The position numbers and the translations under genes are program-made. Shown here piece by piece: positions 1-64,000 of a DNA stretch of 64,000 nucleotides (position 1 is the first letter of the stretch; each line of letters begins with the position of its first letter). The notes under the pieces were generated by a model. The model made no database searches, had not been told where the DNA came from, and worked only from the letters and a program-made list of their open reading frames with translations. The DNA is from Zobellia uliginosa. GTDB lineage: Bacteria; Bacteroidota; Bacteroidia; Flavobacteriales; Flavobacteriaceae. Location: positions 496,001-560,000 of the forward strand of contig NZ_JAHKPY010000012.1 in assembly GCF_018860745.1 (NCBI RefSeq). The letters are read 5' to 3'.

Positions 1-341
1 TAATCGGTTAGGGACTTTCTTGGGGCTGCAAGCCCTACATGTACATCACTATTAAAAAGTACGGTTTTTCTACTTTCTAGATAATCGTCTTCCGCCTTTA
101 TCTTAAAACCTTTTAGCAACCTAGACTTAATGTTGTATTCTACCGCAGCCCTAGGTGCTATGTCTAAAGTTTTACCTACTTCTTTTATTTGTGTAGGTCT
201 GTGTAAATGATACAAAAGGGAAGACATACCATCAAAACCAATTGTTCCAAACAATTGTTCGTAATGCAAGGTTCCATCTTCTTTATTGAATATGGTGTGT
301 CGCTTTTGCGGAAACTTTCCCAGCTTATGATATAAAGGCAT
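1..341 (-). CDS. hmgA: Homogentisate 1,2-dioxygenase, N-terminal part (gene runs off the window)
   Basis: This reading frame is open from an ATG at 341 down to the window edge and encodes about 113 residues. The protein starts MPLYHKLGKFPQKRHT and continues with an LFGTIGFDGMSS block and LLYHLHRPTQ, the conserved N-terminus of homogentisate 1,2-dioxygenase. The enzyme opens the aromatic ring of homogentisate to maleylacetoacetate in tyrosine and phenylalanine breakdown; it is cytosolic and uses Fe(II). Family members are about 385 residues, so roughly the last 270, with the iron ligands, lie outside the window. The start is supported by the match to the usual family N-terminus. The neighbours on the right are respiratory and not obviously linked. 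Confidence 0.85.
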   Translation of the reverse strand, partial: MPLYHKLGKFPQKRHTIFNKEDGTLHYEQLFGTIGFDGMSSLLYHLHRPTQIKEVGKTLDIAPRAAVEYNIKSRLLKGFKIKAEDDYLESRKTVLFNSDVHVGLAAPRKSLTD

Positions 342-626
342 GTATTTTTCTTTAAAAATCTAGCTTAAAATTACGTCTTTTTTGTCGATTTCGCATATTT
401 GAGCCTTTTTATGAACGTATGAAATAACCACATTATCACAAATTTCTTAAAATGAAAAAAACGTTATACTAACGCATTTGATCGATGAAAAGAAATCTAT
501 TTGATGTAAGTTTGTACCGTTGTTAAGATTATGAAGATGAGCGACATAAAACTGGACATTTATAAAATCCTTGTCTAGCTTTATTTAGTATTTCTATTGA
601 AAATGTAAACCTTAATACCTTGTATC

Positions 627-752
627 ATGAACAGAACACATTATCAGGTAAAAGCGGAAAGAGCAAAAAAAGCATGGATATCCATCCAAAATCAAATTAC
701 TTCCAAGGAAAACAAAGAGAATGTTTTAGAACGCCAGTTGCGTAAAGTATAA
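627..752 (+). CDS. Possible 41-residue basic protein
   Basis: A short ATG-to-TAA frame encodes 41 residues, lysine- and arginine-rich, starting MNRTHYQVKAERAKKAW. It is the only plausible coding stretch in the roughly 650-base gap between the hmgA start and the ndh end. A -7-like element TAAGTTTG lies at 507-514, about 110 bases upstream, so a transcript could cover it. No family is recognised. The gap otherwise holds AT-rich DNA and the hairpins at 864-926. It may be a chance ORF. Confidence 0.3.
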   Translation: MNRTHYQVKAERAKKAWISIQNQITSKENKENVLERQLRKV

Positions 753-863
753 TTCTCAATACAAAGCAGTGCACGCATAAAATGCATGTAACTTCTGCAA
801 ACTCTTCTTTGATTATTAGTGTGTAAGGCTATTTTTTATAGGCTATACTACACCAAAATCCAT

Positions 864-891
864 AAAAAAAAGCCTTCCAACATTGGAAAGC
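864..891 (-). terminator. Rho-independent terminator after ndh
   Basis: Read on the minus strand, a 9-bp stem (GCTTTCCAA with TTGGAAGGC, one G-U pair) and a 2-base loop are followed by a run of eight T. It lies about 100 bases beyond the ndh stop codon. A second hairpin sits between it and the gene at 901-926, with AAACCTA and TAGGTTT arms closed by GACC/GGTC. Confidence 0.75.
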
Positions 892-987
892 CTTTCATTG
901 GACCAAACCTATTTAGGTTTTGGGTCACAACACAACAGGGCAAAGATACTAAAGCTTTTGACATAATTACTATGTCTTAAGACTAAA

Positions 988-2265
988 CTATGCCCTAGGG
1001 TCAAACCTTCTTAAAATAAGGCGCGCAGCCTTATCATAATTAATATAATTGTATGCCCAGTTAAAAAACACAATGACCTTATTCCTAAAACCTACCAAGG
1101 CCATGAGGTGAACAAACATCCATATGAACCAAGCAAAAAAGCCTCCGAACTTAAGTTTTTTAATATCTGCAACTGCCTTATTTCTACCTATGGTAGCCAT
1201 AGTTCCTTTATCTAGATAGGTAAAAGGTTTCATGTCTTTTCCCTCTAACATCCTTTCTAAATTATTAGCTAGCAGTTCCCCTTGTTGAATTGCCGGTTGC
1301 GCTACCTGCGGATGTCCTTTTGGAAAATCTTCGGTTTCCATATAAGCGATGTCTCCAATGGCAAAAATACTTTTATAACCTTCTACTTGATTAAAGCGGT
1401 TTACCTTGTAGCGGTTTATGCGCTCAACCAAAATATGCGGTGCAAACCCTTCTATGGCTGCACCCGTCACCCCTGCTGTCCAAATGAAATTTTTGGTCCG
1501 CATACTTGTTCCATCTTTAAGGGTTACCTGTTCTCCATCATAATTGCTAGCAATAGAATTCAAATGGATACGAACACCCAATTCCGCTAAAAATTCCATA
1601 GCTTTTTTTGAAGCATGTTCACTCATTGGAGGCAATACTCTAGGGCCGCCTTCAAACAAGTTAATCTCCATTTCATCTATATTTAGATGTTTATAATCCT
1701 CAGGAAATACATTATTCTTCAATTCTGCAAAAGCTCCCGCAAGCTCAACACCTGTTGGCCCGGCACCTATAATACAAAAATTCAGTAGTGCCTTGCGCTC
1801 AATAGGGTCTTGACAATCATCTGCCTTTTCAAAATTTTGCAACATGAGACTTCTAATATCCAATGCTTGTGGCACGCTCTTCATGGGCATAGCATACTTT
1901 GCAATTTCTTGATTACCGAAAAAATTAGTTTTTGTACCAGTGGCTAAAACCAGATAATCATACTGCAAATTGCCCGTATCCGTCGCAATTAACTGTTGTT
2001 CAGGGTCAATACGCTCCACATTGGCCAATCTAAAGTAAAAATTCTCCAAATGCTTTAATACTTTACGTATGGGATATGCAATGGAGTCCGGCTCAAGACC
2101 GCTCGTGGAAACTTGATAAAGTAAGGGTTGAAATGTATGGTAATTATGCTTGTCCAGTAATACGACTTGCAAATCTATTTTACTTAGCTTTTTGGCTAGT
2201 GATATTCCGGCAAAGCCGCCACCAATAATCACTAATCTTTTTTGACCTGTATTAGGAAGGTTCAT
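988..2265 (-). CDS. ndh: Type II NADH:quinone oxidoreductase (NDH-2)
   Basis: The 425-residue flavoprotein oxidises NADH and reduces menaquinone without pumping protons. A first dinucleotide-binding motif GGGFAGIS is at residues 15-22 (FAD). A second, GAGPTGVELAG near residue 165, is for NADH. ATGTKTNFFG and the FAIGDIAY block that contacts FAD are also present. The C-terminal 60 residues are hydrophobic and aromatic (FFAWFIWMFVHLMALVGF), as expected for peripheral membrane anchoring. The length fits the family. It is transcribed alone towards a strong terminator. None of the Fnr-type dyads found at neighbouring genes is present upstream, so it is probably controlled separately from the cbb3 and nos genes. 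Confidence 0.9.
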   Translation of the reverse strand: MNLPNTGQKRLVIIGGGFAGISLAKKLSKIDLQVVLLDKHNYHTFQPLLYQVSTSGLEPDSIAYPIRKVLKHLENFYFRLANVERIDPEQQLIATDTGNLQYDYLVLATGTKTNFFGNQEIAKYAMPMKSVPQALDIRSLMLQNFEKADDCQDPIERKALLNFCIIGAGPTGVELAGAFAELKNNVFPEDYKHLNIDEMEINLFEGGPRVLPPMSEHASKKAMEFLAELGVRIHLNSIASNYDGEQVTLKDGTSMRTKNFIWTAGVTGAAIEGFAPHILVERINRYKVNRFNQVEGYKSIFAIGDIAYMETEDFPKGHPQVAQPAIQQGELLANNLERMLEGKDMKPFTYLDKGTMATIGRNKAVADIKKLKFGGFFAWFIWMFVHLMALVGFRNKVIVFFNWAYNYINYDKAARLILRRFDPRA

Positions 2266-2393
2266 AGCTTAAATTTTTCTGCAAATTAAGAAGAACCAGC
2301 CCAATATCTTTTTTATATTTAGAAATATCACATATAATATTGCCCCAATAAAAAAACTGAAAAGAAGCTAAATTTCATATAGTGAAAATGCAT

Positions 2394-3296
2394 TTACTCA
2401 GAAACATAAACACTTTGTTCTTTTTTACTTTTTGCAGAACCGCTCATGCCCAATTCGGGTATTACCAATAAAGGAATCTGTGTGTGAAAGGCTATCCTTT
2501 TCACAACAGACTCACGGGTTATACTTTCTAAATAACTATGTTGGTAGTGAAGCATGGCCAACAAATGAATATCTAATTCCTCACTAAAAACCTCTAATGT
2601 CTTAGAAATGGAATTTAATTCTGATACGGTATGCACATAATGCTCCGCGGTCTTTAAATATTTGCGCAGCATACTTAAATTAAATTTCTGAAGTTCTGTT
2701 AATGCCGTGATTTTATGCTGCACATGGACTATTCTAATTACGGCATTGAACGTGCTGGCCATATCAAGTAATGGTTGAAGTTCTGATTGTGTGTAGAACC
2801 TATTGAAATCTGTAGCAAAAGCAATTTCATCCGGAGTTTTAAATTTAAAATTTTGAGGAACGGCAAGCACGGGACATCTCTTTACCGTTTTAATAATACG
2901 TACCGTGTTACTACCCATAAAGACTTCATCTACACCAGAGGACCCTTTGGTACCTGTAATAACCAAATCTATTTTATAGTCATCTACGGCTTCCTTTATC
3001 TCATCTACGAGCATAGAGAAAGAAGATATTGCAATAAATTTATGCTTGGGATTATTAAATTCCGTGTTCATTCTAGAAATGAGCGCAGTAAGACCTTTTT
3101 CAGATACGGTTTTTGCGGCATCCTCCTCTGTGCCATTACCCACATTGGTTGCCATAAAACGGCTATGCGCTATATGTGGTGTGTAGGTATTTAATGCGTA
3201 GAATGTACAATTTTCATTCTTGAAAAGTTCTATTGCATAGCGTGCAGCGTTCCATGCATTTTCGGAAAAGTCGGTAGGTAACAGTATATTTTTCAT
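2394..3296 (-). CDS. Tandem universal stress protein (UspA family)
   Basis: The 300-residue protein has two Usp domains in tandem. The first starts MKNILLPTDFSENAWNA and carries the nucleotide-binding motif GTKGSSGVDEVFMGSNT near residues 117-133. The second (about 155-285) keeps the fold pattern, ending LLVIPELG, but lacks a clear G-x2-G-x9-GS/T motif, so only the N-terminal half is likely to bind ATP. Usp proteins of this type support survival under oxygen or energy limitation in the cytosol. The promoter at 3323-3365 carries an Fnr-type dyad, and the fnr-like gene lies directly upstream on the same strand. A second tandem Usp is encoded at 26363-27184 next to hemN. Confidence 0.85.
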   Translation of the reverse strand: MKNILLPTDFSENAWNAARYAIELFKNENCTFYALNTYTPHIAHSRFMATNVGNGTEEDAAKTVSEKGLTALISRMNTEFNNPKHKFIAISSFSMLVDEIKEAVDDYKIDLVITGTKGSSGVDEVFMGSNTVRIIKTVKRCPVLAVPQNFKFKTPDEIAFATDFNRFYTQSELQPLLDMASTFNAVIRIVHVQHKITALTELQKFNLSMLRKYLKTAEHYVHTVSELNSISKTLEVFSEELDIHLLAMLHYQHSYLESITRESVVKRIAFHTQIPLLVIPELGMSGSAKSKKEQSVYVSE

Positions 3297-3322
3297 CTAC
3301 TTTTTTATTGAAATCTTCAATG

Positions 3323-3365
3323 TAAAAGTAGAACCAACTCTAAAGTCAAACTATGATAAATATCA
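3323..3365 (-). promoter_or_regulatory. Fnr-type dyad and -7 element of the usp gene
   Basis: The dyad TGATAAATATCA at 3354-3365 has perfect 5-bp arms. On the minus strand it is followed by TACTTTTA at 3330 down to 3323, a TAnnTTTG-like -7 element with the last base changed. The dyad centre (3359.5) is 29.5 bp from the first base of the -7 element, identical to the other sites in this window. The start codon is 26 bases further on. Confidence 0.75.
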
Positions 3366-3384
3366 GCTTTTAAAAAGAGGCCGG

Positions 3385-4074
3385 CTAAAATCCCTCAACT
3401 AATTCCAAGAGTTTACGCTCATCAGCAATACCAATTTTCTTACCTGAGGTTTTTATGAGTCCTTTTTTCTTAAACTCAGAAATTATGCGGATACAGGATT
3501 CCGTTGCCGTTCCTACTACGTTAGAATAATCTTCCCTAGACAAGGTGAGTGTTAGAAAACCCTCAGCATCCTCGCCATAATTCTTTTTCAAATATAAAAA
3601 AGCCTCTGCCATTCTTTGCTTCACTGTTTTTTGAGACATGTTTACAATAACATCATCTGCCTCTCTTAAATCGTGAGCCATATGGCGCAAGACTTCAACA
3701 GCAAAATTAGGGTTGGTGTCCAGCGTATTGGAAATGGCTTCCTTTGGAATAAAGCAAACTTCCATATCACTTACGGCAATGGCACTCAAATTGGTAGATT
3801 CCTCGGCAATAACAGCACGTTGGCCCATGACTTCGCCTTTACTGGCCAATCTTACAATTTGGTTTTTACCGTTCTCGCTTAGTTTAGACAATTTTGAAAC
3901 GCCGTCCCTAACACAAAAAACACCATCTAGCTTTTCTCCTTCTTGGAAAATTGCCTCCCCTTTCTTAAGGGTTTTTGAAATTTTAGAATCAGATACTTTC
4001 TTCAATTCCTCCTTGCTCATGGCCCGTAAAGAATTGAATTGTCTTATTATACAATTTTCACATCTGCTACTCAT
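3385..4074 (-). CDS. Crp/Fnr-family transcription regulator
   Basis: The 229-residue protein has a cyclic-nucleotide-binding-like beta barrel (about 20-130), a dimer helix and a Crp-type winged helix-turn-helix (about 150-225) with recognition helix TATESCIRIISEFK. Cysteines are at 5, 8, 54, 107 and 174. The N-terminal CxxC pair plus C107 recalls the iron-sulfur ligands of Fnr, although the spacing is not that of E. coli Fnr, so oxygen or NO sensing is an inference. It is divergent from ccoI, and a perfect 12-bp palindrome lies between the two genes with a -7 element at equal distance on both sides. This points to autoregulation. The same dyad stands before usp, ccoS, the nos operon and hemN, making this protein the best candidate regulator. 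Confidence 0.88.
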   Translation of the reverse strand: MSSRCENCIIRQFNSLRAMSKEELKKVSDSKISKTLKKGEAIFQEGEKLDGVFCVRDGVSKLSKLSENGKNQIVRLASKGEVMGQRAVIAEESTNLSAIAVSDMEVCFIPKEAISNTLDTNPNFAVEVLRHMAHDLREADDVIVNMSQKTVKQRMAEAFLYLKKNYGEDAEGFLTLTLSREDYSNVVGTATESCIRIISEFKKKGLIKTSGKKIGIADERKLLELVEGF

Positions 4075-4101
4075 ATCTTTTATTATTTATACCTGACTGA
4101 A

Positions 4102-4175
4102 CAAAGGTACCGTTCAAAACCTACAATAAACCTGACAATTGTCATATATTTAAAGACTCACAACTTGCACCTTTG
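4102..4175. promoter_or_regulatory. Symmetrical divergent promoter with a perfect 12-bp palindrome (fnr / ccoI)
   Basis: TGACAATTGTCA at 4133-4144 is fully self-complementary. On the minus strand the -7 element TACCTTTG runs 4109 to 4102; on the plus strand CACCTTTG runs 4168-4175. Both begin exactly 29.5 bp from the dyad centre. One bound dimer could therefore act at both promoters. The start codons lie 59 and 56 bases from the dyad edges. Confidence 0.85.
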
Positions 4176-4199
4176 TAAAAGGTATTAGCAAATGTAAAA

Positions 4200-6596
4200 A
4201 TGAATTCTAACAATTGTTTCCATTGCGGTGATGACTGTGGTAAAAAACCCATAGTCCTTGACGACAAAATTTTTTGTTGCAATGGTTGTAAGACCGTTTA
4301 TGAAATTTTTTCCGGTAATGACCTTGATTATTACTACGACATTCAGTCTGCTGCCGGTGCTACTCCAAAAAAGGTTGATGGAAGATACGACTTTTTAGAC
4401 TCAGTACCAATAGCAGAAAAACTAATAGAATTCAATGATGGCGACTTACAGATCATAAACCTTTACATACCCCATATTCATTGTAGTTCTTGTATATGGG
4501 TACTTGAAAATCTTAACAAAATAAATCCATCAATAAAGAGCGGACAAGTAGATTTTCCTAAGAAAACCGTTCGGATAACCTATAACAGTACAGAAATATC
4601 ACTAAAAGAGGTTGTGGTGCTGTTGGCCAAGATAGGTTACGAACCTTATATTTCATTAGATGATTTTGATAACAAAAAGAAAAGTGTAGACCGTAGTTTA
4701 ATCTATAAACTTGGAGTGGCAGGTTTTGCATTTGGGAATGTCATGTTCCTATCTTTTCCCGATTATTTTGACCTATCGTCTAGTGATGCTTCCGGTGGCG
4801 AGTTTTGGCTTAATAGATATGAACCCGTTTTTCACTGGCTTATGTTTCTATTTTCGTTACCCGTAATTTTTTATGCCGGCAGGGATTATTTTATATCAGC
4901 TTATAAAGGGCTTCGAAGTAAGATTTTAAATATAGATGTACCCATTGCACTGGGAATCTTGGTGCTTTTTATTCGCAGTACATTAGAAATTGCTTTTGAT
5001 TGGGGAAGCGGCTTTTTTGATTCTTTAACGGGATTAGTATTCTTTCTATTACTCGGCAAATTTTTTCAACAGAAAACGTATTCCTTTCTATCTTTTGAAC
5101 GTGATTACAAATCGTATTTTCCTATTGCCATAACTCGCATATCCCAAGAAGGAAAAGAAGAAACTACGCAGGTTCATGATATAAAAAGAGGAGACCGGTT
5201 ATTGATAAGAAACGAAGAATTGATTCCCGTAGACGGGATTCTTATGAGCGGACAAGCACGTATTGATTATAGTTTCGTCACCGGCGAATCCGAACCCGTA
5301 AAAAAAGAATCTGGAGAGAAGATTTTTGCAGGTGGAAAACAGTTACAAGGTGCTATTGAGATGGAAGCATTAAAATCTGTTTCGCAAAGTTACCTTACCC
5401 AATTATGGGGCAACAGCATTTTTCAAGAAGACAAAGCCAGTAAATTTCAAACACTTACAGATAGTATTGGCCGAAGATTTACGATAGCGGTACTTAGTAT
5501 TGCATTTATTTCAGCGGTATTTTGGTTGTATTATGAGCCAAGTAAAGCCATGAACGTTTTTACAGCGGTCTTGATTATTGCCTGTCCGTGTGCCATAGCT
5601 TTAGCCTCTCCTTTTACATTGGGTAATATGTTGCGCATTTTTGGCCGGAAGAAATTCTATTTAAAAGACACACGTACCATAGAACAACTTGCGCAAATAG
5701 ATACCGCTATTTTTGACAAAACAGGCACGATTACCACGGCCAAAAAAAGTACGGCTACCTATGAAGGCATGCCACTTACTGAATCTGAGGCCTCTTTACT
5801 AAAAAACACCTTGCGCGGATCTAACCATCCGCTCAGTAGAACGCTCTATACGCTTTTAGCAGAGCAAAATATTATTACATTAGATGAATATGAGGAACAT
5901 GTTGGCAAAGGAATAGAAGGTACCAAAGATGATGAGCATATAAAAGCGGGGTCTGCCGCTTTCGTTGGTAACGAACAAACACCAGATGCCTTGAATACAT
6001 CTGTACACATTAGTAGCAACGACGCTTATAAGGGTAGATACGTTTTTCATAATGAATATCGTGATGGTGTATCCGATGTTTTTAAAGCGATGTCTCAAAA
6101 TTTTGATTTAGCCATTTTGTCCGGCGATAACGAAGGTGAAAAGTCACGCTTAGAAAAACTGCTTCCCAAACTAACACCCCTTTACTTCAATCAAAAACCT
6201 CAACACAAACTAGAATTCATAAAGGCTTTACAGGAACAGGGCAAAAAAGTGCTTATGGTAGGTGATGGCCTTAATGATGCCGGTGCATTGGCTCAAGCAG
6301 AAGTTGGTATTGCCATATCAGAGGATATTAATGTGTTCTCTCCGGCAAGCGATGGTATTATGGATGCTTCTAAGTTCCAACAATTAAACAACTATATATT
6401 GGCTTCAAAGAAAGCCATGAAAATTATTAAGCTTAGTTTCTTGTTATCGTTGACCTATAATCTTATAGGCCTTTATTTTGCAGTTACAGGTCAGCTAGAA
6501 CCGGTTATAGCCGCAATTCTAATGCCCCTTAGCTCTATTAGCGTAGTTGTGTTTGCTACTGTGGCAACCAATCTCATAGGCAGAAAAATTGACTAG
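4200..6596 (+). CDS. ccoI: Copper P1B-type ATPase for cbb3 oxidase assembly (CcoI/FixI type)
   Basis: The 798-residue inner-membrane pump exports Cu(I) for loading into cbb3 oxidase. The N-terminus carries a cysteine-rich metal-binding motif (CFHCGDDC, then FCCNGC, residues 6-30) typical of CcoI ATPases. It is followed by an HMA-like domain with HIHCSSC near residue 98. The membrane part has the CPC ion-binding motif (IIACPCAIAL, about 460), DKTGTIT with the phosphorylated Asp near 505, and GDGLNDAGAL near 688. It is the first gene of the plus-strand oxidase region and shares a promoter region with the Fnr-like regulator. CcoI in other bacteria is needed for CcoN maturation, which fits the ccoS and ccoNO genes just downstream. 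Confidence 0.92.
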   Translation: MNSNNCFHCGDDCGKKPIVLDDKIFCCNGCKTVYEIFSGNDLDYYYDIQSAAGATPKKVDGRYDFLDSVPIAEKLIEFNDGDLQIINLYIPHIHCSSCIWVLENLNKINPSIKSGQVDFPKKTVRITYNSTEISLKEVVVLLAKIGYEPYISLDDFDNKKKSVDRSLIYKLGVAGFAFGNVMFLSFPDYFDLSSSDASGGEFWLNRYEPVFHWLMFLFSLPVIFYAGRDYFISAYKGLRSKILNIDVPIALGILVLFIRSTLEIAFDWGSGFFDSLTGLVFFLLLGKFFQQKTYSFLSFERDYKSYFPIAITRISQEGKEETTQVHDIKRGDRLLIRNEELIPVDGILMSGQARIDYSFVTGESEPVKKESGEKIFAGGKQLQGAIEMEALKSVSQSYLTQLWGNSIFQEDKASKFQTLTDSIGRRFTIAVLSIAFISAVFWLYYEPSKAMNVFTAVLIIACPCAIALASPFTLGNMLRIFGRKKFYLKDTRTIEQLAQIDTAIFDKTGTITTAKKSTATYEGMPLTESEASLLKNTLRGSNHPLSRTLYTLLAEQNIITLDEYEEHVGKGIEGTKDDEHIKAGSAAFVGNEQTPDALNTSVHISSNDAYKGRYVFHNEYRDGVSDVFKAMSQNFDLAILSGDNEGEKSRLEKLLPKLTPLYFNQKPQHKLEFIKALQEQGKKVLMVGDGLNDAGALAQAEVGIAISEDINVFSPASDGIMDASKFQQLNNYILASKKAMKIIKLSFLLSLTYNLIGLYFAVTGQLEPVIAAILMPLSSISVVVFATVATNLIGRKID

Positions 6597-6640
6597 CACT
6601 GTAAGGATTAACGCTCAGTAAGACAACTTAATAGTTAAAA

Positions 6641-6673
6641 ATCGGATTCAGTCCGATTAAAAAGTTACGTTTG
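6641..6673 (+). promoter_or_regulatory. Promoter with palindrome before the DoxX-like gene
   Basis: ATCGGA at 6641-6646 and TCCGAT at 6652-6657 form a 6-bp inverted repeat with a 5-base gap. A perfect -7 element TACGTTTG follows at 6666-6673, and the start codon is at 6707. The palindrome lies where a -33 element would be, so it could be a repressor site. It could instead be a weak hairpin ending ccoI transcription. Confidence 0.5.
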
Positions 6674-6706
6674 TAAAACCAACAACTAATTACGTTTTAA
6701 GTACCA

Positions 6707-7141
6707 ATGCCAGTCTCAACTATCTCTTCGTTCTCAAAACATTTTAAAAAAATCTCATTACTACAAATCTCAATAGCTATTGTCTATTTGTGGTTTGGAA
6801 GCCTTAAGTTTTTTAACGACATAAGTCCGGCCGAAGAATTGGCCAAAGAAACAATTACTTCTCTTACTTTCGGTTTAATTCCTCCTAAAATTTCCATCAT
6901 AATTCTTGCTGTTATAGAAGTAGCGATTGGTATTTTTTTGCTTTTGGACCTGTTTAGAAAGCAAACTGTTATAGTAACGCTTCTACACATGATCTGTACT
7001 TTCTCTACTTTACTCCTTCTTAGCGAAGCCTCTTTTACTTATAGCCCTTTTGCCCCCACTCTTTTGGGGCAATATGTAATTAAAAATCTAATTATAATTG
7101 CCGCTTTGATTTCTATTTATCAAAACACAAAAAAGGCTTAA
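6707..7141 (+). CDS. DoxX-like small integral membrane protein
   Basis: This 144-residue protein has about four membrane helices. The first contains IVYLWFGSLKFF, a pattern of the DoxX/DUF417-like group. FGLIPPKISI comes next, and the last third holds APTLLGQYVIKNL, also usual in that group. Members are small membrane proteins often found beside respiratory or stress genes, and their biochemical role is mostly unsettled. It has its own promoter and lies between ccoI and ccoS, 110 bases after the first and 201 before the second, so it may not be cotranscribed with either. The assignment rests on hydropathy and these short motifs. Confidence 0.6.
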   Translation: MPVSTISSFSKHFKKISLLQISIAIVYLWFGSLKFFNDISPAEELAKETITSLTFGLIPPKISIIILAVIEVAIGIFLLLDLFRKQTVIVTLLHMICTFSTLLLLSEASFTYSPFAPTLLGQYVIKNLIIIAALISIYQNTKKA

Positions 7142-7280
7142 ATAAATTGGATTCAAACGTTTTAGCTTGATAAAAGAATTTTTTTGAACTATTCCCATTG
7201 AAAATAATAATACTGTATATATTTACAGTGCAGCTGGTTATATCTATAAACAAAGAAACTTTTATAGATTTATTAAAACC

Positions 7281-7323
7281 TGACAAAAATCATATTAAAT
7301 AGAAAGTTCACACCGTAGTTTTA
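7281..7323 (+). promoter_or_regulatory. Fnr-type dyad and -7 element of the cco operon
   Basis: TGACAAAAATCA at 7281-7292 is a near-palindrome of the local Fnr-type dyad (one arm base differs from perfect symmetry). The -7-like TAGTTTTA at 7316-7323 starts 29.5 bp from the dyad centre, as at the five related promoters. ccoS starts at 7343. Confidence 0.75.
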
Positions 7324-7342
7324 CGGCATAATTCAGGTAGGT

Positions 7343-7552
7343 ATGAGTGTCATTTATGTGTTATTGGCCATAAGCATCTTTGTTGCGGTCATATTTTTCA
7401 TTGCTTTCATCGTTTCGGTGAAAAGCGGGCAGTACGATGATTCGTATACTCCATCCGTACGCATGCTTTTTGAAGATGAACTGGTAAAAACTAAAAAAAC
7501 CAGCTCCAAAAAGTTAAAAGAAGAAAAAATCCAACTAAATAAACAAGTATAA
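7343..7552 (+). CDS. ccoS: cbb3 oxidase maturation protein CcoS
   Basis: The 69-residue protein has one N-terminal membrane helix (about 3-26). A short polar region contains SGQYDDSYTPSVRMLFED, followed by a lysine-rich tail. CcoS/FixS is a small membrane protein needed for inserting cofactors into cbb3 oxidase. Its place between ccoI and ccoNO matches the usual assembly gene order. It ends two bases before the ccoNO start and is the first gene behind the Fnr-type promoter at 7281-7323. The size is usual for the family. Confidence 0.85.
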   Translation: MSVIYVLLAISIFVAVIFFIAFIVSVKSGQYDDSYTPSVRMLFEDELVKTKKTSSKKLKEEKIQLNKQV

Positions 7553-7554
7553 TT

Positions 7555-9759
7555 ATGGAAGTACAGCAATTTTATTACGATAACAAAATCGTGAAAAATT
7601 TCCTCTATGCAACCATGTTCTGGGGTATTGTGGGTATGTCTGTAGGCTTATTGTTAGCCTTAATGTTCATGTTCCCCAACTTAACCGATGGAATTTCATG
7701 GTTAAGTTTTGGTCGTTTGCGCCCATTGCATACCAATGCGGTGATTTTTGCATTTGTAGGAAATGCTATTTACGCAGGGGTCTACTACTCTACGCAACGT
7801 TTGCTAAAAGCACGTATGTATAGCGATTTTCTTAGTAAATTCAATTTTTGGGGCTGGCAGGCAATTATTGTGGCAGCAGCTATTACGCTACCATTGGGAT
7901 ACACCAGTACTAAAGAATATGCTGAGCTTGAGTGGCCTATAGATATTGCTATTGCTGTAGTTTGGGTTGCTTTTGGAGCTAACCTTATAGGTACTATGAT
8001 AAAAAGGAGACAGCGCCACCTTTATGTAGCAATCTGGTTTTACCTGGCCACTTTCGTTACTGTAGCAGTACTTCATATTTTCAATAATATTGAACTTCCT
8101 GTTAGTGCATTAAAAAGTTACTCGGTTTATGCCGGTGTTCAGGATGCGTTAGTGCAGTGGTGGTACGGGCACAATGCAGTTGCATTTTTCTTGACCACTC
8201 CATTCTTAGGTCTTATGTATTATTTTGTACCTAAAGCTGCTAACAGACCTGTTTATTCCTATAGACTTTCTATTGTACACTTTTGGTCATTGATATTTAT
8301 TTATATCTGGGCTGGTCCTCACCACTTATTATATTCTGCATTGCCCGATTGGGCTCAAAATTTAGGGGTAGCATTCTCTATAATGCTATTAGCACCATCT
8401 TGGGGCGGTATGATCAACGGACTATTAACCTTGCGCGGTGCTTGGGACAAAGTACGTACCGATCCTGTTTTAAAATTTATGGTCGTTGCCATTACAGGTT
8501 ATGGTATGGCAACTTTTGAAGGCCCAATGCTTTCGCTTAAAAACGTAAACGCAATTGCCCACTTTAGTGACTGGATAATCGCTCACGTACATGTAGGTGC
8601 CTTAGCCTGGAACGGTTTCTTGACCTTTGGTATGATCTATTGGTTAGTGCCCAAAATGACAAAAAACAAATTATTTTCCGTTGGGCTGGCTAATTTCCAC
8701 TTCTGGATAGGAACATTAGGTATTATACTTTACACCTTGCCAATGTACGTTGCTGGGTTTACCCAAGCTTTAATGTGGAAAGATTTTAACCCAGATGGTA
8801 CTTTAGTTTATGGTAACTTCTTAGAAACCGTGCATGAAATTATGCCTATGTACTGGATGCGGGCCATTGGTGGTAGCCTTTATATCGTAGGTGCCTGTGT
8901 TATGATATATAACGTGGTTCGCACCATTAAATCCGGTAGCACAATAGAGGACGAGTTGGCGGAAGCTGCTGCACTTACCCGTGTTTCTAAACATAGAACG
9001 GCTGGTGAAACTTTCCATACATGGTTAGAGCGTAAGCCAATTCAGTTAACAATCTTGGCTACTGTAGCCATCCTTATTGGAGGTCTAATACAAATTGTAC
9101 CAACACTTCTTGTAAAATCCAATATTCCTACGATTACAAGTGTAAAACCATATACTCCATTAGAACTGGAAGGTCGTGACCTTTATATTCGTGAAGGCTG
9201 TGTTAGCTGTCACTCGCAAATGGTTCGTCCGTTTAGAAGTGAGGTGGAACGTTACGGCGAATATGCCAAAGCTGGGGAGTTTGTATATGACCATCCATTC
9301 CTTTGGGGCAGTAAGCGAACCGGACCGGATTTGCTTAGAGTTGGCGGAAAATATTCCGATAATTGGCACCTTAACCATATGTACGATCCACAGAGTACAT
9401 CATCCGGATCTATTATGCCATCCTATTCTTGGTTAGTACGGGACAAACATGACCGTAGTAACATACAGACTAAAATGGAAGCTATGGTAACCCTTGGTGT
9501 ACCTTACACCGAAGAGGAAATTGCAAATGCCGATGCCCTTATGGATGCACAGGCCGAAAAAATAGAAAAGAATCTATATACAGATCCCGATTTTGCTAAA
9601 ACCTATGAGGCCGATAAAACTTACGCTGCTGAAAACGGCGAAGAGTTTGTAGAAATGAGAGACCGAGAAATAGTAGCCTTAATTGCGTATTTACAGCGAT
9701 TAGGAACAGACATCAAGGTTAAGGAAACAGGAGAATTATTATCTGAAAACAAAAACTAG
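7555..9759 (+). CDS. ccoNO: cbb3-type cytochrome c oxidase, fused subunits I and II (CcoN-CcoO)
   Basis: This 734-residue fusion joins the catalytic haem-copper subunit to the monohaem cytochrome c subunit. The N-terminal part (about 1-490) has 12 or more helices with the haem and copper histidines in RPLHTNAV, WYGHNAV, GPHHLLY and HVHVGALAWNGF. After a final helix near 500-525, the CcoO part begins; its haem site is CVSCHSQMVRP near residue 548, and PSYSWL, an axial-methionine-region motif, follows. The complex reduces oxygen to water with very high oxygen affinity and pumps protons in the inner membrane. The N-O fusion is common in Bacteroidota and distinct from the separate genes of Proteobacteria. 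It lies in an operon with ccoS, ccoQ and ccoP. Confidence 0.95.
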   Translation: MEVQQFYYDNKIVKNFLYATMFWGIVGMSVGLLLALMFMFPNLTDGISWLSFGRLRPLHTNAVIFAFVGNAIYAGVYYSTQRLLKARMYSDFLSKFNFWGWQAIIVAAAITLPLGYTSTKEYAELEWPIDIAIAVVWVAFGANLIGTMIKRRQRHLYVAIWFYLATFVTVAVLHIFNNIELPVSALKSYSVYAGVQDALVQWWYGHNAVAFFLTTPFLGLMYYFVPKAANRPVYSYRLSIVHFWSLIFIYIWAGPHHLLYSALPDWAQNLGVAFSIMLLAPSWGGMINGLLTLRGAWDKVRTDPVLKFMVVAITGYGMATFEGPMLSLKNVNAIAHFSDWIIAHVHVGALAWNGFLTFGMIYWLVPKMTKNKLFSVGLANFHFWIGTLGIILYTLPMYVAGFTQALMWKDFNPDGTLVYGNFLETVHEIMPMYWMRAIGGSLYIVGACVMIYNVVRTIKSGSTIEDELAEAAALTRVSKHRTAGETFHTWLERKPIQLTILATVAILIGGLIQIVPTLLVKSNIPTITSVKPYTPLELEGRDLYIREGCVSCHSQMVRPFRSEVERYGEYAKAGEFVYDHPFLWGSKRTGPDLLRVGGKYSDNWHLNHMYDPQSTSSGSIMPSYSWLVRDKHDRSNIQTKMEAMVTLGVPYTEEEIANADALMDAQAEKIEKNLYTDPDFAKTYEADKTYAAENGEEFVEMRDREIVALIAYLQRLGTDIKVKETGELLSENKN

Positions 9760-9764
9760 AAATC

Positions 9765-9956
9765 ATGTTCAAATTTGTAAAAGGTTACATGGAAACTATA
9801 GATGGTGTAGCTACCTACCCCATGATATCATTACTTATCTTCTTTGTGTTTTTCACATTGTTATTCTGGTGGGTTATCACCGCATCAAAATCATACATAA
9901 AAGAAGTGAGCGAACTACCTTTTGAAGAAGATAACCAACAAAACCTAGAGCTATGA
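9765..9956 (+). CDS. ccoQ: cbb3 oxidase small subunit CcoQ
   Basis: A 63-residue protein with a single central helix (about 18-40, LIFFVFFTLLFWWVI) and a short acidic tail. CcoQ stabilises the cbb3 complex against oxygen. It starts five bases after ccoNO and overlaps ccoP by four bases (ATGA), so the three are translationally linked. Confidence 0.85.
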   Translation: MFKFVKGYMETIDGVATYPMISLLIFFVFFTLLFWWVITASKSYIKEVSELPFEEDNQQNLEL

Positions 9957-10906
9957 AAAACACATCAACCTGGTGGATTAAAATTCCACTCATTTTCTTT
10001 ATAATATTCGGGATAACCGAGTTTGTTGTTGATTCCGGTGAAATGCCTGCCTTTATAAAATACCCTATGGTACAGGTATTTCTTGTATTTGTGCTGTTCC
10101 TCCTAATAGTTATTGCCGTAATTACAAGAGCTATAGAAAATGTAATGTTCCAGACGCTGTCAAAAGAAGCTCAAGAGCGCTACATAGCTGCAAAGAGCAA
10201 ATCTTTCCATTGGAAATGGGGTGAAGAAACATACCAAAACTTACTAGGTTCTAAACCTATTGAAAAAGAGGGCGAAATTATTCTTGACCATAACTATGAC
10301 GGTATACGTGAGCTAGACAACAATTTACCACCATGGTGGGTATACCTGTTCTATGCTTCTATTGTATTTGCCGTAGTTTATTTGGCACGTTTTCATGTTT
10401 TTAATGAGTATGACCAAATCCAAGAGTACGATCAAGAGGTTGCTGCCGCACAATTGGAAATTGAAGAATACAAAAAAACCGCCAAAGGTCTTGTAGATGC
10501 CAACACGGTAGAATTACTAACCGATGCCGGTGACCTTAAAGCGGGCCAGACCATTTTTGAAAGTAACTGTGTTGCCTGTCATATGGTAGACGGTGGTGGT
10601 GGTATTGGACCTAACTTAACGGACCAAAACTGGATTTTGGGTGGAGGCATCAAAAACGTTTTCCATACCATTTCAGAAGGTGGTCGTGATGGTAAAGGTA
10701 TGATTGCTTGGAAACAAAATTTAAAACCTGCAGAAATCGCGCAGGTTGCAAGCTATGTATTAAGCTTCCAAGGAACAACACCTGCAAATCCAAAAGCAGC
10801 TGAAGGAGACCTTTGGGTTGATCCCAATGCTCCTGAATCAGCTACACCGGCAGAAGAAGCCAGTACTGAACAGGAAGTAGATTCCACATCGGTTACTATG
10901 AACTGA
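9953..10906 (+). CDS. ccoP: cbb3 oxidase cytochrome c subunit III (CcoP), single haem
   Basis: The 317-residue protein has two N-terminal membrane segments (about 8-60), a middle domain ending in a helix with LPPWWVYLFYASIVFAVVYL, and one cytochrome c domain with CVACH near residue 204. Proteobacterial CcoP usually carries two haem c sites; only one CxxCH is present here, which is common in Bacteroidota. An acidic Pro/Glu/Ser-rich tail closes the protein. It passes electrons from periplasmic donors to CcoNO. It overlaps ccoQ by four bases and lies 47 bases before ccoG. Confidence 0.93.
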   Translation: MKNTSTWWIKIPLIFFIIFGITEFVVDSGEMPAFIKYPMVQVFLVFVLFLLIVIAVITRAIENVMFQTLSKEAQERYIAAKSKSFHWKWGEETYQNLLGSKPIEKEGEIILDHNYDGIRELDNNLPPWWVYLFYASIVFAVVYLARFHVFNEYDQIQEYDQEVAAAQLEIEEYKKTAKGLVDANTVELLTDAGDLKAGQTIFESNCVACHMVDGGGGIGPNLTDQNWILGGGIKNVFHTISEGGRDGKGMIAWKQNLKPAEIAQVASYVLSFQGTTPANPKAAEGDLWVDPNAPESATPAEEASTEQEVDSTSVTMN

Positions 10907-10953
10907 ATACAACGAGGTGTTAAAACCTCTTAGGGCCAATAAAGAGATATATA

Positions 10954-12372
10954 ATGGCACAAGATCAAGACAATTTTAGGGATTCAATAGGTACCATTAA
11001 AGAAGATGGAAAAAGAGCTTGGGTCTTTCCTAAAAAGCCAAGTGGTAAGTTTTATGAGTATCGTAAATACGTAAGCTACGCGCTTTTGGCTTTTTTGATT
11101 GCATCTCCTTTTGTAAAGATCAATGGCAACCAATTTCTAATGTTCAATGTCCTAGAAAGACGTTTCAACATATTTGGCTTTCCTTTTTACCCACAAGATT
11201 TCCACCTGTTTGTTATTTCAATGATAATCGGGGTGGTTTTCATTGCCCTGTTTACAGTTGCCTTTGGCCGTATTTTCTGCGGATGGATGTGTCCTCAGAC
11301 CATTTTTATGGAAATGGTATTCCGTAGAATCGAATATTGGATAGATGGAGATCGCGGTGCTCAAATGCGATTGGATAGACAGGAATGGAATGCTGAAAAG
11401 ATTCGTAAACGTGTTTTAAAGTGGATAATCTTTTTTATCATATCCTTCGTTATAGCCAACGTTTTCCTGGCCTACTTAATTGGCAGTGATAGGTTGATAC
11501 AGTATATAACAGATGGCCCTACCCAACATTTAAGCACCATGTTATCGTTGTTAATATTTACCGGTGTCTTTTATTTTGTGTTCGCCTGGTTTAGAGAGCA
11601 AGTATGTATTATTGCGTGCCCTTACGGACGTATGCAAGGGGTATTGTTAGACAATAAATCTATAGTTGTTGCTTACGACCATAAAAGAGGTGAAGCCGAA
11701 AACGGAAGAAAAAAATGGCGTAAAAATGAAGACCGCGAAGCTTTAGGTCATGGTGATTGTATTGACTGTAACCAATGTGTAAATGTCTGCCCTACAGGAA
11801 TTGATATTAGAAACGGAACACAGTTAGAATGTGTTAACTGTACGGCTTGTATAGATGAGTGTGATGCCATTATGGAGAAAGTAGATCTCCCAAAAGGGTT
11901 GATTCGTTATGCAAGTGAGGATGAAATTACAAAAAAAGAAAAGTTCAAATTTACACCTCGCCTAAAAGGCTATACCGCAGTACTAGTTATTTTGACCGGG
12001 GTATTGGTTGGTATGATGTTTTTAAGAAACGATCTTGAGGCTAATATTTTACGACTACCCGGACAGCTTTACGAACACAAAGAAGGTAACATCATAAGTA
12101 ACGTGTATACTTATAAACTCTTGAACAAAACAACCAAATCCGTAGATAATGTTCACTTCGAACTGATATCTCCAAAAGGCGAAATAAAACTGGTACGTAA
12201 CGATAATTTTGATGTACAACCAGAAGCTTTGGCAGAAGGAACTTTGTTTATAGAAATTAATGCATCTGCACTTAGCGGTGACAAGAACAACCTTAAAATT
12301 GGTGTTTATAGTGATGATAAATTAATAGAGACCACTACGGCGCGCTTTTTAGCACCACGTAGTTATAAATAG
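10954..12372 (+). CDS. ccoG: cbb3 assembly protein CcoG (FixG), polyferredoxin-like
   Basis: The 472-residue protein has about five membrane helices and iron-sulfur motifs: CGWMCPQT near 110, CIIACPYGRMQG near 215, and a double 4Fe-4S ferredoxin section with DCIDCNQCVNVCP and CVNCTACIDEC (about 268-310). The C-terminal part is an extracytoplasmic Ig-like domain (about 360-472). Known CcoG acts as a copper reductase during delivery of copper to cbb3 oxidase. Its position between ccoP and ccoH is the standard order. It has no separate promoter that I can see, so it should be read from the operon promoter. Confidence 0.92.
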   Translation: MAQDQDNFRDSIGTIKEDGKRAWVFPKKPSGKFYEYRKYVSYALLAFLIASPFVKINGNQFLMFNVLERRFNIFGFPFYPQDFHLFVISMIIGVVFIALFTVAFGRIFCGWMCPQTIFMEMVFRRIEYWIDGDRGAQMRLDRQEWNAEKIRKRVLKWIIFFIISFVIANVFLAYLIGSDRLIQYITDGPTQHLSTMLSLLIFTGVFYFVFAWFREQVCIIACPYGRMQGVLLDNKSIVVAYDHKRGEAENGRKKWRKNEDREALGHGDCIDCNQCVNVCPTGIDIRNGTQLECVNCTACIDECDAIMEKVDLPKGLIRYASEDEITKKEKFKFTPRLKGYTAVLVILTGVLVGMMFLRNDLEANILRLPGQLYEHKEGNIISNVYTYKLLNKTTKSVDNVHFELISPKGEIKLVRNDNFDVQPEALAEGTLFIEINASALSGDKNNLKIGVYSDDKLIETTTARFLAPRSYK

Positions 12373-12389
12373 CATTTAAATAAAAAATC

Positions 12390-12836
12390 ATGAAAATAAA
12401 TTGGGGTACAGGTATCGTAATTGCTTTTGTAGCTTTCATCAGTTTCATTCTGTTCTTTGTGATACGTATGACTACGAGTCATAACGCCAATCATGATTTG
12501 GTTACGGAAGAATATTATAAGGCAGAACTAGGCTATCAAAAAGAAATCGATGCGGAGCAAAACGCTCTTAATTTCAATGAACAAATACAATTAAAAAAAA
12601 GCCCCAAGGGATTATTGGTAATTTTTCCCGAAGGTTTCGATAATACTAATGTTTCGGGCATTGTGTCCCTATACAGACCGTCCAATAAGCACTTGGATTT
12701 TAACTTTCCTATAAGTTTATCCAATTCACATTTGCTCATACCTGACAAACGCTTGTTGGATGGTCGATGGGACATAAAAATTACCTGGAAACACCAAGGA
12801 AAAGATTTTCTACACAAAGAAAGCCTAACCTTTTAA
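12390..12836 (+). CDS. ccoH: cbb3 assembly protein CcoH (FixH)
   Basis: A 148-residue protein with one N-terminal helix (about 8-27), then VTEEYYKAELGYQKEID, the signature start of the FixH family, and a periplasmic beta domain. CcoH is a single-pass assembly factor that stays associated with cbb3 oxidase. It starts 17 bases after ccoG and is followed eight bases later by a SafE-type gene. Confidence 0.88.
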   Translation: MKINWGTGIVIAFVAFISFILFFVIRMTTSHNANHDLVTEEYYKAELGYQKEIDAEQNALNFNEQIQLKKSPKGLLVIFPEGFDNTNVSGIVSLYRPSNKHLDFNFPISLSNSHLLIPDKRLLDGRWDIKITWKHQGKDFLHKESLTF

Positions 12837-12844
12837 AATAAAAC

Positions 12845-13549
12845 ATGTTACTATCTGCCGTCATATTAGGCCTTATGGGAAGTTTGCACTGCGTTGGTAT
12901 GTGCGGACCTATTGCCTTTATGCTTCCGGTAGACCACTCTAACAATTTAAAAAAGTTTGGCCAGATATTTATTTATCATTTTGGTAGGCTAATGGCCTAC
13001 GGTATAATAGGTCTCGTATTTGGGCTTCTAGGAAAAGGACTTTCTATTTTTGGTGCACAACAAAAACTATCCATAGCTATTGGTGTTTTGATGATTGTGG
13101 TGGTTTTGATTCCTTATAAGACATTCAATAAATACAATCTATCTAAACCTATCTATAAAGTTATCTCAAAAGTAAAGAACCAATTAGGTAAAGAACTCAA
13201 GAAAAAATCTCCGGACACCTTTCTCACCATCGGTTTTCTAAATGGTTTCCTCCCTTGTGGTTTGGTATACATGGCGCTTTTTGGAGCTATTGCCATGGGA
13301 AATGCAATGCAAGGAAGTCTTTATATGGTGCTATTTGGTTTAGGTACACTGCCTTTAATGACGGCTGCTATATATTTTAGTGGTTTATTAAAAGGTGGTA
13401 TTCGCAAAAAAGTACAGAAAGCCATTCCTGTTTTCGTAGTGGTCATAGGCTTATTATTTATTTTAAGGGGGCTTGGCTTAGGTATTCCGTATGTATCGCC
13501 CGCGCCCGTTACACAATTGGCCACTAGTGCCATAGAATGTCATAATTAA
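12845..13549 (+). CDS. SafE/TauE-like membrane protein with HCxGMCGP motif
   Basis: The 234-residue protein has about six membrane helices. Helix 1 holds LHCVGMCGP near residue 15 and helix 4 NGFLPCGLVYMAL near residue 135. These paired Cys-containing helices are typical of the DsbD-like/SafE group often fused to or placed beside ccoI and ccoGH, where a role in metal or reductant transfer is suspected. The histidine-cysteine motif suggests copper handling, but this is inference. It is the last cco-linked gene; a membrane protein of unknown function follows 21 bases on. Confidence 0.75.
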   Translation: MLLSAVILGLMGSLHCVGMCGPIAFMLPVDHSNNLKKFGQIFIYHFGRLMAYGIIGLVFGLLGKGLSIFGAQQKLSIAIGVLMIVVVLIPYKTFNKYNLSKPIYKVISKVKNQLGKELKKKSPDTFLTIGFLNGFLPCGLVYMALFGAIAMGNAMQGSLYMVLFGLGTLPLMTAAIYFSGLLKGGIRKKVQKAIPVFVVVIGLLFILRGLGLGIPYVSPAPVTQLATSAIECHN

Positions 13550-13570
13550 TGGCTACCAAACGTTTTTAAT

Positions 13571-14059
13571 ATGAAACCTTTACCAAACGAAATTGTACTT
13601 CGCCCAAGGTTTCAATTAGATGTAGTTGGCGCTAAAGAAGATGTTCTTAAAAATTTTGAATCTGCTGCGGAATCACCTTTTTTAGTGAAACGTTTAGATG
13701 AGCATATTTTCATCAAATTTAATGAAAAGAACAATCATTTTTGGTCTCCACAGCTCCATTTGGAAATAGATGAAATAGATGAAAAAAATTGTCATTTACA
13801 TGGTGTTTTTGGCCCTAATCCTACCCTTTGGACCTTCTTTATGTTCCTACATTTTGTTATAGCTGCCTTGTTTATAATTTTAGGGATTTGGGGGTATTCC
13901 AGTGCCTCCTTAAACAAGCCGTATCATCTGCAACTAGGACTTATGGTCATGATAGTTATCCTTTGGTTTGCACTTTATTTTTTTGGACGCGGCGGAAAAC
14001 AAAAAGGAAAACCACAAATGCAAGAACTCTATGGATTTATGATGAATGTTCTTACGTAA
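13571..14059 (+). CDS. Membrane protein of unknown function
   Basis: The 162-residue protein has a polar N-terminal half (about 1-85) with an alternating beta-like pattern, containing LRPRFQLDVVG and FGPNPTLWTF. Two membrane helices (about 88-110 and 120-140) and a short basic tail follow. I do not recognise the family. It sits 21 bases behind the cco-linked membrane gene on the same strand, so it is probably cotranscribed with the end of the oxidase operon. A soluble ligand-binding or START-like part joined to a membrane hairpin is possible, but nothing in the sequence proves it. Confidence 0.6.
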   Translation: MKPLPNEIVLRPRFQLDVVGAKEDVLKNFESAAESPFLVKRLDEHIFIKFNEKNNHFWSPQLHLEIDEIDEKNCHLHGVFGPNPTLWTFFMFLHFVIAALFIILGIWGYSSASLNKPYHLQLGLMVMIVILWFALYFFGRGGKQKGKPQMQELYGFMMNVLT

Positions 14060-14125
14060 AATATTTTAAAACTTTAAGTGCCTTCCCTATATTTGAAGGT
14101 CAACAACAACTTAATAACCAATTAC

Positions 14126-15580
14126 ATGAAACGTATTTTTATGTTAACCCTAATCTGTGGGTTATTGTCCTTTGGAAGCTCTTTTGGCCAAGAAAATCAA
14201 GAAGAGCCAAAAGGAATTGAAAATGTAGCTTATAAATGGGGAAAGATGGCTCTAGATGCTACAGCTTCCGACACCGAAAAATTTAAACCCAGGCCCACCA
14301 TAACGTCTAGATATCTAGGACTGATTTTTGTTTCTATTTTTGATGCGTGGTCTGTCTATGACCCAAAAGCGATACCGGTATATTTAAAAGGTGTAGATCG
14401 CAGACCTGCTAGCGAACAAAATCTAAAAAATAAAGAAATAGCCATTAGTTACGCCGCTTTCGGTGCAATGAAAGAATACTACTATTCAGATACCGAAATG
14501 TTCAGAAAACTGATGATGGATTTAGGTTTGGATCCGGACAACACTTCTATGGATCCCACAACACCAGAAGGTATTGGCAACTTAGCCGCAAAGGCAACTA
14601 TTGAGGCCAGAAAAAACGATGGTAGTAACCAATATGGAAAAATGGAAGGCTCCAATGGTGAAGCCTATTTTGATTATACCAATTATAGTCCCGTAAATAC
14701 CGCAGATGAGAATACGGATATCAACAGGTGGCAACCCAAATATTTCTCTGATGGCAAGGGCGGGCAATATGCACCCGGATGTCTTACGCCCTACTGGCAA
14801 AAAGTTACGCCAATAGCATTGACCTCTGCAGACCAATTTAGACCGGGACCACCCCCAATGTACGGTTCTGAGCAATTAAAAGAAGAAGTGAAGGAAGTGG
14901 TTGATTTGCAAGCCAACCTTTCCGGTGAGGAAATAGCTTTGGTAGAATTTATGCGAGACGGTCCACAATCCGTTCAACAGGCCGGTCACTGGCTGAAATT
15001 CGCTCAAGATGTTTCCCGTAGAGATAATCATACGTTAGATGAGGATGTAAAAATGTATTTCCTAACTGAAATTACAGCAATGGATGCCTTTATTGCATCT
15101 TGGGACTCTAAAATGTTTTATGACTATGCTCGTCCTTATGCATTGGTTCACGAATATTATAAGAATAAAACTATAAAAGGTTGGGCTGGTCCTAGCAAAG
15201 GGGTTATTGAAATGAAAGGTCAAGAATGGCGCCCGTATTCACCAGATATCTTTCTTTGCCCCCCATTTCCCAGTTATACTTCCGGACATAGTACTATAAG
15301 TGGCGGTTGTGCCGAAGCGCTTAGACTTTTTACCGGTGACGAGTATTTTGGAGAAACAATAGAACTTATTCCGGGATCCCTTACAGAGGTTGATTCCGTT
15401 TATTACGGAAAACCGGTAACTATAAACTTTCCAACATTTACCGAAACAGCTAATATGGCAGGGATGTCTAGAGTTATGGGTGGCTATCACATACAAGCAG
15501 ATAACATTGCTGGGCTACAATTGGGTAGAGATGTTGCTAAACAGGCTTGGGAGTTTTATAATGATCACTTGGGCAAGTAA
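14126..15580 (+). CDS. Vanadium-dependent haloperoxidase / PAP2-type phosphatase, exported
   Basis: I start the protein (484 residues) at the ATG at 14126, because the frame then begins with a clear signal peptide (MKRIFMLTLICGLLSFGSS); an ATG 16 codons upstream would put a polar extension before it. All three parts of the vanadate or phosphate site are visible: K-x6-RP in KMFYDYARP, PSYTSGH, and SRVMGGYHIQAD. These define the haloperoxidase/acid phosphatase fold, with the catalytic His in SGH. Either halide oxidation by hydrogen peroxide or phosphate ester hydrolysis is possible. Size and motif spacing favour the bacterial vanadium haloperoxidase-like group. A strong terminator follows at 15603-15630. 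Haloperoxidases are frequent in seaweed-associated bacteria. Confidence 0.78.
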   Translation: MKRIFMLTLICGLLSFGSSFGQENQEEPKGIENVAYKWGKMALDATASDTEKFKPRPTITSRYLGLIFVSIFDAWSVYDPKAIPVYLKGVDRRPASEQNLKNKEIAISYAAFGAMKEYYYSDTEMFRKLMMDLGLDPDNTSMDPTTPEGIGNLAAKATIEARKNDGSNQYGKMEGSNGEAYFDYTNYSPVNTADENTDINRWQPKYFSDGKGGQYAPGCLTPYWQKVTPIALTSADQFRPGPPPMYGSEQLKEEVKEVVDLQANLSGEEIALVEFMRDGPQSVQQAGHWLKFAQDVSRRDNHTLDEDVKMYFLTEITAMDAFIASWDSKMFYDYARPYALVHEYYKNKTIKGWAGPSKGVIEMKGQEWRPYSPDIFLCPPFPSYTSGHSTISGGCAEALRLFTGDEYFGETIELIPGSLTEVDSVYYGKPVTINFPTFTETANMAGMSRVMGGYHIQADNIAGLQLGRDVAKQAWEFYNDHLGK

Positions 15581-15602
15581 AGAATTATTTAATCAAAAAA
15601 AG

Positions 15603-15630
15603 AAGGGAATCGTAGCTGATTCCCTTTTTT
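15603..15630 (+). terminator. Rho-independent terminator after the haloperoxidase-like gene
   Basis: A perfect 9-bp stem (AAGGGAATC with GATTCCCTT) and a 6-base loop end in a run of six T. It lies 23 bases after the stop codon. The A-rich left flank could also let it act on the opposite strand. Confidence 0.9.
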
Positions 15631-15653
15631 ATTTCGGAATTAATAAAATAATA

Positions 15654-15696
15654 TGACATTATTCATATGCCAAAACACCTCTATTCTAGATATTTG
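15654..15696 (+). promoter_or_regulatory. Candidate weak Fnr-type site before the truncated haemoglobin gene
   Basis: TGACATTATTCA at 15654-15665 is a degenerate match to the local Fnr dyad. GATATTTG at 15689-15696 starts 29.5 bp from its centre, the same geometry as the six better sites, but both elements carry mismatches. A better -7 sequence, TACTTTTG at 15771-15778, is only five bases before the start codon and would give an almost leaderless message. Confidence 0.35.
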
Positions 15697-15783
15697 CACC
15701 TTAACAATAATATACCCTTAAATTCAAATAAGCCATATATCAACATTAAAATAAAATAAGGCTAATAGTGTACTTTTGAACCA

Positions 15784-16179
15784 ATGGAGAAAAAGGAGAT
15801 CAAATCCCGAAATGATGTACAGCTACTGGTTGAGACTTTCTATGGAAAAATACGAAAAGACGAAATCTTAGGCCCGATTTTCAATGGAATTATTACCGAC
15901 TGGCCGTCACACTTAAAACTATTGACCGATTTTTGGGAGACTCAACTTTTTCTTCAACGTAAATATGACGGAAACCCCGTAACAGCGCATCAGGAAGTAG
16001 ACGATAAAACTAATGGAACCATTACCTCTGAACATTTTGGATTATGGCTCAATCACTGGTTTGCAACTCTAGATGAACTTTTTAAGGGAGACCGCGCTTG
16101 GATAGCCAAGAACCGAGCTCAGAAAATGAGTACTATGCTTTTCATGCAGATATACCAACACAGGAACAGAACAAAATAA
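15784..16179 (+). CDS. Group III truncated haemoglobin
   Basis: The 131-residue protein belongs to the bacterial-like globins of the 2-on-2 type. VETFYGKIRKDEILGPIF forms the B helix region and includes the B10 aromatic. FWETQLFLQRKYDGNPVTAH holds the CD/E region, and HFGLWLNHWFATLD holds the F helix with the likely proximal histidine. Group III members such as the Campylobacter Ctb protein bind oxygen and NO and help in micro-oxic or nitrosative conditions in the cytosol. Here it directly precedes the Rrf2 regulator and RIC repair protein, forming a small NO-related group between the cbb3 oxidase and nitrous oxide reductase genes. Confidence 0.85.
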   Translation: MEKKEIKSRNDVQLLVETFYGKIRKDEILGPIFNGIITDWPSHLKLLTDFWETQLFLQRKYDGNPVTAHQEVDDKTNGTITSEHFGLWLNHWFATLDELFKGDRAWIAKNRAQKMSTMLFMQIYQHRNRTK

Positions 16180-16197
16180 ATCAATCGTTTTTAATTC

Positions 16198-16235
16198 GGA
16201 TATATTTATCCTAATTAAAAAAATTTATATCTTTG
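16198..16235 (+). promoter_or_regulatory. rrf2 promoter with GGATA/TATCC operator
   Basis: GGATATATTTATCC at 16198-16211 is an inverted repeat (GGATA ... TATCC). A perfect -7 element TATCTTTG follows at 16228-16235, and the gene starts at 16259. The operator covers the -33 area, which suits autorepression. The same 14-bp pattern occurs at 16713-16726 and 26060-26073. Confidence 0.7.
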
Positions 16236-16258
16236 TAACATAAAACAATTTATAGGTA

Positions 16259-16693
16259 ATGTTTTCAAAAGCATGTGAATACGGAATAAGAGCATCTACT
16301 TACATAGCGTTAAAATCGCTTGAAGGTACTCGTGTTAGTTTAAAAGAGATTGCTGAAAAGATAGATTCGCCTGTAGCTTTTACTGCTAAAGTTTTACAAC
16401 AATTGTCTAAAAACCATATTGTAGATTCTGTAAAAGGAGCTGCCGGAGGATTTCAGATAGCAAAAGCCAACATAGACCAAGTAAAGCTTTCTCAAATAGT
16501 GTATGCCATAGATGGTAACAAGGTATATGAAGGATGTGGATTGGGGCTAAAAAAATGTAATAGTAATGAGCCTTGCCCTGTTCATGATAAATTTGTTCAA
16601 ATACGGGCAGATTTAAAAAATATGTTAGAAAGTACAAGTTTATATGATATGACTGTAGGCCTAGAAGAAGGACTTACCGCGTTAAAACGTTAA
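16259..16693 (+). CDS. Rrf2-family regulator with three-cysteine cluster (NsrR/IscR-like)
   Basis: The 144-residue protein begins with the Rrf2 pattern MFSKACEYGIRASTYIAL, followed by a winged helix with SLKEIAEKIDSPVAFTAKVLQQL. The GAAGGFQIAK wing is near residues 60-69. Cysteines 93, 100 and 106 (C-x6-C-x5-C) would hold an iron-sulfur cluster. In NsrR and IscR such a cluster senses NO or cluster status; the spacing here is slightly longer than in E. coli NsrR. The gene is followed 64 bases later by the RIC/ScdA gene. A shared operator pattern lies before itself, ric and the nos operon, so NO sensing with control of those genes is the favoured role. This is inference from position and sequence. 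Confidence 0.88.
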   Translation: MFSKACEYGIRASTYIALKSLEGTRVSLKEIAEKIDSPVAFTAKVLQQLSKNHIVDSVKGAAGGFQIAKANIDQVKLSQIVYAIDGNKVYEGCGLGLKKCNSNEPCPVHDKFVQIRADLKNMLESTSLYDMTVGLEEGLTALKR

Positions 16694-16710
16694 AAAAATT
16701 TAATTTTAAA

Positions 16711-16728
16711 TAGGACAAAATTATCCTA
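16711..16728 (+). promoter_or_regulatory. Rrf2-type operator before ric
   Basis: TAGGACAAAATTATCCTA has 5-bp arms TAGGA/TCCTA and contains the GGAYA-N4-TRTCC pattern seen at rrf2 and nos. A candidate -7 element TAATTTTA at 16701-16708 would place the transcription start inside the operator, a repressor arrangement. Confidence 0.65.
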
Positions 16729-16757
16729 TTAATTGTAATTACAAAAAAAATAAAATT

Positions 16758-17477
16758 ATGATACAGACCATTGGTGAAATCGTAGCTCAAGATTACAGAA
16801 CCGCACAAGTTTTCAAAGACCATAAAATCGACTTCTGCTGCCGTGGAAACCGTTCATTAGAAGAAGTTGCCGAAAAAAACAATCTAAATATAGACACCCT
16901 TTCTGCAGAACTAAAAGCAGTATCAAACCAAAACAACGGTGATAACATAGATTTTAAATCCTGGCCGTTGGACCTTCTTGTGGATTATATTGAGAAAAAA
17001 CATCATAGATATGTGGAACAGCAAAATACCATTCTAAAACAATACCTTGAAAAACTATGTAAAGTTCACGGAGAGAAGCATCCTGAGCTATTCGAAATAA
17101 GTCAACTTTTCAATGCCTCTGCCGGAGAATTAGCGATGCATATGAAAAAAGAAGAATTGGTGCTCTTTCCATTCGTCCGCAAAATGGTGGAAGCAAAACA
17201 ATCAGGACAAGATTTAACTGCTCCTCATTTTGGTTCCGTAGAAAACCCAATTAACACTATGATGGCTGAACATGATAATGAAGGTGTTCGTTTTAGAACT
17301 ATTGCGGAACTGAGCAATGATTATACGCCCCCTGCCGATGCTTGTTCTACTTACAAGGTTACGTACGCGCTATTACAGGAATTTGAAGAAGACCTGCACC
17401 GTCATATTCACTTAGAAAACAATATATTGTTTATGAAAGCCCGTGAATTAGAAAAACAATTAACCCCACTAACATAA
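16758..17477 (+). CDS. ric: Iron-sulfur cluster repair di-iron protein (RIC / ScdA / YtfE family)
   Basis: The 239-residue protein has an N-terminal ScdA domain (about 1-65) with the conserved double cysteine in IDFCCRGN. A hemerythrin-like four-helix domain follows, with metal histidines visible in KKHHRYVEQ, LAMHMKKEE, MAEHDNEG and DLHRHIHLEN. RIC proteins repair iron-sulfur clusters damaged by NO or peroxide and also interact with NO themselves; they act in the cytosol. The operator immediately upstream and the preceding Rrf2 gene indicate repression relieved by NO or cluster loss. The length is usual for the family. Confidence 0.92.
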   Translation: MIQTIGEIVAQDYRTAQVFKDHKIDFCCRGNRSLEEVAEKNNLNIDTLSAELKAVSNQNNGDNIDFKSWPLDLLVDYIEKKHHRYVEQQNTILKQYLEKLCKVHGEKHPELFEISQLFNASAGELAMHMKKEELVLFPFVRKMVEAKQSGQDLTAPHFGSVENPINTMMAEHDNEGVRFRTIAELSNDYTPPADACSTYKVTYALLQEFEEDLHRHIHLENNILFMKARELEKQLTPLT

Positions 17478-17649
17478 ATACTTGAAAGATTAAGATGATG
17501 GTAAAGATAGAGTATAATATTACATGCCATGGAAGGATGCACTGTGCATCTGTTTTGCCTAAAATAGGAAGCCACGGAGAAATGCGCTATCTTATATTAG
17601 CAATACTGATAAAACCAGTCTCTTAACCCACCAAATTCCTCTAAACCCT

Positions 17650-17700
17650 AATTTAAATGGCATTGTCTTTTCCATATTAAAAGATGCTACCATTTAAATT
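17650..17700. terminator. Long hairpin between convergent ric and nos-cluster genes
   Basis: An 11-bp perfect outer stem (AATTTAAATGG with CCATTTAAATT) encloses an inner stem (CAT...CTTTT with AAAAGATG). A short T-run follows on the plus strand. It lies in the 236-base gap between two convergent transcription units, where a terminator is expected. The remainder of the gap shows no convincing gene. Confidence 0.6.
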
Positions 17701-17713
17701 TTTACGGGTCGAA

Positions 17714-18916
17714 TTAATTTTTTCTCCCTATGGGAAATAAAAACCCTAATACGGCAAATAAAATTAAGAGACTTGCAAATGCTAGGACAAGGTAGAACCC
17801 AGAAAAAAGTAAGGTAGATTGCCATGAAACTATTGCTTTATAGAATATGAGACTTTCGGTCAAAACAAAACCTGATACATATACATAGAACATTTTCGTA
17901 TTAAGTTGTATAAGCTTAAAGTAATCCAAGAACACAACTAAACTTATCGTGACCACGCCCAAAAAGATCCAATGTAGATAACCAATGGTAAAGTCCAAAT
18001 AGGTAACTGCTAAATCTGCAAAATAAGGTAGCGAACTTAGCAATTGCAATATCATTTTTACCACTAAAAGTACTCCTACAAGTAGTAATGAGTTGTGGTA
18101 GAATTGAGAAAACAAGTTTTCTTTCTTTAGCTTAATACCAATTAAAAAATCCATCAAGACATAAAAAGCCCAAAGCTGTAAAAGTGCACCTAGTCCTCCA
18201 ATAACATAAAAGACTGCAAATGGTTGTGTAAATAAAGTGGATAGAAAAAAAGTGAATAGAATTCCTAGATTGAAGCCCCACAATAGTTTTCCAAAACTTC
18301 TATTCGGTATGAGCACACCCTGCTTTTCCAGAATATACAGAAAAACTGCCACTAGCCCCATTAGCATCCAACCATTATATAAAAAATGGAGATAGAAATA
18401 TATAGCCAAACGATACCAAACCGACTCTGTTCCAAGCGTGTTCATAATACCTCCAAGAGCCCAAGGGCCAATACTGGCAATTAGCAGATATACAAGGGCG
18501 GTCTTCGCAAACTTTAATGACTGATTATGTTTATGTTTAATTAGAGTATTCTTAAAAAAGAACCAAGAAAACCAATAAGACGCGATCAAGAACAGGGTAG
18601 AAAAGACAATTGAAAACACCGCATACCCTTGAAACGGAAAAGTCAACAACATTCCCAATAGTGTAACTTGTGTAAACCAAAAAATTCTCCGGTATTCCTT
18701 CTGGACCAATGCATCGCTCAAGTAAAGCTTATAAAATAATGTAGTAAGCGCCAAATAAACCCAACCGAGTAAAGCTATATGAGAATGGGCATGAACAATA
18801 AACTTGTAGGTAACGGGAATATCACAAACTCTAAAAAAACGCAACAGACATCCTAAAATCGCAGCAAGGACAAAATAGAATAAAGCGGTCTTAGTGTGAA
18901 TTTTAAGATTTACCAT
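17714..18916 (-). CDS. Large polytopic membrane protein, distantly oxidase-subunit-I-like, last gene of the nos cluster
   Basis: The 400-residue protein is almost entirely hydrophobic with about twelve predicted helices. HAHSHIALLGWVYLAL near residues 42-57 and YLHFLYNGWMLMGL near 193-206 place histidines and a Trp-Asn pair in helices in a way that recalls haem-binding helices of haem-copper oxidase and NO reductase catalytic subunits. The full set of metal ligands is not evident, so this is a resemblance, not an assignment. It begins 26 bases after nosY on the same strand and should belong to the nos operon. A role in electron supply to NosZ or in NO handling would fit. Ordinary nos clusters do not define such a gene by name. 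Confidence 0.55.
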   Translation of the reverse strand: MVNLKIHTKTALFYFVLAAILGCLLRFFRVCDIPVTYKFIVHAHSHIALLGWVYLALTTLFYKLYLSDALVQKEYRRIFWFTQVTLLGMLLTFPFQGYAVFSIVFSTLFLIASYWFSWFFFKNTLIKHKHNQSLKFAKTALVYLLIASIGPWALGGIMNTLGTESVWYRLAIYFYLHFLYNGWMLMGLVAVFLYILEKQGVLIPNRSFGKLLWGFNLGILFTFFLSTLFTQPFAVFYVIGGLGALLQLWAFYVLMDFLIGIKLKKENLFSQFYHNSLLLVGVLLVVKMILQLLSSLPYFADLAVTYLDFTIGYLHWIFLGVVTISLVVFLDYFKLIQLNTKMFYVYVSGFVLTESLIFYKAIVSWQSTLLFSGFYLVLAFASLLILFAVLGFLFPIGRKN

Positions 18917-18942
18917 TTATATTGCTATCTATACTTACAAAA

Positions 18943-19725
18943 TTAAAAATCCTTTTTCTTAGATATGTAAATTAATCGCCAGATGGGTAAGACGGTCCAC
19001 AGAACAAGCATAAACATGGATACAAAGAAACCTTGATCTGTTCCAAAGAACTTTTTGAAAACCGCTCCTGTGTAACCCAAAAGCGCAGAAATGTCCAACT
19101 TTAATAAGATTAAAGTCCGTGATAAATCAATTGGATTGAACATGGTAGCCCCAAGCGAAAAACCATCTAATGGATACTCTTTGAATATAATTAAGGACAT
19201 AAGAAACAACCCATCATAAATTACGGCCAGAAACAACCATAATAATACCGCGTAACCAAAACCTTTAATTTTATTTTCATTGGAAAGAGCTATATTAAAA
19301 GACAGTACGGTAAAAATAAGGGTTAGAAAAGCACCTGTAACGAGGAGTAAAGTAAAGTCAAAAATCGCATCACTTTTAAAGAGTCCGTAAAGTACAAAAG
19401 GAATACCAAGACCCAAGACTAAACTTAGGGTTAAAGAACCTGCAACACCTAGATATTGACCCAGAAAAATAGAAGAGCGTTTTACAGGTTGCGCCAATAA
19501 AAGCTCGGTAAACTCTTTTGAATTATAAAAATACATGATACCAAAGATGGTGCTAATCAAAGGCACTAGAATTATTATAACGTTCATTAGGGTTATGATT
19601 GCCTTGGAAACGTCATTGTTTAAAAACAGCAGTACAAAACCTAATAAAAGGTAAAATAGAAAGTACACGTAGCTCCAACGGCTACGGATAAGGTCGTAAA
19701 AACTATATTTTAATATTTTAAGCAT
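18943..19725 (-). CDS. nosY: ABC transporter permease NosY
   Basis: The 260-residue protein has six membrane helices and begins MLKILKYSFYDLIRSRW, the family pattern. I use the ATG at 19725 rather than one 11 codons upstream because the upstream extension has no resemblance and would overlap nosF by 41 bases instead of 8. YFYNSKEFTELLLAQPVKRSSIFLGQY, a conserved cytosolic loop segment, is seen near residue 75. NosY pairs with NosF and periplasmic NosD in a complex needed to assemble the copper-sulfur CuZ site of NosZ. The next gene in the operon is the oxidase-like membrane protein. Confidence 0.88.
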   Translation of the reverse strand: MLKILKYSFYDLIRSRWSYVYFLFYLLLGFVLLFLNNDVSKAIITLMNVIIILVPLISTIFGIMYFYNSKEFTELLLAQPVKRSSIFLGQYLGVAGSLTLSLVLGLGIPFVLYGLFKSDAIFDFTLLLVTGAFLTLIFTVLSFNIALSNENKIKGFGYAVLLWLFLAVIYDGLFLMSLIIFKEYPLDGFSLGATMFNPIDLSRTLILLKLDISALLGYTGAVFKKFFGTDQGFFVSMFMLVLWTVLPIWRLIYISKKKDF

Positions 19726-20428
19726 GAGTTGGTTCGGTTGCAATGGCCGCAATGGCATATTCTAAATCGGTTTTTCCTGTCTTTATTTTCAGTGCTTCAA
19801 TACTACCTTTAAAGTAAATATTACCCTCTAACAAATAAACGATCACATCAGACACCTCAGCTACAAACTGCATAATATGAGATGTAATCAGCACAGTCTT
19901 ATTCATCTCTTTTTGTTCCCGAATAAGATTTTTTAAATGAATTAAGGACGCTGGATCAAGACCAGTTGTTGGCTCGTCTAAAATAAGCAGAGGACTATCG
20001 AACATAAAAGCCAAAACAATGTTTACTTTCTGTTTGGTTCCTCCAGAAAGGGTAGATAGCTTTTTATCTAAAAAAGGCTGCAATTTAAAAAGTTCAATTA
20101 GCCTTTCCTCATCACTTGGGCTCTGCCTGAGGTCCTTTATCATCCGTATGAGCTCATAGACTTTTAAGTTTCCGGGGAAGTTAGCTATCTGAGGCAGATA
20201 GTTGATTTGTTTGCGGTACTTCCAATTCTTTTTGATGCGCTCTCCCATGACGGATATACTTCCTTCATCTGGTACAACCATTCCTAAAACACTCTTGATC
20301 AAGGTAGTTTTTCCCGAACCATTAGGTCCTAATATAGCAAAAACACCACCTTTCTCTATGGTAAGGTCTAAGTCCGAAAGTACTTCGTTCTTTCCAAATT
20401 TTTTCTGCAAACCTTCTATATGAATCAT
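19718..20428 (-). CDS. nosF: ABC transporter ATP-binding protein NosF
   Basis: The 236-residue ATPase shows Walker A GPNGSGKTTL (about 34-43), the signature LSGGTKQKV (about 133-141), Walker B LLILDEPTTGLDP (about 154-166) and the switch histidine in LITSHIM. The ATPase powers NosY during CuZ assembly. It overlaps nosD by four bases (ATGA) upstream and nosY by eight downstream, so the three are translationally coupled. The length is typical of single-domain ABC ATPases. Confidence 0.92.
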   Translation of the reverse strand: MIHIEGLQKKFGKNEVLSDLDLTIEKGGVFAILGPNGSGKTTLIKSVLGMVVPDEGSISVMGERIKKNWKYRKQINYLPQIANFPGNLKVYELIRMIKDLRQSPSDEERLIELFKLQPFLDKKLSTLSGGTKQKVNIVLAFMFDSPLLILDEPTTGLDPASLIHLKNLIREQKEMNKTVLITSHIMQFVAEVSDVIVYLLEGNIYFKGSIEALKIKTGKTDLEYAIAAIATEPTHA

Positions 20429-21666
20429 TGTACTTGGGTCATTAGGGGATTAATATCCAATAAATTGTCCGGTGTAAAAACAGGAGATACTTTTTCTGAA
20501 AAATCTATGATATCCATAAAAAGACTTCGCAGCAAAACAATAGCCTCTGGAGTTTTATTAACGATATAGGAAAACAGCTTTACGGGACGGTAAGGCACAT
20601 CGCCAATTCCATTATTATCTAAATCATATCCTGTATAATCGCTCCAATAATTACCGTCAAAGACATTATCGTTCAACTTACTGTCATATGATATATCAAA
20701 ACTATTGTACAAAAAGTTATTACCGCTGAACCTATTAGTATAACAGGCGCCTAGCACCTTTATACCCCACCCGTTCTTTATGAAATTATTGCCCTTATAC
20801 GTAATTCTGTTCGATCCTTCTATATGAATCCCAACCGTATTTTCCTCAAAGGTATTTTCAATTATTTCCGCATCGTTTATTTCTTTTAATAACATCCCAA
20901 AAGCAGCAGTTCCCCAGTTTTTCCTGAAGGTATTACCCTTCATTACTATCCGTTTTGAGAACATAACAGCCACTCCCGCTCCATTATTTTCAAAAACGTT
21001 GTTGGTATACACATCGTCATCCGAAAACATAAAGTGCAAGCCATACCTCAGATTATCCGTGCTTTTGTTATCATGAATTTCAATATCATCGGAGAATTCC
21101 AGATATATACCATCTCTTGCACCTTGGATAATATTTTTACTAACCTCAACATGATGCGAATACCAGAGCTGAATGCCATTTCCTGAATTATACTCGTCTT
21201 TAGCGTCTCCTATAATCTTATTGTGATATACTTTACCGTGGTTTGATTTTTCTAGATAAATCCCGAAAAACAACTTTTCCAAAACAATGTTCTGAATTAA
21301 AAAATTCTCACTCTTAACTACTCTAATTGCTGCATAATCCGTGGTATAACTTGTACCCACATTAATTATAAAAAAACCATCTACAGTAACATTGTCAGAA
21401 ACAATACGGATGATTTCTCCTTTATCTTCCCCATCTATTTTAGGGTAGCCCTCACCTATTAATGTGAGTGGTTTGTTTATAATAATATTGTATTCTTTAT
21501 ATGTTCCTTTTTTGACTATTAACGTATCAAAGTCTATGGCACGTTCAATACCTTCAGAAATAGATTTTACTTTACAACTCTCACAAACAACAATAGGTTT
21601 TGCCCATAGGTGTACGGTAAAAAAAAGTAAAAAAGTAAAATTTAATAAGCTTTGGTATCGTATCAT
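20425..21666 (-). CDS. nosD: Periplasmic copper-site assembly protein NosD
   Basis: The 413-residue protein begins with a signal peptide (cleavage near FTVHLWA) and consists of repeated NosD/carbohydrate-binding parallel beta-helix turns. Repeats of the type GIYLEFSDDIEIHDN, GLHFMFSDDDVYTNN and GVAVMFSKRIVMKGN run from about residue 110 to 320. NosD is the periplasmic partner of NosFY for building the CuZ centre. It starts 134 bases after the flavin-binding gene, the largest internal gap between the cotranscribed nosL and nosY ends of the cluster; I saw no clear terminator in that gap. Confidence 0.92.
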   Translation of the reverse strand: MIRYQSLLNFTFLLFFTVHLWAKPIVVCESCKVKSISEGIERAIDFDTLIVKKGTYKEYNIIINKPLTLIGEGYPKIDGEDKGEIIRIVSDNVTVDGFFIINVGTSYTTDYAAIRVVKSENFLIQNIVLEKLFFGIYLEKSNHGKVYHNKIIGDAKDEYNSGNGIQLWYSHHVEVSKNIIQGARDGIYLEFSDDIEIHDNKSTDNLRYGLHFMFSDDDVYTNNVFENNGAGVAVMFSKRIVMKGNTFRKNWGTAAFGMLLKEINDAEIIENTFEENTVGIHIEGSNRITYKGNNFIKNGWGIKVLGACYTNRFSGNNFLYNSFDISYDSKLNDNVFDGNYWSDYTGYDLDNNGIGDVPYRPVKLFSYIVNKTPEAIVLLRSLFMDIIDFSEKVSPVFTPDNLLDINPLMTQVQ

Positions 21667-21800
21667 CTTAATATGAGAAATTTAGAATTCTCGTTAATTC
21701 TTTTCTTATCAGTTTTTCATAACAAGACCACCAAGATCTACTCTTGGATAAACACGGTTTATTCTACGACCGCAATTTTAGGCTTGACATTACCTGGGCT

Positions 21801-22262
21801 CTAAATTTTTTGGTTTCTATATTTACCTACGATATCCGAGATATGGATACGATATACAATTGGGCTTGCCTCCTTTTCCATTTTGCTGGAAAATTCCCTT
21901 ATGGATTCTGTTTTTTGACCTTTGGTTCGCAAAATGATCTCTTTTACGCCATTGGTAAAAGTGCGTAGGCATTTTTTTGCCGTGCTTCCCTTTAATTCCT
22001 CAAAACTTCCGTTAATCAAAACAGAACGCCATTGTAGCATTGTAGCTATTTCATCTACCTGCAAAGAAACTTGCCCATACATTCTCATAGATTGTATTTT
22101 GTGACCTGGAGCGGAATAACTTATTATACTTTTATTTTCTAAATCATAGAAGTAAGTCACCGGTACAATAAACGGACTTTTACCCGCTATGTAGCCTAAA
22201 TGACCAATACAATTATCGCTTAAAAGCGACATACATTCCGAAGTTTCCAAGTCTTTTCCCAT
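21801..22262 (-). CDS. Flavin-binding split-barrel protein (pyridoxamine 5'-phosphate oxidase-like)
   Basis: The 153-residue protein begins MGKDLETSECMSLLSDNCIGHLGYI, the start expected for the FMN-binding split-barrel group. PFIVPVTYFYDLENKSIISYS and GHKIQSMRMYGQVSLQVDEI match its central strands, with the serine/histidine FMN contact region. I prefer the ATG at 22262; the alternative 12 codons upstream overlaps nosL by 23 bases. The family includes nitroimidazole-reductase-like and haem-binding members, so the substrate is open. Its place between nosL and nosD suggests a redox or cofactor job linked to nitrous oxide reductase, but that is inference. Confidence 0.7.
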   Translation of the reverse strand: MGKDLETSECMSLLSDNCIGHLGYIAGKSPFIVPVTYFYDLENKSIISYSAPGHKIQSMRMYGQVSLQVDEIATMLQWRSVLINGSFEELKGSTAKKCLRTFTNGVKEIILRTKGQKTESIREFSSKMEKEASPIVYRIHISDIVGKYRNQKI

Positions 22263-22275
22263 AATTCCTGTAAAT

Positions 22276-22719
22276 TTAAAATGGATTATCTTTTTCAAAC
22301 TGGTTTTTCAGTTCCGGCCACGTATATAAGGTTCCTGAATTATTTAACTGTGCTCTTTTTGCTTCTTCTTCATTTGAAAAAGCGGTTAAAAACGCACCCA
22401 TTGGACTAGGTATATTTTCACTGATCAAATAAGTTGCTTTTGTAGCATCAACAAAAACTCCAGGATCGGTATAATTATTTACCCTGTATAGCGCAACAGT
22501 TTCCAGATCTATATCCCTCATATAATTCAACATACATTCTGATGCATCAAAAGAATAACTTCTTCCTTTTTTGGTCATAAATTGGGCAGCATGTTGCTTA
22601 TCTACAATAGTCATACTACAAAAATGACATCCTTCAGAACCATATGCTATGGCTTTGGGCCCACTATTACATGAAGACAATACCAAAACCAATACTAAAA
22701 TACCAGCTAGACTTTTCAT
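22276..22719 (-). CDS. nosL: Copper chaperone lipoprotein NosL
   Basis: The 147-residue protein has a lipoprotein signal (LVLVLVLSSC, Cys at residue 17), then CHFCSMTIVDKQHAAQF near residues 31-47. The CxxCxM motif and the nearby methionine and histidine form the Cu(I) site of the NosL family. FDASECMLNYM follows, another conserved element. NosL delivers copper for NosZ maturation at the outer face of the membrane. It overlaps the upstream membrane gene by four bases (ATGA). Confidence 0.92.
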   Translation of the reverse strand: MKSLAGILVLVLVLSSCNSGPKAIAYGSEGCHFCSMTIVDKQHAAQFMTKKGRSYSFDASECMLNYMRDIDLETVALYRVNNYTDPGVFVDATKATYLISENIPSPMGAFLTAFSNEEEAKRAQLNNSGTLYTWPELKNQFEKDNPF

Positions 22720-23360
22720 GATGTTGCTAATTTATGTTCTTGATGAGATTTATGAGAACCCTTACTTTTCAATCCTACGAAAAAAGCGACTACTGTAAGT
22801 GCCATACCTGCGAACATGAACCAAGCCCCTTTTGCAGGAATTGAACTTACGTCAAAATTGAGAAGTTTTTTATATCCAAAAAGTGGTGGTTTATAGGTCA
22901 TTGGCGTTCCATCTTCATTAATAACCTTAATTATAGCATGCGGATCCAGGTTAGAACCATAGTCCGTTAACCAGAGATTAAAATCATACATGCCCATGAT
23001 TCCTAAGATAGACATTAGTAAGAACCACCCCAAGAAATAACGGTAATCAATTTTACCTAAAAAGCCTAAAACTCCAAATAATACGCCTAAAACGACCATA
23101 CCTATGATGACAATAGGAAAAACGTTGAATTCCCACATTTCATCAGCCTTTGGAATAGTCTTCATACCAATGTAATGGTTAAGGCCATCTATATTCTGAA
23201 GATCAAATTCAGAAACACCTTGAATACCATTAATATGAATATTCATTCCTAACGGATCAGGATATTGTGGAGCACCTAACATGATATTCCAAAGCGGAAA
23301 TACAAATAACCCCAATAAACATAAAGAACCGACTATCATTATTACACTTGCCCTTTTCAT
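22716..23360 (-). CDS. Conserved-looking nos-cluster membrane protein with four helices
   Basis: The 214-residue protein has a first helix at about 5-28 ending FVFPLWNI and a large outer loop with GMNIHINGIQGV and IDGLNHYIGMKTIP. Helices follow near 80-100, 108-128 and 180-200, with a histidine- and lysine-rich tail. The loop histidine pair and the LNHYIGMK stretch could bind metal or haem. I do not know a named family, but the position directly after nosZ and overlapping nosL argues for a role in NosZ assembly or electron transfer. It is separated from nosZ by a hairpin terminator, so its transcript level may be lower than that of nosZ. Confidence 0.65.
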   Translation of the reverse strand: MKRASVIMIVGSLCLLGLFVFPLWNIMLGAPQYPDPLGMNIHINGIQGVSEFDLQNIDGLNHYIGMKTIPKADEMWEFNVFPIVIIGMVVLGVLFGVLGFLGKIDYRYFLGWFLLMSILGIMGMYDFNLWLTDYGSNLDPHAIIKVINEDGTPMTYKPPLFGYKKLLNFDVSSIPAKGAWFMFAGMALTVVAFFVGLKSKGSHKSHQEHKLATS

Positions 23361-23411
23361 CTTACTTCATCTTAAAATACTATATATCAAAACATAACTG
23401 GCACTAATAGT

Positions 23412-23448
23412 AAAAAGCAGGCCGGTCTTGGTACTGGACCTGCTTTTT
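23412..23448. terminator. Hairpin terminator or attenuator between nosZ and downstream nos genes
   Basis: AAAAAGCAGG and CCTGCTTTTT form a 10-bp stem extended by CCGGT/ACTGG with one wobble pair and one bulged base. T-runs flank it on both strands. It lies 28 bases after the nosZ stop and 51 bases before the next gene. Partial read-through would give more nosZ than assembly-gene message. Confidence 0.8.
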
Positions 23449-23476
23449 GTTGAACGATCAAACAATTCTCCCTCCT

Positions 23477-25438
23477 TTATTCACCCAAAGACCAAGAAAG
23501 ATCAATATTGGATTTAGCAGGAGAAACTCTTATGTAACCTTGCATCTCTTGGTGCAAAGCGGAACAAAAATCCGTACAGTAAAATGGCCATACTCCTTCT
23601 TGTTTGGGTTCCCAAACTGTTGTTTTAGTTTGCCCTGGCATAATCAACAATCCCGAATTAGTAGCACCTATCATCATAAAGCCATGAGGCACATCAAAGT
23701 CTTGCTCGTGGTTTGTGATGTGGAAATACACGGTGTCACCCACCTTAATACCTTCTATATTATCTGGAGTAAAGTGACTACGGATCATTGCCATGTATAC
23801 ATGCACTACATTACCGTCACGAACTACTCTTGCATCTGAAACATTTTTTGTGGCAAATGGATGTTCGTTCTCTGCCAGCTTATAGATTTTTTGTGATTTA
23901 GGTGCTAATATCGATGCTGGAATAGCGGCTGCATAATGCGGTTCACCATGCGTTGGAAAATCATAAAGCAATTCCATTTTATCTCCGGAGATATCATATA
24001 ATTGCGCAGAGTGCTCTAATTCAGGACCTGTTGGCAAATATCTATCTTTGGTAATCTTGTTCATTGAAACAAAATACTTACCAAATGGTTTTCTAGAATT
24101 ACCCCCGGGAATCATGCCGTGACCCACAGAATAATATGTTGGTTTTCTATCAACAACTTCCCAAGTACCCACTTTCCACTTTACCACTTCAGAAGAAATA
24201 AAGAAAGTAGTATAACCAAAACCCTTACCATCAAATTCTGTATGCAATGGTCCTAAACCTCCGCTCTTAACAACACCTCCAAGAATATCATCGAATTTCA
24301 AAATAGGAATTCCATATGCCTCACCATCAAATTTCTTACCGTCAATTGCGGCTATCATATTATCGAACGAGTGAATCGTAAGATCCGCGGAAAGTTTTCC
24401 GTTACCTATAATATAACTTCCGGTAGGATCAACATCTACACCGTGCGGCGATTTTGGTGTTGGTAAAAAGTAAATAGCACCAGGAACTTTCGTAGGATCC
24501 ACGGTCAATACTTCTTTTTTCATAGTTGATGTAGCACTATGTGTCTCATCACTATACACGTTATGTGCATAATTGGCAGGCATAAGTGTACCCCCACCGT
24601 TTTCAACATACTCTTCAATTTTTTTCCAGTTTACGGCTGCAATAAAATCCTTATCGTTTTGAGAAGCGTTAACTTCTAGCAATGAGTTCGCTTCCTCTGT
24701 ATTATATGTCGTAAAAAAGAACCAACCATGAGATTTTCCGCGTCCTGGGTGAGATAGATCATAGTTGAACCCCGGCATTATTAACTGGAATTTAATATCC
24801 ATATTACCTGTCTCAGGCGCTATACTAATAAATGACAGGGCCCCTTTAAAATTCCCTTTATAATCTTTAATGGGCATATCTCTTTGGGGAACGGGAACAG
24901 AAAAACGTGTACCTGCCACTACATATTCTGTGTTTTCCGTTATGTACGAGGAACTGTGGTTACCTGCACTATTGGGCACTTCTATAATCTCGGCAGTTTC
25001 AAATGTTTTTAGATCAATCCGTGCTATTCTCGGTGTATTATTTCCATTTATGAACAACCATCTACCATCTAATTCTCCGTTAGTTTGAGAAATATCGGGA
25101 TGGTGAGAATCATCTCCCGGTATAAAACCAAAGGAAGTATTTAACATAGGCTTGGTTTCTTCTGAATACCCATAGCCAGATGTAGGAAACTGAGAAAAAA
25201 CCGGAATCTCTTTGAACATCCGTCCCGAAGGAAGTCCGTAAACAGTTAGGTTACCGCTATACCCACCGGACATGAACGCGTAAAACTCATCATGTTCACC
25301 TGGGGCTACATATACTTTCTCTGCATTATTTGATGCTAGCGCTCCATTAGATGAGGCTTTGCCGTTTTGATTACCGCAACCTGAAAAAAACAGGATAGGC
25401 CCTAGAATCGCTACTAGGTAAAATGAATACTTTTTCAT
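23477..25438 (-). CDS. nosZ: Nitrous oxide reductase, clade II (Sec-exported) type
   Basis: The 653-residue periplasmic enzyme reduces nitrous oxide to dinitrogen. The N-terminus is a Sec lipoprotein-like signal (ILFFSGC, Cys 21) with no twin-arginine motif, the mark of clade II enzymes. The beta-propeller carries CuZ histidine motifs including DDSHHPD near residue 110, and further histidines in SHPGRGKSHGW, NYAHNVY, KSPHGVDVD and GEPHYAA. The C-terminal cupredoxin domain binds CuA through CTDFCSALHQEMQGY near 612-626 plus the upstream histidine in VPHGFM. The gene lies 19 bases behind a cytochrome c lipoprotein and is followed by a hairpin terminator. nirK, nirS or a classical norBC are not in this window. 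Confidence 0.96.
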   Translation of the reverse strand: MKKYSFYLVAILGPILFFSGCGNQNGKASSNGALASNNAEKVYVAPGEHDEFYAFMSGGYSGNLTVYGLPSGRMFKEIPVFSQFPTSGYGYSEETKPMLNTSFGFIPGDDSHHPDISQTNGELDGRWLFINGNNTPRIARIDLKTFETAEIIEVPNSAGNHSSSYITENTEYVVAGTRFSVPVPQRDMPIKDYKGNFKGALSFISIAPETGNMDIKFQLIMPGFNYDLSHPGRGKSHGWFFFTTYNTEEANSLLEVNASQNDKDFIAAVNWKKIEEYVENGGGTLMPANYAHNVYSDETHSATSTMKKEVLTVDPTKVPGAIYFLPTPKSPHGVDVDPTGSYIIGNGKLSADLTIHSFDNMIAAIDGKKFDGEAYGIPILKFDDILGGVVKSGGLGPLHTEFDGKGFGYTTFFISSEVVKWKVGTWEVVDRKPTYYSVGHGMIPGGNSRKPFGKYFVSMNKITKDRYLPTGPELEHSAQLYDISGDKMELLYDFPTHGEPHYAAAIPASILAPKSQKIYKLAENEHPFATKNVSDARVVRDGNVVHVYMAMIRSHFTPDNIEGIKVGDTVYFHITNHEQDFDVPHGFMMIGATNSGLLIMPGQTKTTVWEPKQEGVWPFYCTDFCSALHQEMQGYIRVSPAKSNIDLSWSLGE

Positions 25439-25457
25439 CTGAATTGTATTTTTTGTT

Positions 25458-25970
25458 TTATTTTAAGGTTCTAAAAAACTCAACTACACTACGAGCTTGC
25501 TCTTGTGTTAATCCTTGGTTGGCCATTGGAGCGCCGTTAAATTCTGCCATAAGCTCTTTTGCCAAGGGATCTTCCTTAACCATAACCTCAGGATTTAAAA
25601 TCATGTTCATTACCCATTCCGGACTACGTCTTTCTAAAATTCCCGTTGGAGCTGGACCAATGAATTTCTTATCCACCCGGTGACAGGCCAAACACATTTG
25701 AGTATAAATTTCCTCCCCTTTTTTGGCCAATGCCTCATCAATATCCGGAGCTAACGCCAATGAAGTGATTGGTCCTACCCCTTTGTTTTCCAAATCCACG
25801 CGTTTGGATGCCGGAACCGTACTTGTGGCCGGAACAGCTTCTGCCGGTTTCTCTGTTTTGGATTTTTCACGATTTACGCTAAATCCTTCTTTCTTCTTTT
25901 CTTCTTTGCCTCCACATGCCATAAGTAGGAGCGAAAAAAAAATTACGACACTTCTATTTATAATTTTCAT
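25458..25970 (-). CDS. Cytochrome c lipoprotein, first gene of the nos operon
   Basis: I set the start at the ATG at 25970, giving 170 residues that begin with a lipoprotein signal (MKIINRSVVIFFSLLLMAC). The frame stays open to an ATG at 26003, but that lies inside the -7 element and cannot be the start. After a Lys/Glu- and Pro/Ala-rich linker there is one haem c site, MCLACH near residue 98, and a C-terminal fold with NGAPMANQGLT supplying the likely axial methionine. It is a membrane-anchored monohaem cytochrome that probably donates electrons to NosZ, encoded 19 bases downstream. Its promoter carries both an Fnr-type and an Rrf2-type site. Confidence 0.85.
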   Translation of the reverse strand: MKIINRSVVIFFSLLLMACGGKEEKKKEGFSVNREKSKTEKPAEAVPATSTVPASKRVDLENKGVGPITSLALAPDIDEALAKKGEEIYTQMCLACHRVDKKFIGPAPTGILERRSPEWVMNMILNPEVMVKEDPLAKELMAEFNGAPMANQGLTQEQARSVVEFFRTLK

Positions 25971-26000
25971 TTTAAGCGGTTTAAAAATTAATTTATGTGG

Positions 26001-26043
26001 CAAATGTATGTGGTAAGCGCAGTCAAAAACATGATATACATCA
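26001..26043 (-). promoter_or_regulatory. Fnr-type dyad and perfect -7 element of the nos operon
   Basis: The dyad TGATATACATCA is at 26032-26043. On the minus strand a perfect -7 element TACATTTG runs from 26008 to 26001, starting 29.5 bp from the dyad centre. The cytochrome c start at 25970 follows 31 bases later. Confidence 0.82.
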
Positions 26044-26059
26044 GGTTTAGATATAAAAA

Positions 26060-26073
26060 GGATAAAATTGTCC
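26060..26073 (-). promoter_or_regulatory. Rrf2-type operator of the nos operon
   Basis: GGATAAAATTGTCC matches the GGAYA-N4-TRTCC pattern found before rrf2 and ric. It lies 17 bp upstream of the Fnr-type dyad, so it does not cover the core promoter. The remaining DNA up to 26305 is AT-rich and holds only a doubtful 40-codon frame at 26107-26229. Confidence 0.6.
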
Positions 26074-26305
26074 TTTATTTTAATTTTTTATTGAAACAAG
26101 GGTTCCATGAAAGTTGTAAATTCAAAAAATGACCTAGTAAAAAGCTCTGTCAGCATAAGATGCCAGACAAGTCACGGAGTTTTTTTAATAGTAGAAAAGG
26201 GTACTAAATTAACAGGGTATCTACGTTAAAAAAGTAGGATTAGAGAGCGCTATTTTACAGCGAGGTTAAAAATGGGCAAAACAATCATTTCTTTATTTCT
26301 AGAAC

Positions 26306-26339
26306 AAAAAAAGGGCGGCACGTATAAAACGTCCCGCCC
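26306..26339 (-). terminator. Strong terminator of the hemN-usp unit
   Basis: On the minus strand GGGCGG-G-ACGT pairs with ACGT-G-CCGCCC around a 5-base loop and ends in seven T. It lies 24 bases after the usp stop codon. The G-G mismatch in the middle is the only imperfection. Confidence 0.92.
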
Positions 26340-26362
26340 ATAGTTGCGTAGTTTAAGTGCAT

Positions 26363-27184
26363 CTATATTTTAAAGGTCACCACTGGTATTTTAGAATGGT
26401 TAACAACATCTTCGCCAATACTACCCATAAAGAAATGGGCCAAGCCCTTACGGCCGTGAGTAGAGATACCTATTGCATCGGCACTATTATTTTCGCTATA
26501 ATTCAGAACACCTCGTTCCACACTATAATCATTATATATTTCAACTTGCAAGGCCTGATTTACTTTACCTATAAAACTATTAATACGTGTATAAATATCA
26601 CCGGAACTTAAGAAATCATCGCCAGGTGTATTAATGTAAACCAAGTCCAATTCAGCTTTTAACATATCAGCAAATTTTTTGGCTTTGTCAAAAGCAACAA
26701 TACTTTCTTCTCTAAAATCAGATGCAAATACAAAACGATTGATTTTGAAATCCGGTATTTCATTTTTGATTACTAACACAGGAATTTCAGCATTACGTAC
26801 TACCTTCTCAGCATTGGAACCAATAAAAATTTCTTCAAGTCCATCAGAGCCATGAGAACCCATAACGATAAGTTCCGCTTTATGCTCGGCAGCAATTTCA
26901 TTTACTTCACTAAATACTTTGTAGTGTTTAATAATAGGTGTAACCTTAACGCCTTCCAGGTAAGGCTTTTTTAAAAATTCATTGAATCTTTTTTCAGCCA
27001 ATTTTATTAGAAAAACGGTTTGTTCCGGGTGAAAACCTTCTGTAGAAGTTATCATAGCCTGATTAAGTTCTAACATATGCAAGGCCAATATCTCGGAGCC
27101 ATGCTTTTCAGCAAGGGAAACAGCAACTTTAAGTGCATTTTCAGACTGTTCGGAAAAATCTAGAGGTACTATAATTTTTTTCAT
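26363..27184 (-). CDS. Tandem universal stress protein (UspA family)
   Basis: The 273-residue protein has two Usp domains. Both keep the nucleotide-binding motif: GSHGSDGLEEIFIGSNA near residues 115-131, and STHGRKGLAHFFMGSIG near 245-261. The protein begins MKKIIVPLDFSEQSENAL. This differs from the other Usp of the window, whose second motif is degenerate. It lies 35 bases behind hemN on the same strand and before a strong terminator, so the pair should be one transcript from the Fnr-type hemN promoter. A role in energy-limited or low-oxygen survival is the usual expectation for the family. Confidence 0.88.
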   Translation of the reverse strand: MKKIIVPLDFSEQSENALKVAVSLAEKHGSEILALHMLELNQAMITSTEGFHPEQTVFLIKLAEKRFNEFLKKPYLEGVKVTPIIKHYKVFSEVNEIAAEHKAELIVMGSHGSDGLEEIFIGSNAEKVVRNAEIPVLVIKNEIPDFKINRFVFASDFREESIVAFDKAKKFADMLKAELDLVYINTPGDDFLSSGDIYTRINSFIGKVNQALQVEIYNDYSVERGVLNYSENNSADAIGISTHGRKGLAHFFMGSIGEDVVNHSKIPVVTFKI

Positions 27185-27219
27185 AATATTTCTATTTTAT
27201 ATAAGATTAGGGCATGTAT

Positions 27220-28581
27220 TTAAACTGTCATTGAAAATAGTCTTTTTTCTGGTTCTTTTGTATGTAAAAGTACATCAAATGCCATACAAATATTTCTTAT
27301 AAACGGGCGGCCTTTTTCCGTAACCTTTATACCATCTTCAGAAACTATGAGCAAAGCATCCTGTTCCATTTCTTTTAACCGCTCCGTTACCTCTTCTATT
27401 CTTTGGATACGAAGATTCTCATTGGTCCACGAGGTCTTAAACCCACACATTAAATTTAGGATGTGTTTTCTTATTGCTCGGTCTTCATCCGTTAATATGT
27501 GCCCTCTATACACAGGAATAACATCATTTTCCACTAGATGCCGGTATTCCTCAATTCCTTTTACATTTTGGGCAAAACCATACCAACTATCACTAATACT
27601 TGAAGCTCCCAAACCAATCATAGCCTGAGTTTTTGATGCTGTATACCCCATGAAATTACGATGTAAACTACCTGATTCCATAGATTTGTAAAGCGTATCC
27701 GTAGTAAGCGCAAAATGGTCCATACCAATTTCATGATAGCCCACTTCTGCCAATAGGGCTTTACCAGTTTCATATTGTTGTCGTTTTTCATCGGCAGTTG
27801 GCAAATCGGCATCTTTATAACCTCTTTGTCCGTTTCCTTTTAACCAAGGTACGTGTGCGTAGCTATAAAACGCCAAGCGATCCGGTCTAAGTTCTTTGGT
27901 GCGCAAAATAGTTTCACGAACATGCTCTTCCTTTTGAAAAGGTAAACCAAAAATTATATCGTGACCTATGGACGTATACCCAATCTGCCTAGCCCATTCC
28001 GTAACATTCTTTACGTTGGCAAAGGGTTGAATGCGGTGTATAGCCTGTTGTACTTTTACATTATAATCTTGCACACCAAAACTAACGCGTCTAAAACCTA
28101 CATCGTATAAAGCTTGTAAATGTTCTTTGGTTGTATTGTTGGGGTGCCCTTCAAAACTAAATTCATAGTTTTCCGCCCTTTTGGCTATGCTAAAAATACC
28201 CTTGATCAGGTTTTTTAGATGCTGAGGCGAGAAAAAAGTGGGTGTACCACCTCCCAGGTGTAATTCTTTGATAATAGGACGCTCATTGAATAAATCACAA
28301 TATAACTTCCATTCTTTTAAAACCGACCGTATGTACGGCTCCTCTACCTCATGTCTTTGCGTAATACGTTTGTGACAACCACAAAACGTACACATACTCT
28401 CACAAAAAGGTAGATGTATATATAGACTTATGCCCTCTTTGGCATTACTTTCCTTAAAACTTTGAATTAAGCTAGATTGCCATTTCTTGCTCGAAAAAGT
28501 ATCCATATTCCAGTAAGGAACAGTTGGGTAACTAGTGTATCTGGGACCCGCAACATTATATTTTTGAACTAAACTGCACAT
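27220..28581 (-). CDS. hemN: Oxygen-independent coproporphyrinogen III dehydrogenase
   Basis: The 453-residue radical SAM enzyme decarboxylates coproporphyrinogen III to protoporphyrinogen IX without oxygen. The SAM cluster motif is CESMCTFCGCHK (C-x3-C-x2-C) near residues 52-63. LGGGTPTFF, GRRVSFGVQD-like FRRVSFGVQDY and the C-terminal HemN domain follow. I place the start at the ATG at 28581: the protein then begins MCSLVQKYNVAGPRYTSYP, as HemN usually does, and the ATG 13 codons upstream at 28620 lies upstream of the -7 element. It is the only haem biosynthesis gene here and would supply haem for the cytochromes when oxygen falls. Its Fnr-type promoter agrees. Confidence 0.94.
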   Translation of the reverse strand: MCSLVQKYNVAGPRYTSYPTVPYWNMDTFSSKKWQSSLIQSFKESNAKEGISLYIHLPFCESMCTFCGCHKRITQRHEVEEPYIRSVLKEWKLYCDLFNERPIIKELHLGGGTPTFFSPQHLKNLIKGIFSIAKRAENYEFSFEGHPNNTTKEHLQALYDVGFRRVSFGVQDYNVKVQQAIHRIQPFANVKNVTEWARQIGYTSIGHDIIFGLPFQKEEHVRETILRTKELRPDRLAFYSYAHVPWLKGNGQRGYKDADLPTADEKRQQYETGKALLAEVGYHEIGMDHFALTTDTLYKSMESGSLHRNFMGYTASKTQAMIGLGASSISDSWYGFAQNVKGIEEYRHLVENDVIPVYRGHILTDEDRAIRKHILNLMCGFKTSWTNENLRIQRIEEVTERLKEMEQDALLIVSEDGIKVTEKGRPFIRNICMAFDVLLHTKEPEKRLFSMTV

Positions 28582-28601
28582 AGATCGTATCTTGTTTAAT
28601 A

Positions 28602-28644
28602 CAAACTTAGTTCTGTTCAATAGCTTAAAATATGATAATTGTCA
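28602..28644 (-). promoter_or_regulatory. Fnr-type dyad and perfect -7 element of hemN
   Basis: The dyad TGATAATTGTCA is at 28633-28644. On the minus strand a perfect -7 element TAAGTTTG runs from 28609 to 28602, 29.5 bp from the dyad centre. The ATG at 28581 is 20 bases beyond the -7 element. Confidence 0.85.
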
Positions 28645-28675
28645 GGTATCGGAATTTAAGAGACGTATAGAACGG

Positions 28676-28885
28676 TTAAAGCTCCTCACAAATAAAACCT
28701 TGATTTTTTAAAAGTGAAGTTACCATAGTTGGACATTTATGGGTTTCGACCCGGAGGATATTGTCACAATCCTCCAAGTCAAAATTCCATTTTCCTTCCG
28801 GTTTTATCAATTGATTCAATAATGGTTTCAATCTTTTTATCTGCTTACTTCTTAATACCGATGTTCTGAATACCAATACGGTCAT
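28676..28885 (-). CDS. Small protein of unknown function, possibly heavy-metal-domain-like
   Basis: From the ATG at 28885 this is a 69-residue protein, MTVLVFRTSVLRSKQI onwards, with a basic middle and an acidic stretch FDLEDCDNILRVETH. The alternating strand and helix pattern and the final TSLLKNQGFICEEL resemble the beta-alpha-beta fold of small HMA-type or ferredoxin-like proteins, but the metal CxxC is missing. The frame is open further upstream to an ATG at 28933 that would lie inside the DinB gene. It overlaps no neighbour from 28885 and starts ten bases after the DinB stop, so it is probably cotranscribed with it. Confidence 0.6.
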   Translation of the reverse strand: MTVLVFRTSVLRSKQIKRLKPLLNQLIKPEGKWNFDLEDCDNILRVETHKCPTMVTSLLKNQGFICEEL

Positions 28886-28895
28886 GATTAAAATT

Positions 28896-29402
28896 TTAAA
28901 GTGTATTTCTGTCCCAAAACATAGGTGGTTCAATATTCAACGAACGCAGATATACGTAACCTTGACCTCTATGATGAATTTCATTATCTATGAAATAAAG
29001 AATAGCAGATTGTACCGTACCCTCATAAAGACCGAAGCTTTTGATTTCTTCATGAAACCTACTTATATTTATTTTTGACCAGTTTTCATTGATTTCCTTG
29101 GTTTCTTTATCCCATAGTTCCAACACTTTTTGTTTACTATTACCATGTGCAATGTGTTCATTTTGAACCGTAGTTACGCCTGTTACAATCTCTTTGGTAC
29201 CCGGCCCGCCAATACTTAACAGTTCTTGGATCATTTCTGCAAAGGTGCGCATGCCGCCAATAGAATATTCAAAGAAATCCTTCTCTGGGAATTTTTCTAT
29301 TAGTTTTCGTGTAAGCGCTCTATGACCTTGCCAATGGGCCAATAGTTCGGATGAAAGAATTACTTGTGCCACTTTTTCTGTAGATGAGACTCCGGTGTTC
29401 AT
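28896..29402 (-). CDS. DinB-family metalloprotein
   Basis: The 168-residue protein has the four-helix DinB/YfiT pattern. LAHWQGHRALTRKLIEKFPEKDF lies in the first helix region, GGMRTFAEMIQELL in the second, and FIDNEIHHRGQGYVYLRSL carries the conserved HHRGQ metal motif near residues 140-144. Such proteins bind a divalent metal and include thiol-dependent transferases; the reaction here is unknown. It has its own -7 element TACATTTG on the minus strand at 29445 to 29438. Confidence 0.82.
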   Translation of the reverse strand: MNTGVSSTEKVAQVILSSELLAHWQGHRALTRKLIEKFPEKDFFEYSIGGMRTFAEMIQELLSIGGPGTKEIVTGVTTVQNEHIAHGNSKQKVLELWDKETKEINENWSKINISRFHEEIKSFGLYEGTVQSAILYFIDNEIHHRGQGYVYLRSLNIEPPMFWDRNTL

Positions 29403-29437
29403 AATTTACATTTTTTATATTCGTATTATTAATAGAA

Positions 29438-29445
29438 CAAATGTA
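29438..29445 (-). promoter_or_regulatory. -7 element of the DinB unit
   Basis: TACATTTG on the minus strand matches TAnnTTTG exactly and lies 35 bases before the DinB start codon. No dyad of the Fnr or Rrf2 type is present upstream of it. Confidence 0.55.
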
Positions 29446-29558
29446 AAAGTGACTGGTGACAGCGGTTTGTCAGTAGTAAAATTTTAGAACTTTTATTATT
29501 TTGGCTAACTAAGCTAAACCCAATAATAGCAATAGATTACAACAATTGAATTAAAAAA

Positions 29559-30683
29559 TCATTTTATCAACTTGGCAAAATTATATGCGGCGTTAACCAG
29601 ATTCGCATAACTGGAAGCCATTGCTTCTGGCAAAGTAGAAATACCCCTAATTATTGAATTGACATATGCCAGCCCAAACTTTTCCTGCTGTTCTATAGTT
29701 ATTGAAACCGAACCACACAGCGCGGCCACAGGAACCTTATATTTCTTTGCAGAGTTGACCACACCATTTATAGTCTTACCGGACAAGGTTTGCTCATCTA
29801 ACTGACCTTCTCCCGTAATAATCCAATCGGCATCTGAAATGGCCTCATCAAAATGTGCTAATTCTTTTACCAGGTCAATACCCGATGTTAGTTCTCCCCG
29901 CAAGAATACAATGGCTCCTCCTCCAATTCCTCCTGCTGCTCCGGAACCTTTAATTTTTTGAACCTTAATATTATAGGTATCCGAAATAACTGTGGCAAAA
30001 CTTTTTAGACCTTTATCTAAAATCTCTATTTCTTCTTGGGAAGCCCCTTTTTGTGCGGCATAAATTTTTGCCGCGCCATTTTTTCCATAAAAGGTATTAG
30101 AAACATCACAAGCAATTTTAAATTTAGCTTCTGATAACAACGGGTGTACGTTAGAAGCATCTATACTTCTTACCTTGACCAAATTACTTCCAATAGGTTC
30201 TAGATCCAAGCTAAAATCAGCTCTAAACTTATACCCAAGAGCATTGGCCATACCCATGCCACCATCATTGGTAGCGCTTCCTCCAATACCTAAAATAATT
30301 TCCTTGGCTCCTCTTTCTAGCGCATCTGCAATAAGTTCTCCCGTACCAAAGGTGGTGGTCTTCATACAGTTCCTATCTGTATCCTGCAATAATTTTAGTC
30401 CGGAGGCTTCGGCCATTTCTATATAAGCTATCTTGTTTTTCGCAGCATATAAATAGGAAGCGCTAATAGGACTAAACAAGGGGTCGTTTACGGTAATAGT
30501 TATTTTTTCACCATCAATGTAATGCTTCACCACATCAATAGTTCCATCGCCCCCATCTGCCAAAGGCATTTTCACGATTGTGGCATTATTAATGACATGT
30601 TGCAGTCCTTCCTCTACAGCAGAACAGAACTCAAAACCGCTAAGTGAACCCTTAAATTTATCTGGAGCGATTATAATTTTCAT
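29559..30683 (-). CDS. Glycerate kinase
   Basis: The 374-residue enzyme phosphorylates glycerate with ATP, feeding it into glycolysis. The start at 30683 gives MKIIIAPDKFKGSLS, the family N-terminus; the frame is open 20 codons further upstream into the symporter gene without resemblance. LPLADGGDGTIDV, GIGGSATNDGGMGMANALG, GSGAAGGIGGG and ITGEGQLDEQTLSGK are conserved blocks of the GarK/GlxK family. It starts 10 bases after the symporter gene. With the GH63-type hydrolase at 32593-33903 the natural reading is that it consumes glycerate released from a glycosylglycerate. Confidence 0.92.
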   Translation of the reverse strand: MKIIIAPDKFKGSLSGFEFCSAVEEGLQHVINNATIVKMPLADGGDGTIDVVKHYIDGEKITITVNDPLFSPISASYLYAAKNKIAYIEMAEASGLKLLQDTDRNCMKTTTFGTGELIADALERGAKEIILGIGGSATNDGGMGMANALGYKFRADFSLDLEPIGSNLVKVRSIDASNVHPLLSEAKFKIACDVSNTFYGKNGAAKIYAAQKGASQEEIEILDKGLKSFATVISDTYNIKVQKIKGSGAAGGIGGGAIVFLRGELTSGIDLVKELAHFDEAISDADWIITGEGQLDEQTLSGKTINGVVNSAKKYKVPVAALCGSVSITIEQQEKFGLAYVNSIIRGISTLPEAMASSYANLVNAAYNFAKLIK

Positions 30684-30693
30684 ATATCTAGTT

Positions 30694-32298
30694 TTATTGA
30701 AATACCGAAGGTAATAACATACAAGCACAAAGAATGATGACAAAATAACCTACTAAAATAGCTACCTCCTTCTTACCTGAATAATACACGACTTCAAGAC
30801 CTTCATTTACTGTTCTTTTGACCGTATAACTTACCGCAAGTGCAACAAGAATAGTTACCATACAACCTAGGGCATTCCACCAGAACCAAAAGATCGACGG
30901 CACATACAACCAAAGATAAATATTGAACAATACACCAGCAATAATACCAATGTTCGCACCAAGCGCGTGCGTTCTTTTTGTTAAAATAGCTAAGATGAAA
31001 GCCGCCAAAATAGGTCCATAAAAGACCGAGCTTATTTTATTGATAACTTCAATAACAGTACCCTCTATATTACCTGCAAAAAATGCAAAGAACAAACAGA
31101 CCAGGCCCCAGAAAATAGAAAGTATTCTAGAATAAGACATATATTGTCTATCTGCCATATCTGGCTTGAACCTTTTTACAAAATCTTCCATAGTTACCGC
31201 AGACAAAGAGTTTACCGTAGAGCTCAAAGTAGACATTGCTGCGGACATAATAGCTACGATTAAAATACCAATTATTCCGTTGGGCAAATATTTTATTATA
31301 AAAACCGGCACCAAGAGATCGGCTTTCTTGCCTTCCAAAGAAGAAATATTAGCTTGATAGACCGTTTCCATCTGATCTTGAAAACCTAAATCCTGCATTA
31401 ACAAAGTACCCAAAACCAACCCCATAATACAATAAGTGAGCGTAAATGGAAATCTTAACAGACCATTTGCCATCATAAGTTTCTTTAGGTTGGGCATACT
31501 GCTAGAGGACAATAAACGTTGTGATTGCGTCTGGTCCGTACCGTAATATGATGCGTATAAAAAGAAACCACCAATGACCATTGGCCAAAAGCCAAATTCA
31601 TCACTGCCATCCGCATTATTAAAACCCCATTTATTAAAGTCAACGGCAGTAATACGATTATGATCTACATTGGCTAAAAAATTGTCTAAACCACCAAGCT
31701 CACTAAAGCCGTAAAAAAGACATATAATTATACCAATAAACAAAATACTCATTTGTATAACATCTCCCCAAATAACAGCTTTCATACCTCCTTGAAAAGA
31801 ATAAATCATAGTGATAACTCCAATAATCAAAACCGATATCCAAAAATCCAATTGAATAGTAGCCTGTAGAATTAACGCCATGGTATACACCATTACGCCT
31901 GTGGCCACTGACCTACTTATCTGAAAAACAAAACTGATCAATAAACGAGATGAGGCATCAAAACGTGTTTCCAAATATTCATAAACACTAACAATCCCAG
32001 ATTTATAAAGTGTTGGTAATACCGCCACTAACAAAAATGCCATAGCCAATGGCACTCCTAATTCATAGGTAAGCCATTGCATACCACCTCCATCCTTAAG
32101 ACCTACAAATGCGGGAGCAGAAATAAAACTAATTGCCGAAAGCTGCGTTGCCATGGCGGAAAGACTCAGTGGTAACCAAGATGTTTTTCTTCCCCCTAAG
32201 AAATAATCACCTCCTGAACTGTTTTCTTTAAAAAGAAAACCAAGCCCCAAAAAACCTACGAGGTAAAAAACGATTATGATATAATCCAAATAATTCAT
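30694..32298 (-). CDS. Sodium/solute symporter (SSS family)
   Basis: The 534-residue protein has about 13-14 membrane helices and SSS signatures: GGDYFLGGRKTSWLPLSLS near residues 29-47, SAISFISAPAF, and GGMKAVIWGDVIQ near 170-182. It imports an organic solute with sodium across the inner membrane. Substrate cannot be read directly. The neighbours, a glycerate kinase 10 bases downstream and a GH63-type enzyme without signal peptide upstream, suggest a glycosylglycerate. A 294-base gap precedes it, holding a long imperfect palindrome (32432-32485) and AGTTG/CAACT repeats at 32367-32391. Confidence 0.88.
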   Translation of the reverse strand: MNYLDYIIIVFYLVGFLGLGFLFKENSSGGDYFLGGRKTSWLPLSLSAMATQLSAISFISAPAFVGLKDGGGMQWLTYELGVPLAMAFLLVAVLPTLYKSGIVSVYEYLETRFDASSRLLISFVFQISRSVATGVMVYTMALILQATIQLDFWISVLIIGVITMIYSFQGGMKAVIWGDVIQMSILFIGIIICLFYGFSELGGLDNFLANVDHNRITAVDFNKWGFNNADGSDEFGFWPMVIGGFFLYASYYGTDQTQSQRLLSSSSMPNLKKLMMANGLLRFPFTLTYCIMGLVLGTLLMQDLGFQDQMETVYQANISSLEGKKADLLVPVFIIKYLPNGIIGILIVAIMSAAMSTLSSTVNSLSAVTMEDFVKRFKPDMADRQYMSYSRILSIFWGLVCLFFAFFAGNIEGTVIEVINKISSVFYGPILAAFILAILTKRTHALGANIGIIAGVLFNIYLWLYVPSIFWFWWNALGCMVTILVALAVSYTVKRTVNEGLEVVYYSGKKEVAILVGYFVIILCACMLLPSVFQ

Positions 32299-32431
32299 GA
32301 GTGTATATACTTTTGGTTTGGTACCTTATATTTTTATTCCAATTCTATCAATATATTTTACTGCCTAGTTGTTATGCAACTATTTACAACTGCAAAATAT
32401 AGAAGAAATACCTTACAAATATTAAATTATA

Positions 32432-32485
32432 GACTCAAACGGCGGAAATTGAACAACACATTACAATTTACCGCCATTTTGAGTC
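32432..32485. repeat. 54-bp imperfect palindrome in the gap before the symporter gene
   Basis: Three nested arm pairs line up: GACTCAAA with TTTGAGTC, GGCGG with CCGCC, and AAATTG with CAATTT, around a 12-base loop. In total about 19 bp pair, with unpaired bases only at 32440, 32470 and 32476-32477. No clear T-run follows on either strand, so it is not an ordinary terminator. The rest of the gap (32299-32592) has the AGTTG/CAACT repeats and no coding frame I would defend. Confidence 0.65.
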
Positions 32486-32592
32486 AAAATGAGAATTGAA
32501 CAGCTCAACAACTAGCAACTAATTAACGCTAACCAACTGGGCTGGTTATACGAACACTTAGAAATCCTAATCCTCACAAAAACGTATTTGAC

Positions 32593-33903
32593 CTAACCCT
32601 TTAGCAGGTCTATTATAAGTGCTGCACTCCATGAGAAGTTGTCGCCTCCATAACCTGTTGATTTTTCGTCGCCGGTATCCTTCCTACAATCAAAATATTC
32701 AAAAAAGCCGTATCTCTCGATCAACTCGATACTATCTTTTCTAATTTGCGACGCCATATTTGTAAAGCCATAGTTTTTAAGCCCTATATAAAGCATCCAA
32801 TTCATATTAATCCAAACCGGACCTCTCCAGTACTTTCTAGGATTAAAACGTTCATCTGTTGGATCAAAGGAAGCGCATAAATATTTATCCTCACCGCCAA
32901 ATTTATCCATCATAGTTTGTACTAAAGTCTTAGCTCTTTCTGCATTTGGAATATTAGCGAAAAAAGGAGAAAATGATGAAGAAGTAATATGGCGTATGGC
33001 TCTTTCATTTCTTAAATCATAGTGTACATAAGCTCCTAATTCTGAATCAAATAATTTTTCATTGAAGCATTTAATACTCTTTGACTGCCAATTAAGGAGT
33101 CTCTTTATTTTATCCTCGTTTCCCCCAATTAATCCATATAAATTAATTAATGCTTGGTTTGACTTTATGAGCATGGCATTGAATAAAGGATCTTGCACCA
33201 AGAAGGGGGAAAGTTCGGCTATCTTGGCATCATCATAATTGTTTTGCTTGGCAATATCTATGATATATAAATAGTGGTCATATTCTCTCTTAGAAGGCCG
33301 TTGAGATGCATCTACATGGGTCGTATCTTTTCGCTCAAAAGTATATTCTGGCGGATTCATGGTATTCCAAATATCATCCCATACCGGTGAATTGTCCGTA
33401 CCAGATTCCCAGTTGTGATAAATATATACCAGACCTTCGTTTTGAGGATCACGGTTTTCATAGAAATAAACATGGTTATCATACACTTTATCTATCTGCT
33501 CTTCAATAAAGTTGAGCATATCTTCTTTATCATCTACAATATTGAGCATATCCTGTAGAATAAACCCAGTAACAGGGGGTTGGGTCATGCCTGTAGACTT
33601 ATATTTCTTTGAAGAAAGCGGATGCAAATCCGACCTATGAAAATCATGGCCCGGAAAATAGGAATCATCATCCGTATGAAAAACAATGTGTGGTATAAAA
33701 CCATTATCCCATTGCGCATTCAACAAAGTCTCTATTTCTTTTTTTGCGTGATCTGTATTATAATGAGCAAGGCCTATTGCAATAAAACCACTATCCCATT
33801 TCCATTGAAACGGATAAAGACCTTTACTAGGAATAGTAAAACCTCCTTCTTGAAAATTGGCATCTAAAACGTCTTTTGCCCTATTGATTATATCTTCTTT
33901 CAT
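32593..33903 (-). CDS. GH63-type glycosylglycerate hydrolase (probably mannosylglycerate hydrolase)
   Basis: The 436-residue enzyme is an alpha/alpha-barrel hydrolase. PFQWKWDSGFIAIGLAHY near residues 27-44 carries the acidic residue of the WDS motif. HNWESGTDNSPVWDDIW near 167-183, YWRGPVWINMNWMLYIGL near 362-379 and GDNFSWSAALIIDLL at the end match the GH63 group of mannosyl- and glucosylglycerate hydrolases. No signal peptide is present, so it acts in the cytosol after import. It would split mannosylglycerate into mannose and glycerate; the downstream glycerate kinase and symporter agree. A glucosylglycerate or a small alpha-glucoside substrate is the main alternative. A TonB-dependent receptor gene precedes it. 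Confidence 0.78.
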   Translation of the reverse strand: MKEDIINRAKDVLDANFQEGGFTIPSKGLYPFQWKWDSGFIAIGLAHYNTDHAKKEIETLLNAQWDNGFIPHIVFHTDDDSYFPGHDFHRSDLHPLSSKKYKSTGMTQPPVTGFILQDMLNIVDDKEDMLNFIEEQIDKVYDNHVYFYENRDPQNEGLVYIYHNWESGTDNSPVWDDIWNTMNPPEYTFERKDTTHVDASQRPSKREYDHYLYIIDIAKQNNYDDAKIAELSPFLVQDPLFNAMLIKSNQALINLYGLIGGNEDKIKRLLNWQSKSIKCFNEKLFDSELGAYVHYDLRNERAIRHITSSSFSPFFANIPNAERAKTLVQTMMDKFGGEDKYLCASFDPTDERFNPRKYWRGPVWINMNWMLYIGLKNYGFTNMASQIRKDSIELIERYGFFEYFDCRKDTGDEKSTGYGGDNFSWSAALIIDLLKG

Positions 33904-33922
33904 AATATACTTAAGGATAAAT

Positions 33923-33951
33923 CACATTGGCAGCAAGCCACCACCAATGTG
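33923..33951 (-). terminator. Intercistronic hairpin between receptor and GH63 genes
   Basis: CACATTGG and CCAATGTG form a perfect 8-bp stem with a 13-base loop in the 99-base gap. No long T-run follows on the minus strand, so it may stabilise the receptor message or attenuate rather than stop transcription. Confidence 0.45.
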
Positions 33952-34002
33952 TATTTAATTAAAAACTGATTAAACTGAACTTTAACTAACTCCAAATCGT
34001 TT

Positions 34003-36681
34003 TTAGAAGTTGAAAGTCGCTGTCAAGAAAAACCTTCTGGGAAGGATAGGACGACCTACAAAGAACTCAGATTCGCTCTGTCCGGCTGCACCCGCTCTTG
34101 GGTTACCTTCTGTAATACCATCACTATCAAAAAGATTGAAGACGGAAAAACCAAGACGAACGCTCTGGTTTTCTTCTGGCGTACCAAAAGTATAACCTGC
34201 ACCTAACCTACCGATTGGAATGGCGTCCAATTCTATATCATTTACATCAGAAGAGAATTTACTACCCGTGTAGTTGAAACCAAAATTAGCATCGAACTTA
34301 CTGTTATCGTAATAAGCCCCCAGTGAACCTAAAAAGTTAGGCTGTCTTGCCAATTCATTGCCCACGTTAGCCTCGGAAGAAGTCCCGTTCACCAAATCAA
34401 AATCTGTGTTTTTAGTAATTTCATGACCTTGGTAAGTAACCGTACCACGAAGATTAAAATTGCTAGCTACGCGATAGTCACCAGTAGCTTCCAAACCTAT
34501 AGTTCTAGTATCCTGCTCAGAACGGGTCTCATCAATTAACTGACCACCAACAATAGCTTGCTGTATTTTAATTCTGTCTTTTAAAGCTACATAATAAGCA
34601 GCAACAGATCCAGAGAATTTAGAAGAACCAAATTTAGCCCCGGCTTCAAATTGAATAATATTTTCAGGATCATAAGCATTTTCAGAAATACCTGCTACCG
34701 GAGCAAAACCTCTAATTTGTGGAAAGAAATATCCTTTGGAAAAGTTAGCATATAAATTGGTTACATCGCTCAATTCATAAAGACCTGCAAAAGAAACTGC
34801 CCATCCAGATGCTTCTATAGAAGATCTAATGAAACTACCGTCTGCAGTTTGCACATCGCTCAATGCCGTAGTCAACTCTGGGTTATCATAAACTGTTGCA
34901 CTAGATATTCCACCTTTGGCATTTTCACCATCTGTATGTTCATATCTAAAACCAACGTCAAAACGCCATCTATCAAAAATCATCTCGTCCGTTAAGTAGA
35001 AGGCTAACCTGTTTTGAGACAAGAAGTTATTTGAAGTTTGACCGATACGGTTGTACAAACCACCTTCTGAATATACGACATTATTTCCTCCAGCATCTGC
35101 ATAATTCAAGTTCACCAATCTTGGTGCATTGTTGAATTCAGATAAAACACGATATTGGTAGTTAACATCTTCAGCCTCCGTACGTGCTATAAAAGTACCC
35201 AAGGTTACGTTATGACTCCCGCCATTCATAGTTTCAATAGACTTAGTCAAGGATGCCTCTCCTGAGTAATCGGTCATTGGTCTTAAACGGTCTACGTGAA
35301 GGTTATCTATAACCAGATCAGATCCATTTATCTGGGAATTAGGATTTCCGCTCTGATAGCGAGCTGTGTACCCTTGATTGTCAGGAGCTATACTAGCTAC
35401 ATAATTATCTAATGTAATAGGGTTTCCGTTGTCTCCGTTTCCTCCAACATACAAAGCAAAGTTGTGCTTGTAGTTAGCATATTTTACTTTGGACTTAAAC
35501 CTAAGGTCATCTGCAAATCTATAGTCAAAATCAGCTAAAAGATAACCGCCGGTCGTAGAAACTCCATCTGCAATTGGACTGTTATAGGTACCACCTGGCG
35601 TAAGGAAAGAAGTATTTGCCAATTCCCCTGTCAATAACTGCTCTACCGGTTCTCCATCATTTCCCGCTAAACGCTCTCTGCTTCCACCTGATAAAGGAAT
35701 AGGAAGGTAGAACTGTGCCTTATCATTTATAAACTGACCATGTACGGTAAACGTTCCTTTATCAAACTTTTTCTTGATATTAGCCCTGAACTGTACCCCT
35801 TTTGTAGGCAAACCTGTATCTATTGGGCCACGGTCATGTCTTACAAAACCAGTAAACGCATAGTAGGTATTAGAATCTTCACCACCCAATTGGCCACCTG
35901 TATAGAAATCTGTTTTTAAACGCCCCATATTGGCAACTTCAAGGTTTATAACGTTACCAGGATTGGTGTCTCCCGTTTTACTTGTATAATTAATGATACC
36001 CGCTACAGAACCTGCACCGTATAAGATGGCAGAACCACCACGAACAAATTCCACTCCTTTAAAGCCAATATCGGGTCTGGCATAAACATCATGAGCAGAA
36101 GAGTTAAGACCAAACGTACTCATTAATGGCATCCCATCGTATTGTAACGGGTTGAACACATATTGACCACCAGAAGGAAGACCTCTTACGAATACATTAG
36201 TAGCCGTTTCACCACCACCACCTTCAGCGGTAATACCTGGTACACTTCTTAAAATATCTGCCTGACTGTTAGCCGATAGTTTGGTAATCTCTTTCATCTT
36301 TACCGAACTAATAGATAAAGGTGCCTGTTTCTGAGACCTGAACGTACTGGAAGCAGTCAAAACTACCTCATCCAATTGCTGACCACCTTCTTGTAGGACA
36401 AAATCTACCGTTATATCCGTACCAGTCAAATCTACTTGCTTATCTAGGGTAGTAAAACCTAGATATGATGTTCTTAATATTTGGCTGCCTTCCAGGTCTG
36501 TTGAGAATGTGTAATTACCATCAAAGTCAGATGTGGTACCAGAAGTACTCCCTGCTATTATAATATTCGCTCCCGGTATAGGTTCCCCGGCACTGTCCGT
36601 AATGGTACCGGAAATTCCAGTCTGGGCAAATGCTCCAGTACTTAAAAGAAGACCGATTACCGCAAAAATAACTTTCTTCAT
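34003..36681 (-). CDS. TonB-dependent outer-membrane receptor (not SusC-paired)
   Basis: The 892-residue receptor has a signal peptide (MKKVIFAVIGLLLSTGAFA), a carboxypeptidase-regulatory-like domain (about 20-95) and a plug domain starting near 105 (LDEVVLTASSTFRSQKQAP). A 22-strand barrel follows and ends in the usual aromatic residue (FLTATFNF). The plug includes LRSVPGITAEGGGGE and NVFVRGLPSGG. No SusD gene is adjacent, so it belongs to the FecA/catecholate-like architecture rather than a SusCD pair. It leads a unit with the GH63 enzyme, symporter and glycerate kinase and is divergent from a LacI regulator, which argues for uptake of the same small glycoside. Confidence 0.88.
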   Translation of the reverse strand: MKKVIFAVIGLLLSTGAFAQTGISGTITDSAGEPIPGANIIIAGSTSGTTSDFDGNYTFSTDLEGSQILRTSYLGFTTLDKQVDLTGTDITVDFVLQEGGQQLDEVVLTASSTFRSQKQAPLSISSVKMKEITKLSANSQADILRSVPGITAEGGGGETATNVFVRGLPSGGQYVFNPLQYDGMPLMSTFGLNSSAHDVYARPDIGFKGVEFVRGGSAILYGAGSVAGIINYTSKTGDTNPGNVINLEVANMGRLKTDFYTGGQLGGEDSNTYYAFTGFVRHDRGPIDTGLPTKGVQFRANIKKKFDKGTFTVHGQFINDKAQFYLPIPLSGGSRERLAGNDGEPVEQLLTGELANTSFLTPGGTYNSPIADGVSTTGGYLLADFDYRFADDLRFKSKVKYANYKHNFALYVGGNGDNGNPITLDNYVASIAPDNQGYTARYQSGNPNSQINGSDLVIDNLHVDRLRPMTDYSGEASLTKSIETMNGGSHNVTLGTFIARTEAEDVNYQYRVLSEFNNAPRLVNLNYADAGGNNVVYSEGGLYNRIGQTSNNFLSQNRLAFYLTDEMIFDRWRFDVGFRYEHTDGENAKGGISSATVYDNPELTTALSDVQTADGSFIRSSIEASGWAVSFAGLYELSDVTNLYANFSKGYFFPQIRGFAPVAGISENAYDPENIIQFEAGAKFGSSKFSGSVAAYYVALKDRIKIQQAIVGGQLIDETRSEQDTRTIGLEATGDYRVASNFNLRGTVTYQGHEITKNTDFDLVNGTSSEANVGNELARQPNFLGSLGAYYDNSKFDANFGFNYTGSKFSSDVNDIELDAIPIGRLGAGYTFGTPEENQSVRLGFSVFNLFDSDGITEGNPRAGAAGQSESEFFVGRPILPRRFFLTATFNF

Positions 36682-36740
36682 AATTGTAGTTTTTAAATGT
36701 TGAGTGAACTTGAGTTATTATTAATTTGTTAATACAGGAC

Positions 36741-36774
36741 CAAAACTATCGGAATATCATATTATTTCGACAAA
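36741..36774 (-). promoter_or_regulatory. Promoter of the receptor unit
   Basis: On the minus strand a perfect -7 element TAGTTTTG runs 36748 to 36741. A T-rich -33 element with TTTTG lies at 36774 to 36770, about 22 bp upstream. The start codon is 60 bases beyond the -7 element. Confidence 0.7.
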
Positions 36775-36793
36775 AAAATTGCAAATTTGATAT

Positions 36794-36817
36794 GCAAACG
36801 TTACCGCAAACGTTTAC
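36794..36817. promoter_or_regulatory. Tandem LacI-type operators
   Basis: GCAAACGTT occurs twice with a 12-bp period (36794-36802, 36806-36814). The second copy extends to the near-palindrome GCAAACGTTTAC, typical of LacI-family sites with a central CpG. The pair lies at the -33 side of the lacI promoter and roughly 50-75 bp upstream of the receptor -7 element. Confidence 0.75.
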
Positions 36818-36838
36818 AATTCCTAATTTTATCATAAA

Positions 36839-36846
36839 TAAATTTG
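36839..36846 (+). promoter_or_regulatory. -7 element of the LacI regulator gene
   Basis: TAAATTTG is an exact TAnnTTTG match, 33 bases before the start codon. The tandem operators lie just upstream, covering the -33 area, so the regulator probably controls itself. Confidence 0.7.
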
Positions 36847-36879
36847 CATTGTACTGAAAATCAACACCTTTTTTAAATT

Positions 36880-37908
36880 ATGAGCAAGAAGCACAACACC
36901 ACATTAAAGGATTTAGCCAGAGAATTAAACCTTTCAATATCCACGGTTTCCAGAGCGCTCAATGACCACCCTGATATAAATGCAACTACAAAACAAAATG
37001 TTAATAATCTGGCCCGACAAATGAACTATTCCCCTAATTTGTTCGCTAGAAGTTTTAGGTCTCAAAAGACCAATATTATTGGTGTTGTGGTTCCTAACAT
37101 TTCCCATTACTTCACATCTACCATCCTAAAAGGAATTTTAGAAGAAGCAGAGATACTAGGATATCGGGTAATTATCTCTGAATCTAACAATAGCGAAACC
37201 AAACAAACAGAAATGTTGAATACCATGACCCAATTTGGGGTAGATGGTATTTTAATGTCACTTACTAAAAAAACTACGAAAATTGAAGATGTACTAAGAA
37301 CCCTAAACCGTGTACCCATTGTATTGTTTGATAAGGTATCTCAGAAAATACCCTGCACCCAGATTGTTATTGATGAAGAAGAGGCTGCCTTTAATGCTGT
37401 AGAACACCTTATTGAACTGGGCAAGAAACGCATTGCCATCATCAAAGAAACTGAAAATTCATATAATTCAGAGAAACGATATGCCGGTTACATTAGAGCT
37501 TTGGAACACTACGGCCTTCGCATAAGAGAAAAGATTATTTTAAGTACAGAAGACATTTCACTTATTCATGGTAGGCGCCTCGCCAATATTCTCTTAAGTA
37601 TGAAAAAACGGCCCGATGCTATTTTTGCCATTACGGATAATGCTGCTATTGGAGCCATTAAAGCCCTCAATAAATTCAAAGTGAAAATTCCTGAAGAGAT
37701 AGCCGTCGTAGGTTTTAGTAATTCGGCAAACTCGAAAATCATTCAACCGGAATTAACCACTGTAGACCAGCCTGGTGATAAAATTGGCCGTACTTCCGTA
37801 AAATACCTTATTGATGAAATTGAAAATCCATCTAACGATGTCATTACTAAAACTGTTGAAATAAAAACCACATTAGTGGTCAGGGATTCCTCCTTAAGAG
37901 CGGAATAA
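36880..37908 (+). CDS. LacI-family transcription regulator
   Basis: The 342-residue protein starts with the LacI helix-turn-helix (TTLKDLARELNLSISTVSRALNDHPDINATT in two parts, residues 6-36). A hinge helix near NLARQMNYSPNLFARSF follows, then a periplasmic-binding-protein-like sensor domain (about 60-340) with PAIFAITDNAAIGA-type and GFSNSANSKIIQPELTTVDQP blocks. It is divergent from the receptor gene, with tandem operators between them. It should control the glycosylglycerate locus in response to the sugar or a product. The sensor ligand cannot be read from the sequence. Confidence 0.9.
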   Translation: MSKKHNTTLKDLARELNLSISTVSRALNDHPDINATTKQNVNNLARQMNYSPNLFARSFRSQKTNIIGVVVPNISHYFTSTILKGILEEAEILGYRVIISESNNSETKQTEMLNTMTQFGVDGILMSLTKKTTKIEDVLRTLNRVPIVLFDKVSQKIPCTQIVIDEEEAAFNAVEHLIELGKKRIAIIKETENSYNSEKRYAGYIRALEHYGLRIREKIILSTEDISLIHGRRLANILLSMKKRPDAIFAITDNAAIGAIKALNKFKVKIPEEIAVVGFSNSANSKIIQPELTTVDQPGDKIGRTSVKYLIDEIENPSNDVITKTVEIKTTLVVRDSSLRAE

Positions 37909-38035
37909 TGCATTATAAGAATTATCTACTGACAGGCTGTTGTCACCCTACAACTTTTTCTTTGTTCTTGGAAAAGACATCTTAACAGCTAAAAAAATGA
38001 AATTCCGATATTTTTCAGGTCAGTCTCTGAAGTTT

Positions 38036-38043
38036 TATCTTTG
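38036..38043 (+). promoter_or_regulatory. -7 element of the WYL-type regulator gene
   Basis: TATCTTTG matches TAnnTTTG exactly and ends 20 bases before the ATG at 38063. Because it lies inside the longer open frame, it supports the downstream start. Confidence 0.6.
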
Positions 38044-38062
38044 GAATATATACCGCACTCTT

Positions 38063-39025
38063 ATGGGTTTGGACACCATTAACAGATTTGACCGCATAGT
38101 AGCTATATTAATTCAATTGCAATCAAAAAGAATAGTAAAGGCTCAAGAATTAGCTAATCGTTTTGAAGTTAGCCTGCGTACCATCTACCGAGATATTCGC
38201 TCCTTAGAAGCATCGGGCGTACCCATTATCAGTGAAGCTGGCGTAGGATATTCTATTATGGAAGGCTATCGTCTTCCTCCCGTAATGTTTACCCGTGAAG
38301 AAGCCGGAAGCTTTGTAGCTGCAGAAAAATTGATGCAAAAATTTACCGATACCTCACTAGGCTCTCACCATAAATCGGCAATGTATAAAGTAAAGTCGGT
38401 TTTAAAGGGAAAGGAAAAAGATTGGATTTCCACTTTGGAAGCACAAGTATTGATTGACCCATCTGAAACTCCCTTTGATGAAAATATTCCCAACGCTCTA
38501 GAGATTCTATTTGAAAGTATTGCAGATAAGAAACAGGTATTTCTAAAATATCATTCTCTAAATTCAGAAAAACCATCTGACCGTTTTATTGAACCTGTAG
38601 GACTTTTTCATGAGAACAACTTTTGGTATGTACTAAGCTATTGTCATATCAGAAACGATTACAGACAATTTAGAACGGATAGAATGTTGAGCATCACAAG
38701 AACGGACAAGCCTTTTACGCTAGAGCACGGAATGTTAGATGATCACTTAAATAATGGAGCCGACCAAGAGAAAACCAAAATCATTATTTCTGTTGACAAA
38801 AGTATTGCTCGTTATATTTCAGCAACAAGAAAGCAGTACGGATTTGTATCTCAAGATATCAAAAAAGACAAAGTTATAATGACCTTTATGACGCAAGATG
38901 TATTTCAAGCTTTTCCCAGATGGTATTTGATGTTTGGTGATTATGCCGAAATAATTGAACCAACAAGCTTAAAAGAAAGAGTTATTGAAATCCTTGACGA
39001 AACCAAAAACCGACTTAGGAATTGA
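38063..39025 (+). CDS. YafY-type regulator (HTH_11 and WYL domains)
   Basis: The 320-residue protein begins near MGLDTINRFDRIVAILIQL. A DeoR-like helix-turn-helix with AQELANRFEVSLRTIYRDI (about 27-45) follows, then a WYL domain (about 140-225) ending with RQFRTDRMLSI. I use the ATG at 38063: the upstream part of the frame would start at TTG, has no family resemblance and contains a good -7 element. WYL domains bind ligands, often nucleic acids or nucleotides. It follows the LacI gene by 154 bases and its targets are unknown. Confidence 0.85.
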   Translation: MGLDTINRFDRIVAILIQLQSKRIVKAQELANRFEVSLRTIYRDIRSLEASGVPIISEAGVGYSIMEGYRLPPVMFTREEAGSFVAAEKLMQKFTDTSLGSHHKSAMYKVKSVLKGKEKDWISTLEAQVLIDPSETPFDENIPNALEILFESIADKKQVFLKYHSLNSEKPSDRFIEPVGLFHENNFWYVLSYCHIRNDYRQFRTDRMLSITRTDKPFTLEHGMLDDHLNNGADQEKTKIIISVDKSIARYISATRKQYGFVSQDIKKDKVIMTFMTQDVFQAFPRWYLMFGDYAEIIEPTSLKERVIEILDETKNRLRN

Positions 39026-39273
39026 TTTAATGATCATCGGTTTTCGTTCAAGCCTTTTCTTACTACCTGCACAACGTACATTCCAAACCTATTTAAGCAT
39101 CGTCAAAATCCGTCTACACTAGCAGCTTATGGAAAGAAGTACCTTCTTGTAACCCAGATTGAAGCTAAGACTCAATCAACAACATGTCAAAAAATTGTTA
39201 TGTAAATAGAATTGACCTACAAATTTTCATGTGAAAACCTTATTTTAGCGCCACTCTTATAAAACTTAAAGAC

Positions 39274-40164
39274 ATGACCTTATTATTAATGGCCGCTGGT
39301 AGCGGTAGCCGATACGGAAAACTGAAACAATTTGATGATTTAGGCCCTAACGGCGAATTTTTGATGGAATTTGGTATTTATGATGCCCTTAAAAACGGTT
39401 TTGACCATATAGTCCTCATTACTAAAAAGGAAAATGTTTCTTTGGCCGAAGACCATTTGCGTCCTAAATTACCTGCCAACATTAAATTAGACGTTTTAGC
39501 TCAAGAAATTACAGATTTACCAGAAGGATGTTCTTTTTCAGGTGAGCGTAAAAAACCTTGGGGTACGGCACATGCAGTTTGGACCGCAAGAAACGTGATA
39601 AACGGACCATTTGCCGTTTTAAATGCAGATGATTTCTACGGACAATCAGCTTACGCTAACGCTGCTAATTTTGCACGTGAACATAATAATGACAATACTT
39701 TTGCCCTTGTGGGTTACACTTTAAAAAACACCTTGTCAGAACATGGTTCTGTATCTAGAGGGGTTTGCCAAGTAAATGGAGACGATTTAGTTTCTGTAGA
39801 CGAGCGTTTAAAGCTTGAACCAAAAGACGGTAAAGTACTAGACCTTGATTCTGGCAACGAATATACAGGCGAAGAGCAAGTAAGTATGAACTTCTGGGTT
39901 TGTCAACCTTCAATTTTTGATAAAATCGAAAGTGAATTCAGAACTTTCCTTGCTGATGATAATCTAGCCACAACTAGTGAGCTTTACATTCCAAAGACAG
40001 TTCAGGAAATGTTACAGGCCGGCGAAATAAAAGTAAAAGTAGTACCATCTGGTGGTGATTGGTTTGGCGTAACTTATGCCAGTGATCGTGAGAAAGCGGT
40101 TGCCAACCTACAAGGTAAGACCGATGCGGGCAAGTACCCTTCTCCGCTTTGGCCAAAAAAATAA
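39274..40164 (+). CDS. Sugar nucleotidyltransferase
   Basis: The 296-residue enzyme has the NTP-transferase Rossmann start LLLMAAGSGSRYGKLKQFDDLGP (in two parts, residues 3-25). Next come HAVWTARNVINGPFAVLNADDFYG near 107-130 with the metal-binding DD, and a C-terminal GDWFGVTY block. It should join a sugar 1-phosphate to a nucleoside triphosphate. The next gene encodes a NahK-like anomeric kinase, starting on the last base of this stop codon (TAATG), so the two probably make a nucleotide sugar from a free sugar in two steps. The sugar is unknown; N-acetylhexosamine is plausible. Confidence 0.85.
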   Translation: MTLLLMAAGSGSRYGKLKQFDDLGPNGEFLMEFGIYDALKNGFDHIVLITKKENVSLAEDHLRPKLPANIKLDVLAQEITDLPEGCSFSGERKKPWGTAHAVWTARNVINGPFAVLNADDFYGQSAYANAANFAREHNNDNTFALVGYTLKNTLSEHGSVSRGVCQVNGDDLVSVDERLKLEPKDGKVLDLDSGNEYTGEEQVSMNFWVCQPSIFDKIESEFRTFLADDNLATTSELYIPKTVQEMLQAGEIKVKVVPSGGDWFGVTYASDREKAVANLQGKTDAGKYPSPLWPKK

Positions 40165-41228
40165 TGAGTACGTATTCTAGCGAAGAACTTAATGAATTAT
40201 TAGGGCACTTTTCATTGCCTCAAATGGAGTATTTGATCAAACCGTTAACAGACGGTTTGATCAATGATACCTTTTTGGTTTTTGATGCTGCCACCCCATT
40301 ATACATCTTACAACGGGTAAACCATCTTGTCTTTACCGATGTAAAAGGGCTGATGAATAATATTCAACAAGCTTTTAAATATTTAAAGGGAGACGATTAT
40401 ACCAGAATAACTTTGGTGTCGCCAAAAACTGGAGGTAGTCATTATATCTCACCTATAGGCAACCATTGGCGGGTCATGACGTATATAAACGGCAGCACCG
40501 CTTATAACACTACAGAAGACAGCAATATTGCTTTTGAAGCCGGAAGAATAATCGCTAAATTTAACTCACTTTTGCAACAGGCGGATTTAGAAGATTATGT
40601 TGATACCATTCCTCGCTTTCATGACATTACTTTACGCCAAGACCAATATAAATCCGCTATAAAAACTGCACCTCCTGAGAAACTGGAGATTGCAGAAAAA
40701 GCGATTGTATTCACAAATGAGGTTTTAGAGAAATTAACAGCGTTAGATTTAAAGAACTTACCCGTAAGAGTTTGCCATAACGATACCAAATTGAACAATA
40801 TTCTCTTTTCTAAAGAGACAAAAAAGGCCCTTTGTCTAATTGATTTGGATACACTTATGAAAGGTTATTTTCTCTATGATTTTGGCGATGCCGTACGCAC
40901 TATAGCCAATACCGCTGCAGAAGATGAACAAAACCATAATAAGATTGTTTTTGACAAAAACCTATTTGAAGCTTTTATAGATGGCTTAGCGATCAATGGT
41001 TCATTTTTAACCAAAAACGAAGTTCAAATGCTACCTTGGGGTGCCGTTCTCATGCCTTTTCTGCATGGAATACGGGCTTTGACGGATTACCTCAATAACA
41101 ATATATATTATAAAGTAGCTTACGAAAACCAAAACCTAGACCGTAGTTTAAGTCTATATAATTTTACTCAAAAAGCATTGAGCCATATAGATTATATGGA
41201 AAGTGTATTAAAAGAAAAACTGGGTTAA
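40164..41228 (+). CDS. APH-fold sugar kinase resembling N-acetylhexosamine 1-kinase (NahK)
   Basis: The 354-residue protein has the aminoglycoside-phosphotransferase fold. PLTDGLINDTFLVFD and YILQRVNHLVFTDVKGLMNN near the start match NahK-like kinases. The catalytic loop is VCHNDTKLNNILF near residue 210, followed by the metal site LCLIDLDTL near 230. I use the ATG that overlaps the nucleotidyltransferase stop (TAATG); an in-frame ATG lies five codons upstream. NahK phosphorylates the anomeric carbon of HexNAc. This agrees with the preceding nucleotidyltransferase. Phosphorylation of another sugar is possible. Confidence 0.8.
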   Translation: MSTYSSEELNELLGHFSLPQMEYLIKPLTDGLINDTFLVFDAATPLYILQRVNHLVFTDVKGLMNNIQQAFKYLKGDDYTRITLVSPKTGGSHYISPIGNHWRVMTYINGSTAYNTTEDSNIAFEAGRIIAKFNSLLQQADLEDYVDTIPRFHDITLRQDQYKSAIKTAPPEKLEIAEKAIVFTNEVLEKLTALDLKNLPVRVCHNDTKLNNILFSKETKKALCLIDLDTLMKGYFLYDFGDAVRTIANTAAEDEQNHNKIVFDKNLFEAFIDGLAINGSFLTKNEVQMLPWGAVLMPFLHGIRALTDYLNNNIYYKVAYENQNLDRSLSLYNFTQKALSHIDYMESVLKEKLG

Positions 41229-41439
41229 ATTCAACAAACACCTATTCCTTCTAGAAAGATAAACTTCTAAAAACCAACATTAAAAGGTCATTTTTTATCA
41301 TTACAATTCTGTTGTTTTTATAATTCCAATCCAAAACAAACCTAGAATAAAGAGCTAGTTAACCATCAACTAGTGTATTTTTACTACCTTGAAAATTAAT
41401 TCCGAACACCCTGCAGGTAATAAATCGGTTTCTGGTTTT

Positions 41440-44400
41440 ATGTCCAAAAAAGTTTGCTCAACATTTGTATGTCTTCTCTTCTTTCTCTGCCTTTTTGCTC
41501 AAGAAAGCGAACTTGAGTTCTCTCAAAATTATACAATTACCGATGGTTTAGCTCATAATGGAACGACTTCAATTCTAGAAGATTCAAGAGGTTACATATG
41601 GGTAGGTACCTTTGAAGGTCTTAACCGTTATGATGGCTATGAATTTAAGACTTTCAAGAACACACTGAGTCAAGACCTTTTTATAAGTAATCGTATTAGA
41701 TCACTTAAAGAAGATACAAAAGGGAATATATGGATTGGTACGGATGAGGGTATCTCCCTATATAACTATGACCTAGAAGAGTTCAGCGACATTTATTCAA
41801 ATCAACTCGCCAAAAAAGGAATTAAAGGGCCGGTCGTTAGGGATATTTCTATAAACAAAGACCAAGGCATTATTCTCTGTGCTACTGAAAAATATGGAAT
41901 TCTAATATTTAACGATGATTATACCTTAAAAGACGAATATTCCCCCACGGCCTTTTATGAGAATGGGGCCGTTAAATTCTACAGCTCACTATCTATAGAC
42001 AAAAGTACATACCTCTATGCTACATCCGTAGGCCTACTTTCTTTTAGCCTAAAAGACCATCAATTTACTAAAGTAGTTTCCAATGAAATAAATAATTGCG
42101 AGTCTTTGCTGCGTATTAACGCATCTACTTTTTTGGCAACACTTAAATCTGGCTTCGCAATACTTTCTTATCAAAAGAAAGGTGCCAATTATGACTACCG
42201 AGTCGTTAAGAATAACCTTTTACCCTCACAAAACTTCAACAGCTCTGCTTTTGACCACGAAAACAATCTCTGGCTTGGCACTTTGAACAACGGAGCTGTT
42301 CGCATTAATGATATTAATACCCTTTATAAGAACACAGACATAGATTATTCATTATTTAAATTCCAGAACAGGCAACTTCGCATAAGCTGTTTTAACACTA
42401 CCTCCAATAACCGGTTTTGGGTGGGTTCTTTTGACAAAGGTATTTTTCGTTTGGATATTAAAAAAAATCCATTCAAAGAATTTGACGGACAAAGTCCTTA
42501 CCAATTTGGTGTAAGTGATCGACATTTAATTCATATAGCCCCATTGGACGATCACAGGACTTATTTGACCAAAAACCAAGGAGGCTTGGCTCTTTTCAAT
42601 TCAGAAACGTCTCAATTTGACCCATTACCTTCTGTTTTTTCAGATAAATATGCTTCACGAATTTCGTCGGTGTATATTGATAAAAGAAAAAGAACCTGGT
42701 TTATGGTACGAGAAAAGGGTTACTTTAGGTTAAATCCGGGAGAGAAAAACCCCCTACCCATTAATATTAGCTCGCTCCCTGAATTTTCAGGGATAGAATC
42801 TTATAAAATAACAGAAGACAAAAAGGGGAACCTCTGGCTTGGTTCCAGAAGAGGTGTTTATAAGATTTCGGTAGATAAAAAAGGTAACGTCACCAGAATA
42901 GAAGCCCTGAACGACAATCCGTATTTTGATAATTTTAAAATGATACTGGCCCGTTATGTATATGCAGACCCTGAGCATGATTTTATATGGGTGGGCACAG
43001 CGGAAGACGGTCTTTTTAGAATTAATATTAAAGATGACCCTTTATTAAAACATGCAAAAATCAAGCACCTCCGGATGGACAAGAAGGAAGGAGGTCTACC
43101 AAATAATTTTGTTTCTGCCATAACAAGAACACCAGATGGGAATTTATGGATAGGAACAGAAGGGGCAGGAATCTGCAAAGTAGAAAATAGTGAAAATGAA
43201 CCTATTTTCATCCCTTTTTCCGAAAAAGATGGACTTTCCAACAACGTTGTAAAAAGTATTAACATTGACAATGAAGGCAACCTTTGGATTGCTACAAATG
43301 TAGGCCTAAATAAATTTTACCCTAAAGAAAAAAAGTTCAGGAAATTCGGCAAAGAGGATGGACTCCCCTTTGAAGATTTTTGGTACGCTTCCTCTTACTT
43401 AAAAAATGGCACTTTGGTATTGGCTGGTCTTGAGGGCTTCTCCTACTTTAAACCAGAATCAATCACCGACTACGAACCACTGCCCACTTTACATTTTGGA
43501 GATTTCAAAATATTCAACAAAACTGTTTTTCCTCAGGATACGGTCAACAAAAGGGTGTTGCTTTCCGAACGGCTACATGATGGCCAAAAGTTAAAATTAA
43601 GATACGATGAAAATGTTTTTACAGTAGAAGCTTTATCCCTGCATTTTGCTTCCACAGAAAATCACTTTCTAAAATACAGGCTATTACCCGTAGACCAGAA
43701 TTGGCTACAGACCACCTCCGATCAACGCATGATCAACTATAATGGTTTACAGCCCGGAACCTATTCATTAGAGGTAGCAGCATCAAACTCCATTGGAGAG
43801 TGGACCGCTCCCAAAACCCTTAGCATAGTTATTTCCCCTCCATTTTGGAAAACTCCCTTGGCCTATATTCTTTATGCTTTGGCTTTCTTTTTAATTCTGG
43901 GTATTGTGCTCTATAACATTATAAAAGTACAATCGTTGCGCTACAACATTCAATTGGAGCAAATAGAAAAAGACAAAGTAAAAGAAGTTAACGCGGCCAA
44001 ACTTCGGTTTTTTGCAAACATTTCCCATGAACTAAAAACACCGCTCAATCTTATTTCTAGTCCAGTTAAACTATTGTCCGAGCGCTACAAAGACAATATA
44101 GATTCTCAGGAAAAGCTGAATATCGTGGCCCGCCAGTCCAAAAAAATAGGACAGCTTATAGACCAAATTCATGATTTTGAGCGGGTAGATGCCAACTTAA
44201 TGGAGATGAACTATTCAAGATTTTATTTTGATGAGTTCATAGAAAGCCTAGTTCCCGATTTTCATTACCTAGCCTACAACAGTCACAAAAGATTGGAAGT
44301 TGTTTCTAAAAATTCAAATATTGTAGTCTCCGCAGACCGCGACAAGCTAGAAAAAGTATTCAATAACCTTTTAAGTAATGCCTTTAAATATACCGGTGTC

Positions 44401-45573
44401 AATGATGTTATTACAATTACCTATGTAAGTGATGACAAAGACCTTCTTGTATCAGTAACCGATTCGGGAAGAGGTATTCATGATGATGATCTACCCCATA
44501 TTTTTGAAAGGTTCTATCAATCCCGAAAAAGAGAGAGCATACATTCTACAGGTTCCGGCATAGGGCTCGCTTTTTCCAAAAAATTGGTAGAAATGCATTA
44601 TGGTTATCTGGAAGCTTTTAGTGAAATAGGAGTTGGCACAACTATAACGGTACGTCTACCGGTGGTAAAAAAAGAATCTGCGGACGACCAAGCTTCCAAG
44701 GAGAATGCCATCATAACGGCCGAAAATGAGGTGTCAGATGCAGAAACTACGATAGCAAAGACTGAAATTTCCAAAATTAAAACAAGCGGTGACCACTCAG
44801 AAAATCTTATTTTTTATGTGGAGGATGTACTAGATATGCGGCTCTACGTATCTAAAGTGCTTTCTAAATTCTTTAAGGTCAAAACATTTACCAACGGAAG
44901 GGAATGCCTAGATGCCATGGAAGACCAATGGCCAGATTTGGTCATAAGTGATATTCAAATGCCGGTCATAAACGGATTGGAACTTTGCAAACGTATTAAG
45001 GCAGATATAAAAACAAGTCATATTCCGGTTATATTACTTACCGCGTTAGATGATATTGAAAATCAGATTCAAGGTATTAAAGATGGTGCGGATGCCTACA
45101 TTAAAAAACCTTTTGATGCCCGCCAGTTGGTAGCTCGAACGGAAGCCCTGCTGGAAAATAAAAAACGATTACGGGAACGTTTCAAAATTGGTATTCCGCT
45201 TATTAAGGACAACAACCTCAACATTAGAAACGATAATGCGTTTCTTGAAAAGCTATATCATCTCATGGCCGAAAATCTAGATAATCAAAATCTAGATATG
45301 GACCAATTTGCACGTCAATTGTACCTCAACCGTACACACTTCTACCAAAAAGTAAAAGCCTTAACGGATAAAACCCCGTTTGAAATGCTGAAAATGTACC
45401 GCTTAAAAAAAGCGGCAGAGTTACTTGTACAACAACCAGATCTATCCGTAAATGAAGTCTACACCATGACCGGATTTAAAAGCCGAACGCATTTTAGCAA
45501 GCTCTTTAAAGAAATGTACCATACTACTCCTGGGAAATATACAGCTCAAAGCAAAGACAGGAATTCTTTATAA
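41440..45573 (+). CDS. Hybrid two-component system sensor/regulator (HTCS)
   Basis: The 1377-residue protein carries a whole phosphorelay in one chain. A signal segment (VCSTFVCLLFFLCLFA) precedes an exported sensor of many beta-propeller Reg_prop repeats (GYIWVGTFEGLNRYDGYEF, GNIWIGTDEGISLYN and others) and a Y_Y_Y domain ending near 790. A membrane helix follows (about 803-828). The cytosolic part has a histidine kinase (ANISHELKTPLN, His near 863; GSGIGLAFSKKL), a receiver (PDLVISDIQMPV, Asp near 1170) and an AraC-type DNA-binding domain (about 1275-1377). The ATG at 41440 is chosen; upstream codons would start at TTG. It lies 204 bases before the sulfatase operon on the same strand and is its likely glycan-sensing activator. 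Confidence 0.93.
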   Translation: MSKKVCSTFVCLLFFLCLFAQESELEFSQNYTITDGLAHNGTTSILEDSRGYIWVGTFEGLNRYDGYEFKTFKNTLSQDLFISNRIRSLKEDTKGNIWIGTDEGISLYNYDLEEFSDIYSNQLAKKGIKGPVVRDISINKDQGIILCATEKYGILIFNDDYTLKDEYSPTAFYENGAVKFYSSLSIDKSTYLYATSVGLLSFSLKDHQFTKVVSNEINNCESLLRINASTFLATLKSGFAILSYQKKGANYDYRVVKNNLLPSQNFNSSAFDHENNLWLGTLNNGAVRINDINTLYKNTDIDYSLFKFQNRQLRISCFNTTSNNRFWVGSFDKGIFRLDIKKNPFKEFDGQSPYQFGVSDRHLIHIAPLDDHRTYLTKNQGGLALFNSETSQFDPLPSVFSDKYASRISSVYIDKRKRTWFMVREKGYFRLNPGEKNPLPINISSLPEFSGIESYKITEDKKGNLWLGSRRGVYKISVDKKGNVTRIEALNDNPYFDNFKMILARYVYADPEHDFIWVGTAEDGLFRINIKDDPLLKHAKIKHLRMDKKEGGLPNNFVSAITRTPDGNLWIGTEGAGICKVENSENEPIFIPFSEKDGLSNNVVKSINIDNEGNLWIATNVGLNKFYPKEKKFRKFGKEDGLPFEDFWYASSYLKNGTLVLAGLEGFSYFKPESITDYEPLPTLHFGDFKIFNKTVFPQDTVNKRVLLSERLHDGQKLKLRYDENVFTVEALSLHFASTENHFLKYRLLPVDQNWLQTTSDQRMINYNGLQPGTYSLEVAASNSIGEWTAPKTLSIVISPPFWKTPLAYILYALAFFLILGIVLYNIIKVQSLRYNIQLEQIEKDKVKEVNAAKLRFFANISHELKTPLNLISSPVKLLSERYKDNIDSQEKLNIVARQSKKIGQLIDQIHDFERVDANLMEMNYSRFYFDEFIESLVPDFHYLAYNSHKRLEVVSKNSNIVVSADRDKLEKVFNNLLSNAFKYTGVNDVITITYVSDDKDLLVSVTDSGRGIHDDDLPHIFERFYQSRKRESIHSTGSGIGLAFSKKLVEMHYGYLEAFSEIGVGTTITVRLPVVKKESADDQASKENAIITAENEVSDAETTIAKTEISKIKTSGDHSENLIFYVEDVLDMRLYVSKVLSKFFKVKTFTNGRECLDAMEDQWPDLVISDIQMPVINGLELCKRIKADIKTSHIPVILLTALDDIENQIQGIKDGADAYIKKPFDARQLVARTEALLENKKRLRERFKIGIPLIKDNNLNIRNDNAFLEKLYHLMAENLDNQNLDMDQFARQLYLNRTHFYQKVKALTDKTPFEMLKMYRLKKAAELLVQQPDLSVNEVYTMTGFKSRTHFSKLFKEMYHTTPGKYTAQSKDRNSL

Positions 45574-45684
45574 AAGAATCTTTTATTAGTTCAAAGGATA
45601 TTCGACAATAAGCGTTCAAGTTCACTTATGAATTAAAGAATACATATTTTGTACGTATAGAGACATCGTTTTCCTCCAGAAAAA

Positions 45685-45692
45685 TATCTTTG
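45685..45692 (+). promoter_or_regulatory. -7 element of the sulfatase operon
   Basis: TATCTTTG is an exact TAnnTTTG match 85 bases before the first sulfatase start. No convincing -33 sequence is present, as expected if the HTCS activates the promoter. An AT-rich palindrome (TAAAAG-AAT-CTTTTA, 45571-45585) just after the HTCS stop may be a weak terminator. Confidence 0.5.
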
Positions 45693-45777
45693 AACTTAGT
45701 GACAAAAGGCATAACTTAATTTTAAAAGGAGTTATGGCCTAAAAAAATCAAATCACTATTATCAAAAAGTCAGGATT

Positions 45778-47334
45778 ATGATAACATATGCTTTTCAAAT
45801 TTTTCAATCCATTCTGAAATTCGGTTTGGTAGGAGTGCTATCACTTTGCACAAACCCTAACAATCAAAAGCCAGTTACAAAAACGGAACGTCCAAACATT
45901 CTGTTCTGTATTGCCGATGATGCTTCCATGAAAAGTTTTGGTGCCTATGGAGATACATTCATTAATACACCTGCAATAGACAATTTGGCCAAAGAAGGTG
46001 TCGTGTTTCAGAATGCATATAACGGAAATCCAAAATGCTCACCTGCACGAGCTTGTATCTTAACAGGCAAGTACAGTTGGCAGTTAAAAGAAGCGGCCGA
46101 CCATAACGGTCGGTTTCCTCTTGAATTTAAAACCTATCCACAGTTATTAGCTAAAAAGGGGTATCGTGTTGGCTACACGGGCAAAGGTTGGGGACCCGGC
46201 GTGTATGACACCAAAGACAATCCTGCGGGGCCGCAACATAACGCTATCAAACTAGAACCGCCTTATAAGGGCATTACAGATGTGGATTATGCAGCAAATT
46301 TCGAGGCCTTTCTAAACGACAACCCAAAAGATACACCGTTTTGTTTTTGGTTGGGCGCAAAAGAACCACATCGCTTTTATGAATTGGACTCATGGAAAAA
46401 AGACGGAAGAGAATTAAAGGAAGCCAGTGTACCTGCATTTTATCCTGATAATGAAGTGGTCCGTGGTGATTTACTGGACTACGCCATTGAAGTAGAGTGG
46501 TTCGACACCCATGTGGGCAAGGCCATTCAGGCTTTAGAAGAAAAGGGATTATTAGAGAATACATTGGTAGTAATTACCTCCGATCATGGCATGCCTTTCC
46601 CAAGAGTTAAAGGTCAGATTTATGAAGAAGGTTTTCATGTTCCACTCGTTGCCTATTGGAAAGGAAAAATTGTTTCCGGTCGTACGGTGAGCGACTTTGT
46701 AAGTTTCTCTGATTTGGCGCCAACGTTTATGGAAGTTGCTGGTGAAACACCAACTAAACAGATGACGGGAGGTAGCATCATCAAACAACTTTTTACTCCA
46801 GAATCAGGTAGGATTGATGCTAGTCGCGACCATGTCCTTTTAGGAAAAGAACGTCACGATGTTGGTCGCTCCAATGAAGATGGCACAGACTTAGCCTATC
46901 CTGTTAGAGCTATTAGAAACGACTATCTTCTGTACGTTCACAATATTAAACCAGAAAGATGGCCCGTTGGTAATCCGGAATTCGGTTTTATGAATACGGA
47001 TGGTTCACCAACAAAGAGTTACCTCACCAACCTAAAACCTGAAGACGAGGAGTATCATTATTTTGAAATGAATTTTGATAAGAAACCGGAAAATGAACTT
47101 TACAATATCCAGAAAGACCCGCATTGCATTACTAATTTGGCCGAAAAACCTGAGTACGCATCTGTAATTAAAACGCTTCGTACTCAAATGGAAACTGAAT
47201 TAATTGCGCAAGGAGACCCAAGAACACTGGGTAATGGCGACATCTTTGACAATTACATTTACTATGGCAAAAGACTGGATTATAAAACAGGCAAACGGAT
47301 ATCACCCCTCAAATACGAGAAACAAACCGAATAG
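45778..47334 (+). CDS. S1-type formylglycine sulfatase, exported
   Basis: The 518-residue enzyme has an N-terminal hydrophobic signal with a lipobox-like LSLC (about 20-23). The alkaline-phosphatase-like core starts RPNILFCIADDASMKSFG, where the DD pair binds calcium. The catalytic cysteine lies in CSPARACILTG near residue 83 (C-x-P-x-R), which is converted to formylglycine. TGKGWGPG and VITSDHGMPFPR near 262-273 complete the active site. It removes sulfate esters from a sugar; the target position and glycan cannot be assigned from motifs. It is the first gene of the operon, nine bases before a second sulfatase. Confidence 0.9.
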   Translation: MITYAFQIFQSILKFGLVGVLSLCTNPNNQKPVTKTERPNILFCIADDASMKSFGAYGDTFINTPAIDNLAKEGVVFQNAYNGNPKCSPARACILTGKYSWQLKEAADHNGRFPLEFKTYPQLLAKKGYRVGYTGKGWGPGVYDTKDNPAGPQHNAIKLEPPYKGITDVDYAANFEAFLNDNPKDTPFCFWLGAKEPHRFYELDSWKKDGRELKEASVPAFYPDNEVVRGDLLDYAIEVEWFDTHVGKAIQALEEKGLLENTLVVITSDHGMPFPRVKGQIYEEGFHVPLVAYWKGKIVSGRTVSDFVSFSDLAPTFMEVAGETPTKQMTGGSIIKQLFTPESGRIDASRDHVLLGKERHDVGRSNEDGTDLAYPVRAIRNDYLLYVHNIKPERWPVGNPEFGFMNTDGSPTKSYLTNLKPEDEEYHYFEMNFDKKPENELYNIQKDPHCITNLAEKPEYASVIKTLRTQMETELIAQGDPRTLGNGDIFDNYIYYGKRLDYKTGKRISPLKYEKQTE

Positions 47335-47343
47335 TTAAAATGC

Positions 47344-48843
47344 ATGAAAAAGAACATTCTATACTTTCTACTTTTATTTTTTTACCCATTGGCTTCTATT
47401 TTGGCCCAACAAAAGCCCAATATCATTTTTATATTGGTAGATGACCTTGGTTATGCCGATGTTGGTTTTAACGGCTCCAAATATTTCGAAACCCCTTCAC
47501 TAGATGCTTTATCCAAAGAAAGTTTGATTTTTGATAATGCCTATATGTATCCCACCTGTTCCCCATCAAGAGCAGCTCTTTTCACCGGAAAACAATCGTT
47601 TAGAACTGGAGTGTACACGGTTCCTGTTTTAGAAAAAGGAGATGCCCACGAGAACATTTTTTCTAGATGGACCGTTGGCAAAGAACACTCAATTTATGCC
47701 AAACCCCTTGCCGAGAATGGATACAAGTCTATTCACTTGGGTAAATGGCATATTGTTGGCCCGTTTCCTGAAAAAGAACTGGCCATGAGCTGGCCCATTC
47801 AACAAAGATTAGACCAGCCACAGGCGGGAGATTTCACATGGTTAGAAAATCACAAGACACCAGCCGTAAAGCAATACTACCCGGAAGGTAGAGGATTTAT
47901 TAAAAATGTGGGTGGCACGTTCCGTGGCGACCCTGCTTTAGAAGAAGGAGGTTATAAAAGTGAAACAGGCGGGTATCGTGCACCATTCAGCAATCCATTT
48001 GTAGAACCAAAACCTGATGATGAATGGTTAACGGACCGGTTAGCCAATGATGCTATTGACTTTATGGATGAGCATAAGAGCAGCCCTTTTCTAGTTAATC
48101 TTCATTTCTATGCGGTACATCGTCCTATAAAAAACAGAAACGACGAGCTTTTTGAGAAATACATGAATAAAGCTGGAGACCCTGAATTAGGACAAGGCGT
48201 GGGTAAAAAGAAAGAGCGTATGGCCAGTTATGCCACCATGGTGCAGTCTATGGATGAGAATATTGGCAAAATTACGGCCTACCTCAAGGAAAATAACTTA
48301 GAGGAAAACACTATGATCATAGTCACCTCGGATAATGGTTATCACCCTATTGCTTCAGAGAATTTAAAGATGAGAGGTGCCAAAGGCGAAATTTATGAAG
48401 GTGGCATCAAAGTTCCCGCCTTAATCCATTGGCCCGGTAAAGTGAAGGCCCGAAGAACGGACATGCCAATTTCGGTTTTAGACTATTTCCCTACGATGAT
48501 GGATGTAGCCCAAATTGATTACAAAAGTCAGCTTGACGGAAACGCTCTTACTCCCCTATTTCAAGGGGATACTAAACTTTTTAAAGAACGCCCATTGTTC
48601 TGGCATCTGGCCAGCCAATACAAAAACGGAACGTGTTCCGTAATAAGAAAAGGAGATTATAAATTGATTCAATTTTTAGCCGATGGAAAACTCGAACTCT
48701 ACAACTTAAAAAGCGACCCTCTAGAGGCCAATAATTTAGCTGAAACGCAAACAAAAACAACCCAAAAACTACTTAAAGAATTAGTGACTTGGCGCATAAA
48801 AAATAAAGTGCCTCTACCCCCAAATTCCAGTCTCTCTAAGTAA
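47344..48843 (+). CDS. S1-type formylglycine sulfatase, exported
   Basis: The 499-residue protein has a signal peptide (YFLLLFFYPLASILA) and the arylsulfatase core PNIIFILVDDLGYADVGFNG. The formylglycine motif is CSPSRAALFTGK near residue 76. HLGKWHIVG near 130-138 and VTSDNGYHPIA near 329 are also typical. The order of active-site blocks is complete and the length usual. It ends one base before the next sulfatase start, so the three leading sulfatases must share one message. Substrate class unknown; differences in the loops from its neighbours suggest different sulfate positions. Confidence 0.9.
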   Translation: MKKNILYFLLLFFYPLASILAQQKPNIIFILVDDLGYADVGFNGSKYFETPSLDALSKESLIFDNAYMYPTCSPSRAALFTGKQSFRTGVYTVPVLEKGDAHENIFSRWTVGKEHSIYAKPLAENGYKSIHLGKWHIVGPFPEKELAMSWPIQQRLDQPQAGDFTWLENHKTPAVKQYYPEGRGFIKNVGGTFRGDPALEEGGYKSETGGYRAPFSNPFVEPKPDDEWLTDRLANDAIDFMDEHKSSPFLVNLHFYAVHRPIKNRNDELFEKYMNKAGDPELGQGVGKKKERMASYATMVQSMDENIGKITAYLKENNLEENTMIIVTSDNGYHPIASENLKMRGAKGEIYEGGIKVPALIHWPGKVKARRTDMPISVLDYFPTMMDVAQIDYKSQLDGNALTPLFQGDTKLFKERPLFWHLASQYKNGTCSVIRKGDYKLIQFLADGKLELYNLKSDPLEANNLAETQTKTTQKLLKELVTWRIKNKVPLPPNSSLSK

Positions 48844-48844
48844 T

Positions 48845-50434
48845 ATGAATCAATTTAACGGCTACACCATGCGCACCTCTAGACTCCTCACAACTTTAGT
48901 CCTAATTCTTTTAATAACCCCCTCATGTTGGACGCAAGAGAAATCGACTAAAAAACCCAACGTAGTTTTAATTTATGCTGATGATTTGGGAAGAGGTATG
49001 CTTGGTTCCTATGGTCAAAAAATGTTGACCACACCCAATATTGATAGATTAGCTTCAGAAGGTATGCAATTTGAAAGAGCCTATGGCGCTATGTACTGTG
49101 CTCCAGCAAGAGCAAGTCTGCTGACTGGCATGCATGACTGCCATGGTGGTGATGCTATGACTATTGTAAAAGCGGGTATTTACAAACAATTGGACAATGG
49201 CCTCACTTTTGATGAAATTAAAGATAAAATTCACGAAGTAGCATTACCTGCTGAAAAAGACGAAGTGTTTTTAGGAGAAGTAGCTCAAAGAGCGGGTTAT
49301 ACCACAGGGCAATTTGGGAAGCTAGAATGGGGTTTTGCCACCACTCCCGAACGTATGGAGCGCCATGGTTGGGACCATCATTTTGGGTACTACGACCACG
49401 TGCGCTGCCATGGCTTCTACCCTCCTTTTCTTTTTGAAGACGGGAAAAAAATAGATATCCCAGGAAACACACATATAGATTGTGCCAAAACCACGGAATA
49501 TGACTCCCCAGAAAATTATGCTACTCGTTGGAACATGGAGGGCAAAGCGGTGTATTCCGAGCATATATTAATGGATAAAATGTTGGCTTTTATGGATGAC
49601 AATAATCCAAAAAAAACCGATAAACCTTTCTTTCTCTATTTCCCCACACAGTTACCTCACGGACCAACTATGGTTCCTGAAGTACATCCCGAACTAGCGA
49701 ACAATACCAATCTAACACAATGGGAAAAGGAATATGCTTCCATGGTAAAAATGTTAGATGATGATGTGGGCCGTATTTATGACAAACTAGAAGAAATGGG
49801 AATTTTGGAGAATACCATCATCGTCTTTACATCAGACAATGGGCACGAAATTTATTATCCTGAAGAAGGTCGCACCTCCAAAAACAACGTGAATGTAAAA
49901 GGAGAGGAGTTTGATAATATTACAACTCGCTTCAATAGTAAGGCCATAGGTGATATTTTTGATGGCAACGACGGCATGTCCGGTAAAAAGCGGGACAACT
50001 GGGAAGGTGGCGTACGTGTTCCGCTATTCTGGTATTGGAAAAACCATATAAAAGCCGGTGCAGTTTCAGACCAAATGGTCAGTAATTATGATTTTTTAAA
50101 TACCCTTGCGGAAATTGTAGGCACACCACAAGTAAAAGAAAAAGATGGTATTTCTTATGCCAAAGTTCTATTTGGTGGCAAACCAAAACTGCGTGAATAC
50201 ACCATTTACTCTTCAAAAATGGGTCCCGCTTTAGTTACCCAAGAAGGTTGGAAGCTGAGGTACTATCTTAAAGAAAACGTTTTTCAACTCTACTATCTGC
50301 CTGAGGATTACGAAGAAATAAATGATTTAGCTAAAGAACATCCTGAAAAGACGGAAAACCTAAAAGCAATTCTCTATGAAGAATGCAATGGAAATTGGGA
50401 AAATGGACTTGGCCCAATTCAAATAAGAATCTAA
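48845..50434 (+). CDS. S1-type formylglycine sulfatase, exported
   Basis: The 529-residue enzyme carries the core KPNVVLIYADDLGRGMLGSYG and the formylglycine site CAPARASLLTGMHDC near residue 83. The Cys pair around it may form a disulfide. GQFGKLEWGF replaces the usual GKWH block, and FTSDNGHEIYYPEE follows near 330. The signal peptide (LLTTLVLILLITPSC) is best read from the ATG at 48869, eight codons in, since the first codons are polar; the upstream ATG is kept as the boundary because it sits one base behind the previous stop. It is followed 13 bases later by an SGNH hydrolase. Confidence 0.88.
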   Translation: MNQFNGYTMRTSRLLTTLVLILLITPSCWTQEKSTKKPNVVLIYADDLGRGMLGSYGQKMLTTPNIDRLASEGMQFERAYGAMYCAPARASLLTGMHDCHGGDAMTIVKAGIYKQLDNGLTFDEIKDKIHEVALPAEKDEVFLGEVAQRAGYTTGQFGKLEWGFATTPERMERHGWDHHFGYYDHVRCHGFYPPFLFEDGKKIDIPGNTHIDCAKTTEYDSPENYATRWNMEGKAVYSEHILMDKMLAFMDDNNPKKTDKPFFLYFPTQLPHGPTMVPEVHPELANNTNLTQWEKEYASMVKMLDDDVGRIYDKLEEMGILENTIIVFTSDNGHEIYYPEEGRTSKNNVNVKGEEFDNITTRFNSKAIGDIFDGNDGMSGKKRDNWEGGVRVPLFWYWKNHIKAGAVSDQMVSNYDFLNTLAEIVGTPQVKEKDGISYAKVLFGGKPKLREYTIYSSKMGPALVTQEGWKLRYYLKENVFQLYYLPEDYEEINDLAKEHPEKTENLKAILYEECNGNWENGLGPIQIRI

Positions 50435-50447
50435 ATAAATTGGAGCT

Positions 50448-51200
50448 ATGATCGAAAAAACATTCAGATGTAATTATATTTTGCTTCTTTTAATACTGTT
50501 TGCTTTTACATTTTCTGCAAATGCTCAATCTGATTTAATAGAAAATCCTGCGGCTACGTCTGTACAACGTGATGGGGACTGGTGGAACAACAGGCACAAG
50601 ACCATCGTAGACAGACTTGATTCTAATCCTGAATTGATATTAGTTGGAAACTCCATTTTTCACACCTTGGAAGAAGAAGACCGCAAAGAAGTTTGGACTA
50701 AATACCTAGACCGATACCGTACTGTAGACATGGGTATTAGCGGTGACCGAACCGAGAATGTTATCTGGCGTATTGAAAATGGAACCTTAGAAGGTATAAA
50801 TCCAAAAGTAGCCGTAGTTTTAATAGGAACCAACAATACAGATGGCAACCATTATTTAAACATAAGTACACCTGAAGAACTAGCCAATGGCATCTACAAA
50901 ATATGTACCCTACTGAACCAAAAACTTCCTGATACCGAGATTCTGCTTATGGGTATTCTTCCTTACGGATACAAAGCCAATCACAGAGATAACATTAACA
51001 AAGCAACAAATAAACTGATTGCTTCCTTTCCAAAAAAGAATCCAAAAATTCACTACATCAACATTGGCTCTAAATACGTTGATGAAAATGGGAAAATCAA
51101 AAAAGAACTCATGCCTGATTACCTCCATCCCAATGCAGAAGGACATCTCTTAATGTTCGAGGCGCTTGATGCCGATATTCAAAAGTTAATGAAACAGTAA
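50448..51200 (+). CDS. SGNH/GDSL-type esterase, exported
   Basis: The 250-residue protein has a signal peptide (ILLLLILFAFTFSANA) and an SGNH hydrolase fold of the PAF-acetylhydrolase-like type. Block I is LVGNSIFHTLE near residue 65, with the nucleophile Ser but Asn in place of the Asp of GDS. MGISGDRTENVIWRI follows, then block III IGTNNTDGNHYL near 125, and block V DYLHPNAEGH near 224-233 with the Asp/His pair. Such enzymes remove acetyl or other acyl groups from glycans. Between sulfatases and glycosidases it probably deacylates the same polysaccharide. Confidence 0.82.
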   Translation: MIEKTFRCNYILLLLILFAFTFSANAQSDLIENPAATSVQRDGDWWNNRHKTIVDRLDSNPELILVGNSIFHTLEEEDRKEVWTKYLDRYRTVDMGISGDRTENVIWRIENGTLEGINPKVAVVLIGTNNTDGNHYLNISTPEELANGIYKICTLLNQKLPDTEILLMGILPYGYKANHRDNINKATNKLIASFPKKNPKIHYINIGSKYVDENGKIKKELMPDYLHPNAEGHLLMFEALDADIQKLMKQ

Positions 51201-51238
51201 ATGATTTAAAGCTCAACTTTTTACAGAACCAATACCAA

Positions 51239-52951
51239 ATGAAACTCAATTATCTTCTTATAGCCCTTGTCTTTCTGAACCTCTCGCCTATATGCGCGCA
51301 GAAAACACCAGAACCTAAAACGAAGAAAAAGAAAGCCAGTGAAATGGTCATAGAAAGAGAACGACCTGCGGAATGGAGTAAGCTTGTTTTGGGTGGACGT
51401 TTTATGGACCGTTTTCTACCCATGCCCGATCTGGGAGGTATGACCTCCGGTACTTGGGGGGCACCCGGTGTAACCCCCAGAGATATCAACAATGGGGTGG
51501 AGAGTCCGCTTTGGTCTTATTGGGGCGGAAATACCCTATTGGAGCAGGAAGATGGCAAGTATCATCTCTTTGTCTGCCGATGGCCCGAAAATGCAGAGAA
51601 AGGCCATATGGCTTATCATGACAGCCGGGTTGTTCATGGGGTTTCAAAATCTCCTTTCGGCCCTTTCAGAATTGCCCGAGAAGTTGGTCATGGACACAAC
51701 CCTACTTGGTATAAAACGAAGAAAGGTAGATACGTTCTTTATGTCATTGACAAGTATTATGTTGCGCAACATATTAATGGTCCATGGAAAGAAGGGCAAT
51801 TTGAGTTTGACAAGCGAGATAGAGAAACCTCTAGCGCCCATAATTTTATGCACAACTGCACTTTCGCTCAACGTGAAGACGGCACATTTTTAATGGTGAA
51901 TAGGCATGGGTATTCATGGTTTAGTAAAGATGGTCTCACCACATGGAATATGGTTGGGGAGAAATCTGGGTATCCGCCAGTAGAAGGCAAATATGAAGAT
52001 CCTGTTATTTGGAAAGACAACATACAATACCACATGATCGTAAACGATTGGCTGGGCAGAATTGCTTGGTACTTGCGTTCAAAAGATGGTGTAGATTGGA
52101 AGGTAGAACCGGGTGAAGCTTATGTACCGGGAATCTCAATTCATGAAAACGGCAAAAAAGAAGACTGGCACAAATATGAACGTATCCGAATGCTACAAGA
52201 TGAAAAAGGGCGAGCTATTGCCGCCAACTTTGCCGTTATTGACACTTTAAAATACGAAGACCTGCCCAATGACAACCACAGTTCCAAACTAATTGTCGTT
52301 CCATTGATAAAGGATAAGTTACTAACCCTCTTGAACGAGAATAAAATCTCTCCAAAAACAAAAGAGATTCGAGTAAAAATAGAAGCTGAAAGCGATTTTA
52401 ATCCACAAACAGATATAGACTTAAACTCATTACGTTTTGGGGCTTCAGAAAAAGTAAACTTCGGAAATGGAAGTAAAATAACACGAACCGAAAAACTGGG
52501 CAAGGACCTCATTCTCATTTTCAATGGAAAAGGCAATGGGCTCACGGAAGACAACTTTGCCGGAAAACTAATTGGTAAAGACAAAAACGGAAAATTACTT
52601 TTTGGATACACCCGTTTGCCGGAAGTTGAATACGTCCAACCCATTCTCTCCGCCAGAGCTCCAACCTTTACAAAAACATCAGAAGGTTATACCGTTGAAG
52701 TGAAAGTAGAAAACTTTGGCCAAGTTGCCTCTACGGAGACGGAAATCAATATTACCCTACTAGAGAATGGGAACGAGAAGAATTTGGCATCGGGAAAGGT
52801 TCGACCTTTAAAACCGTTTCAAGAAGTAATGGTATCTCTTCCCTGTACAATAAAACTACAAAAAGGGAGTACCTATACTTTAAAAAGCACCCTTCTACCC
52901 CAAGGTGACCAACCTGTAAATTTTACCAAAACCATTACCCTACAAGAATAA
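51239..52951 (+). CDS. Exported beta-propeller glycosidase-like protein, family not assigned
   Basis: The 570-residue protein has a signal peptide (LLIALVFLNLSPICA). An N-terminal domain (about 45-370) shows repeating five-bladed-propeller elements, such as GKYHLFVCRWPENAEKGHM, KKGRYVLYVIDKYYVAQHI, GTFLMVNRHGYSWFSKDG and YEDPVIWKDNIQYHMIVND. The layout resembles GH43/GH117-like enzymes: acidic residues precede each blade, and YEDP is a GH43-like signature. A C-terminal beta domain (about 400-570) looks like a CARDB or Ig-type module. I cannot place it in a known family from motifs. It lies among sulfatases and glycosidases with 38- and 7-base gaps, so it very probably acts on the same glycan. 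Confidence 0.7.
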   Translation: MKLNYLLIALVFLNLSPICAQKTPEPKTKKKKASEMVIERERPAEWSKLVLGGRFMDRFLPMPDLGGMTSGTWGAPGVTPRDINNGVESPLWSYWGGNTLLEQEDGKYHLFVCRWPENAEKGHMAYHDSRVVHGVSKSPFGPFRIAREVGHGHNPTWYKTKKGRYVLYVIDKYYVAQHINGPWKEGQFEFDKRDRETSSAHNFMHNCTFAQREDGTFLMVNRHGYSWFSKDGLTTWNMVGEKSGYPPVEGKYEDPVIWKDNIQYHMIVNDWLGRIAWYLRSKDGVDWKVEPGEAYVPGISIHENGKKEDWHKYERIRMLQDEKGRAIAANFAVIDTLKYEDLPNDNHSSKLIVVPLIKDKLLTLLNENKISPKTKEIRVKIEAESDFNPQTDIDLNSLRFGASEKVNFGNGSKITRTEKLGKDLILIFNGKGNGLTEDNFAGKLIGKDKNGKLLFGYTRLPEVEYVQPILSARAPTFTKTSEGYTVEVKVENFGQVASTETEINITLLENGNEKNLASGKVRPLKPFQEVMVSLPCTIKLQKGSTYTLKSTLLPQGDQPVNFTKTITLQE

Positions 52952-52958
52952 TATCAAC

Positions 52959-54398
52959 ATGAGCAACAGAAGGAATTTTATAAAAAAGGCAGGTATGGGC
53001 GCCGCCCTAGCAGGAGTTTCAGGTCCGTTAGCAGTACATGCCGCTTCCTCTCATTTTGAGGTATCCAATAAAACGGGTAAAAATGAAGGTGAACAAATAA
53101 AAATAAAAGTTACAAAACCCCTATTTTGCCCGTACCATAGTATTGGCGATGGAGCACTAAAAGGTGGTGATGCCTATTACTTTCAAAGTGATGCTTTTTC
53201 CCACAATCCATTTACTATTCCGGCCAGTGGCATGAGCGGTTCGCCCGTAATTCGTGATGCTGCAGGTAAATTCGTTGGCTTTATGACCACGTTTGGTTAT
53301 GAAGATTCTACGTTTAGTTTTGATGGAAAGGAAACCTTGACCATCAATGTTCCCAATGGCCAAGAACTTTTTGTGGATGAAGGCGGAGATGGTGAAAAAG
53401 CCTGGAAGACCTACAACACCAAAATGATGGAACGGCTAAATATTCAGCCTTATAAAGTTTATCCTCATTTTTGGGCAGATGTGGAATATTGTACTTGGGT
53501 AGAACAGAAAATACAATCTAATGTTCCCAAAGGACATTTCAATATATTAAATCACGATTTTGTAGCGAAGTACTTAGATAAAATAGTTGAATACGGCTAT
53601 CCTAAGGGAAAAATGACATTAGACCATGGTTGGGGACAATTTCCTGATGGCTCTCTAAATTCCGGTTATGGTTCCTGGAGTCCAGACCCCAAGAAATTTC
53701 CCGATTTCCATAAGACCATGGACCTTATTAATGAGAAAGGATTTACTCCAGGATTGTGGATTGGCTTCCCTAAAATTCATGCTGCTAGTACGGCTGCACA
53801 GAACAATCCTAATTTATTGGGTGCCTTCAGGGCCGAGGGCAAAACCCAATACGATAAAGGAGTACGCTGGCTGAACCCAAAATCCGATATTTTTGAATAT
53901 GCCTCAGAAACCATCTATCGTTTTCATCAAATGGGGGTCCGAAAGTTTAAAATTGACATGTCATACAACACAAAATCAGACATGTTACACATACACAAAG
54001 AACTTTATAAAGCTGCAAAAGGTATTGACGAAACCATTGAAATGGAATTTCATGTGCCCGATATTTTCTTTACCAAGTTTACCGATGTTACCCGAACCAA
54101 TGATGTTTGGCTCAATGATAAGTACGATTGGCCTGCCCGTGTAAAAACACATTATGAAATCTCATATAAATCTTCTCCGGGACGTGGTATCAATCTTGAC
54201 CATATTGGTGGAAATGCCGAAAAAGACATTACGGAAGAAAAATACCTACAACACCTAGAAATGTTTAAATCTAAAATTGGCTATCCTTTGGTTTCAGTTC
54301 TACCACATCACATCAGTCAAAAATGTGTTGATGAAACAGGTGATTATTTATGGGATTATGAAAAAGGATTAAGAAATATCATTTCTGATTTTTACTAG
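52959..54398 (+). CDS. Tat-exported GH31/GH36-like glycoside hydrolase
   Basis: The 479-residue protein begins with a twin-arginine signal (NRRNFIKKAGMGAALAGV). A beta domain and then a TIM barrel (about 190-470) follow. LDHGWGQFPDG near 220 and GFTPGLWIGFP near 263-273 are typical of the GH31/GH36 clan, and FKIDMSYNTKSDM near 329 holds the probable nucleophile aspartate. An acid/base residue is likely in EMEFHVPDIFF or further on. It could be an alpha-galactosidase or alpha-glycosidase acting on desulfated oligosaccharides. Tat export is unusual for this clan and agrees with Tat signals on three downstream proteins. Confidence 0.72.
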   Translation: MSNRRNFIKKAGMGAALAGVSGPLAVHAASSHFEVSNKTGKNEGEQIKIKVTKPLFCPYHSIGDGALKGGDAYYFQSDAFSHNPFTIPASGMSGSPVIRDAAGKFVGFMTTFGYEDSTFSFDGKETLTINVPNGQELFVDEGGDGEKAWKTYNTKMMERLNIQPYKVYPHFWADVEYCTWVEQKIQSNVPKGHFNILNHDFVAKYLDKIVEYGYPKGKMTLDHGWGQFPDGSLNSGYGSWSPDPKKFPDFHKTMDLINEKGFTPGLWIGFPKIHAASTAAQNNPNLLGAFRAEGKTQYDKGVRWLNPKSDIFEYASETIYRFHQMGVRKFKIDMSYNTKSDMLHIHKELYKAAKGIDETIEMEFHVPDIFFTKFTDVTRTNDVWLNDKYDWPARVKTHYEISYKSSPGRGINLDHIGGNAEKDITEEKYLQHLEMFKSKIGYPLVSVLPHHISQKCVDETGDYLWDYEKGLRNIISDFY

Positions 54399-54511
54399 TA
54401 AGCCCTGTAAAAGGCTAGTGATTTACAGAGAGAGACAAGAGATACACAGGTAAATACATCTTTTTAAGCTTTTTAAACTTCATTTGATGGTAGATTTAAA
54501 TAGCGGTTTCT

Positions 54512-56092
54512 ATGATTCACTGGTTTAAAAAAATTGGATTTTCTTTTTTACTCATTTTCCTTTTTACACTCGCATCTTGTGGTGGGAGTACCAAAAAAGA
54601 AAAAGTAGAAACTGTAGATAACCGTCCAAACGTTTTATGGATAACCATTGAAGACTGGAGTCCGGACTTATCCTGTTACGGCACAAAGGGTATCCACACA
54701 CCTAATGTAGACCAATTGGCCGCAGAAGGTATTCGCTATAACAAGGCATTTACAACCTCACCGGTCTGCTCTACATCACGTTCAGCAATGATGACCGGTT
54801 TTCACCAAAACTATATTCGTGCCAACCAACATCGCGAACACAATAAACAGCCATTACCTCATGGTATAAAACCCATTCCTAAACTGTTTGAAGAGGCTGG
54901 CTATTTCACCACGTTAATGAGCTGGAAGACAGATATGAACTTTCTTCCTGACACCAAAGAAGAGCTTTTCATGAATACCAATGATTGGACGGACCGCAAG
55001 CCTGGCCAACCATTCTTTGCTAGAATTACCTTTGGAGGCACCCACCGTTCTTGGAACCGTGACCCACAAAGACCTATTGACATAAAAGATGTGGAGCGTC
55101 CTCCCTATTATGCAGACACTCCTTTTATACGTCGTGATTGGGCCAATGGTCTAGAGCAAATGCAATTAGTAGACCGTGAAGTAGGCGCCTTGCTAAAACG
55201 ATTAGAAAACGAGGGATTGGCAAACAATACCATTGTCTTTTTTATTGGCGATCACGGCCGATGTCACATACGAGGCAAACAATTTTTGTACGATGGCGGT
55301 ACCCGAATTCCTATGATTATGAGATGGCCAGGGAGAATTGAACCCAAACAAATAAGTGAAGATATGGTCATGTCTATTGATATTGATGCAACCATCCTTG
55401 AAGCCGCTGGCATTACCCCTCCGGTTCCACTTCACGGCAAAAACCTTTTAGGGGATGACATTAAAAACCGAAAATACACTTTTGCCGCCCGAGATAAAAT
55501 GGACGAGACCCATGATGCCATGCGTTCCATTCGTTCTAAAGACTATAAGCTTATTCTGAATTTAATGCCCGAGAGGCCCTATTTGCAATACAACCAGTAC
55601 AAAGAAAACGCATACCCCGTACTAGCAGAAATGGGCATTATGTACCTAAAAGGAGAACTTAATCCTGCACAAGCAGCCTTCTTTTCCCCCGTAAAACCTG
55701 AAATTGAGCTATATGATCTACGAAATGATACATATGAGGTAGACAATGTAGCAGATAACCCCGAATATAGCTCTGTGAAAAAAGAGCTACTGGCCGAACT
55801 TCAAAACTGGCGCACCAACGTCATTGAAGATGAAGGTGTGAGTGATGAATTTAGGGCCGTTGGCGTTTTTCCCGATAAGAATCCATTTTCAACAGTGGAC
55901 GAATGGGTAGCCAAAAACCAAAAAAATTACGATTTCAACCGTATAGGCTGGCCTGCATGGTATCCTACAAAAACGCTTCAAGAATGGCAAAAGGCCCGCA
56001 ACAAATGGGAACCTTACGCTATGAGAGGAGCTTCTGAAAATATACCTCGTCCTGAAATTGGCATTATCAAAAAGAAGAAAAAACAGAATTAA
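54512..56092 (+). CDS. S1-type sulfatase lipoprotein with a variant CSTSR catalytic motif
   Basis: The 526-residue enzyme has a lipoprotein signal (FLFTLASC, Cys near 22) and the core RPNVLWITIEDWSPDLSCYG. The catalytic cysteine motif is CSTSRSAMMTGFHQNY near residue 86. The usual Pro after C-x is Thr here, while the Arg is kept. FFIGDHGRCHIRGKQ near 245 contains the second metal site. It is preceded by a 113-base gap, the largest in the operon, without a clear terminator. It probably removes a further sulfate group, but formylglycine conversion at CSTSR is less certain than for the other three sulfatases. Confidence 0.85.
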   Translation: MIHWFKKIGFSFLLIFLFTLASCGGSTKKEKVETVDNRPNVLWITIEDWSPDLSCYGTKGIHTPNVDQLAAEGIRYNKAFTTSPVCSTSRSAMMTGFHQNYIRANQHREHNKQPLPHGIKPIPKLFEEAGYFTTLMSWKTDMNFLPDTKEELFMNTNDWTDRKPGQPFFARITFGGTHRSWNRDPQRPIDIKDVERPPYYADTPFIRRDWANGLEQMQLVDREVGALLKRLENEGLANNTIVFFIGDHGRCHIRGKQFLYDGGTRIPMIMRWPGRIEPKQISEDMVMSIDIDATILEAAGITPPVPLHGKNLLGDDIKNRKYTFAARDKMDETHDAMRSIRSKDYKLILNLMPERPYLQYNQYKENAYPVLAEMGIMYLKGELNPAQAAFFSPVKPEIELYDLRNDTYEVDNVADNPEYSSVKKELLAELQNWRTNVIEDEGVSDEFRAVGVFPDKNPFSTVDEWVAKNQKNYDFNRIGWPAWYPTKTLQEWQKARNKWEPYAMRGASENIPRPEIGIIKKKKKQN

Positions 56093-56106
56093 AGCCAAAA
56101 TTCAGA

Positions 56107-57609
56107 ATGACAACAAAAATTAAACTTGTACAAAAAGTAGCTATCGCCTTTATATTTTTTACGGGGATAACCGCATTACACGCTCAACTTAAACCGAAAA
56201 AATTTCAGCCCGAGTGGGAATCTATCCGAGAGGGCTATGAAATTCCCGAATGGTTCCGCGATGCTAAATTTGGCATCTTCCTTCACTGGGGACCTTATGC
56301 CGTACCCGCCTACAGTAGCGAAAAATACCCAAGAGGTATTTATGATAAAAAATGGTCAAAAGGAGGGAAAAAGCCATATACCTATCATCGTGAATATTAT
56401 GGGGAACCTTCAAAATTCGGGTACAAAGATTTTATACCTGATTTTAAGGCAGAAAAATTTGATGCGGATGAGTGGGCTAAATTATTTAAAAATGCAGGGG
56501 CTCGTTATGTAGTGCCAGTTGCAGAGCATCATGACGGGTATGCTATGTACGCCTCCAACCACACCCGCTGGAACGTTAAAGATACAGGACCAAAGAAAGA
56601 TGTAATGCGCATGTTGTCCGAAGCTGTAAAGAAAAACGATATGAAATTTGGGGTGTCTTCCCATTTTGCGCGCCACCGCGTATATTACCGTAAGGATGAC
56701 CCAACTTGGGACACTAATGACCCTAGGTTTTATGACCTCTATGGTGAACCAATAGGTAATGACACCTTACCCACCAAAAAATTCCTAAATCTTTGGTGGA
56801 ACCGTACTACGGATATCATTGACAACTATGAACCCGATTTATTATGGTTCGATTTTGGGTTGGACAAACCTGGATTTGAAGTCGTGCACAAAGAAATACT
56901 CGCTTATTATTACAACAAAGGTGAAGAATGGAACAAGGGTGTTGTTTTTCAAGATAAAAACATGAGAAACAAATCTTTTCCGGAAGACCTGATTGTATTG
57001 GATATTGAGCGTGGGCGCATGGATGGTATTTACAAATATCCTTGGCAAACGGATACATCTATCGGTAAAATTTCGTGGGGTTATGTCTCCAATGAAGAAT
57101 ACAAAACCTCTAACTACCTTCTAGACGAGTTGATAGATATAGTAAGTAAAAACGGCTGTTTGTTACTGAACATTGGACCAAAAGCAGATGGTACTATTCC
57201 TAATGAAGCAAAGAACATATTAAACGAAATGGGCAAATGGCTAAGCCTTAATGGCGAAGCTGTTTATGACACCAGACCTTGGACCATCTTTGGAGAAGGC
57301 CCTACCAAAGTAGAAACAGGACATCATTCCGAAAAAAACAATAAAGAATCCGGACCTGAAGACTTTAGGTTTACCACCAAAGACGGAATTCTCTATGCAA
57401 CGGCTCTGGGTTGGCCTAAAGACGGGAAATTCAATATTAAATCGCTTGCAAAAAATAATCCGAACACATCAAAAAAAATAGCATCTGTAGAATTCATAAG
57501 CGGTAAAAACAGTATGAAGTGGAAACAAACTGGCAAAGGACTTTCTATTACCGTTACTGGTACAAAACCTTGCGAGGCCGCTTATGTCTTTCGGATAAAA
57601 CTGAATTAA
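56107..57609 (+). CDS. GH29 alpha-L-fucosidase, exported
   Basis: The 500-residue enzyme has a signal peptide (VAIAFIFFTGITALHA). It matches GH29: WFRDAKFGIFLHWGPYAVPAY near residues 49-69 (given in two parts), AGARYVVPVAEHHDGYAMY near 130-148 with the substrate histidines, and the nucleophile in DLLWFDFGLD near 241. NGCLLLNIGPKADGTIP follows near 348, then a C-terminal beta domain. It removes terminal alpha-L-fucose or alpha-L-galactose-type residues by retention. In a sulfatase-rich locus this suggests a sulfated fucan or a galactan with L-sugars. It starts 14 bases after the fourth sulfatase. Confidence 0.93.
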   Translation: MTTKIKLVQKVAIAFIFFTGITALHAQLKPKKFQPEWESIREGYEIPEWFRDAKFGIFLHWGPYAVPAYSSEKYPRGIYDKKWSKGGKKPYTYHREYYGEPSKFGYKDFIPDFKAEKFDADEWAKLFKNAGARYVVPVAEHHDGYAMYASNHTRWNVKDTGPKKDVMRMLSEAVKKNDMKFGVSSHFARHRVYYRKDDPTWDTNDPRFYDLYGEPIGNDTLPTKKFLNLWWNRTTDIIDNYEPDLLWFDFGLDKPGFEVVHKEILAYYYNKGEEWNKGVVFQDKNMRNKSFPEDLIVLDIERGRMDGIYKYPWQTDTSIGKISWGYVSNEEYKTSNYLLDELIDIVSKNGCLLLNIGPKADGTIPNEAKNILNEMGKWLSLNGEAVYDTRPWTIFGEGPTKVETGHHSEKNNKESGPEDFRFTTKDGILYATALGWPKDGKFNIKSLAKNNPNTSKKIASVEFISGKNSMKWKQTGKGLSITVTGTKPCEAAYVFRIKLN

Positions 57610-57642
57610 AAACAATCCAAACCTATTTTCAAAATATAGAAG

Positions 57643-59355
57643 ATGAGCAAATTTTATTTTAACGAAGAGCAAAGTTCCTATGACGCTATTGTTGTGGGTA
57701 CAGGTGTCAGCGGAGGCTGGGCTGCCAAAGAACTGTGTGAGAATGGGTTAAAGACCCTTATGCTGGAAAGAGGCAGAATGGTAGAGCACATTAAGGATTA
57801 TACCACTGCCCACATGGACGACTGGGACTTTAAACATGGTATGGAACTCTCTATTGAAGAAAAGGCAAAAAGACCCAAACAAAGTAGAACTAATAAAGGA
57901 AAAAGTGCAGATTCATACAAGTGGTTCGTAAATGACTTGGACCACCCTTACAATGAGACCAAACCTTTTAATTGGATGCGCGGTTATCACGTTGGTGGCC
58001 GTTCCATAACCTGGGGTAGACACAGTTACCGTTGGAGTGAAATTGATTTTGAAGCAAACAAGAATGATGGTCATGGTGTTGATTGGCCTATTCGCTATAA
58101 AGATATTGCTCCATGGTATGATAAAGTAGAAACCTATATTGGAGTTTCTGGTGAAAAAATGGGGCTTAGACAATTGCCTGATGGGCAGTTTCTCCCAATG
58201 ATGGAATTGAATTGTGTAGAGCAAAAATTTAGGGATAAAGTTTACGAAAATTTAGATGGACGAGTAGTTACTTCAGGTCGTATAGCCCACATAACAGGTG
58301 ACAAAGAATTTGAAGGGCGCACCAAATGTCAGTTTAGGAACCGTTGTTCAAGAGGGTGTCCGTTTGGAGGATATTTCAGTAGTAACTCATCTACGTTACC
58401 AGCTGCGGAACGAACAGGTAATCTAACCCTAAGGCCTGATTCTATCGTAACCGAAGTAATTTACGACCCCGACACTAAAAAAGCTGCAGGGGTAAAAGTC
58501 ATAGACCGCTTAACTAAGGAAGAATTTGTATTTAAGGCAAAGGTTATTTTCTTATGTGCATCGGCCATTGCATCGGCTTCTATTCTTATGCAATCAAAAT
58601 CTGACCGTTTTCCTAATGGGATGGGTAATGATTCCGATCAATTGGGCCGTAACATCATGGACCATCATTTAGGAGCTGGCGCTAACGGAAAATTTGACGG
58701 TTTTGATGATAAATATTACAAGGGAAGAAGGCCTGGCGGTGTGTATATTCCTCGTTTTAAGAATATAGATGCTAAATCTAAGAGCAAGGATTACCTACGT
58801 GGTTTTGGATACCAAGGAGGTGCAAGCCGTAAAAACTGGAAAGATTCCGTTGCAGAACTTACGATGGGTGCAGAGCTTAAAGAAGCAATTCTAAAACCAG
58901 GTGGCTGGACCATGGGCGTAGGTGGTTTTGGTGAAATTCTACCTTACCAAGACAATCGTATGACCTTAGACTATGACAATTTAGATGGTTGGGGCCTACC
59001 AACGGTAACCTTTGATGCTGAAATACGCGACAACGAATTTAAAATGCGCGAAGACATCGTAGTTCAAGCGGCAGAAATGTTGAAGCAAGCAGGAGCTAGA
59101 GATATCAAAACTAACAACAGCTCCTATAATATTGGCCATGGTATTCACGAAATGGGAACCGCACGTATGGGTAGAGACCCAAAAACATCAGTACTTAATG
59201 GTCATAACCAAGTGCACGAAGTACCAAATGTATACGTTACTGATGGCGCCTTTATGGCATCATCAAGCTGTGTCAACCCTTCATTGACTTACATGGCTTT
59301 TTCTGCAAGAGCAGCCAATCACGCCGCACAAGAACTTAAAAAAGGAAATATATAA
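57643..59355 (+). CDS. GMC-family oxidoreductase, candidate glycoside 3-dehydrogenase catalytic subunit
   Basis: The 570-residue flavoprotein begins with an FAD-binding motif YDAIVVGTGVSGGWAAKEL (about 13-31) and YHVGGRSITWGRHSYRW near 118-134. A Cys-rich loop, CQFRNRCSRGCPFGGYFS, lies near 228-245. The C-terminal GMC block has the catalytic His in GIHEMGTARMG near 501 and Asn in SSCVNPSLTYMAF near 545. It has no signal peptide of its own. It overlaps the next gene by one base, a Tat-signal gluconate-dehydrogenase-subunit-3-like partner that probably carries it across the membrane. This pairing is known from FAD-dependent sugar dehydrogenases, including glucoside 3-dehydrogenases. 3-Keto formation here is inference from the operon. 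Confidence 0.88.
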   Translation: MSKFYFNEEQSSYDAIVVGTGVSGGWAAKELCENGLKTLMLERGRMVEHIKDYTTAHMDDWDFKHGMELSIEEKAKRPKQSRTNKGKSADSYKWFVNDLDHPYNETKPFNWMRGYHVGGRSITWGRHSYRWSEIDFEANKNDGHGVDWPIRYKDIAPWYDKVETYIGVSGEKMGLRQLPDGQFLPMMELNCVEQKFRDKVYENLDGRVVTSGRIAHITGDKEFEGRTKCQFRNRCSRGCPFGGYFSSNSSTLPAAERTGNLTLRPDSIVTEVIYDPDTKKAAGVKVIDRLTKEEFVFKAKVIFLCASAIASASILMQSKSDRFPNGMGNDSDQLGRNIMDHHLGAGANGKFDGFDDKYYKGRRPGGVYIPRFKNIDAKSKSKDYLRGFGYQGGASRKNWKDSVAELTMGAELKEAILKPGGWTMGVGGFGEILPYQDNRMTLDYDNLDGWGLPTVTFDAEIRDNEFKMREDIVVQAAEMLKQAGARDIKTNNSSYNIGHGIHEMGTARMGRDPKTSVLNGHNQVHEVPNVYVTDGAFMASSSCVNPSLTYMAFSARAANHAAQELKKGNI

Positions 59356-59918
59356 TGGACAGGAGAAAAGCATTAATGCAGATAGGAATGTCTATGGGCT
59401 ACGTAGTAGCCGTACCAACATTCATGAGTGTTTTACAAAGTTGTAACGATAGTAAAACCAACACTTGGACACCCCAATTTTTAACTCCAGATGAAGGCGT
59501 TGTACTAATTGGCCTAATCGACAGTATTCTTCCAAAAACGGATACCCTTTCAGCATCGGAAGTTAACGTTCATATTTTTTTGGACAGCTTTGCCAACGAA
59601 GTGATGCCTCCAAAACAGCAAGACCAATTTAAGGCTACCTTAAACCAACTAGCAGCCAATGCACTAGAAAGCTCCAAAAAAGAGCGGATAAGCGATCTTA
59701 CCGCTACGGATCTTGCCCCTGAAATGAGAAAAGCATTGACCAATAAAAAAGCAAAGGGTGTACCCTTTGCCAAAAATATTCGTGATTTAACTATATGGGG
59801 GTATAAATGTACCGAGTATGTAGGCGAAGAGGTATTGGCCTATGATTCTATTCCTGGTCAATATATTCCATGCGGCGATTTAGATGAACTAACAGGAGGA
59901 AAAGCTTGGTCTATTTAA
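59355..59918 (+). CDS. Gluconate 2-dehydrogenase subunit 3-like protein (Tat carrier subunit)
   Basis: The 187-residue protein starts with a twin-arginine-like MDRRKALMQIGMSMGYVVAV, followed by a lipobox-like SVLQSC. FLTPDEGVVLIGLIDSILP near 42-60 and GVPFAKNIRDLTIWGYKCTEY near 135-155 are characteristic of the gluconate 2-dehydrogenase subunit 3 family. It acts as the small partner of the GMC oxidoreductase encoded just upstream and may provide membrane attachment. The start codon overlaps the last base of the GMC stop (TAATG), showing translational coupling. No cytochrome subunit is encoded nearby, so the electron acceptor is unknown. Confidence 0.88.
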   Translation: MDRRKALMQIGMSMGYVVAVPTFMSVLQSCNDSKTNTWTPQFLTPDEGVVLIGLIDSILPKTDTLSASEVNVHIFLDSFANEVMPPKQQDQFKATLNQLAANALESSKKERISDLTATDLAPEMRKALTNKKAKGVPFAKNIRDLTIWGYKCTEYVGEEVLAYDSIPGQYIPCGDLDELTGGKAWSI

Positions 59919-59964
59919 ACCAAGCTTTAATCCACAAGAACCTACCAAACAAAGAGAACGAAAA

Positions 59965-60882
59965 ATGAAAAGACGCAACTTCATACAAAAAACAGCATTA
60001 TCTACAGGAGCAATCTCAATGGGTTCAGGGTTATCCTATGCCTCTAATTTAGCTTCATCAAAAGATGCTCATAAATTCAATTTAAAATATGCTCCACATT
60101 TGGGCATGTTTGAAAACCACGTGGGCAAAGACCCTATTGACCAATTGAACTTTATGGCGGACCAAGGCTTTACGGCTTTTGAGGATAATAAAATGCGTAC
60201 CCGAGATGTAGCGCTACAGGAGAAAATGTCACAAACCATGCAGAAAAGAGGCATTGAAATGGGTGTTTTTGTCGCTGTCTTTTTAAAGGAAGGACATGTA
60301 GCTTCCGGCGACCCTGAAAAGCGAAAAGCCTTTTTAAAATACTGTAAAGAATCAGTAGAAGTTGCCAAACGTGTAAATGCGAAGTGGATGACGGTTGTAC
60401 CGGGAAATGTGGCTGCCAAAGTTAAGGAAGGATACCAAACTGCAAATGTAATTGAAACCTTAAAACAGGCTTCGGCAATTTTTGAGCCGCATAATCTTAC
60501 TATGGTGCTCGAACCTTTGAACTTTTTCAATCATCCCGGTGCTTTTTTAACGGATTCTCCACAAGCATATGAAATCTGCAAAGCTGTGGATACCCCTTCA
60601 TGTAAAATTCTTTTCGATATATATCATCAACAAATACAGGAAGGTAATCTCATTCCTAATATGAAAGCTTGTTGGGATGAAATAGCCTATATCCAAATTG
60701 GAGACAACCCGGGAAGAAATGAACCTACCACGGGAGAAATTAACTATTGGAATGTTCTAAAATTCATAAAGGAGAAAGGTTACAACGGCATTTTAGGCAT
60801 GGAACACGGCAATTCAAGACCTGATAGGGAAGGTGAACTAGCCGTTATAAATGCGTACAAAAAGGTGGATAGTTTTAAATAA
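59965..60882 (+). CDS. Tat-exported TIM-barrel isomerase/epimerase-like protein (hydroxypyruvate-isomerase-like)
   Basis: The 305-residue protein has a Tat signal (MKRRNFIQKTALSTGAISM), then a xylose-isomerase-like barrel (PF01261 type). Metal-binding residues are visible in MVLEPLN near 182 (Glu), KILFDIYHQQIQ near 214 (Asp, His), YIQIGDNPGRNEP (His replaced by Gln/Asp region) and GILGMEHGNS near 282 (Glu). Cytosolic relatives include hydroxypyruvate isomerase. Export is unusual and places it beside the exported oxidoreductase. In gut Bacteroides, exported proteins of this fold are part of 3-keto-glycoside cleavage, a role I think likely here but cannot prove. Confidence 0.82.
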   Translation: MKRRNFIQKTALSTGAISMGSGLSYASNLASSKDAHKFNLKYAPHLGMFENHVGKDPIDQLNFMADQGFTAFEDNKMRTRDVALQEKMSQTMQKRGIEMGVFVAVFLKEGHVASGDPEKRKAFLKYCKESVEVAKRVNAKWMTVVPGNVAAKVKEGYQTANVIETLKQASAIFEPHNLTMVLEPLNFFNHPGAFLTDSPQAYEICKAVDTPSCKILFDIYHQQIQEGNLIPNMKACWDEIAYIQIGDNPGRNEPTTGEINYWNVLKFIKEKGYNGILGMEHGNSRPDREGELAVINAYKKVDSFK

Positions 60883-60912
60883 TTCAAGACGAAATTTTAG
60901 AAACTGAAAAAA

Positions 60913-61845
60913 ATGCAAAGAAGAAAATTTATCAGTAAATCAATACAAGCCGCAACTTTAGCATCAGTAGCCGGAGTTCCTTTTCATGGTTTTGCAGACA
61001 TTGCAAAATCGGATAAAAGTCGATTTTTTAAAATCTCGTTAGCGGAATGGTCTTTTCATAATGATCTCCGCGCCGGGAAAATGGATAATCTTGATTTTGC
61101 CGCCAAAGCTAGAAGTTTTGAATGCGAAGGTTTGGAATATGTTAATCAGTTCTTCATGGATAAGGCAAAGGATAAGACCTACCTCAAAGAAATGAATAAC
61201 AGAGCCGATTCTGAAGGGGTAAAGAATGTGTTGATAATGATTGATAGAGAAGGGCAACTGGCAGATGTAGATTCCAAAAAACGTTCGCTAGCAATAGAAA
61301 ACCATCACAAGTGGATTGATGCTGCTCATTTTCTAGGTTGTCATGCCATTAGAGTGAATTTAGGAGGAGGAATTGAAAAAGGAGAGGCTACAAAAACTGC
61401 CATTGATTCATTACATAAACTTGCGGATTACTCCAAAGATTCCAATATCAATATTCTAGTCGAAAATCATGGCGGTTTCTCTTCTGACGGCGTATGGTTA
61501 TCTAACGTAATGAAGAATGTAGAACGAGAAAACTGCGGCACATTGCCAGATTTTGGAAACTTTTGTATTGAAAAAAACAAAGAACGCGAATGTGTGAATG
61601 AGTATGATAAGTACAAGGGGTTTGCAGAGATTTTACCTTTTGCAAAAGGAGTAAGTGCCAAATCTATTGAGTTTGATAAAATGGGCAACGAAACAACCAT
61701 TGATTATTTCAAAATGATGAAAATGGTTAAAGATTCAGGATATACCGGCTTCATAGGTATTGAATTTGGTACATCTACTGGCTCAGAAGAAGAGGGAGTT
61801 AAATTGACTAGAGACTTACTTATAAGAGCAGGCTCACAAGTCTAA
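60913..61845 (+). CDS. Second Tat-exported TIM-barrel isomerase/epimerase-like protein
   Basis: The 310-residue protein begins MQRRKFISKSIQAATLASVAG, a twin-arginine signal, and continues with an AP-endonuclease-2/xylose-isomerase-like barrel. Probable metal ligands are in NILVENHGGFSSDGVW near 183 (Glu), TLPDFGNFCI near 215 (Asp) and GFIGIEFGTSTG near 281 (Glu). It differs strongly from the preceding isomerase-like protein, so it is not a recent duplicate. It starts 30 bases behind that gene and 26 bases before the DUF1080 fusion. One may catalyse elimination or isomerisation and the other epimerisation of an oxidised sugar; the split of tasks is unknown. Confidence 0.82.
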   Translation: MQRRKFISKSIQAATLASVAGVPFHGFADIAKSDKSRFFKISLAEWSFHNDLRAGKMDNLDFAAKARSFECEGLEYVNQFFMDKAKDKTYLKEMNNRADSEGVKNVLIMIDREGQLADVDSKKRSLAIENHHKWIDAAHFLGCHAIRVNLGGGIEKGEATKTAIDSLHKLADYSKDSNINILVENHGGFSSDGVWLSNVMKNVERENCGTLPDFGNFCIEKNKERECVNEYDKYKGFAEILPFAKGVSAKSIEFDKMGNETTIDYFKMMKMVKDSGYTGFIGIEFGTSTGSEEEGVKLTRDLLIRAGSQV

Positions 61846-61871
61846 ACAAAGCACCTAAAAAAATAAGCGTT

Positions 61872-63926
61872 ATGAAATATACTTCCTTCAAAATAGCATA
61901 TGCAGTTACATTTTTGACGCTTATTTTTTTTATAAACGGAACTGCTCAAAAGACATCTGATGATGTTGCCGTCCCCTTTATTGGAAATTGGGCTGCAGTT
62001 TTGCCGGATGGTCATCCTGTATGGCTTTCATTTTATATAAAAGATGGTGTTCTTGATGGCGAAGCATGGTCCGTAGGCCTTGGCAATGCTATTTCTGAAT
62101 TAAAAATCAATTCCGATACCCTTTATTTCAAAAGACTATATAAAGTTGGCGCACCCAATTTTCCTGGTGGCCCTCCAACAGGAAAAAAAGTTCCTGTTCA
62201 AACCAGGGCAGTTGTTAAAGACGATAAGATATTTCTGTCTATGGACTGGCCCTTGTCTAATGGAACTACTAAAAAATTAGATTTTAAAGGTAAACGTTTA
62301 CCTTCATTGCCTTCTAAACCAGATTTGGACAAAGTGAAATTTGGAGAACCGATTACTCTTTTCAACGGGAAGGATTTATCAGGATGGCGACTCACCAATC
62401 CAAATCAAATTAATGGATGGAAAGCAGAAAATGGCATTTTAATAAACACCACTCCCAAACTTAATTTTGACCCTTTTTCAAAATATGGCAACCTTCGTAC
62501 AAATGGTGAGTTTAAAGACTTTAATCTCCAACTAGAATTTAATGTGCCAACAGGTGGAAATAGCGGTATATATCTATGTGGAAGATACGAAACACAAGTA
62601 GTAGACAGAGATAGTAGAATGCAAGGTTTGCAAGGTGTAGGTGCATTATTTGCTCGGATACCTCCTAGTGAAAATGCAGGTAAAGTTGGTGGTGAATGGC
62701 AAAAATATGATATCACCTTAGTAGACCAACATGTGACCGTCATTCTCAACGGAAAAAAAGTAATAGATAACGAACTTATCCTAGGTGCTACAAAGGGCGC
62801 ACTAAACGCAGATGATACCAAACCCGGACCAATTTACTTTCAGGGGGATCATACCGCGGTTAAGTATAAAAACATAGAACTTCGGCCACGTATCAATCCC
62901 AATTATAAAAAACAAGGCACCGATACATTAGAATTTCTAAAGTTTGATGTTAATGGAAATGGGGCATTAGAACCAACGGAGATTCCTTTATTCGATCAAG
63001 ATGTTTTTGATCAAGCTGATTCGGATATTGACTGGCAATTAAGCGAAAAAGAATACAAAAGCTACCTGGCTTATGAAAAACGCATACAATCTGACCGTAC
63101 TTTGATTCCCGAAAATACTCAAATTTTTAGCGATGTACCGTATATTCTTGACGGTCACAATAGACATACCTTAGATATTTATCTACCGGATACTACAAAA
63201 TTCAAAAAACCCTATCCTCTTGTTGTATGGATTCATGGCGGAGGTTGGCAAAAAGGCACAAAAGACCTTTTTGGAAAGCAGGCGTTTCTATTAAAACATG
63301 GGTTTTCCATGGCTTCAATAAATTATCGCCTTACTAGAGAATCAGAATTTCCAGAACAAGTTTATGATTGTAAGGCAGCCATTAGATATCTTAGAAAATA
63401 CGCAGACCAGTATGGATTAGATGCTAATCATTTTGGATTATGGGGCTCTTCAGCTGGCGGGCATTTAGCCTCCTTGACAGGTACCACCAACAACTCAAAA
63501 GAATTAGAGGGAAGCCTTGGTGTAATCGATGCTTCTAGTGAGGTACAAGCCGTTTGTGTTTGGTTTGGCCCATCAGATTTAAATTTGATGAATACCTCTT
63601 CAACCGACAAATCAAAAGGCGAAAAACAAAACACAAAACCCATTATAAAATTCCTTGGAGGACCTTTCACAGAAAAACAAGAAGCTGCAAGAAAAGCGAG
63701 TGCCATAAACTATATTTCAAAAGACGACCCACCATTTTTAATTATGCACGGAGAAAAAGACCCTCTGGTACCCATAGAACAGAGTGCGCTGTTTTACAAA
63801 GCGCTTCAAAAACAAAATATTGATTCCGAATATATTTTGGTAAAAGATGGTATACACTCTTTTTTCATGGGTGTCAACAACCATAAAAAAGTGACAGAAT
63901 TCTTCAAAAATAAGTTAATGGACTAA
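61872..63926 (+). CDS. Secreted three-part fusion: DUF1080 (3-keto-disaccharide hydrolase type), EF-hand pair, alpha/beta esterase
   Basis: The 684-residue protein has a signal peptide (YAVTFLTLIFFINGTAQ) and an N-terminal lipocalin-like beta region (about 35-150). A DUF1080/PF06439 jelly-roll (about 155-350) starts ITLFNGKDLSGWRL and contains GGNSGIYLCGRYETQVVD and GEWQKYDITLVDQ. Two EF-hand-like loops follow, DVNGNGALEPTE near 359 and DSDIDWQLSEKE near 385. The end (about 420-684) is an esterase with the oxyanion motif WIHGGGWQ, nucleophile LWGSSAGGHLA near 525, Asp in GEKDPLVP and His in DGIHSFF. PF06439 proteins act on 3-keto sugars. The fusion suggests deacylation and cleavage of one substrate. 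It follows the isomerase-like gene by 26 bases. Confidence 0.85.
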   Translation: MKYTSFKIAYAVTFLTLIFFINGTAQKTSDDVAVPFIGNWAAVLPDGHPVWLSFYIKDGVLDGEAWSVGLGNAISELKINSDTLYFKRLYKVGAPNFPGGPPTGKKVPVQTRAVVKDDKIFLSMDWPLSNGTTKKLDFKGKRLPSLPSKPDLDKVKFGEPITLFNGKDLSGWRLTNPNQINGWKAENGILINTTPKLNFDPFSKYGNLRTNGEFKDFNLQLEFNVPTGGNSGIYLCGRYETQVVDRDSRMQGLQGVGALFARIPPSENAGKVGGEWQKYDITLVDQHVTVILNGKKVIDNELILGATKGALNADDTKPGPIYFQGDHTAVKYKNIELRPRINPNYKKQGTDTLEFLKFDVNGNGALEPTEIPLFDQDVFDQADSDIDWQLSEKEYKSYLAYEKRIQSDRTLIPENTQIFSDVPYILDGHNRHTLDIYLPDTTKFKKPYPLVVWIHGGGWQKGTKDLFGKQAFLLKHGFSMASINYRLTRESEFPEQVYDCKAAIRYLRKYADQYGLDANHFGLWGSSAGGHLASLTGTTNNSKELEGSLGVIDASSEVQAVCVWFGPSDLNLMNTSSTDKSKGEKQNTKPIIKFLGGPFTEKQEAARKASAINYISKDDPPFLIMHGEKDPLVPIEQSALFYKALQKQNIDSEYILVKDGIHSFFMGVNNHKKVTEFFKNKLMD

Positions 63927-63949
63927 GGTCAAACTAAGAAACAACAAAG

Positions 63950-64000
63950 ATGAACAAGCACATATTAAATATTATTTTGGGATTACTATGCGTAGGATTT
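63950..64000 (+). CDS. Start of another exported protein (truncated by the window end)
   Basis: An ATG 24 bases after the fusion gene opens a frame with 17 codons in the window, MNKHILNIILGLLCVGF. The basic start and hydrophobic run look like a signal peptide. It probably continues the same operon; its function cannot be told from this fragment. Confidence 0.6.
   Translation, partial: MNKHILNIILGLLCVGF

Follow-up and report, generated by a model that had tools for sequence, protein, structure and literature searches.

A putative two-unit oxidative side-route in a 13-sulfatase Zobellia locus

A sulfatase-rich locus in a Zobellia genome carries genes that may together form a periplasmic oxidative side-route, composed of two units, for a λ-carrageenan-like sulfated galactan; we put the probability of this reading at slightly above one half. 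Few marine carbon stores resist degradation as strongly as sulfated algal galactans, and published accounts of their breakdown alternate sulfatase with hydrolase steps. Should a flavin-dependent pathway in the periplasm cleave such chains through oxidation and elimination, it would change the annotation of such loci, explain the GMC (AA3) genes found in them and yield new tool enzymes.

Gene content of the locus

The locus on contig C1 is about 55 kb long and runs beyond the end of the window, the 64,000-nucleotide stretch of DNA that was analysed. It holds 13 sulfatases, two GH110 enzymes, a GH29 and a GH2. From its head to the window end, the features are as follows.

41389..45573, +, hybrid two-component regulator, head of the locus
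45778..47334, +, sulfatase 1
47344..48843, +, sulfatase 2
48845..50434, +, sulfatase 3
50448..51200, +, GDSL-type esterase
51239..52951, +, protein without a Pfam family at E 0.001
52959..54398, +, exported protein; its similarity to Melibiase is weak and does not reach the curated cut-off
54512..56092, +, sulfatase; closest solved structures are the λ-carrageenan 2-O-sulfatases S1_8A/B/C (PDB comparison)
56107..57609, +, GH29 (Pfam; PDB relatives)
57643..59355, +, GMC dehydrogenase, LacA/GlycDH-like (PF00732/PF05199)
59355..59918, +, Gluconate_2-dh3, subunit 3 (PF13618, 79.4 bits)
59965..60882, +, XIa, PF01261 TIM barrel, predicted exported (Pfam)
60913..61845, +, XIb, PF01261 TIM barrel, predicted exported; first cassette gene (Pfam)
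61872..63926, +, DUF1080-BD-FAE fusion (PF06439 and BD-FAE)
63950..64000, +, start of sulfatase 5, third cassette gene; ends at C1:561479

The five reading frames from the GMC gene to the fusion (57643..63926) are open, and their Pfam calls all lie above the curated cut-offs. The genes for GMC and subunit 3 share a single base, and the subsequent gaps are 46, 30 and 26 bp. Given their length, strong domain scores and synteny in sister genomes, these genes are not products of chance; the initial annotation, which had placed a GMC oxidoreductase, its Tat partner, two barrels and a DUF1080 protein here, named real genes correctly. It had also linked them to four sulfatases and a fucosidase. Its four sulfatases do occur, as does a GH29, with a fifth sulfatase from about 63950 and 13 in the whole locus, but the fucosidase label is not secure, since the enzyme may equally be an α-L-galactosidase. 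For the 51239..52951 protein, a PDB search returned no relative at E 1e-5. Across the genome, at least two sulfatases lie within 10 kb at 4.8% of positions, a figure for which the sizes of two contigs were guessed.

The GMC dehydrogenase and its probable carrier

The GMC protein matches GMC_oxred_N and GMC_oxred_C (PF00732 and PF05199) with scores of 51.6 and 83.1 bits that exceed the cut-offs, and its best PDB matches are fructose and FAD-glucose dehydrogenases. Fructose dehydrogenase oxidises C5 and glucose dehydrogenase C1, which counts against a C3-oxidising role for this enzyme. Among 13 aligned sequences, Cys229, Cys235, Cys239 and His502 are invariant and Asn545 nearly so; by likeness to FAD-GDH and FDH, we take the three cysteines to be possible 3Fe-4S ligands. 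No signal peptide of its own is seen on GMC, and the NCBIfam TAT_signal model matches none of the five proteins at E 0.001. By eye, the N-terminus of subunit 3 shows an RR motif, a hydrophobic stretch and an LQSC lipobox, and TatC is present in the genome. Judged from these features, subunit 3 probably carries GMC through the Tat system and anchors it to the membrane.

GMC and subunit 3 are kept in the corresponding locus of all nine Zobellia genomes compared, which bears out the earlier proposal that the pair belongs to a sulfated-glycan locus. The G002 copy retains them though it has neither GH29 nor XIa, and the G006 and G008 copies do so despite a different SusC. The GMC gene in the locus is under strong purifying selection: its dN/dS is 0.008-0.024 (six of eight genome pairs yielding a value), compared with 0.055-0.069 for an upstream sulfatase (six of its eight pairs), values that are only rough because dS exceeds 1 or no value is obtained in most genome pairs.

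A crude motif test finds no CxxCH reading frame with a signal-like start around GMC in the nine genomes. A small cytochrome known from near GMC in related loci has a homologue elsewhere in all nine. With no cytochrome gene beside GMC, the pair is described by LacA/LacB-like similarity only and is not classed as a LacABC complex; this absence also counts against the side-route. The cytochrome at 25461-26003, which shares 51% identity with a cytochrome near GMC genes elsewhere, was considered as the missing third subunit and rejected because its neighbours are NosD, a nos_propeller protein and a weak ABC-2 match.

The locus pair has relatives in a family-wide cluster with the order DUF1080-XIc-Gfo-MFS-XIb-GMC-subunit 3-XIa. 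The source genome holds such a cluster on contig C8, with MFS and Gfo/Idh/MocA-type genes. The locus GMC is 74% identical to the GMC of the family-wide cluster, and a second GMC copy, 73-75% identical, lies elsewhere in each of the nine Zobellia genomes. By this similarity, GMC and subunit 3 are a paralogue of a cluster that mostly occurs without sulfatases: among the best 80 of 594 relatives in named loci, 75 have no sulfatase match in the examined stretch, which counts against the proposed side-route.

Two barrels and a DUF1080-esterase fusion

Both barrels carry an RR motif followed by a hydrophobic stretch (by eye). In XIa, residues E183, D218, Q244 and E280 are invariant across 18 aligned sequences and align with 3ngf; they likely form a metal site. 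The AlphaFold structure predicted for XIa (pLDDT 79) resembles D-tagatose 3-epimerase folds, with epimerases making up most of the 50 matches listed, and the top NCBIfam scores are for hydroxypyruvate and 2-oxo-tetronate isomerases, far below the curated cut-offs. XIb matches PDB 4ovx, an entry without a stated function, at 279 bits. The resemblance of the barrels to epimerases and isomerases (XIa) or to 4ovx (XIb) counts against the side-route.

By its domain assignments, the 61872..63926 product is a DUF1080-esterase fusion, the esterase part of which is absent from the initial annotation. The protein runs from a Sec-type N-terminus (by eye) through an N-terminal domain, DUF1080 (PF06439, 135.5 bits) and an EF-hand-like linker, seen by eye, to a BD-FAE esterase with a GSSAG motif (residues 434-645, 231.5 bits). 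A weak model of the N-terminal domain and DUF1080, built on six sequences (pLDDT 67), gives Foldseek matches to 8rr2, 3osd, 8v31 and 8tda at E about 1e-6. By title, 8tda and 8v31 are 3-keto-2-hydroxy-glucal hydratases and 8rr2 is an eliminase/hydratase, so that the DUF1080 part is predicted to be of the 3-keto-glycal hydratase type. The domain set as a whole fits the scheme of oxidation, elimination and hydration proposed earlier.

A composite row with an inserted cassette

Comparison of the nine Zobellia genomes shows that the row is a composite of two units and not one conserved module. XIa is present in eight of the nine copies of the locus, XIb occupies this place in two (G000 and G003; in G004 it lies elsewhere) and the fusion in one, with two occurrences genome-wide. 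XIb, the fusion and sulfatase 5 together make up a cassette of about 4.5 kb that was inserted here, so the single five-gene module first described does not stand. Positions 60892-65394, in window numbering, align with one G004 stretch at 74-76% DNA identity. G000 is the only genome with the complete cassette between XIa and SusC; G003 has XIb alone there.

The only full-length fusion orthologue among the eight other Zobellia is in G004, which refutes the notion that the fusion is confined to the source genome; the family sample (149 genomes of 148 genera) covers only two of the nine Zobellia and misses G004. There the cassette has different neighbours: SusC/D are near, and a λ-carrageenase-like gene lies about 10 kb away. 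No GMC match occurs in 36 kb around the cassette. G004 has a sulfatase locus of its own, in which the GMC pair is retained. The fusion and the λ-carrageenase-like gene co-occur in exactly the same two of nine genomes, which is thin evidence. The linkage of the cassette to this gene makes a specific and cheap test possible.

A possible λ-carrageenan-like substrate

Sequence comparisons favour a λ-carrageenan-like galactan as the target glycan. One GH110 is 60% identical to the plasmid GH110 of P. carrageenovora and scores 800 bits against the PDB GH110A. The second GH110 (33%) and the GH2 (24% over half of the protein) are not close to their P. carrageenovora counterparts, and no GH2 orthologous to the cascade β-galactosidase is found. 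The 54512..56092 sulfatase scores 343, 259 and 193 bits against S1_8A, S1_8B and S1_8C. Of the 13 sulfatases, three were compared with PDB entries, and this one alone is nearest S1_8; the other two are nearest N-sulphoglucosamine and N-acetylgalactosamine-6 sulfatases, which counts against the side-route on such a glycan. For GH29, the two nearest solved structures, 7snk with the label α-L-fucosidase and 7ljj with the label exo-α-L-galactosidase, tie at 434.5 bits, so the enzyme is not fixed as an α-L-galactosidase.

No GH150 λ-carrageenase is found in the C1 locus. A λ-carrageenase-like protein is encoded outside it, on contig C12. The reference with which it shares 51% identity is a plasmid protein of 899 aa, annotated as hypothetical and taken as GH150 from its GH110/sulfatase neighbourhood. 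λ-Carrageenase-like genes occur in two of nine Zobellia and the C1 locus in all nine, so the usual substrate of the locus may be another galactan. Matches to GMC, subunit 3, PF01261 and DUF1080 are absent from three stretches, which counts against the side-route: the surroundings of the GH110 genes in P. carrageenovora (37.8 kb), those of a GH110 gene in Flammeovirga (41.8 kb) and 20 kb at the genome's own λ-carrageenase-like locus. The Z. galactanivorans expression data in excerpts of PMC9296495 and PMC5613140 could not be assigned to this locus.

Relation to known systems

LacA is a GMC protein. In the 3-keto-glycoside pathway of Bacteroides and Alistipes, the subject of a 2024 report, oxidation is reportedly carried out by Gfo/Idh/MocA enzymes, whereas here the GMC pair would take this step. 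Judged by the titles of PDB entries 3osd/BT2157, 8tda and 8v31, that pathway shares with the present genes the DUF1080 hydratase fold and C3-keto intermediates. Excerpts of PMC9007349 place LacABC beside DUF1080 in Caulobacter and in Bacteroidetes (Pedobacter, Indibacter), and describe DUF1080 as a 3'-ketolactose hydrolase and LacA-type enzymes as acting on lactose, salicin, raffinose and other small glycosides. As in the present locus, a periplasmic multi-subunit dehydrogenase is encoded near DUF1080; compared by description, the Zobellia locus differs in its lack of an adjacent cytochrome gene, its sulfatases, its DUF1080-esterase fusion and its two barrels.

Agrobacterium, according to excerpts of PMC10628242, has a GlycDH with two sugar-isomerase-type proteins and a Gfo enzyme. 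One isomerase-type protein is shown to be a TIM-barrel β-eliminase (OGE) and the other is a probable hydratase (HYD), and a TAT-pathway partner protein is listed for the GlycDH of Rhizobium GIN611. The flavoenzyme, the two isomerase-type proteins and the logic of oxidation, elimination, hydration and reduction resemble the Zobellia genes. In a comparison by description, those excerpts name no DUF1080 in the Agrobacterium operon, and in Zobellia the Gfo-type gene lies outside this locus, in the C8 cluster. The initial claim that a GMC pair in place of Gfo/Idh/MocA is new has to be dropped, as LacABC with DUF1080 and the Agrobacterium GlycDH are already in print (PMC9007349 and PMC10628242, in excerpt).

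The idea of an undescribed sulfated-glycan pathway is likewise not supported, since hydrolytic breakdown of a λ-carrageenan-like galactan is described. In the available parts of PMC12549532, the Pseudoalteromonas λ-carrageenan cascade is complete by hydrolysis, which counts against the side-route. That cascade resembles the present system in one GH110 at 60%, an S1_8-like sulfatase and a λ-carrageenase-like protein, here elsewhere in the genome; it differs in being hydrolytic and without the module genes at the P. carrageenovora GH110, and the GH2 here is not orthologous. The chemistry is thus known elsewhere, and its repeated use in sulfated-sugar clusters seems undescribed: searches of the open-licence PMC literature listed no paper that links 3-keto chemistry to a sulfatase locus. 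A figure legend in PMC5698469, seen in excerpt, lists 'AA3' among carrageenan PUL genes, so an earlier figure already depicts GMC-class genes close to carrageenan genes.

Proposed route and alternatives

From the genes, domains, synteny, selection and linkage observed, we infer the following route. In the first, genus-wide unit, the GMC flavoprotein would fold in the cytoplasm and be exported by the Tat system, borne on the lipoprotein subunit 3. Sulfatases would expose a non-reducing-end galactose, GMC would oxidise its free C3 hydroxyl, and the electrons would pass to a c-type cytochrome. The second unit would be the cassette of XIb, the DUF1080-esterase fusion and sulfatase 5, tied elsewhere to a λ-carrageenase-like gene; one of the barrels may be the eliminating enzyme. 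For import and reduction, the 3-keto sugar would then depend on the C8 cluster with its MFS and Gfo/Idh/MocA-type proteins, and the order of these steps is likewise conjectural.

The same chemistry could instead serve small galactosides, or monosaccharides released by GH110, GH29 and GH2 (floridoside or free galactose, for example), as a salvage step. The small-glycoside substrates of LacA-type enzymes (PMC9007349, in excerpt) suit this explanation, as do the mostly sulfatase-free homologous clusters among the best 80 of 594 relatives and the possibility that the locus GH110, GH29 and GH2 already finish the polymer. We nevertheless consider it rather unlikely, because all nine Zobellia keep GMC in the sulfatase locus despite a 73-75% identical second copy and because the G004 fusion cassette lies near a λ-carrageenase-like gene.

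It is improbable that GMC is an aldose 1-dehydrogenase turning galactose, or its sulfate, at C1 into a lactone that the SMP-30-like part of sulfatase 12 opens, with the barrels isomerising the acid. Such a route needs no DUF1080, whereas the DUF1080 fold relatives of the fusion include 3-keto-glycal hydratases and GMC is 74% identical to one clustered with DUF1080, Gfo-type and PF01261 genes. It does draw on the FAD-glucose dehydrogenase among the PDB matches, on the isomerase scores of XIa, far below curated cut-offs as they are, and on a locus sulfatase whose C-terminal stretch reads by eye as SMP-30/gluconolactonase (87% in G006). Least probable of all is that transposition alone made neighbours of a spare housekeeping dehydrogenase and a passenger cassette with no joint pathway. 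The single complete insertion between XIa and SusC, the other neighbours of the G004 copy and the 36 kb there without a GMC match point that way, yet GMC in the locus is under strong purifying selection, G004 keeps the pair in its own sulfatase locus, and both units hold steps of one known pathway.

Recurrence in sulfated-glycan loci

The oxidative side-route may extend beyond Zobellia. Tentatively, and at somewhat less than even odds, we propose that marine bacteria have an oxidative exo-cleavage of sulfated galactans, those of the λ-carrageenan type among them, in which a LacA-like pair makes 3-keto ends and a barrel with the DUF1080-esterase fusion cleaves and hydrates them, possibly bypassing residues at which sulfate or acyl groups stop GH110 and GH2; sulfated-glycan loci would have acquired LacA-like pairs on several independent occasions, in three Flavobacteriaceae clades and on plasmids. 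In a tree that left out four of 154 GMC calls (short or at most 500 bits) and L049 (a copy of L089), the sulfatase-linked relatives from Flavobacteriaceae fall in three clades. Others lie on two gammaproteobacterial plasmids, from Catenovulum and Alteromonas. The Alteromonas plasmid GMC is undiscussed in the available parts of PMC6431674; the strain is Alteromonas sp. 76-1, an ulvan degrader.

Gene content and predicted products

The row begins with a GMC oxidoreductase and its Gluconate_2-dh3 partner (subunit 3), followed by two TIM-barrel proteins (XIa and XIb) and a DUF1080 protein. All five reading frames are open and correctly placed in an ORF check of the window, and consecutive genes either overlap or are separated by 26-46 bp. 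Pfam confirmed the domains of the initial annotation, namely GMC_oxred_N/C, Gluconate_2-dh3, PF01261 twice and PF06439 (DUF1080), with every score above the curated cut-off. Additionally, residues 434-645 of the last protein match the BD-FAE carbohydrate esterase family (231.5 bits), making it a DUF1080-esterase fusion. Among the closest solved relatives of the esterase are a GH43-CE protein, Lip_vut4 and acetyl xylan esterases, and EF-hand-like loops, seen by eye, join the two halves. At E 0.001 the N-terminal domain of the fusion matches no Pfam family. This domain also occurs with DUF1080 in stand-alone proteins of five other genera (loci L170-L174, 41-46% identity).

By eye, the N-termini show an RR motif plus a lipobox in subunit 3, an RR motif in XIa and XIb alike, a Sec-type signal in the fusion and no signal peptide in the GMC. 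The TAT model of NCBIfam matched none of the five proteins; the genome encodes TatC. In a PDB search the GMC comes closest to fructose dehydrogenase (141 bits) and glucose dehydrogenase (125 bits); the glycoside 3-oxidase 7qf8 is a distant third (45 bits). In XIa the E/D/Q/E site is intact in the alignment. Because its fold neighbours in a structure-model search are mostly sugar 3-epimerases, its modelled role is left wide: XIa may catalyse elimination, hydration or epimerisation.

The surrounding sulfatase locus on contig C1 extends beyond the window (C1:496001-560000 of a 4.86 Mb genome) to about C1:596.4 kb. This outer part encodes SusC/SusD, further sulfatases, an FG-GAP protein, two GH110 proteins, both with GLAA-B domains, a PhoD-like protein and a GH2. 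PF00884 matches mark 13 sulfatases between C1:541 and 592 kb (14 rows, one gene being split in two). The names PhoD, SusC/D and GH2 were assigned by reading, as was the following C-terminal part:

C1:588443-590722 (11443-13722 of stretch L012): sulfatase 12, C-terminal part SMP-30/gluconolactonase-like by eye

Sulfatase 12 with this part also occurs in another Zobellia genome, G006 (87%).

Proposed chemistry and electron transfer

The initial annotation placed the row in a pathway of oxidation, elimination and hydration attached to a sulfatase locus, with a flavin-dependent GMC pair as a new element. The family of chemistry and the sulfatase locus stand, while the novelty of the flavin pair is lost to earlier descriptions. 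The accessible text of PMC9007349 ties LacABC to DUF1080 through mutant fitness and gene neighbourhood and places it in the periplasm. In that of PMC10628242, GlycDH produces 3-keto glycosides, OGE, a TIM-barrel Mn enzyme, eliminates the aglycone, and a Gfo reductase and a probable hydratase also take part. The methods of this paper mention a TAT-pathway signal protein cloned together with GlycDH. PDB titles for the DUF1080 fold name 3-keto-2-hydroxy-glucal hydratases and a 3-keto-glycoside eliminase/hydratase. On the basis of LacABC, the GlycDH/OGE pathway and these titles, the steps would run in the order oxidation, elimination, hydration and reduction. As far as the literature was searched, what is new is the recruitment of the GMC into sulfated-glycan loci, the fusion of DUF1080 with an esterase, and the fact that this fusion is linked to a λ-carrageenase-like gene.

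We saw no cytochrome gene adjacent to the GMC. Of the 124 loci scanned, however, 9 encode a small CxxCH protein with a signal near the GMC, at 26-3356 bases and in eight of the nine within 700 bases; these proteins belong to one family (49-69% identical to that of locus L122). All nine Zobellia genomes encode a homologue of the L122-type protein. The window itself also carries a nitrous oxide reductase-type cluster, which includes a weak ABC-2 membrane match:

17714-26003, minus strand: nitrous oxide reductase-type cluster
20428-21666, minus strand: NosD
23480-25438, minus strand: nos_propeller protein
25461-26003, minus strand: small cytochrome c, 51% identical to a cytochrome near GMC genes in related genomes

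A conserved GMC beside an inserted cassette

Comparison of 20-kb stretches around the GMC orthologue in eight other Zobellia genomes shows that the conserved part of the module is the GMC. GMC and subunit 3 occupy the locus in all nine genomes and XIa in eight (absent from G002). The row had been presented as one conserved module, a claim that fails here: XIb is at the locus in two of nine genomes (the studied one, G000, and G003) and the fusion at this position in one, so the row is composite. The locus lacks GH29 in G002 and G004. G006 and G008 carry another SusC in its place (30% identity), their SusD is 25% identical (G008) or without a match (G006), and the FG-GAP gene has no match in the compared stretch of either (L050 and L049); GMC, subunit 3 and XIa are retained despite this exchange.

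GMC identity across Zobellia is 94-99%, and its dN/dS is 0.008-0.024 in the six genome pairs yielding a value. The ratios, rough because dS exceeds 1 in most pairs, are 0.011 to 0.083 for subunit 3, XIa and GH29. For the neighbouring sulfatase they are 0.055-0.069 in six of eight pairs, the outliers being G003 (0.285 on a dS of 0.034) and G002, whose value comes from a 26%-identical match.

DNA alignment shows an empty site in G001, G007 and G004, where the end of XIa (about 60870) adjoins the SusC region (about 65630). The intervening stretch, window 60892-65394 with XIb, the fusion and sulfatase 5, is collinear with a single stretch of contig 11 in G004 (73.7% over 4402 columns plus 75.7% over 70). 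There its neighbours are a further sulfatase, SusC/D-like genes and, about 10 kb away, a λ-carrageenase-like gene whose product is 63% identical to a protein on contig C12 of the studied genome. Genome-wide, the full-length fusion occurs only in G000 and G004 among the nine Zobellia, and the same two hold the λ-carrageenase-like gene. This co-occurrence is suggestive only, since two pairs among nine coincide by chance once in 36; the physical linkage in G004 is the stronger evidence. In G000 the two genes lie on separate contigs. With 15 PF06439 matches in that genome, DUF1080 genes are plentiful, and strains without the fusion may therefore still have the step.

Target glycan

GH110A and S1_8A/B/C belong to the λ-carrageenan cascade, according to the accessible part of PMC12549532, which names PDB entry 9beh. 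The first GH110 of the C1 locus scores 800 bits against this GH110A structure and is 60% identical to the GH110 of a P. carrageenovora plasmid. Against S1_8A, S1_8B and S1_8C, the sulfatase encoded two genes upstream of the GMC scores 343, 259 and 193 bits. Moreover, the studied genome encodes on C12 a protein 51% identical to an 899-aa protein of that plasmid, taken here as the GH150 λ-carrageenase. Its surroundings, with the SGNH-like esterase and GH2 named by reading, probably form a second λ-carrageenan locus:

C12:118992-134063 (3992-19063 of stretch L183): two λ-carrageenase-like proteins (51% and, for the distant relative, 31% identical to the P. carrageenovora one), adjoined by three sulfatases, an SGNH-like esterase and a GH2

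Other evidence is less favourable to λ-carrageenan: identity to the P. carrageenovora proteins is 33% for the second GH110, 24% for the GH2 and 33% for the S1_8-like sulfatase. In a PDB comparison covering 3 of the 13 sulfatases, the two others are nearest to N-sulphoglucosamine sulphohydrolase and N-acetylgalactosamine-6-sulfatase, one each. For GH29, relatives labelled fucosidase and exo-α-L-galactosidase tie at 434.5 bits. The close λ-carrageenase-like protein is present in two Zobellia and absent from seven, while the C1 locus is present in all nine. Given this mixed evidence, the predicted substrate is worded as a λ-carrageenan-like galactan and held loosely. The GH110 loci of P. carrageenovora (37.8 kb) and Flammeovirga (41.8 kb) gave no GMC, subunit 3, PF01261, DUF1080 or esterase match (tblastn, 1e-6), so GH110 loci do not generally include the module.

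Origin and spread of the GMC

In the studied genome, PF05199 (GMC) matches four times and PF13618 (subunit 3) three times. Contig C8 carries another GMC-subunit 3-XIa set (74%, 46% and 62% identical to the C1 set), accompanied by DUF1080, XIc, a second GMC, XIb and, named by reading, Gfo/Idh/MocA-type, MFS and GH2 proteins. Clusters of this type occur family-wide, mostly without sulfatases: out of 594 confirmed loci, 80 named ones were kept, many of them ending early at contig ends, and five of these 80 have a sulfatase match, one being Zobellia.

In a tree of 149 GMCs and one outgroup, built by a quick method with SH-aLRT support only, 15 of the 150 rows have at least two sulfatases within 10 kb. 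These make up three distinct clades: the Zobellia locus (8 rows, with G002, where one sulfatase is within range, scored as a loss); Arenibacter, G018, G003, G007 and G005 (5 rows); and G001 with G007 (2 rows). The sulfatase-linked state requires four changes (4 also with starred branches only) versus a mean of 14.5 in shuffles; the three clades are the useful number, because near-copies clump the label. The nine Zobellia have 32 GMCs listed at 48% identity or more: 18 represent two housekeeping copies, 9 belong to the C1-type locus, and each of the remaining five has at least two sulfatases within 10 kb. More distant GMCs (51-52% to that of the window) lie in other sulfatase/SusCD loci of G001 (L081) and G007 (L082); a profile search found no subunit 3 in L081.

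Outside Bacteroidota, three cases were followed among 40 GMC matches listed, out of 282 matching records; they give no frequency, because two were chosen for their algal-degrader hosts. Ketogulonicigenium has an operon resembling the Agrobacterium one of GlycDH and OGE, with no sulfatase among the genes listed. In Alteromonas sp. 76-1, subunit 3 and a GMC (45%) lie on the ulvan plasmid amid sulfatases, rhamnosidases and GH88. On a Catenovulum adriaticum plasmid, a TIM barrel (46% to XIa), a heme protein, DUF1080, a GMC (60% to that of the window), subunit 3 and a sulfatase are consecutive.
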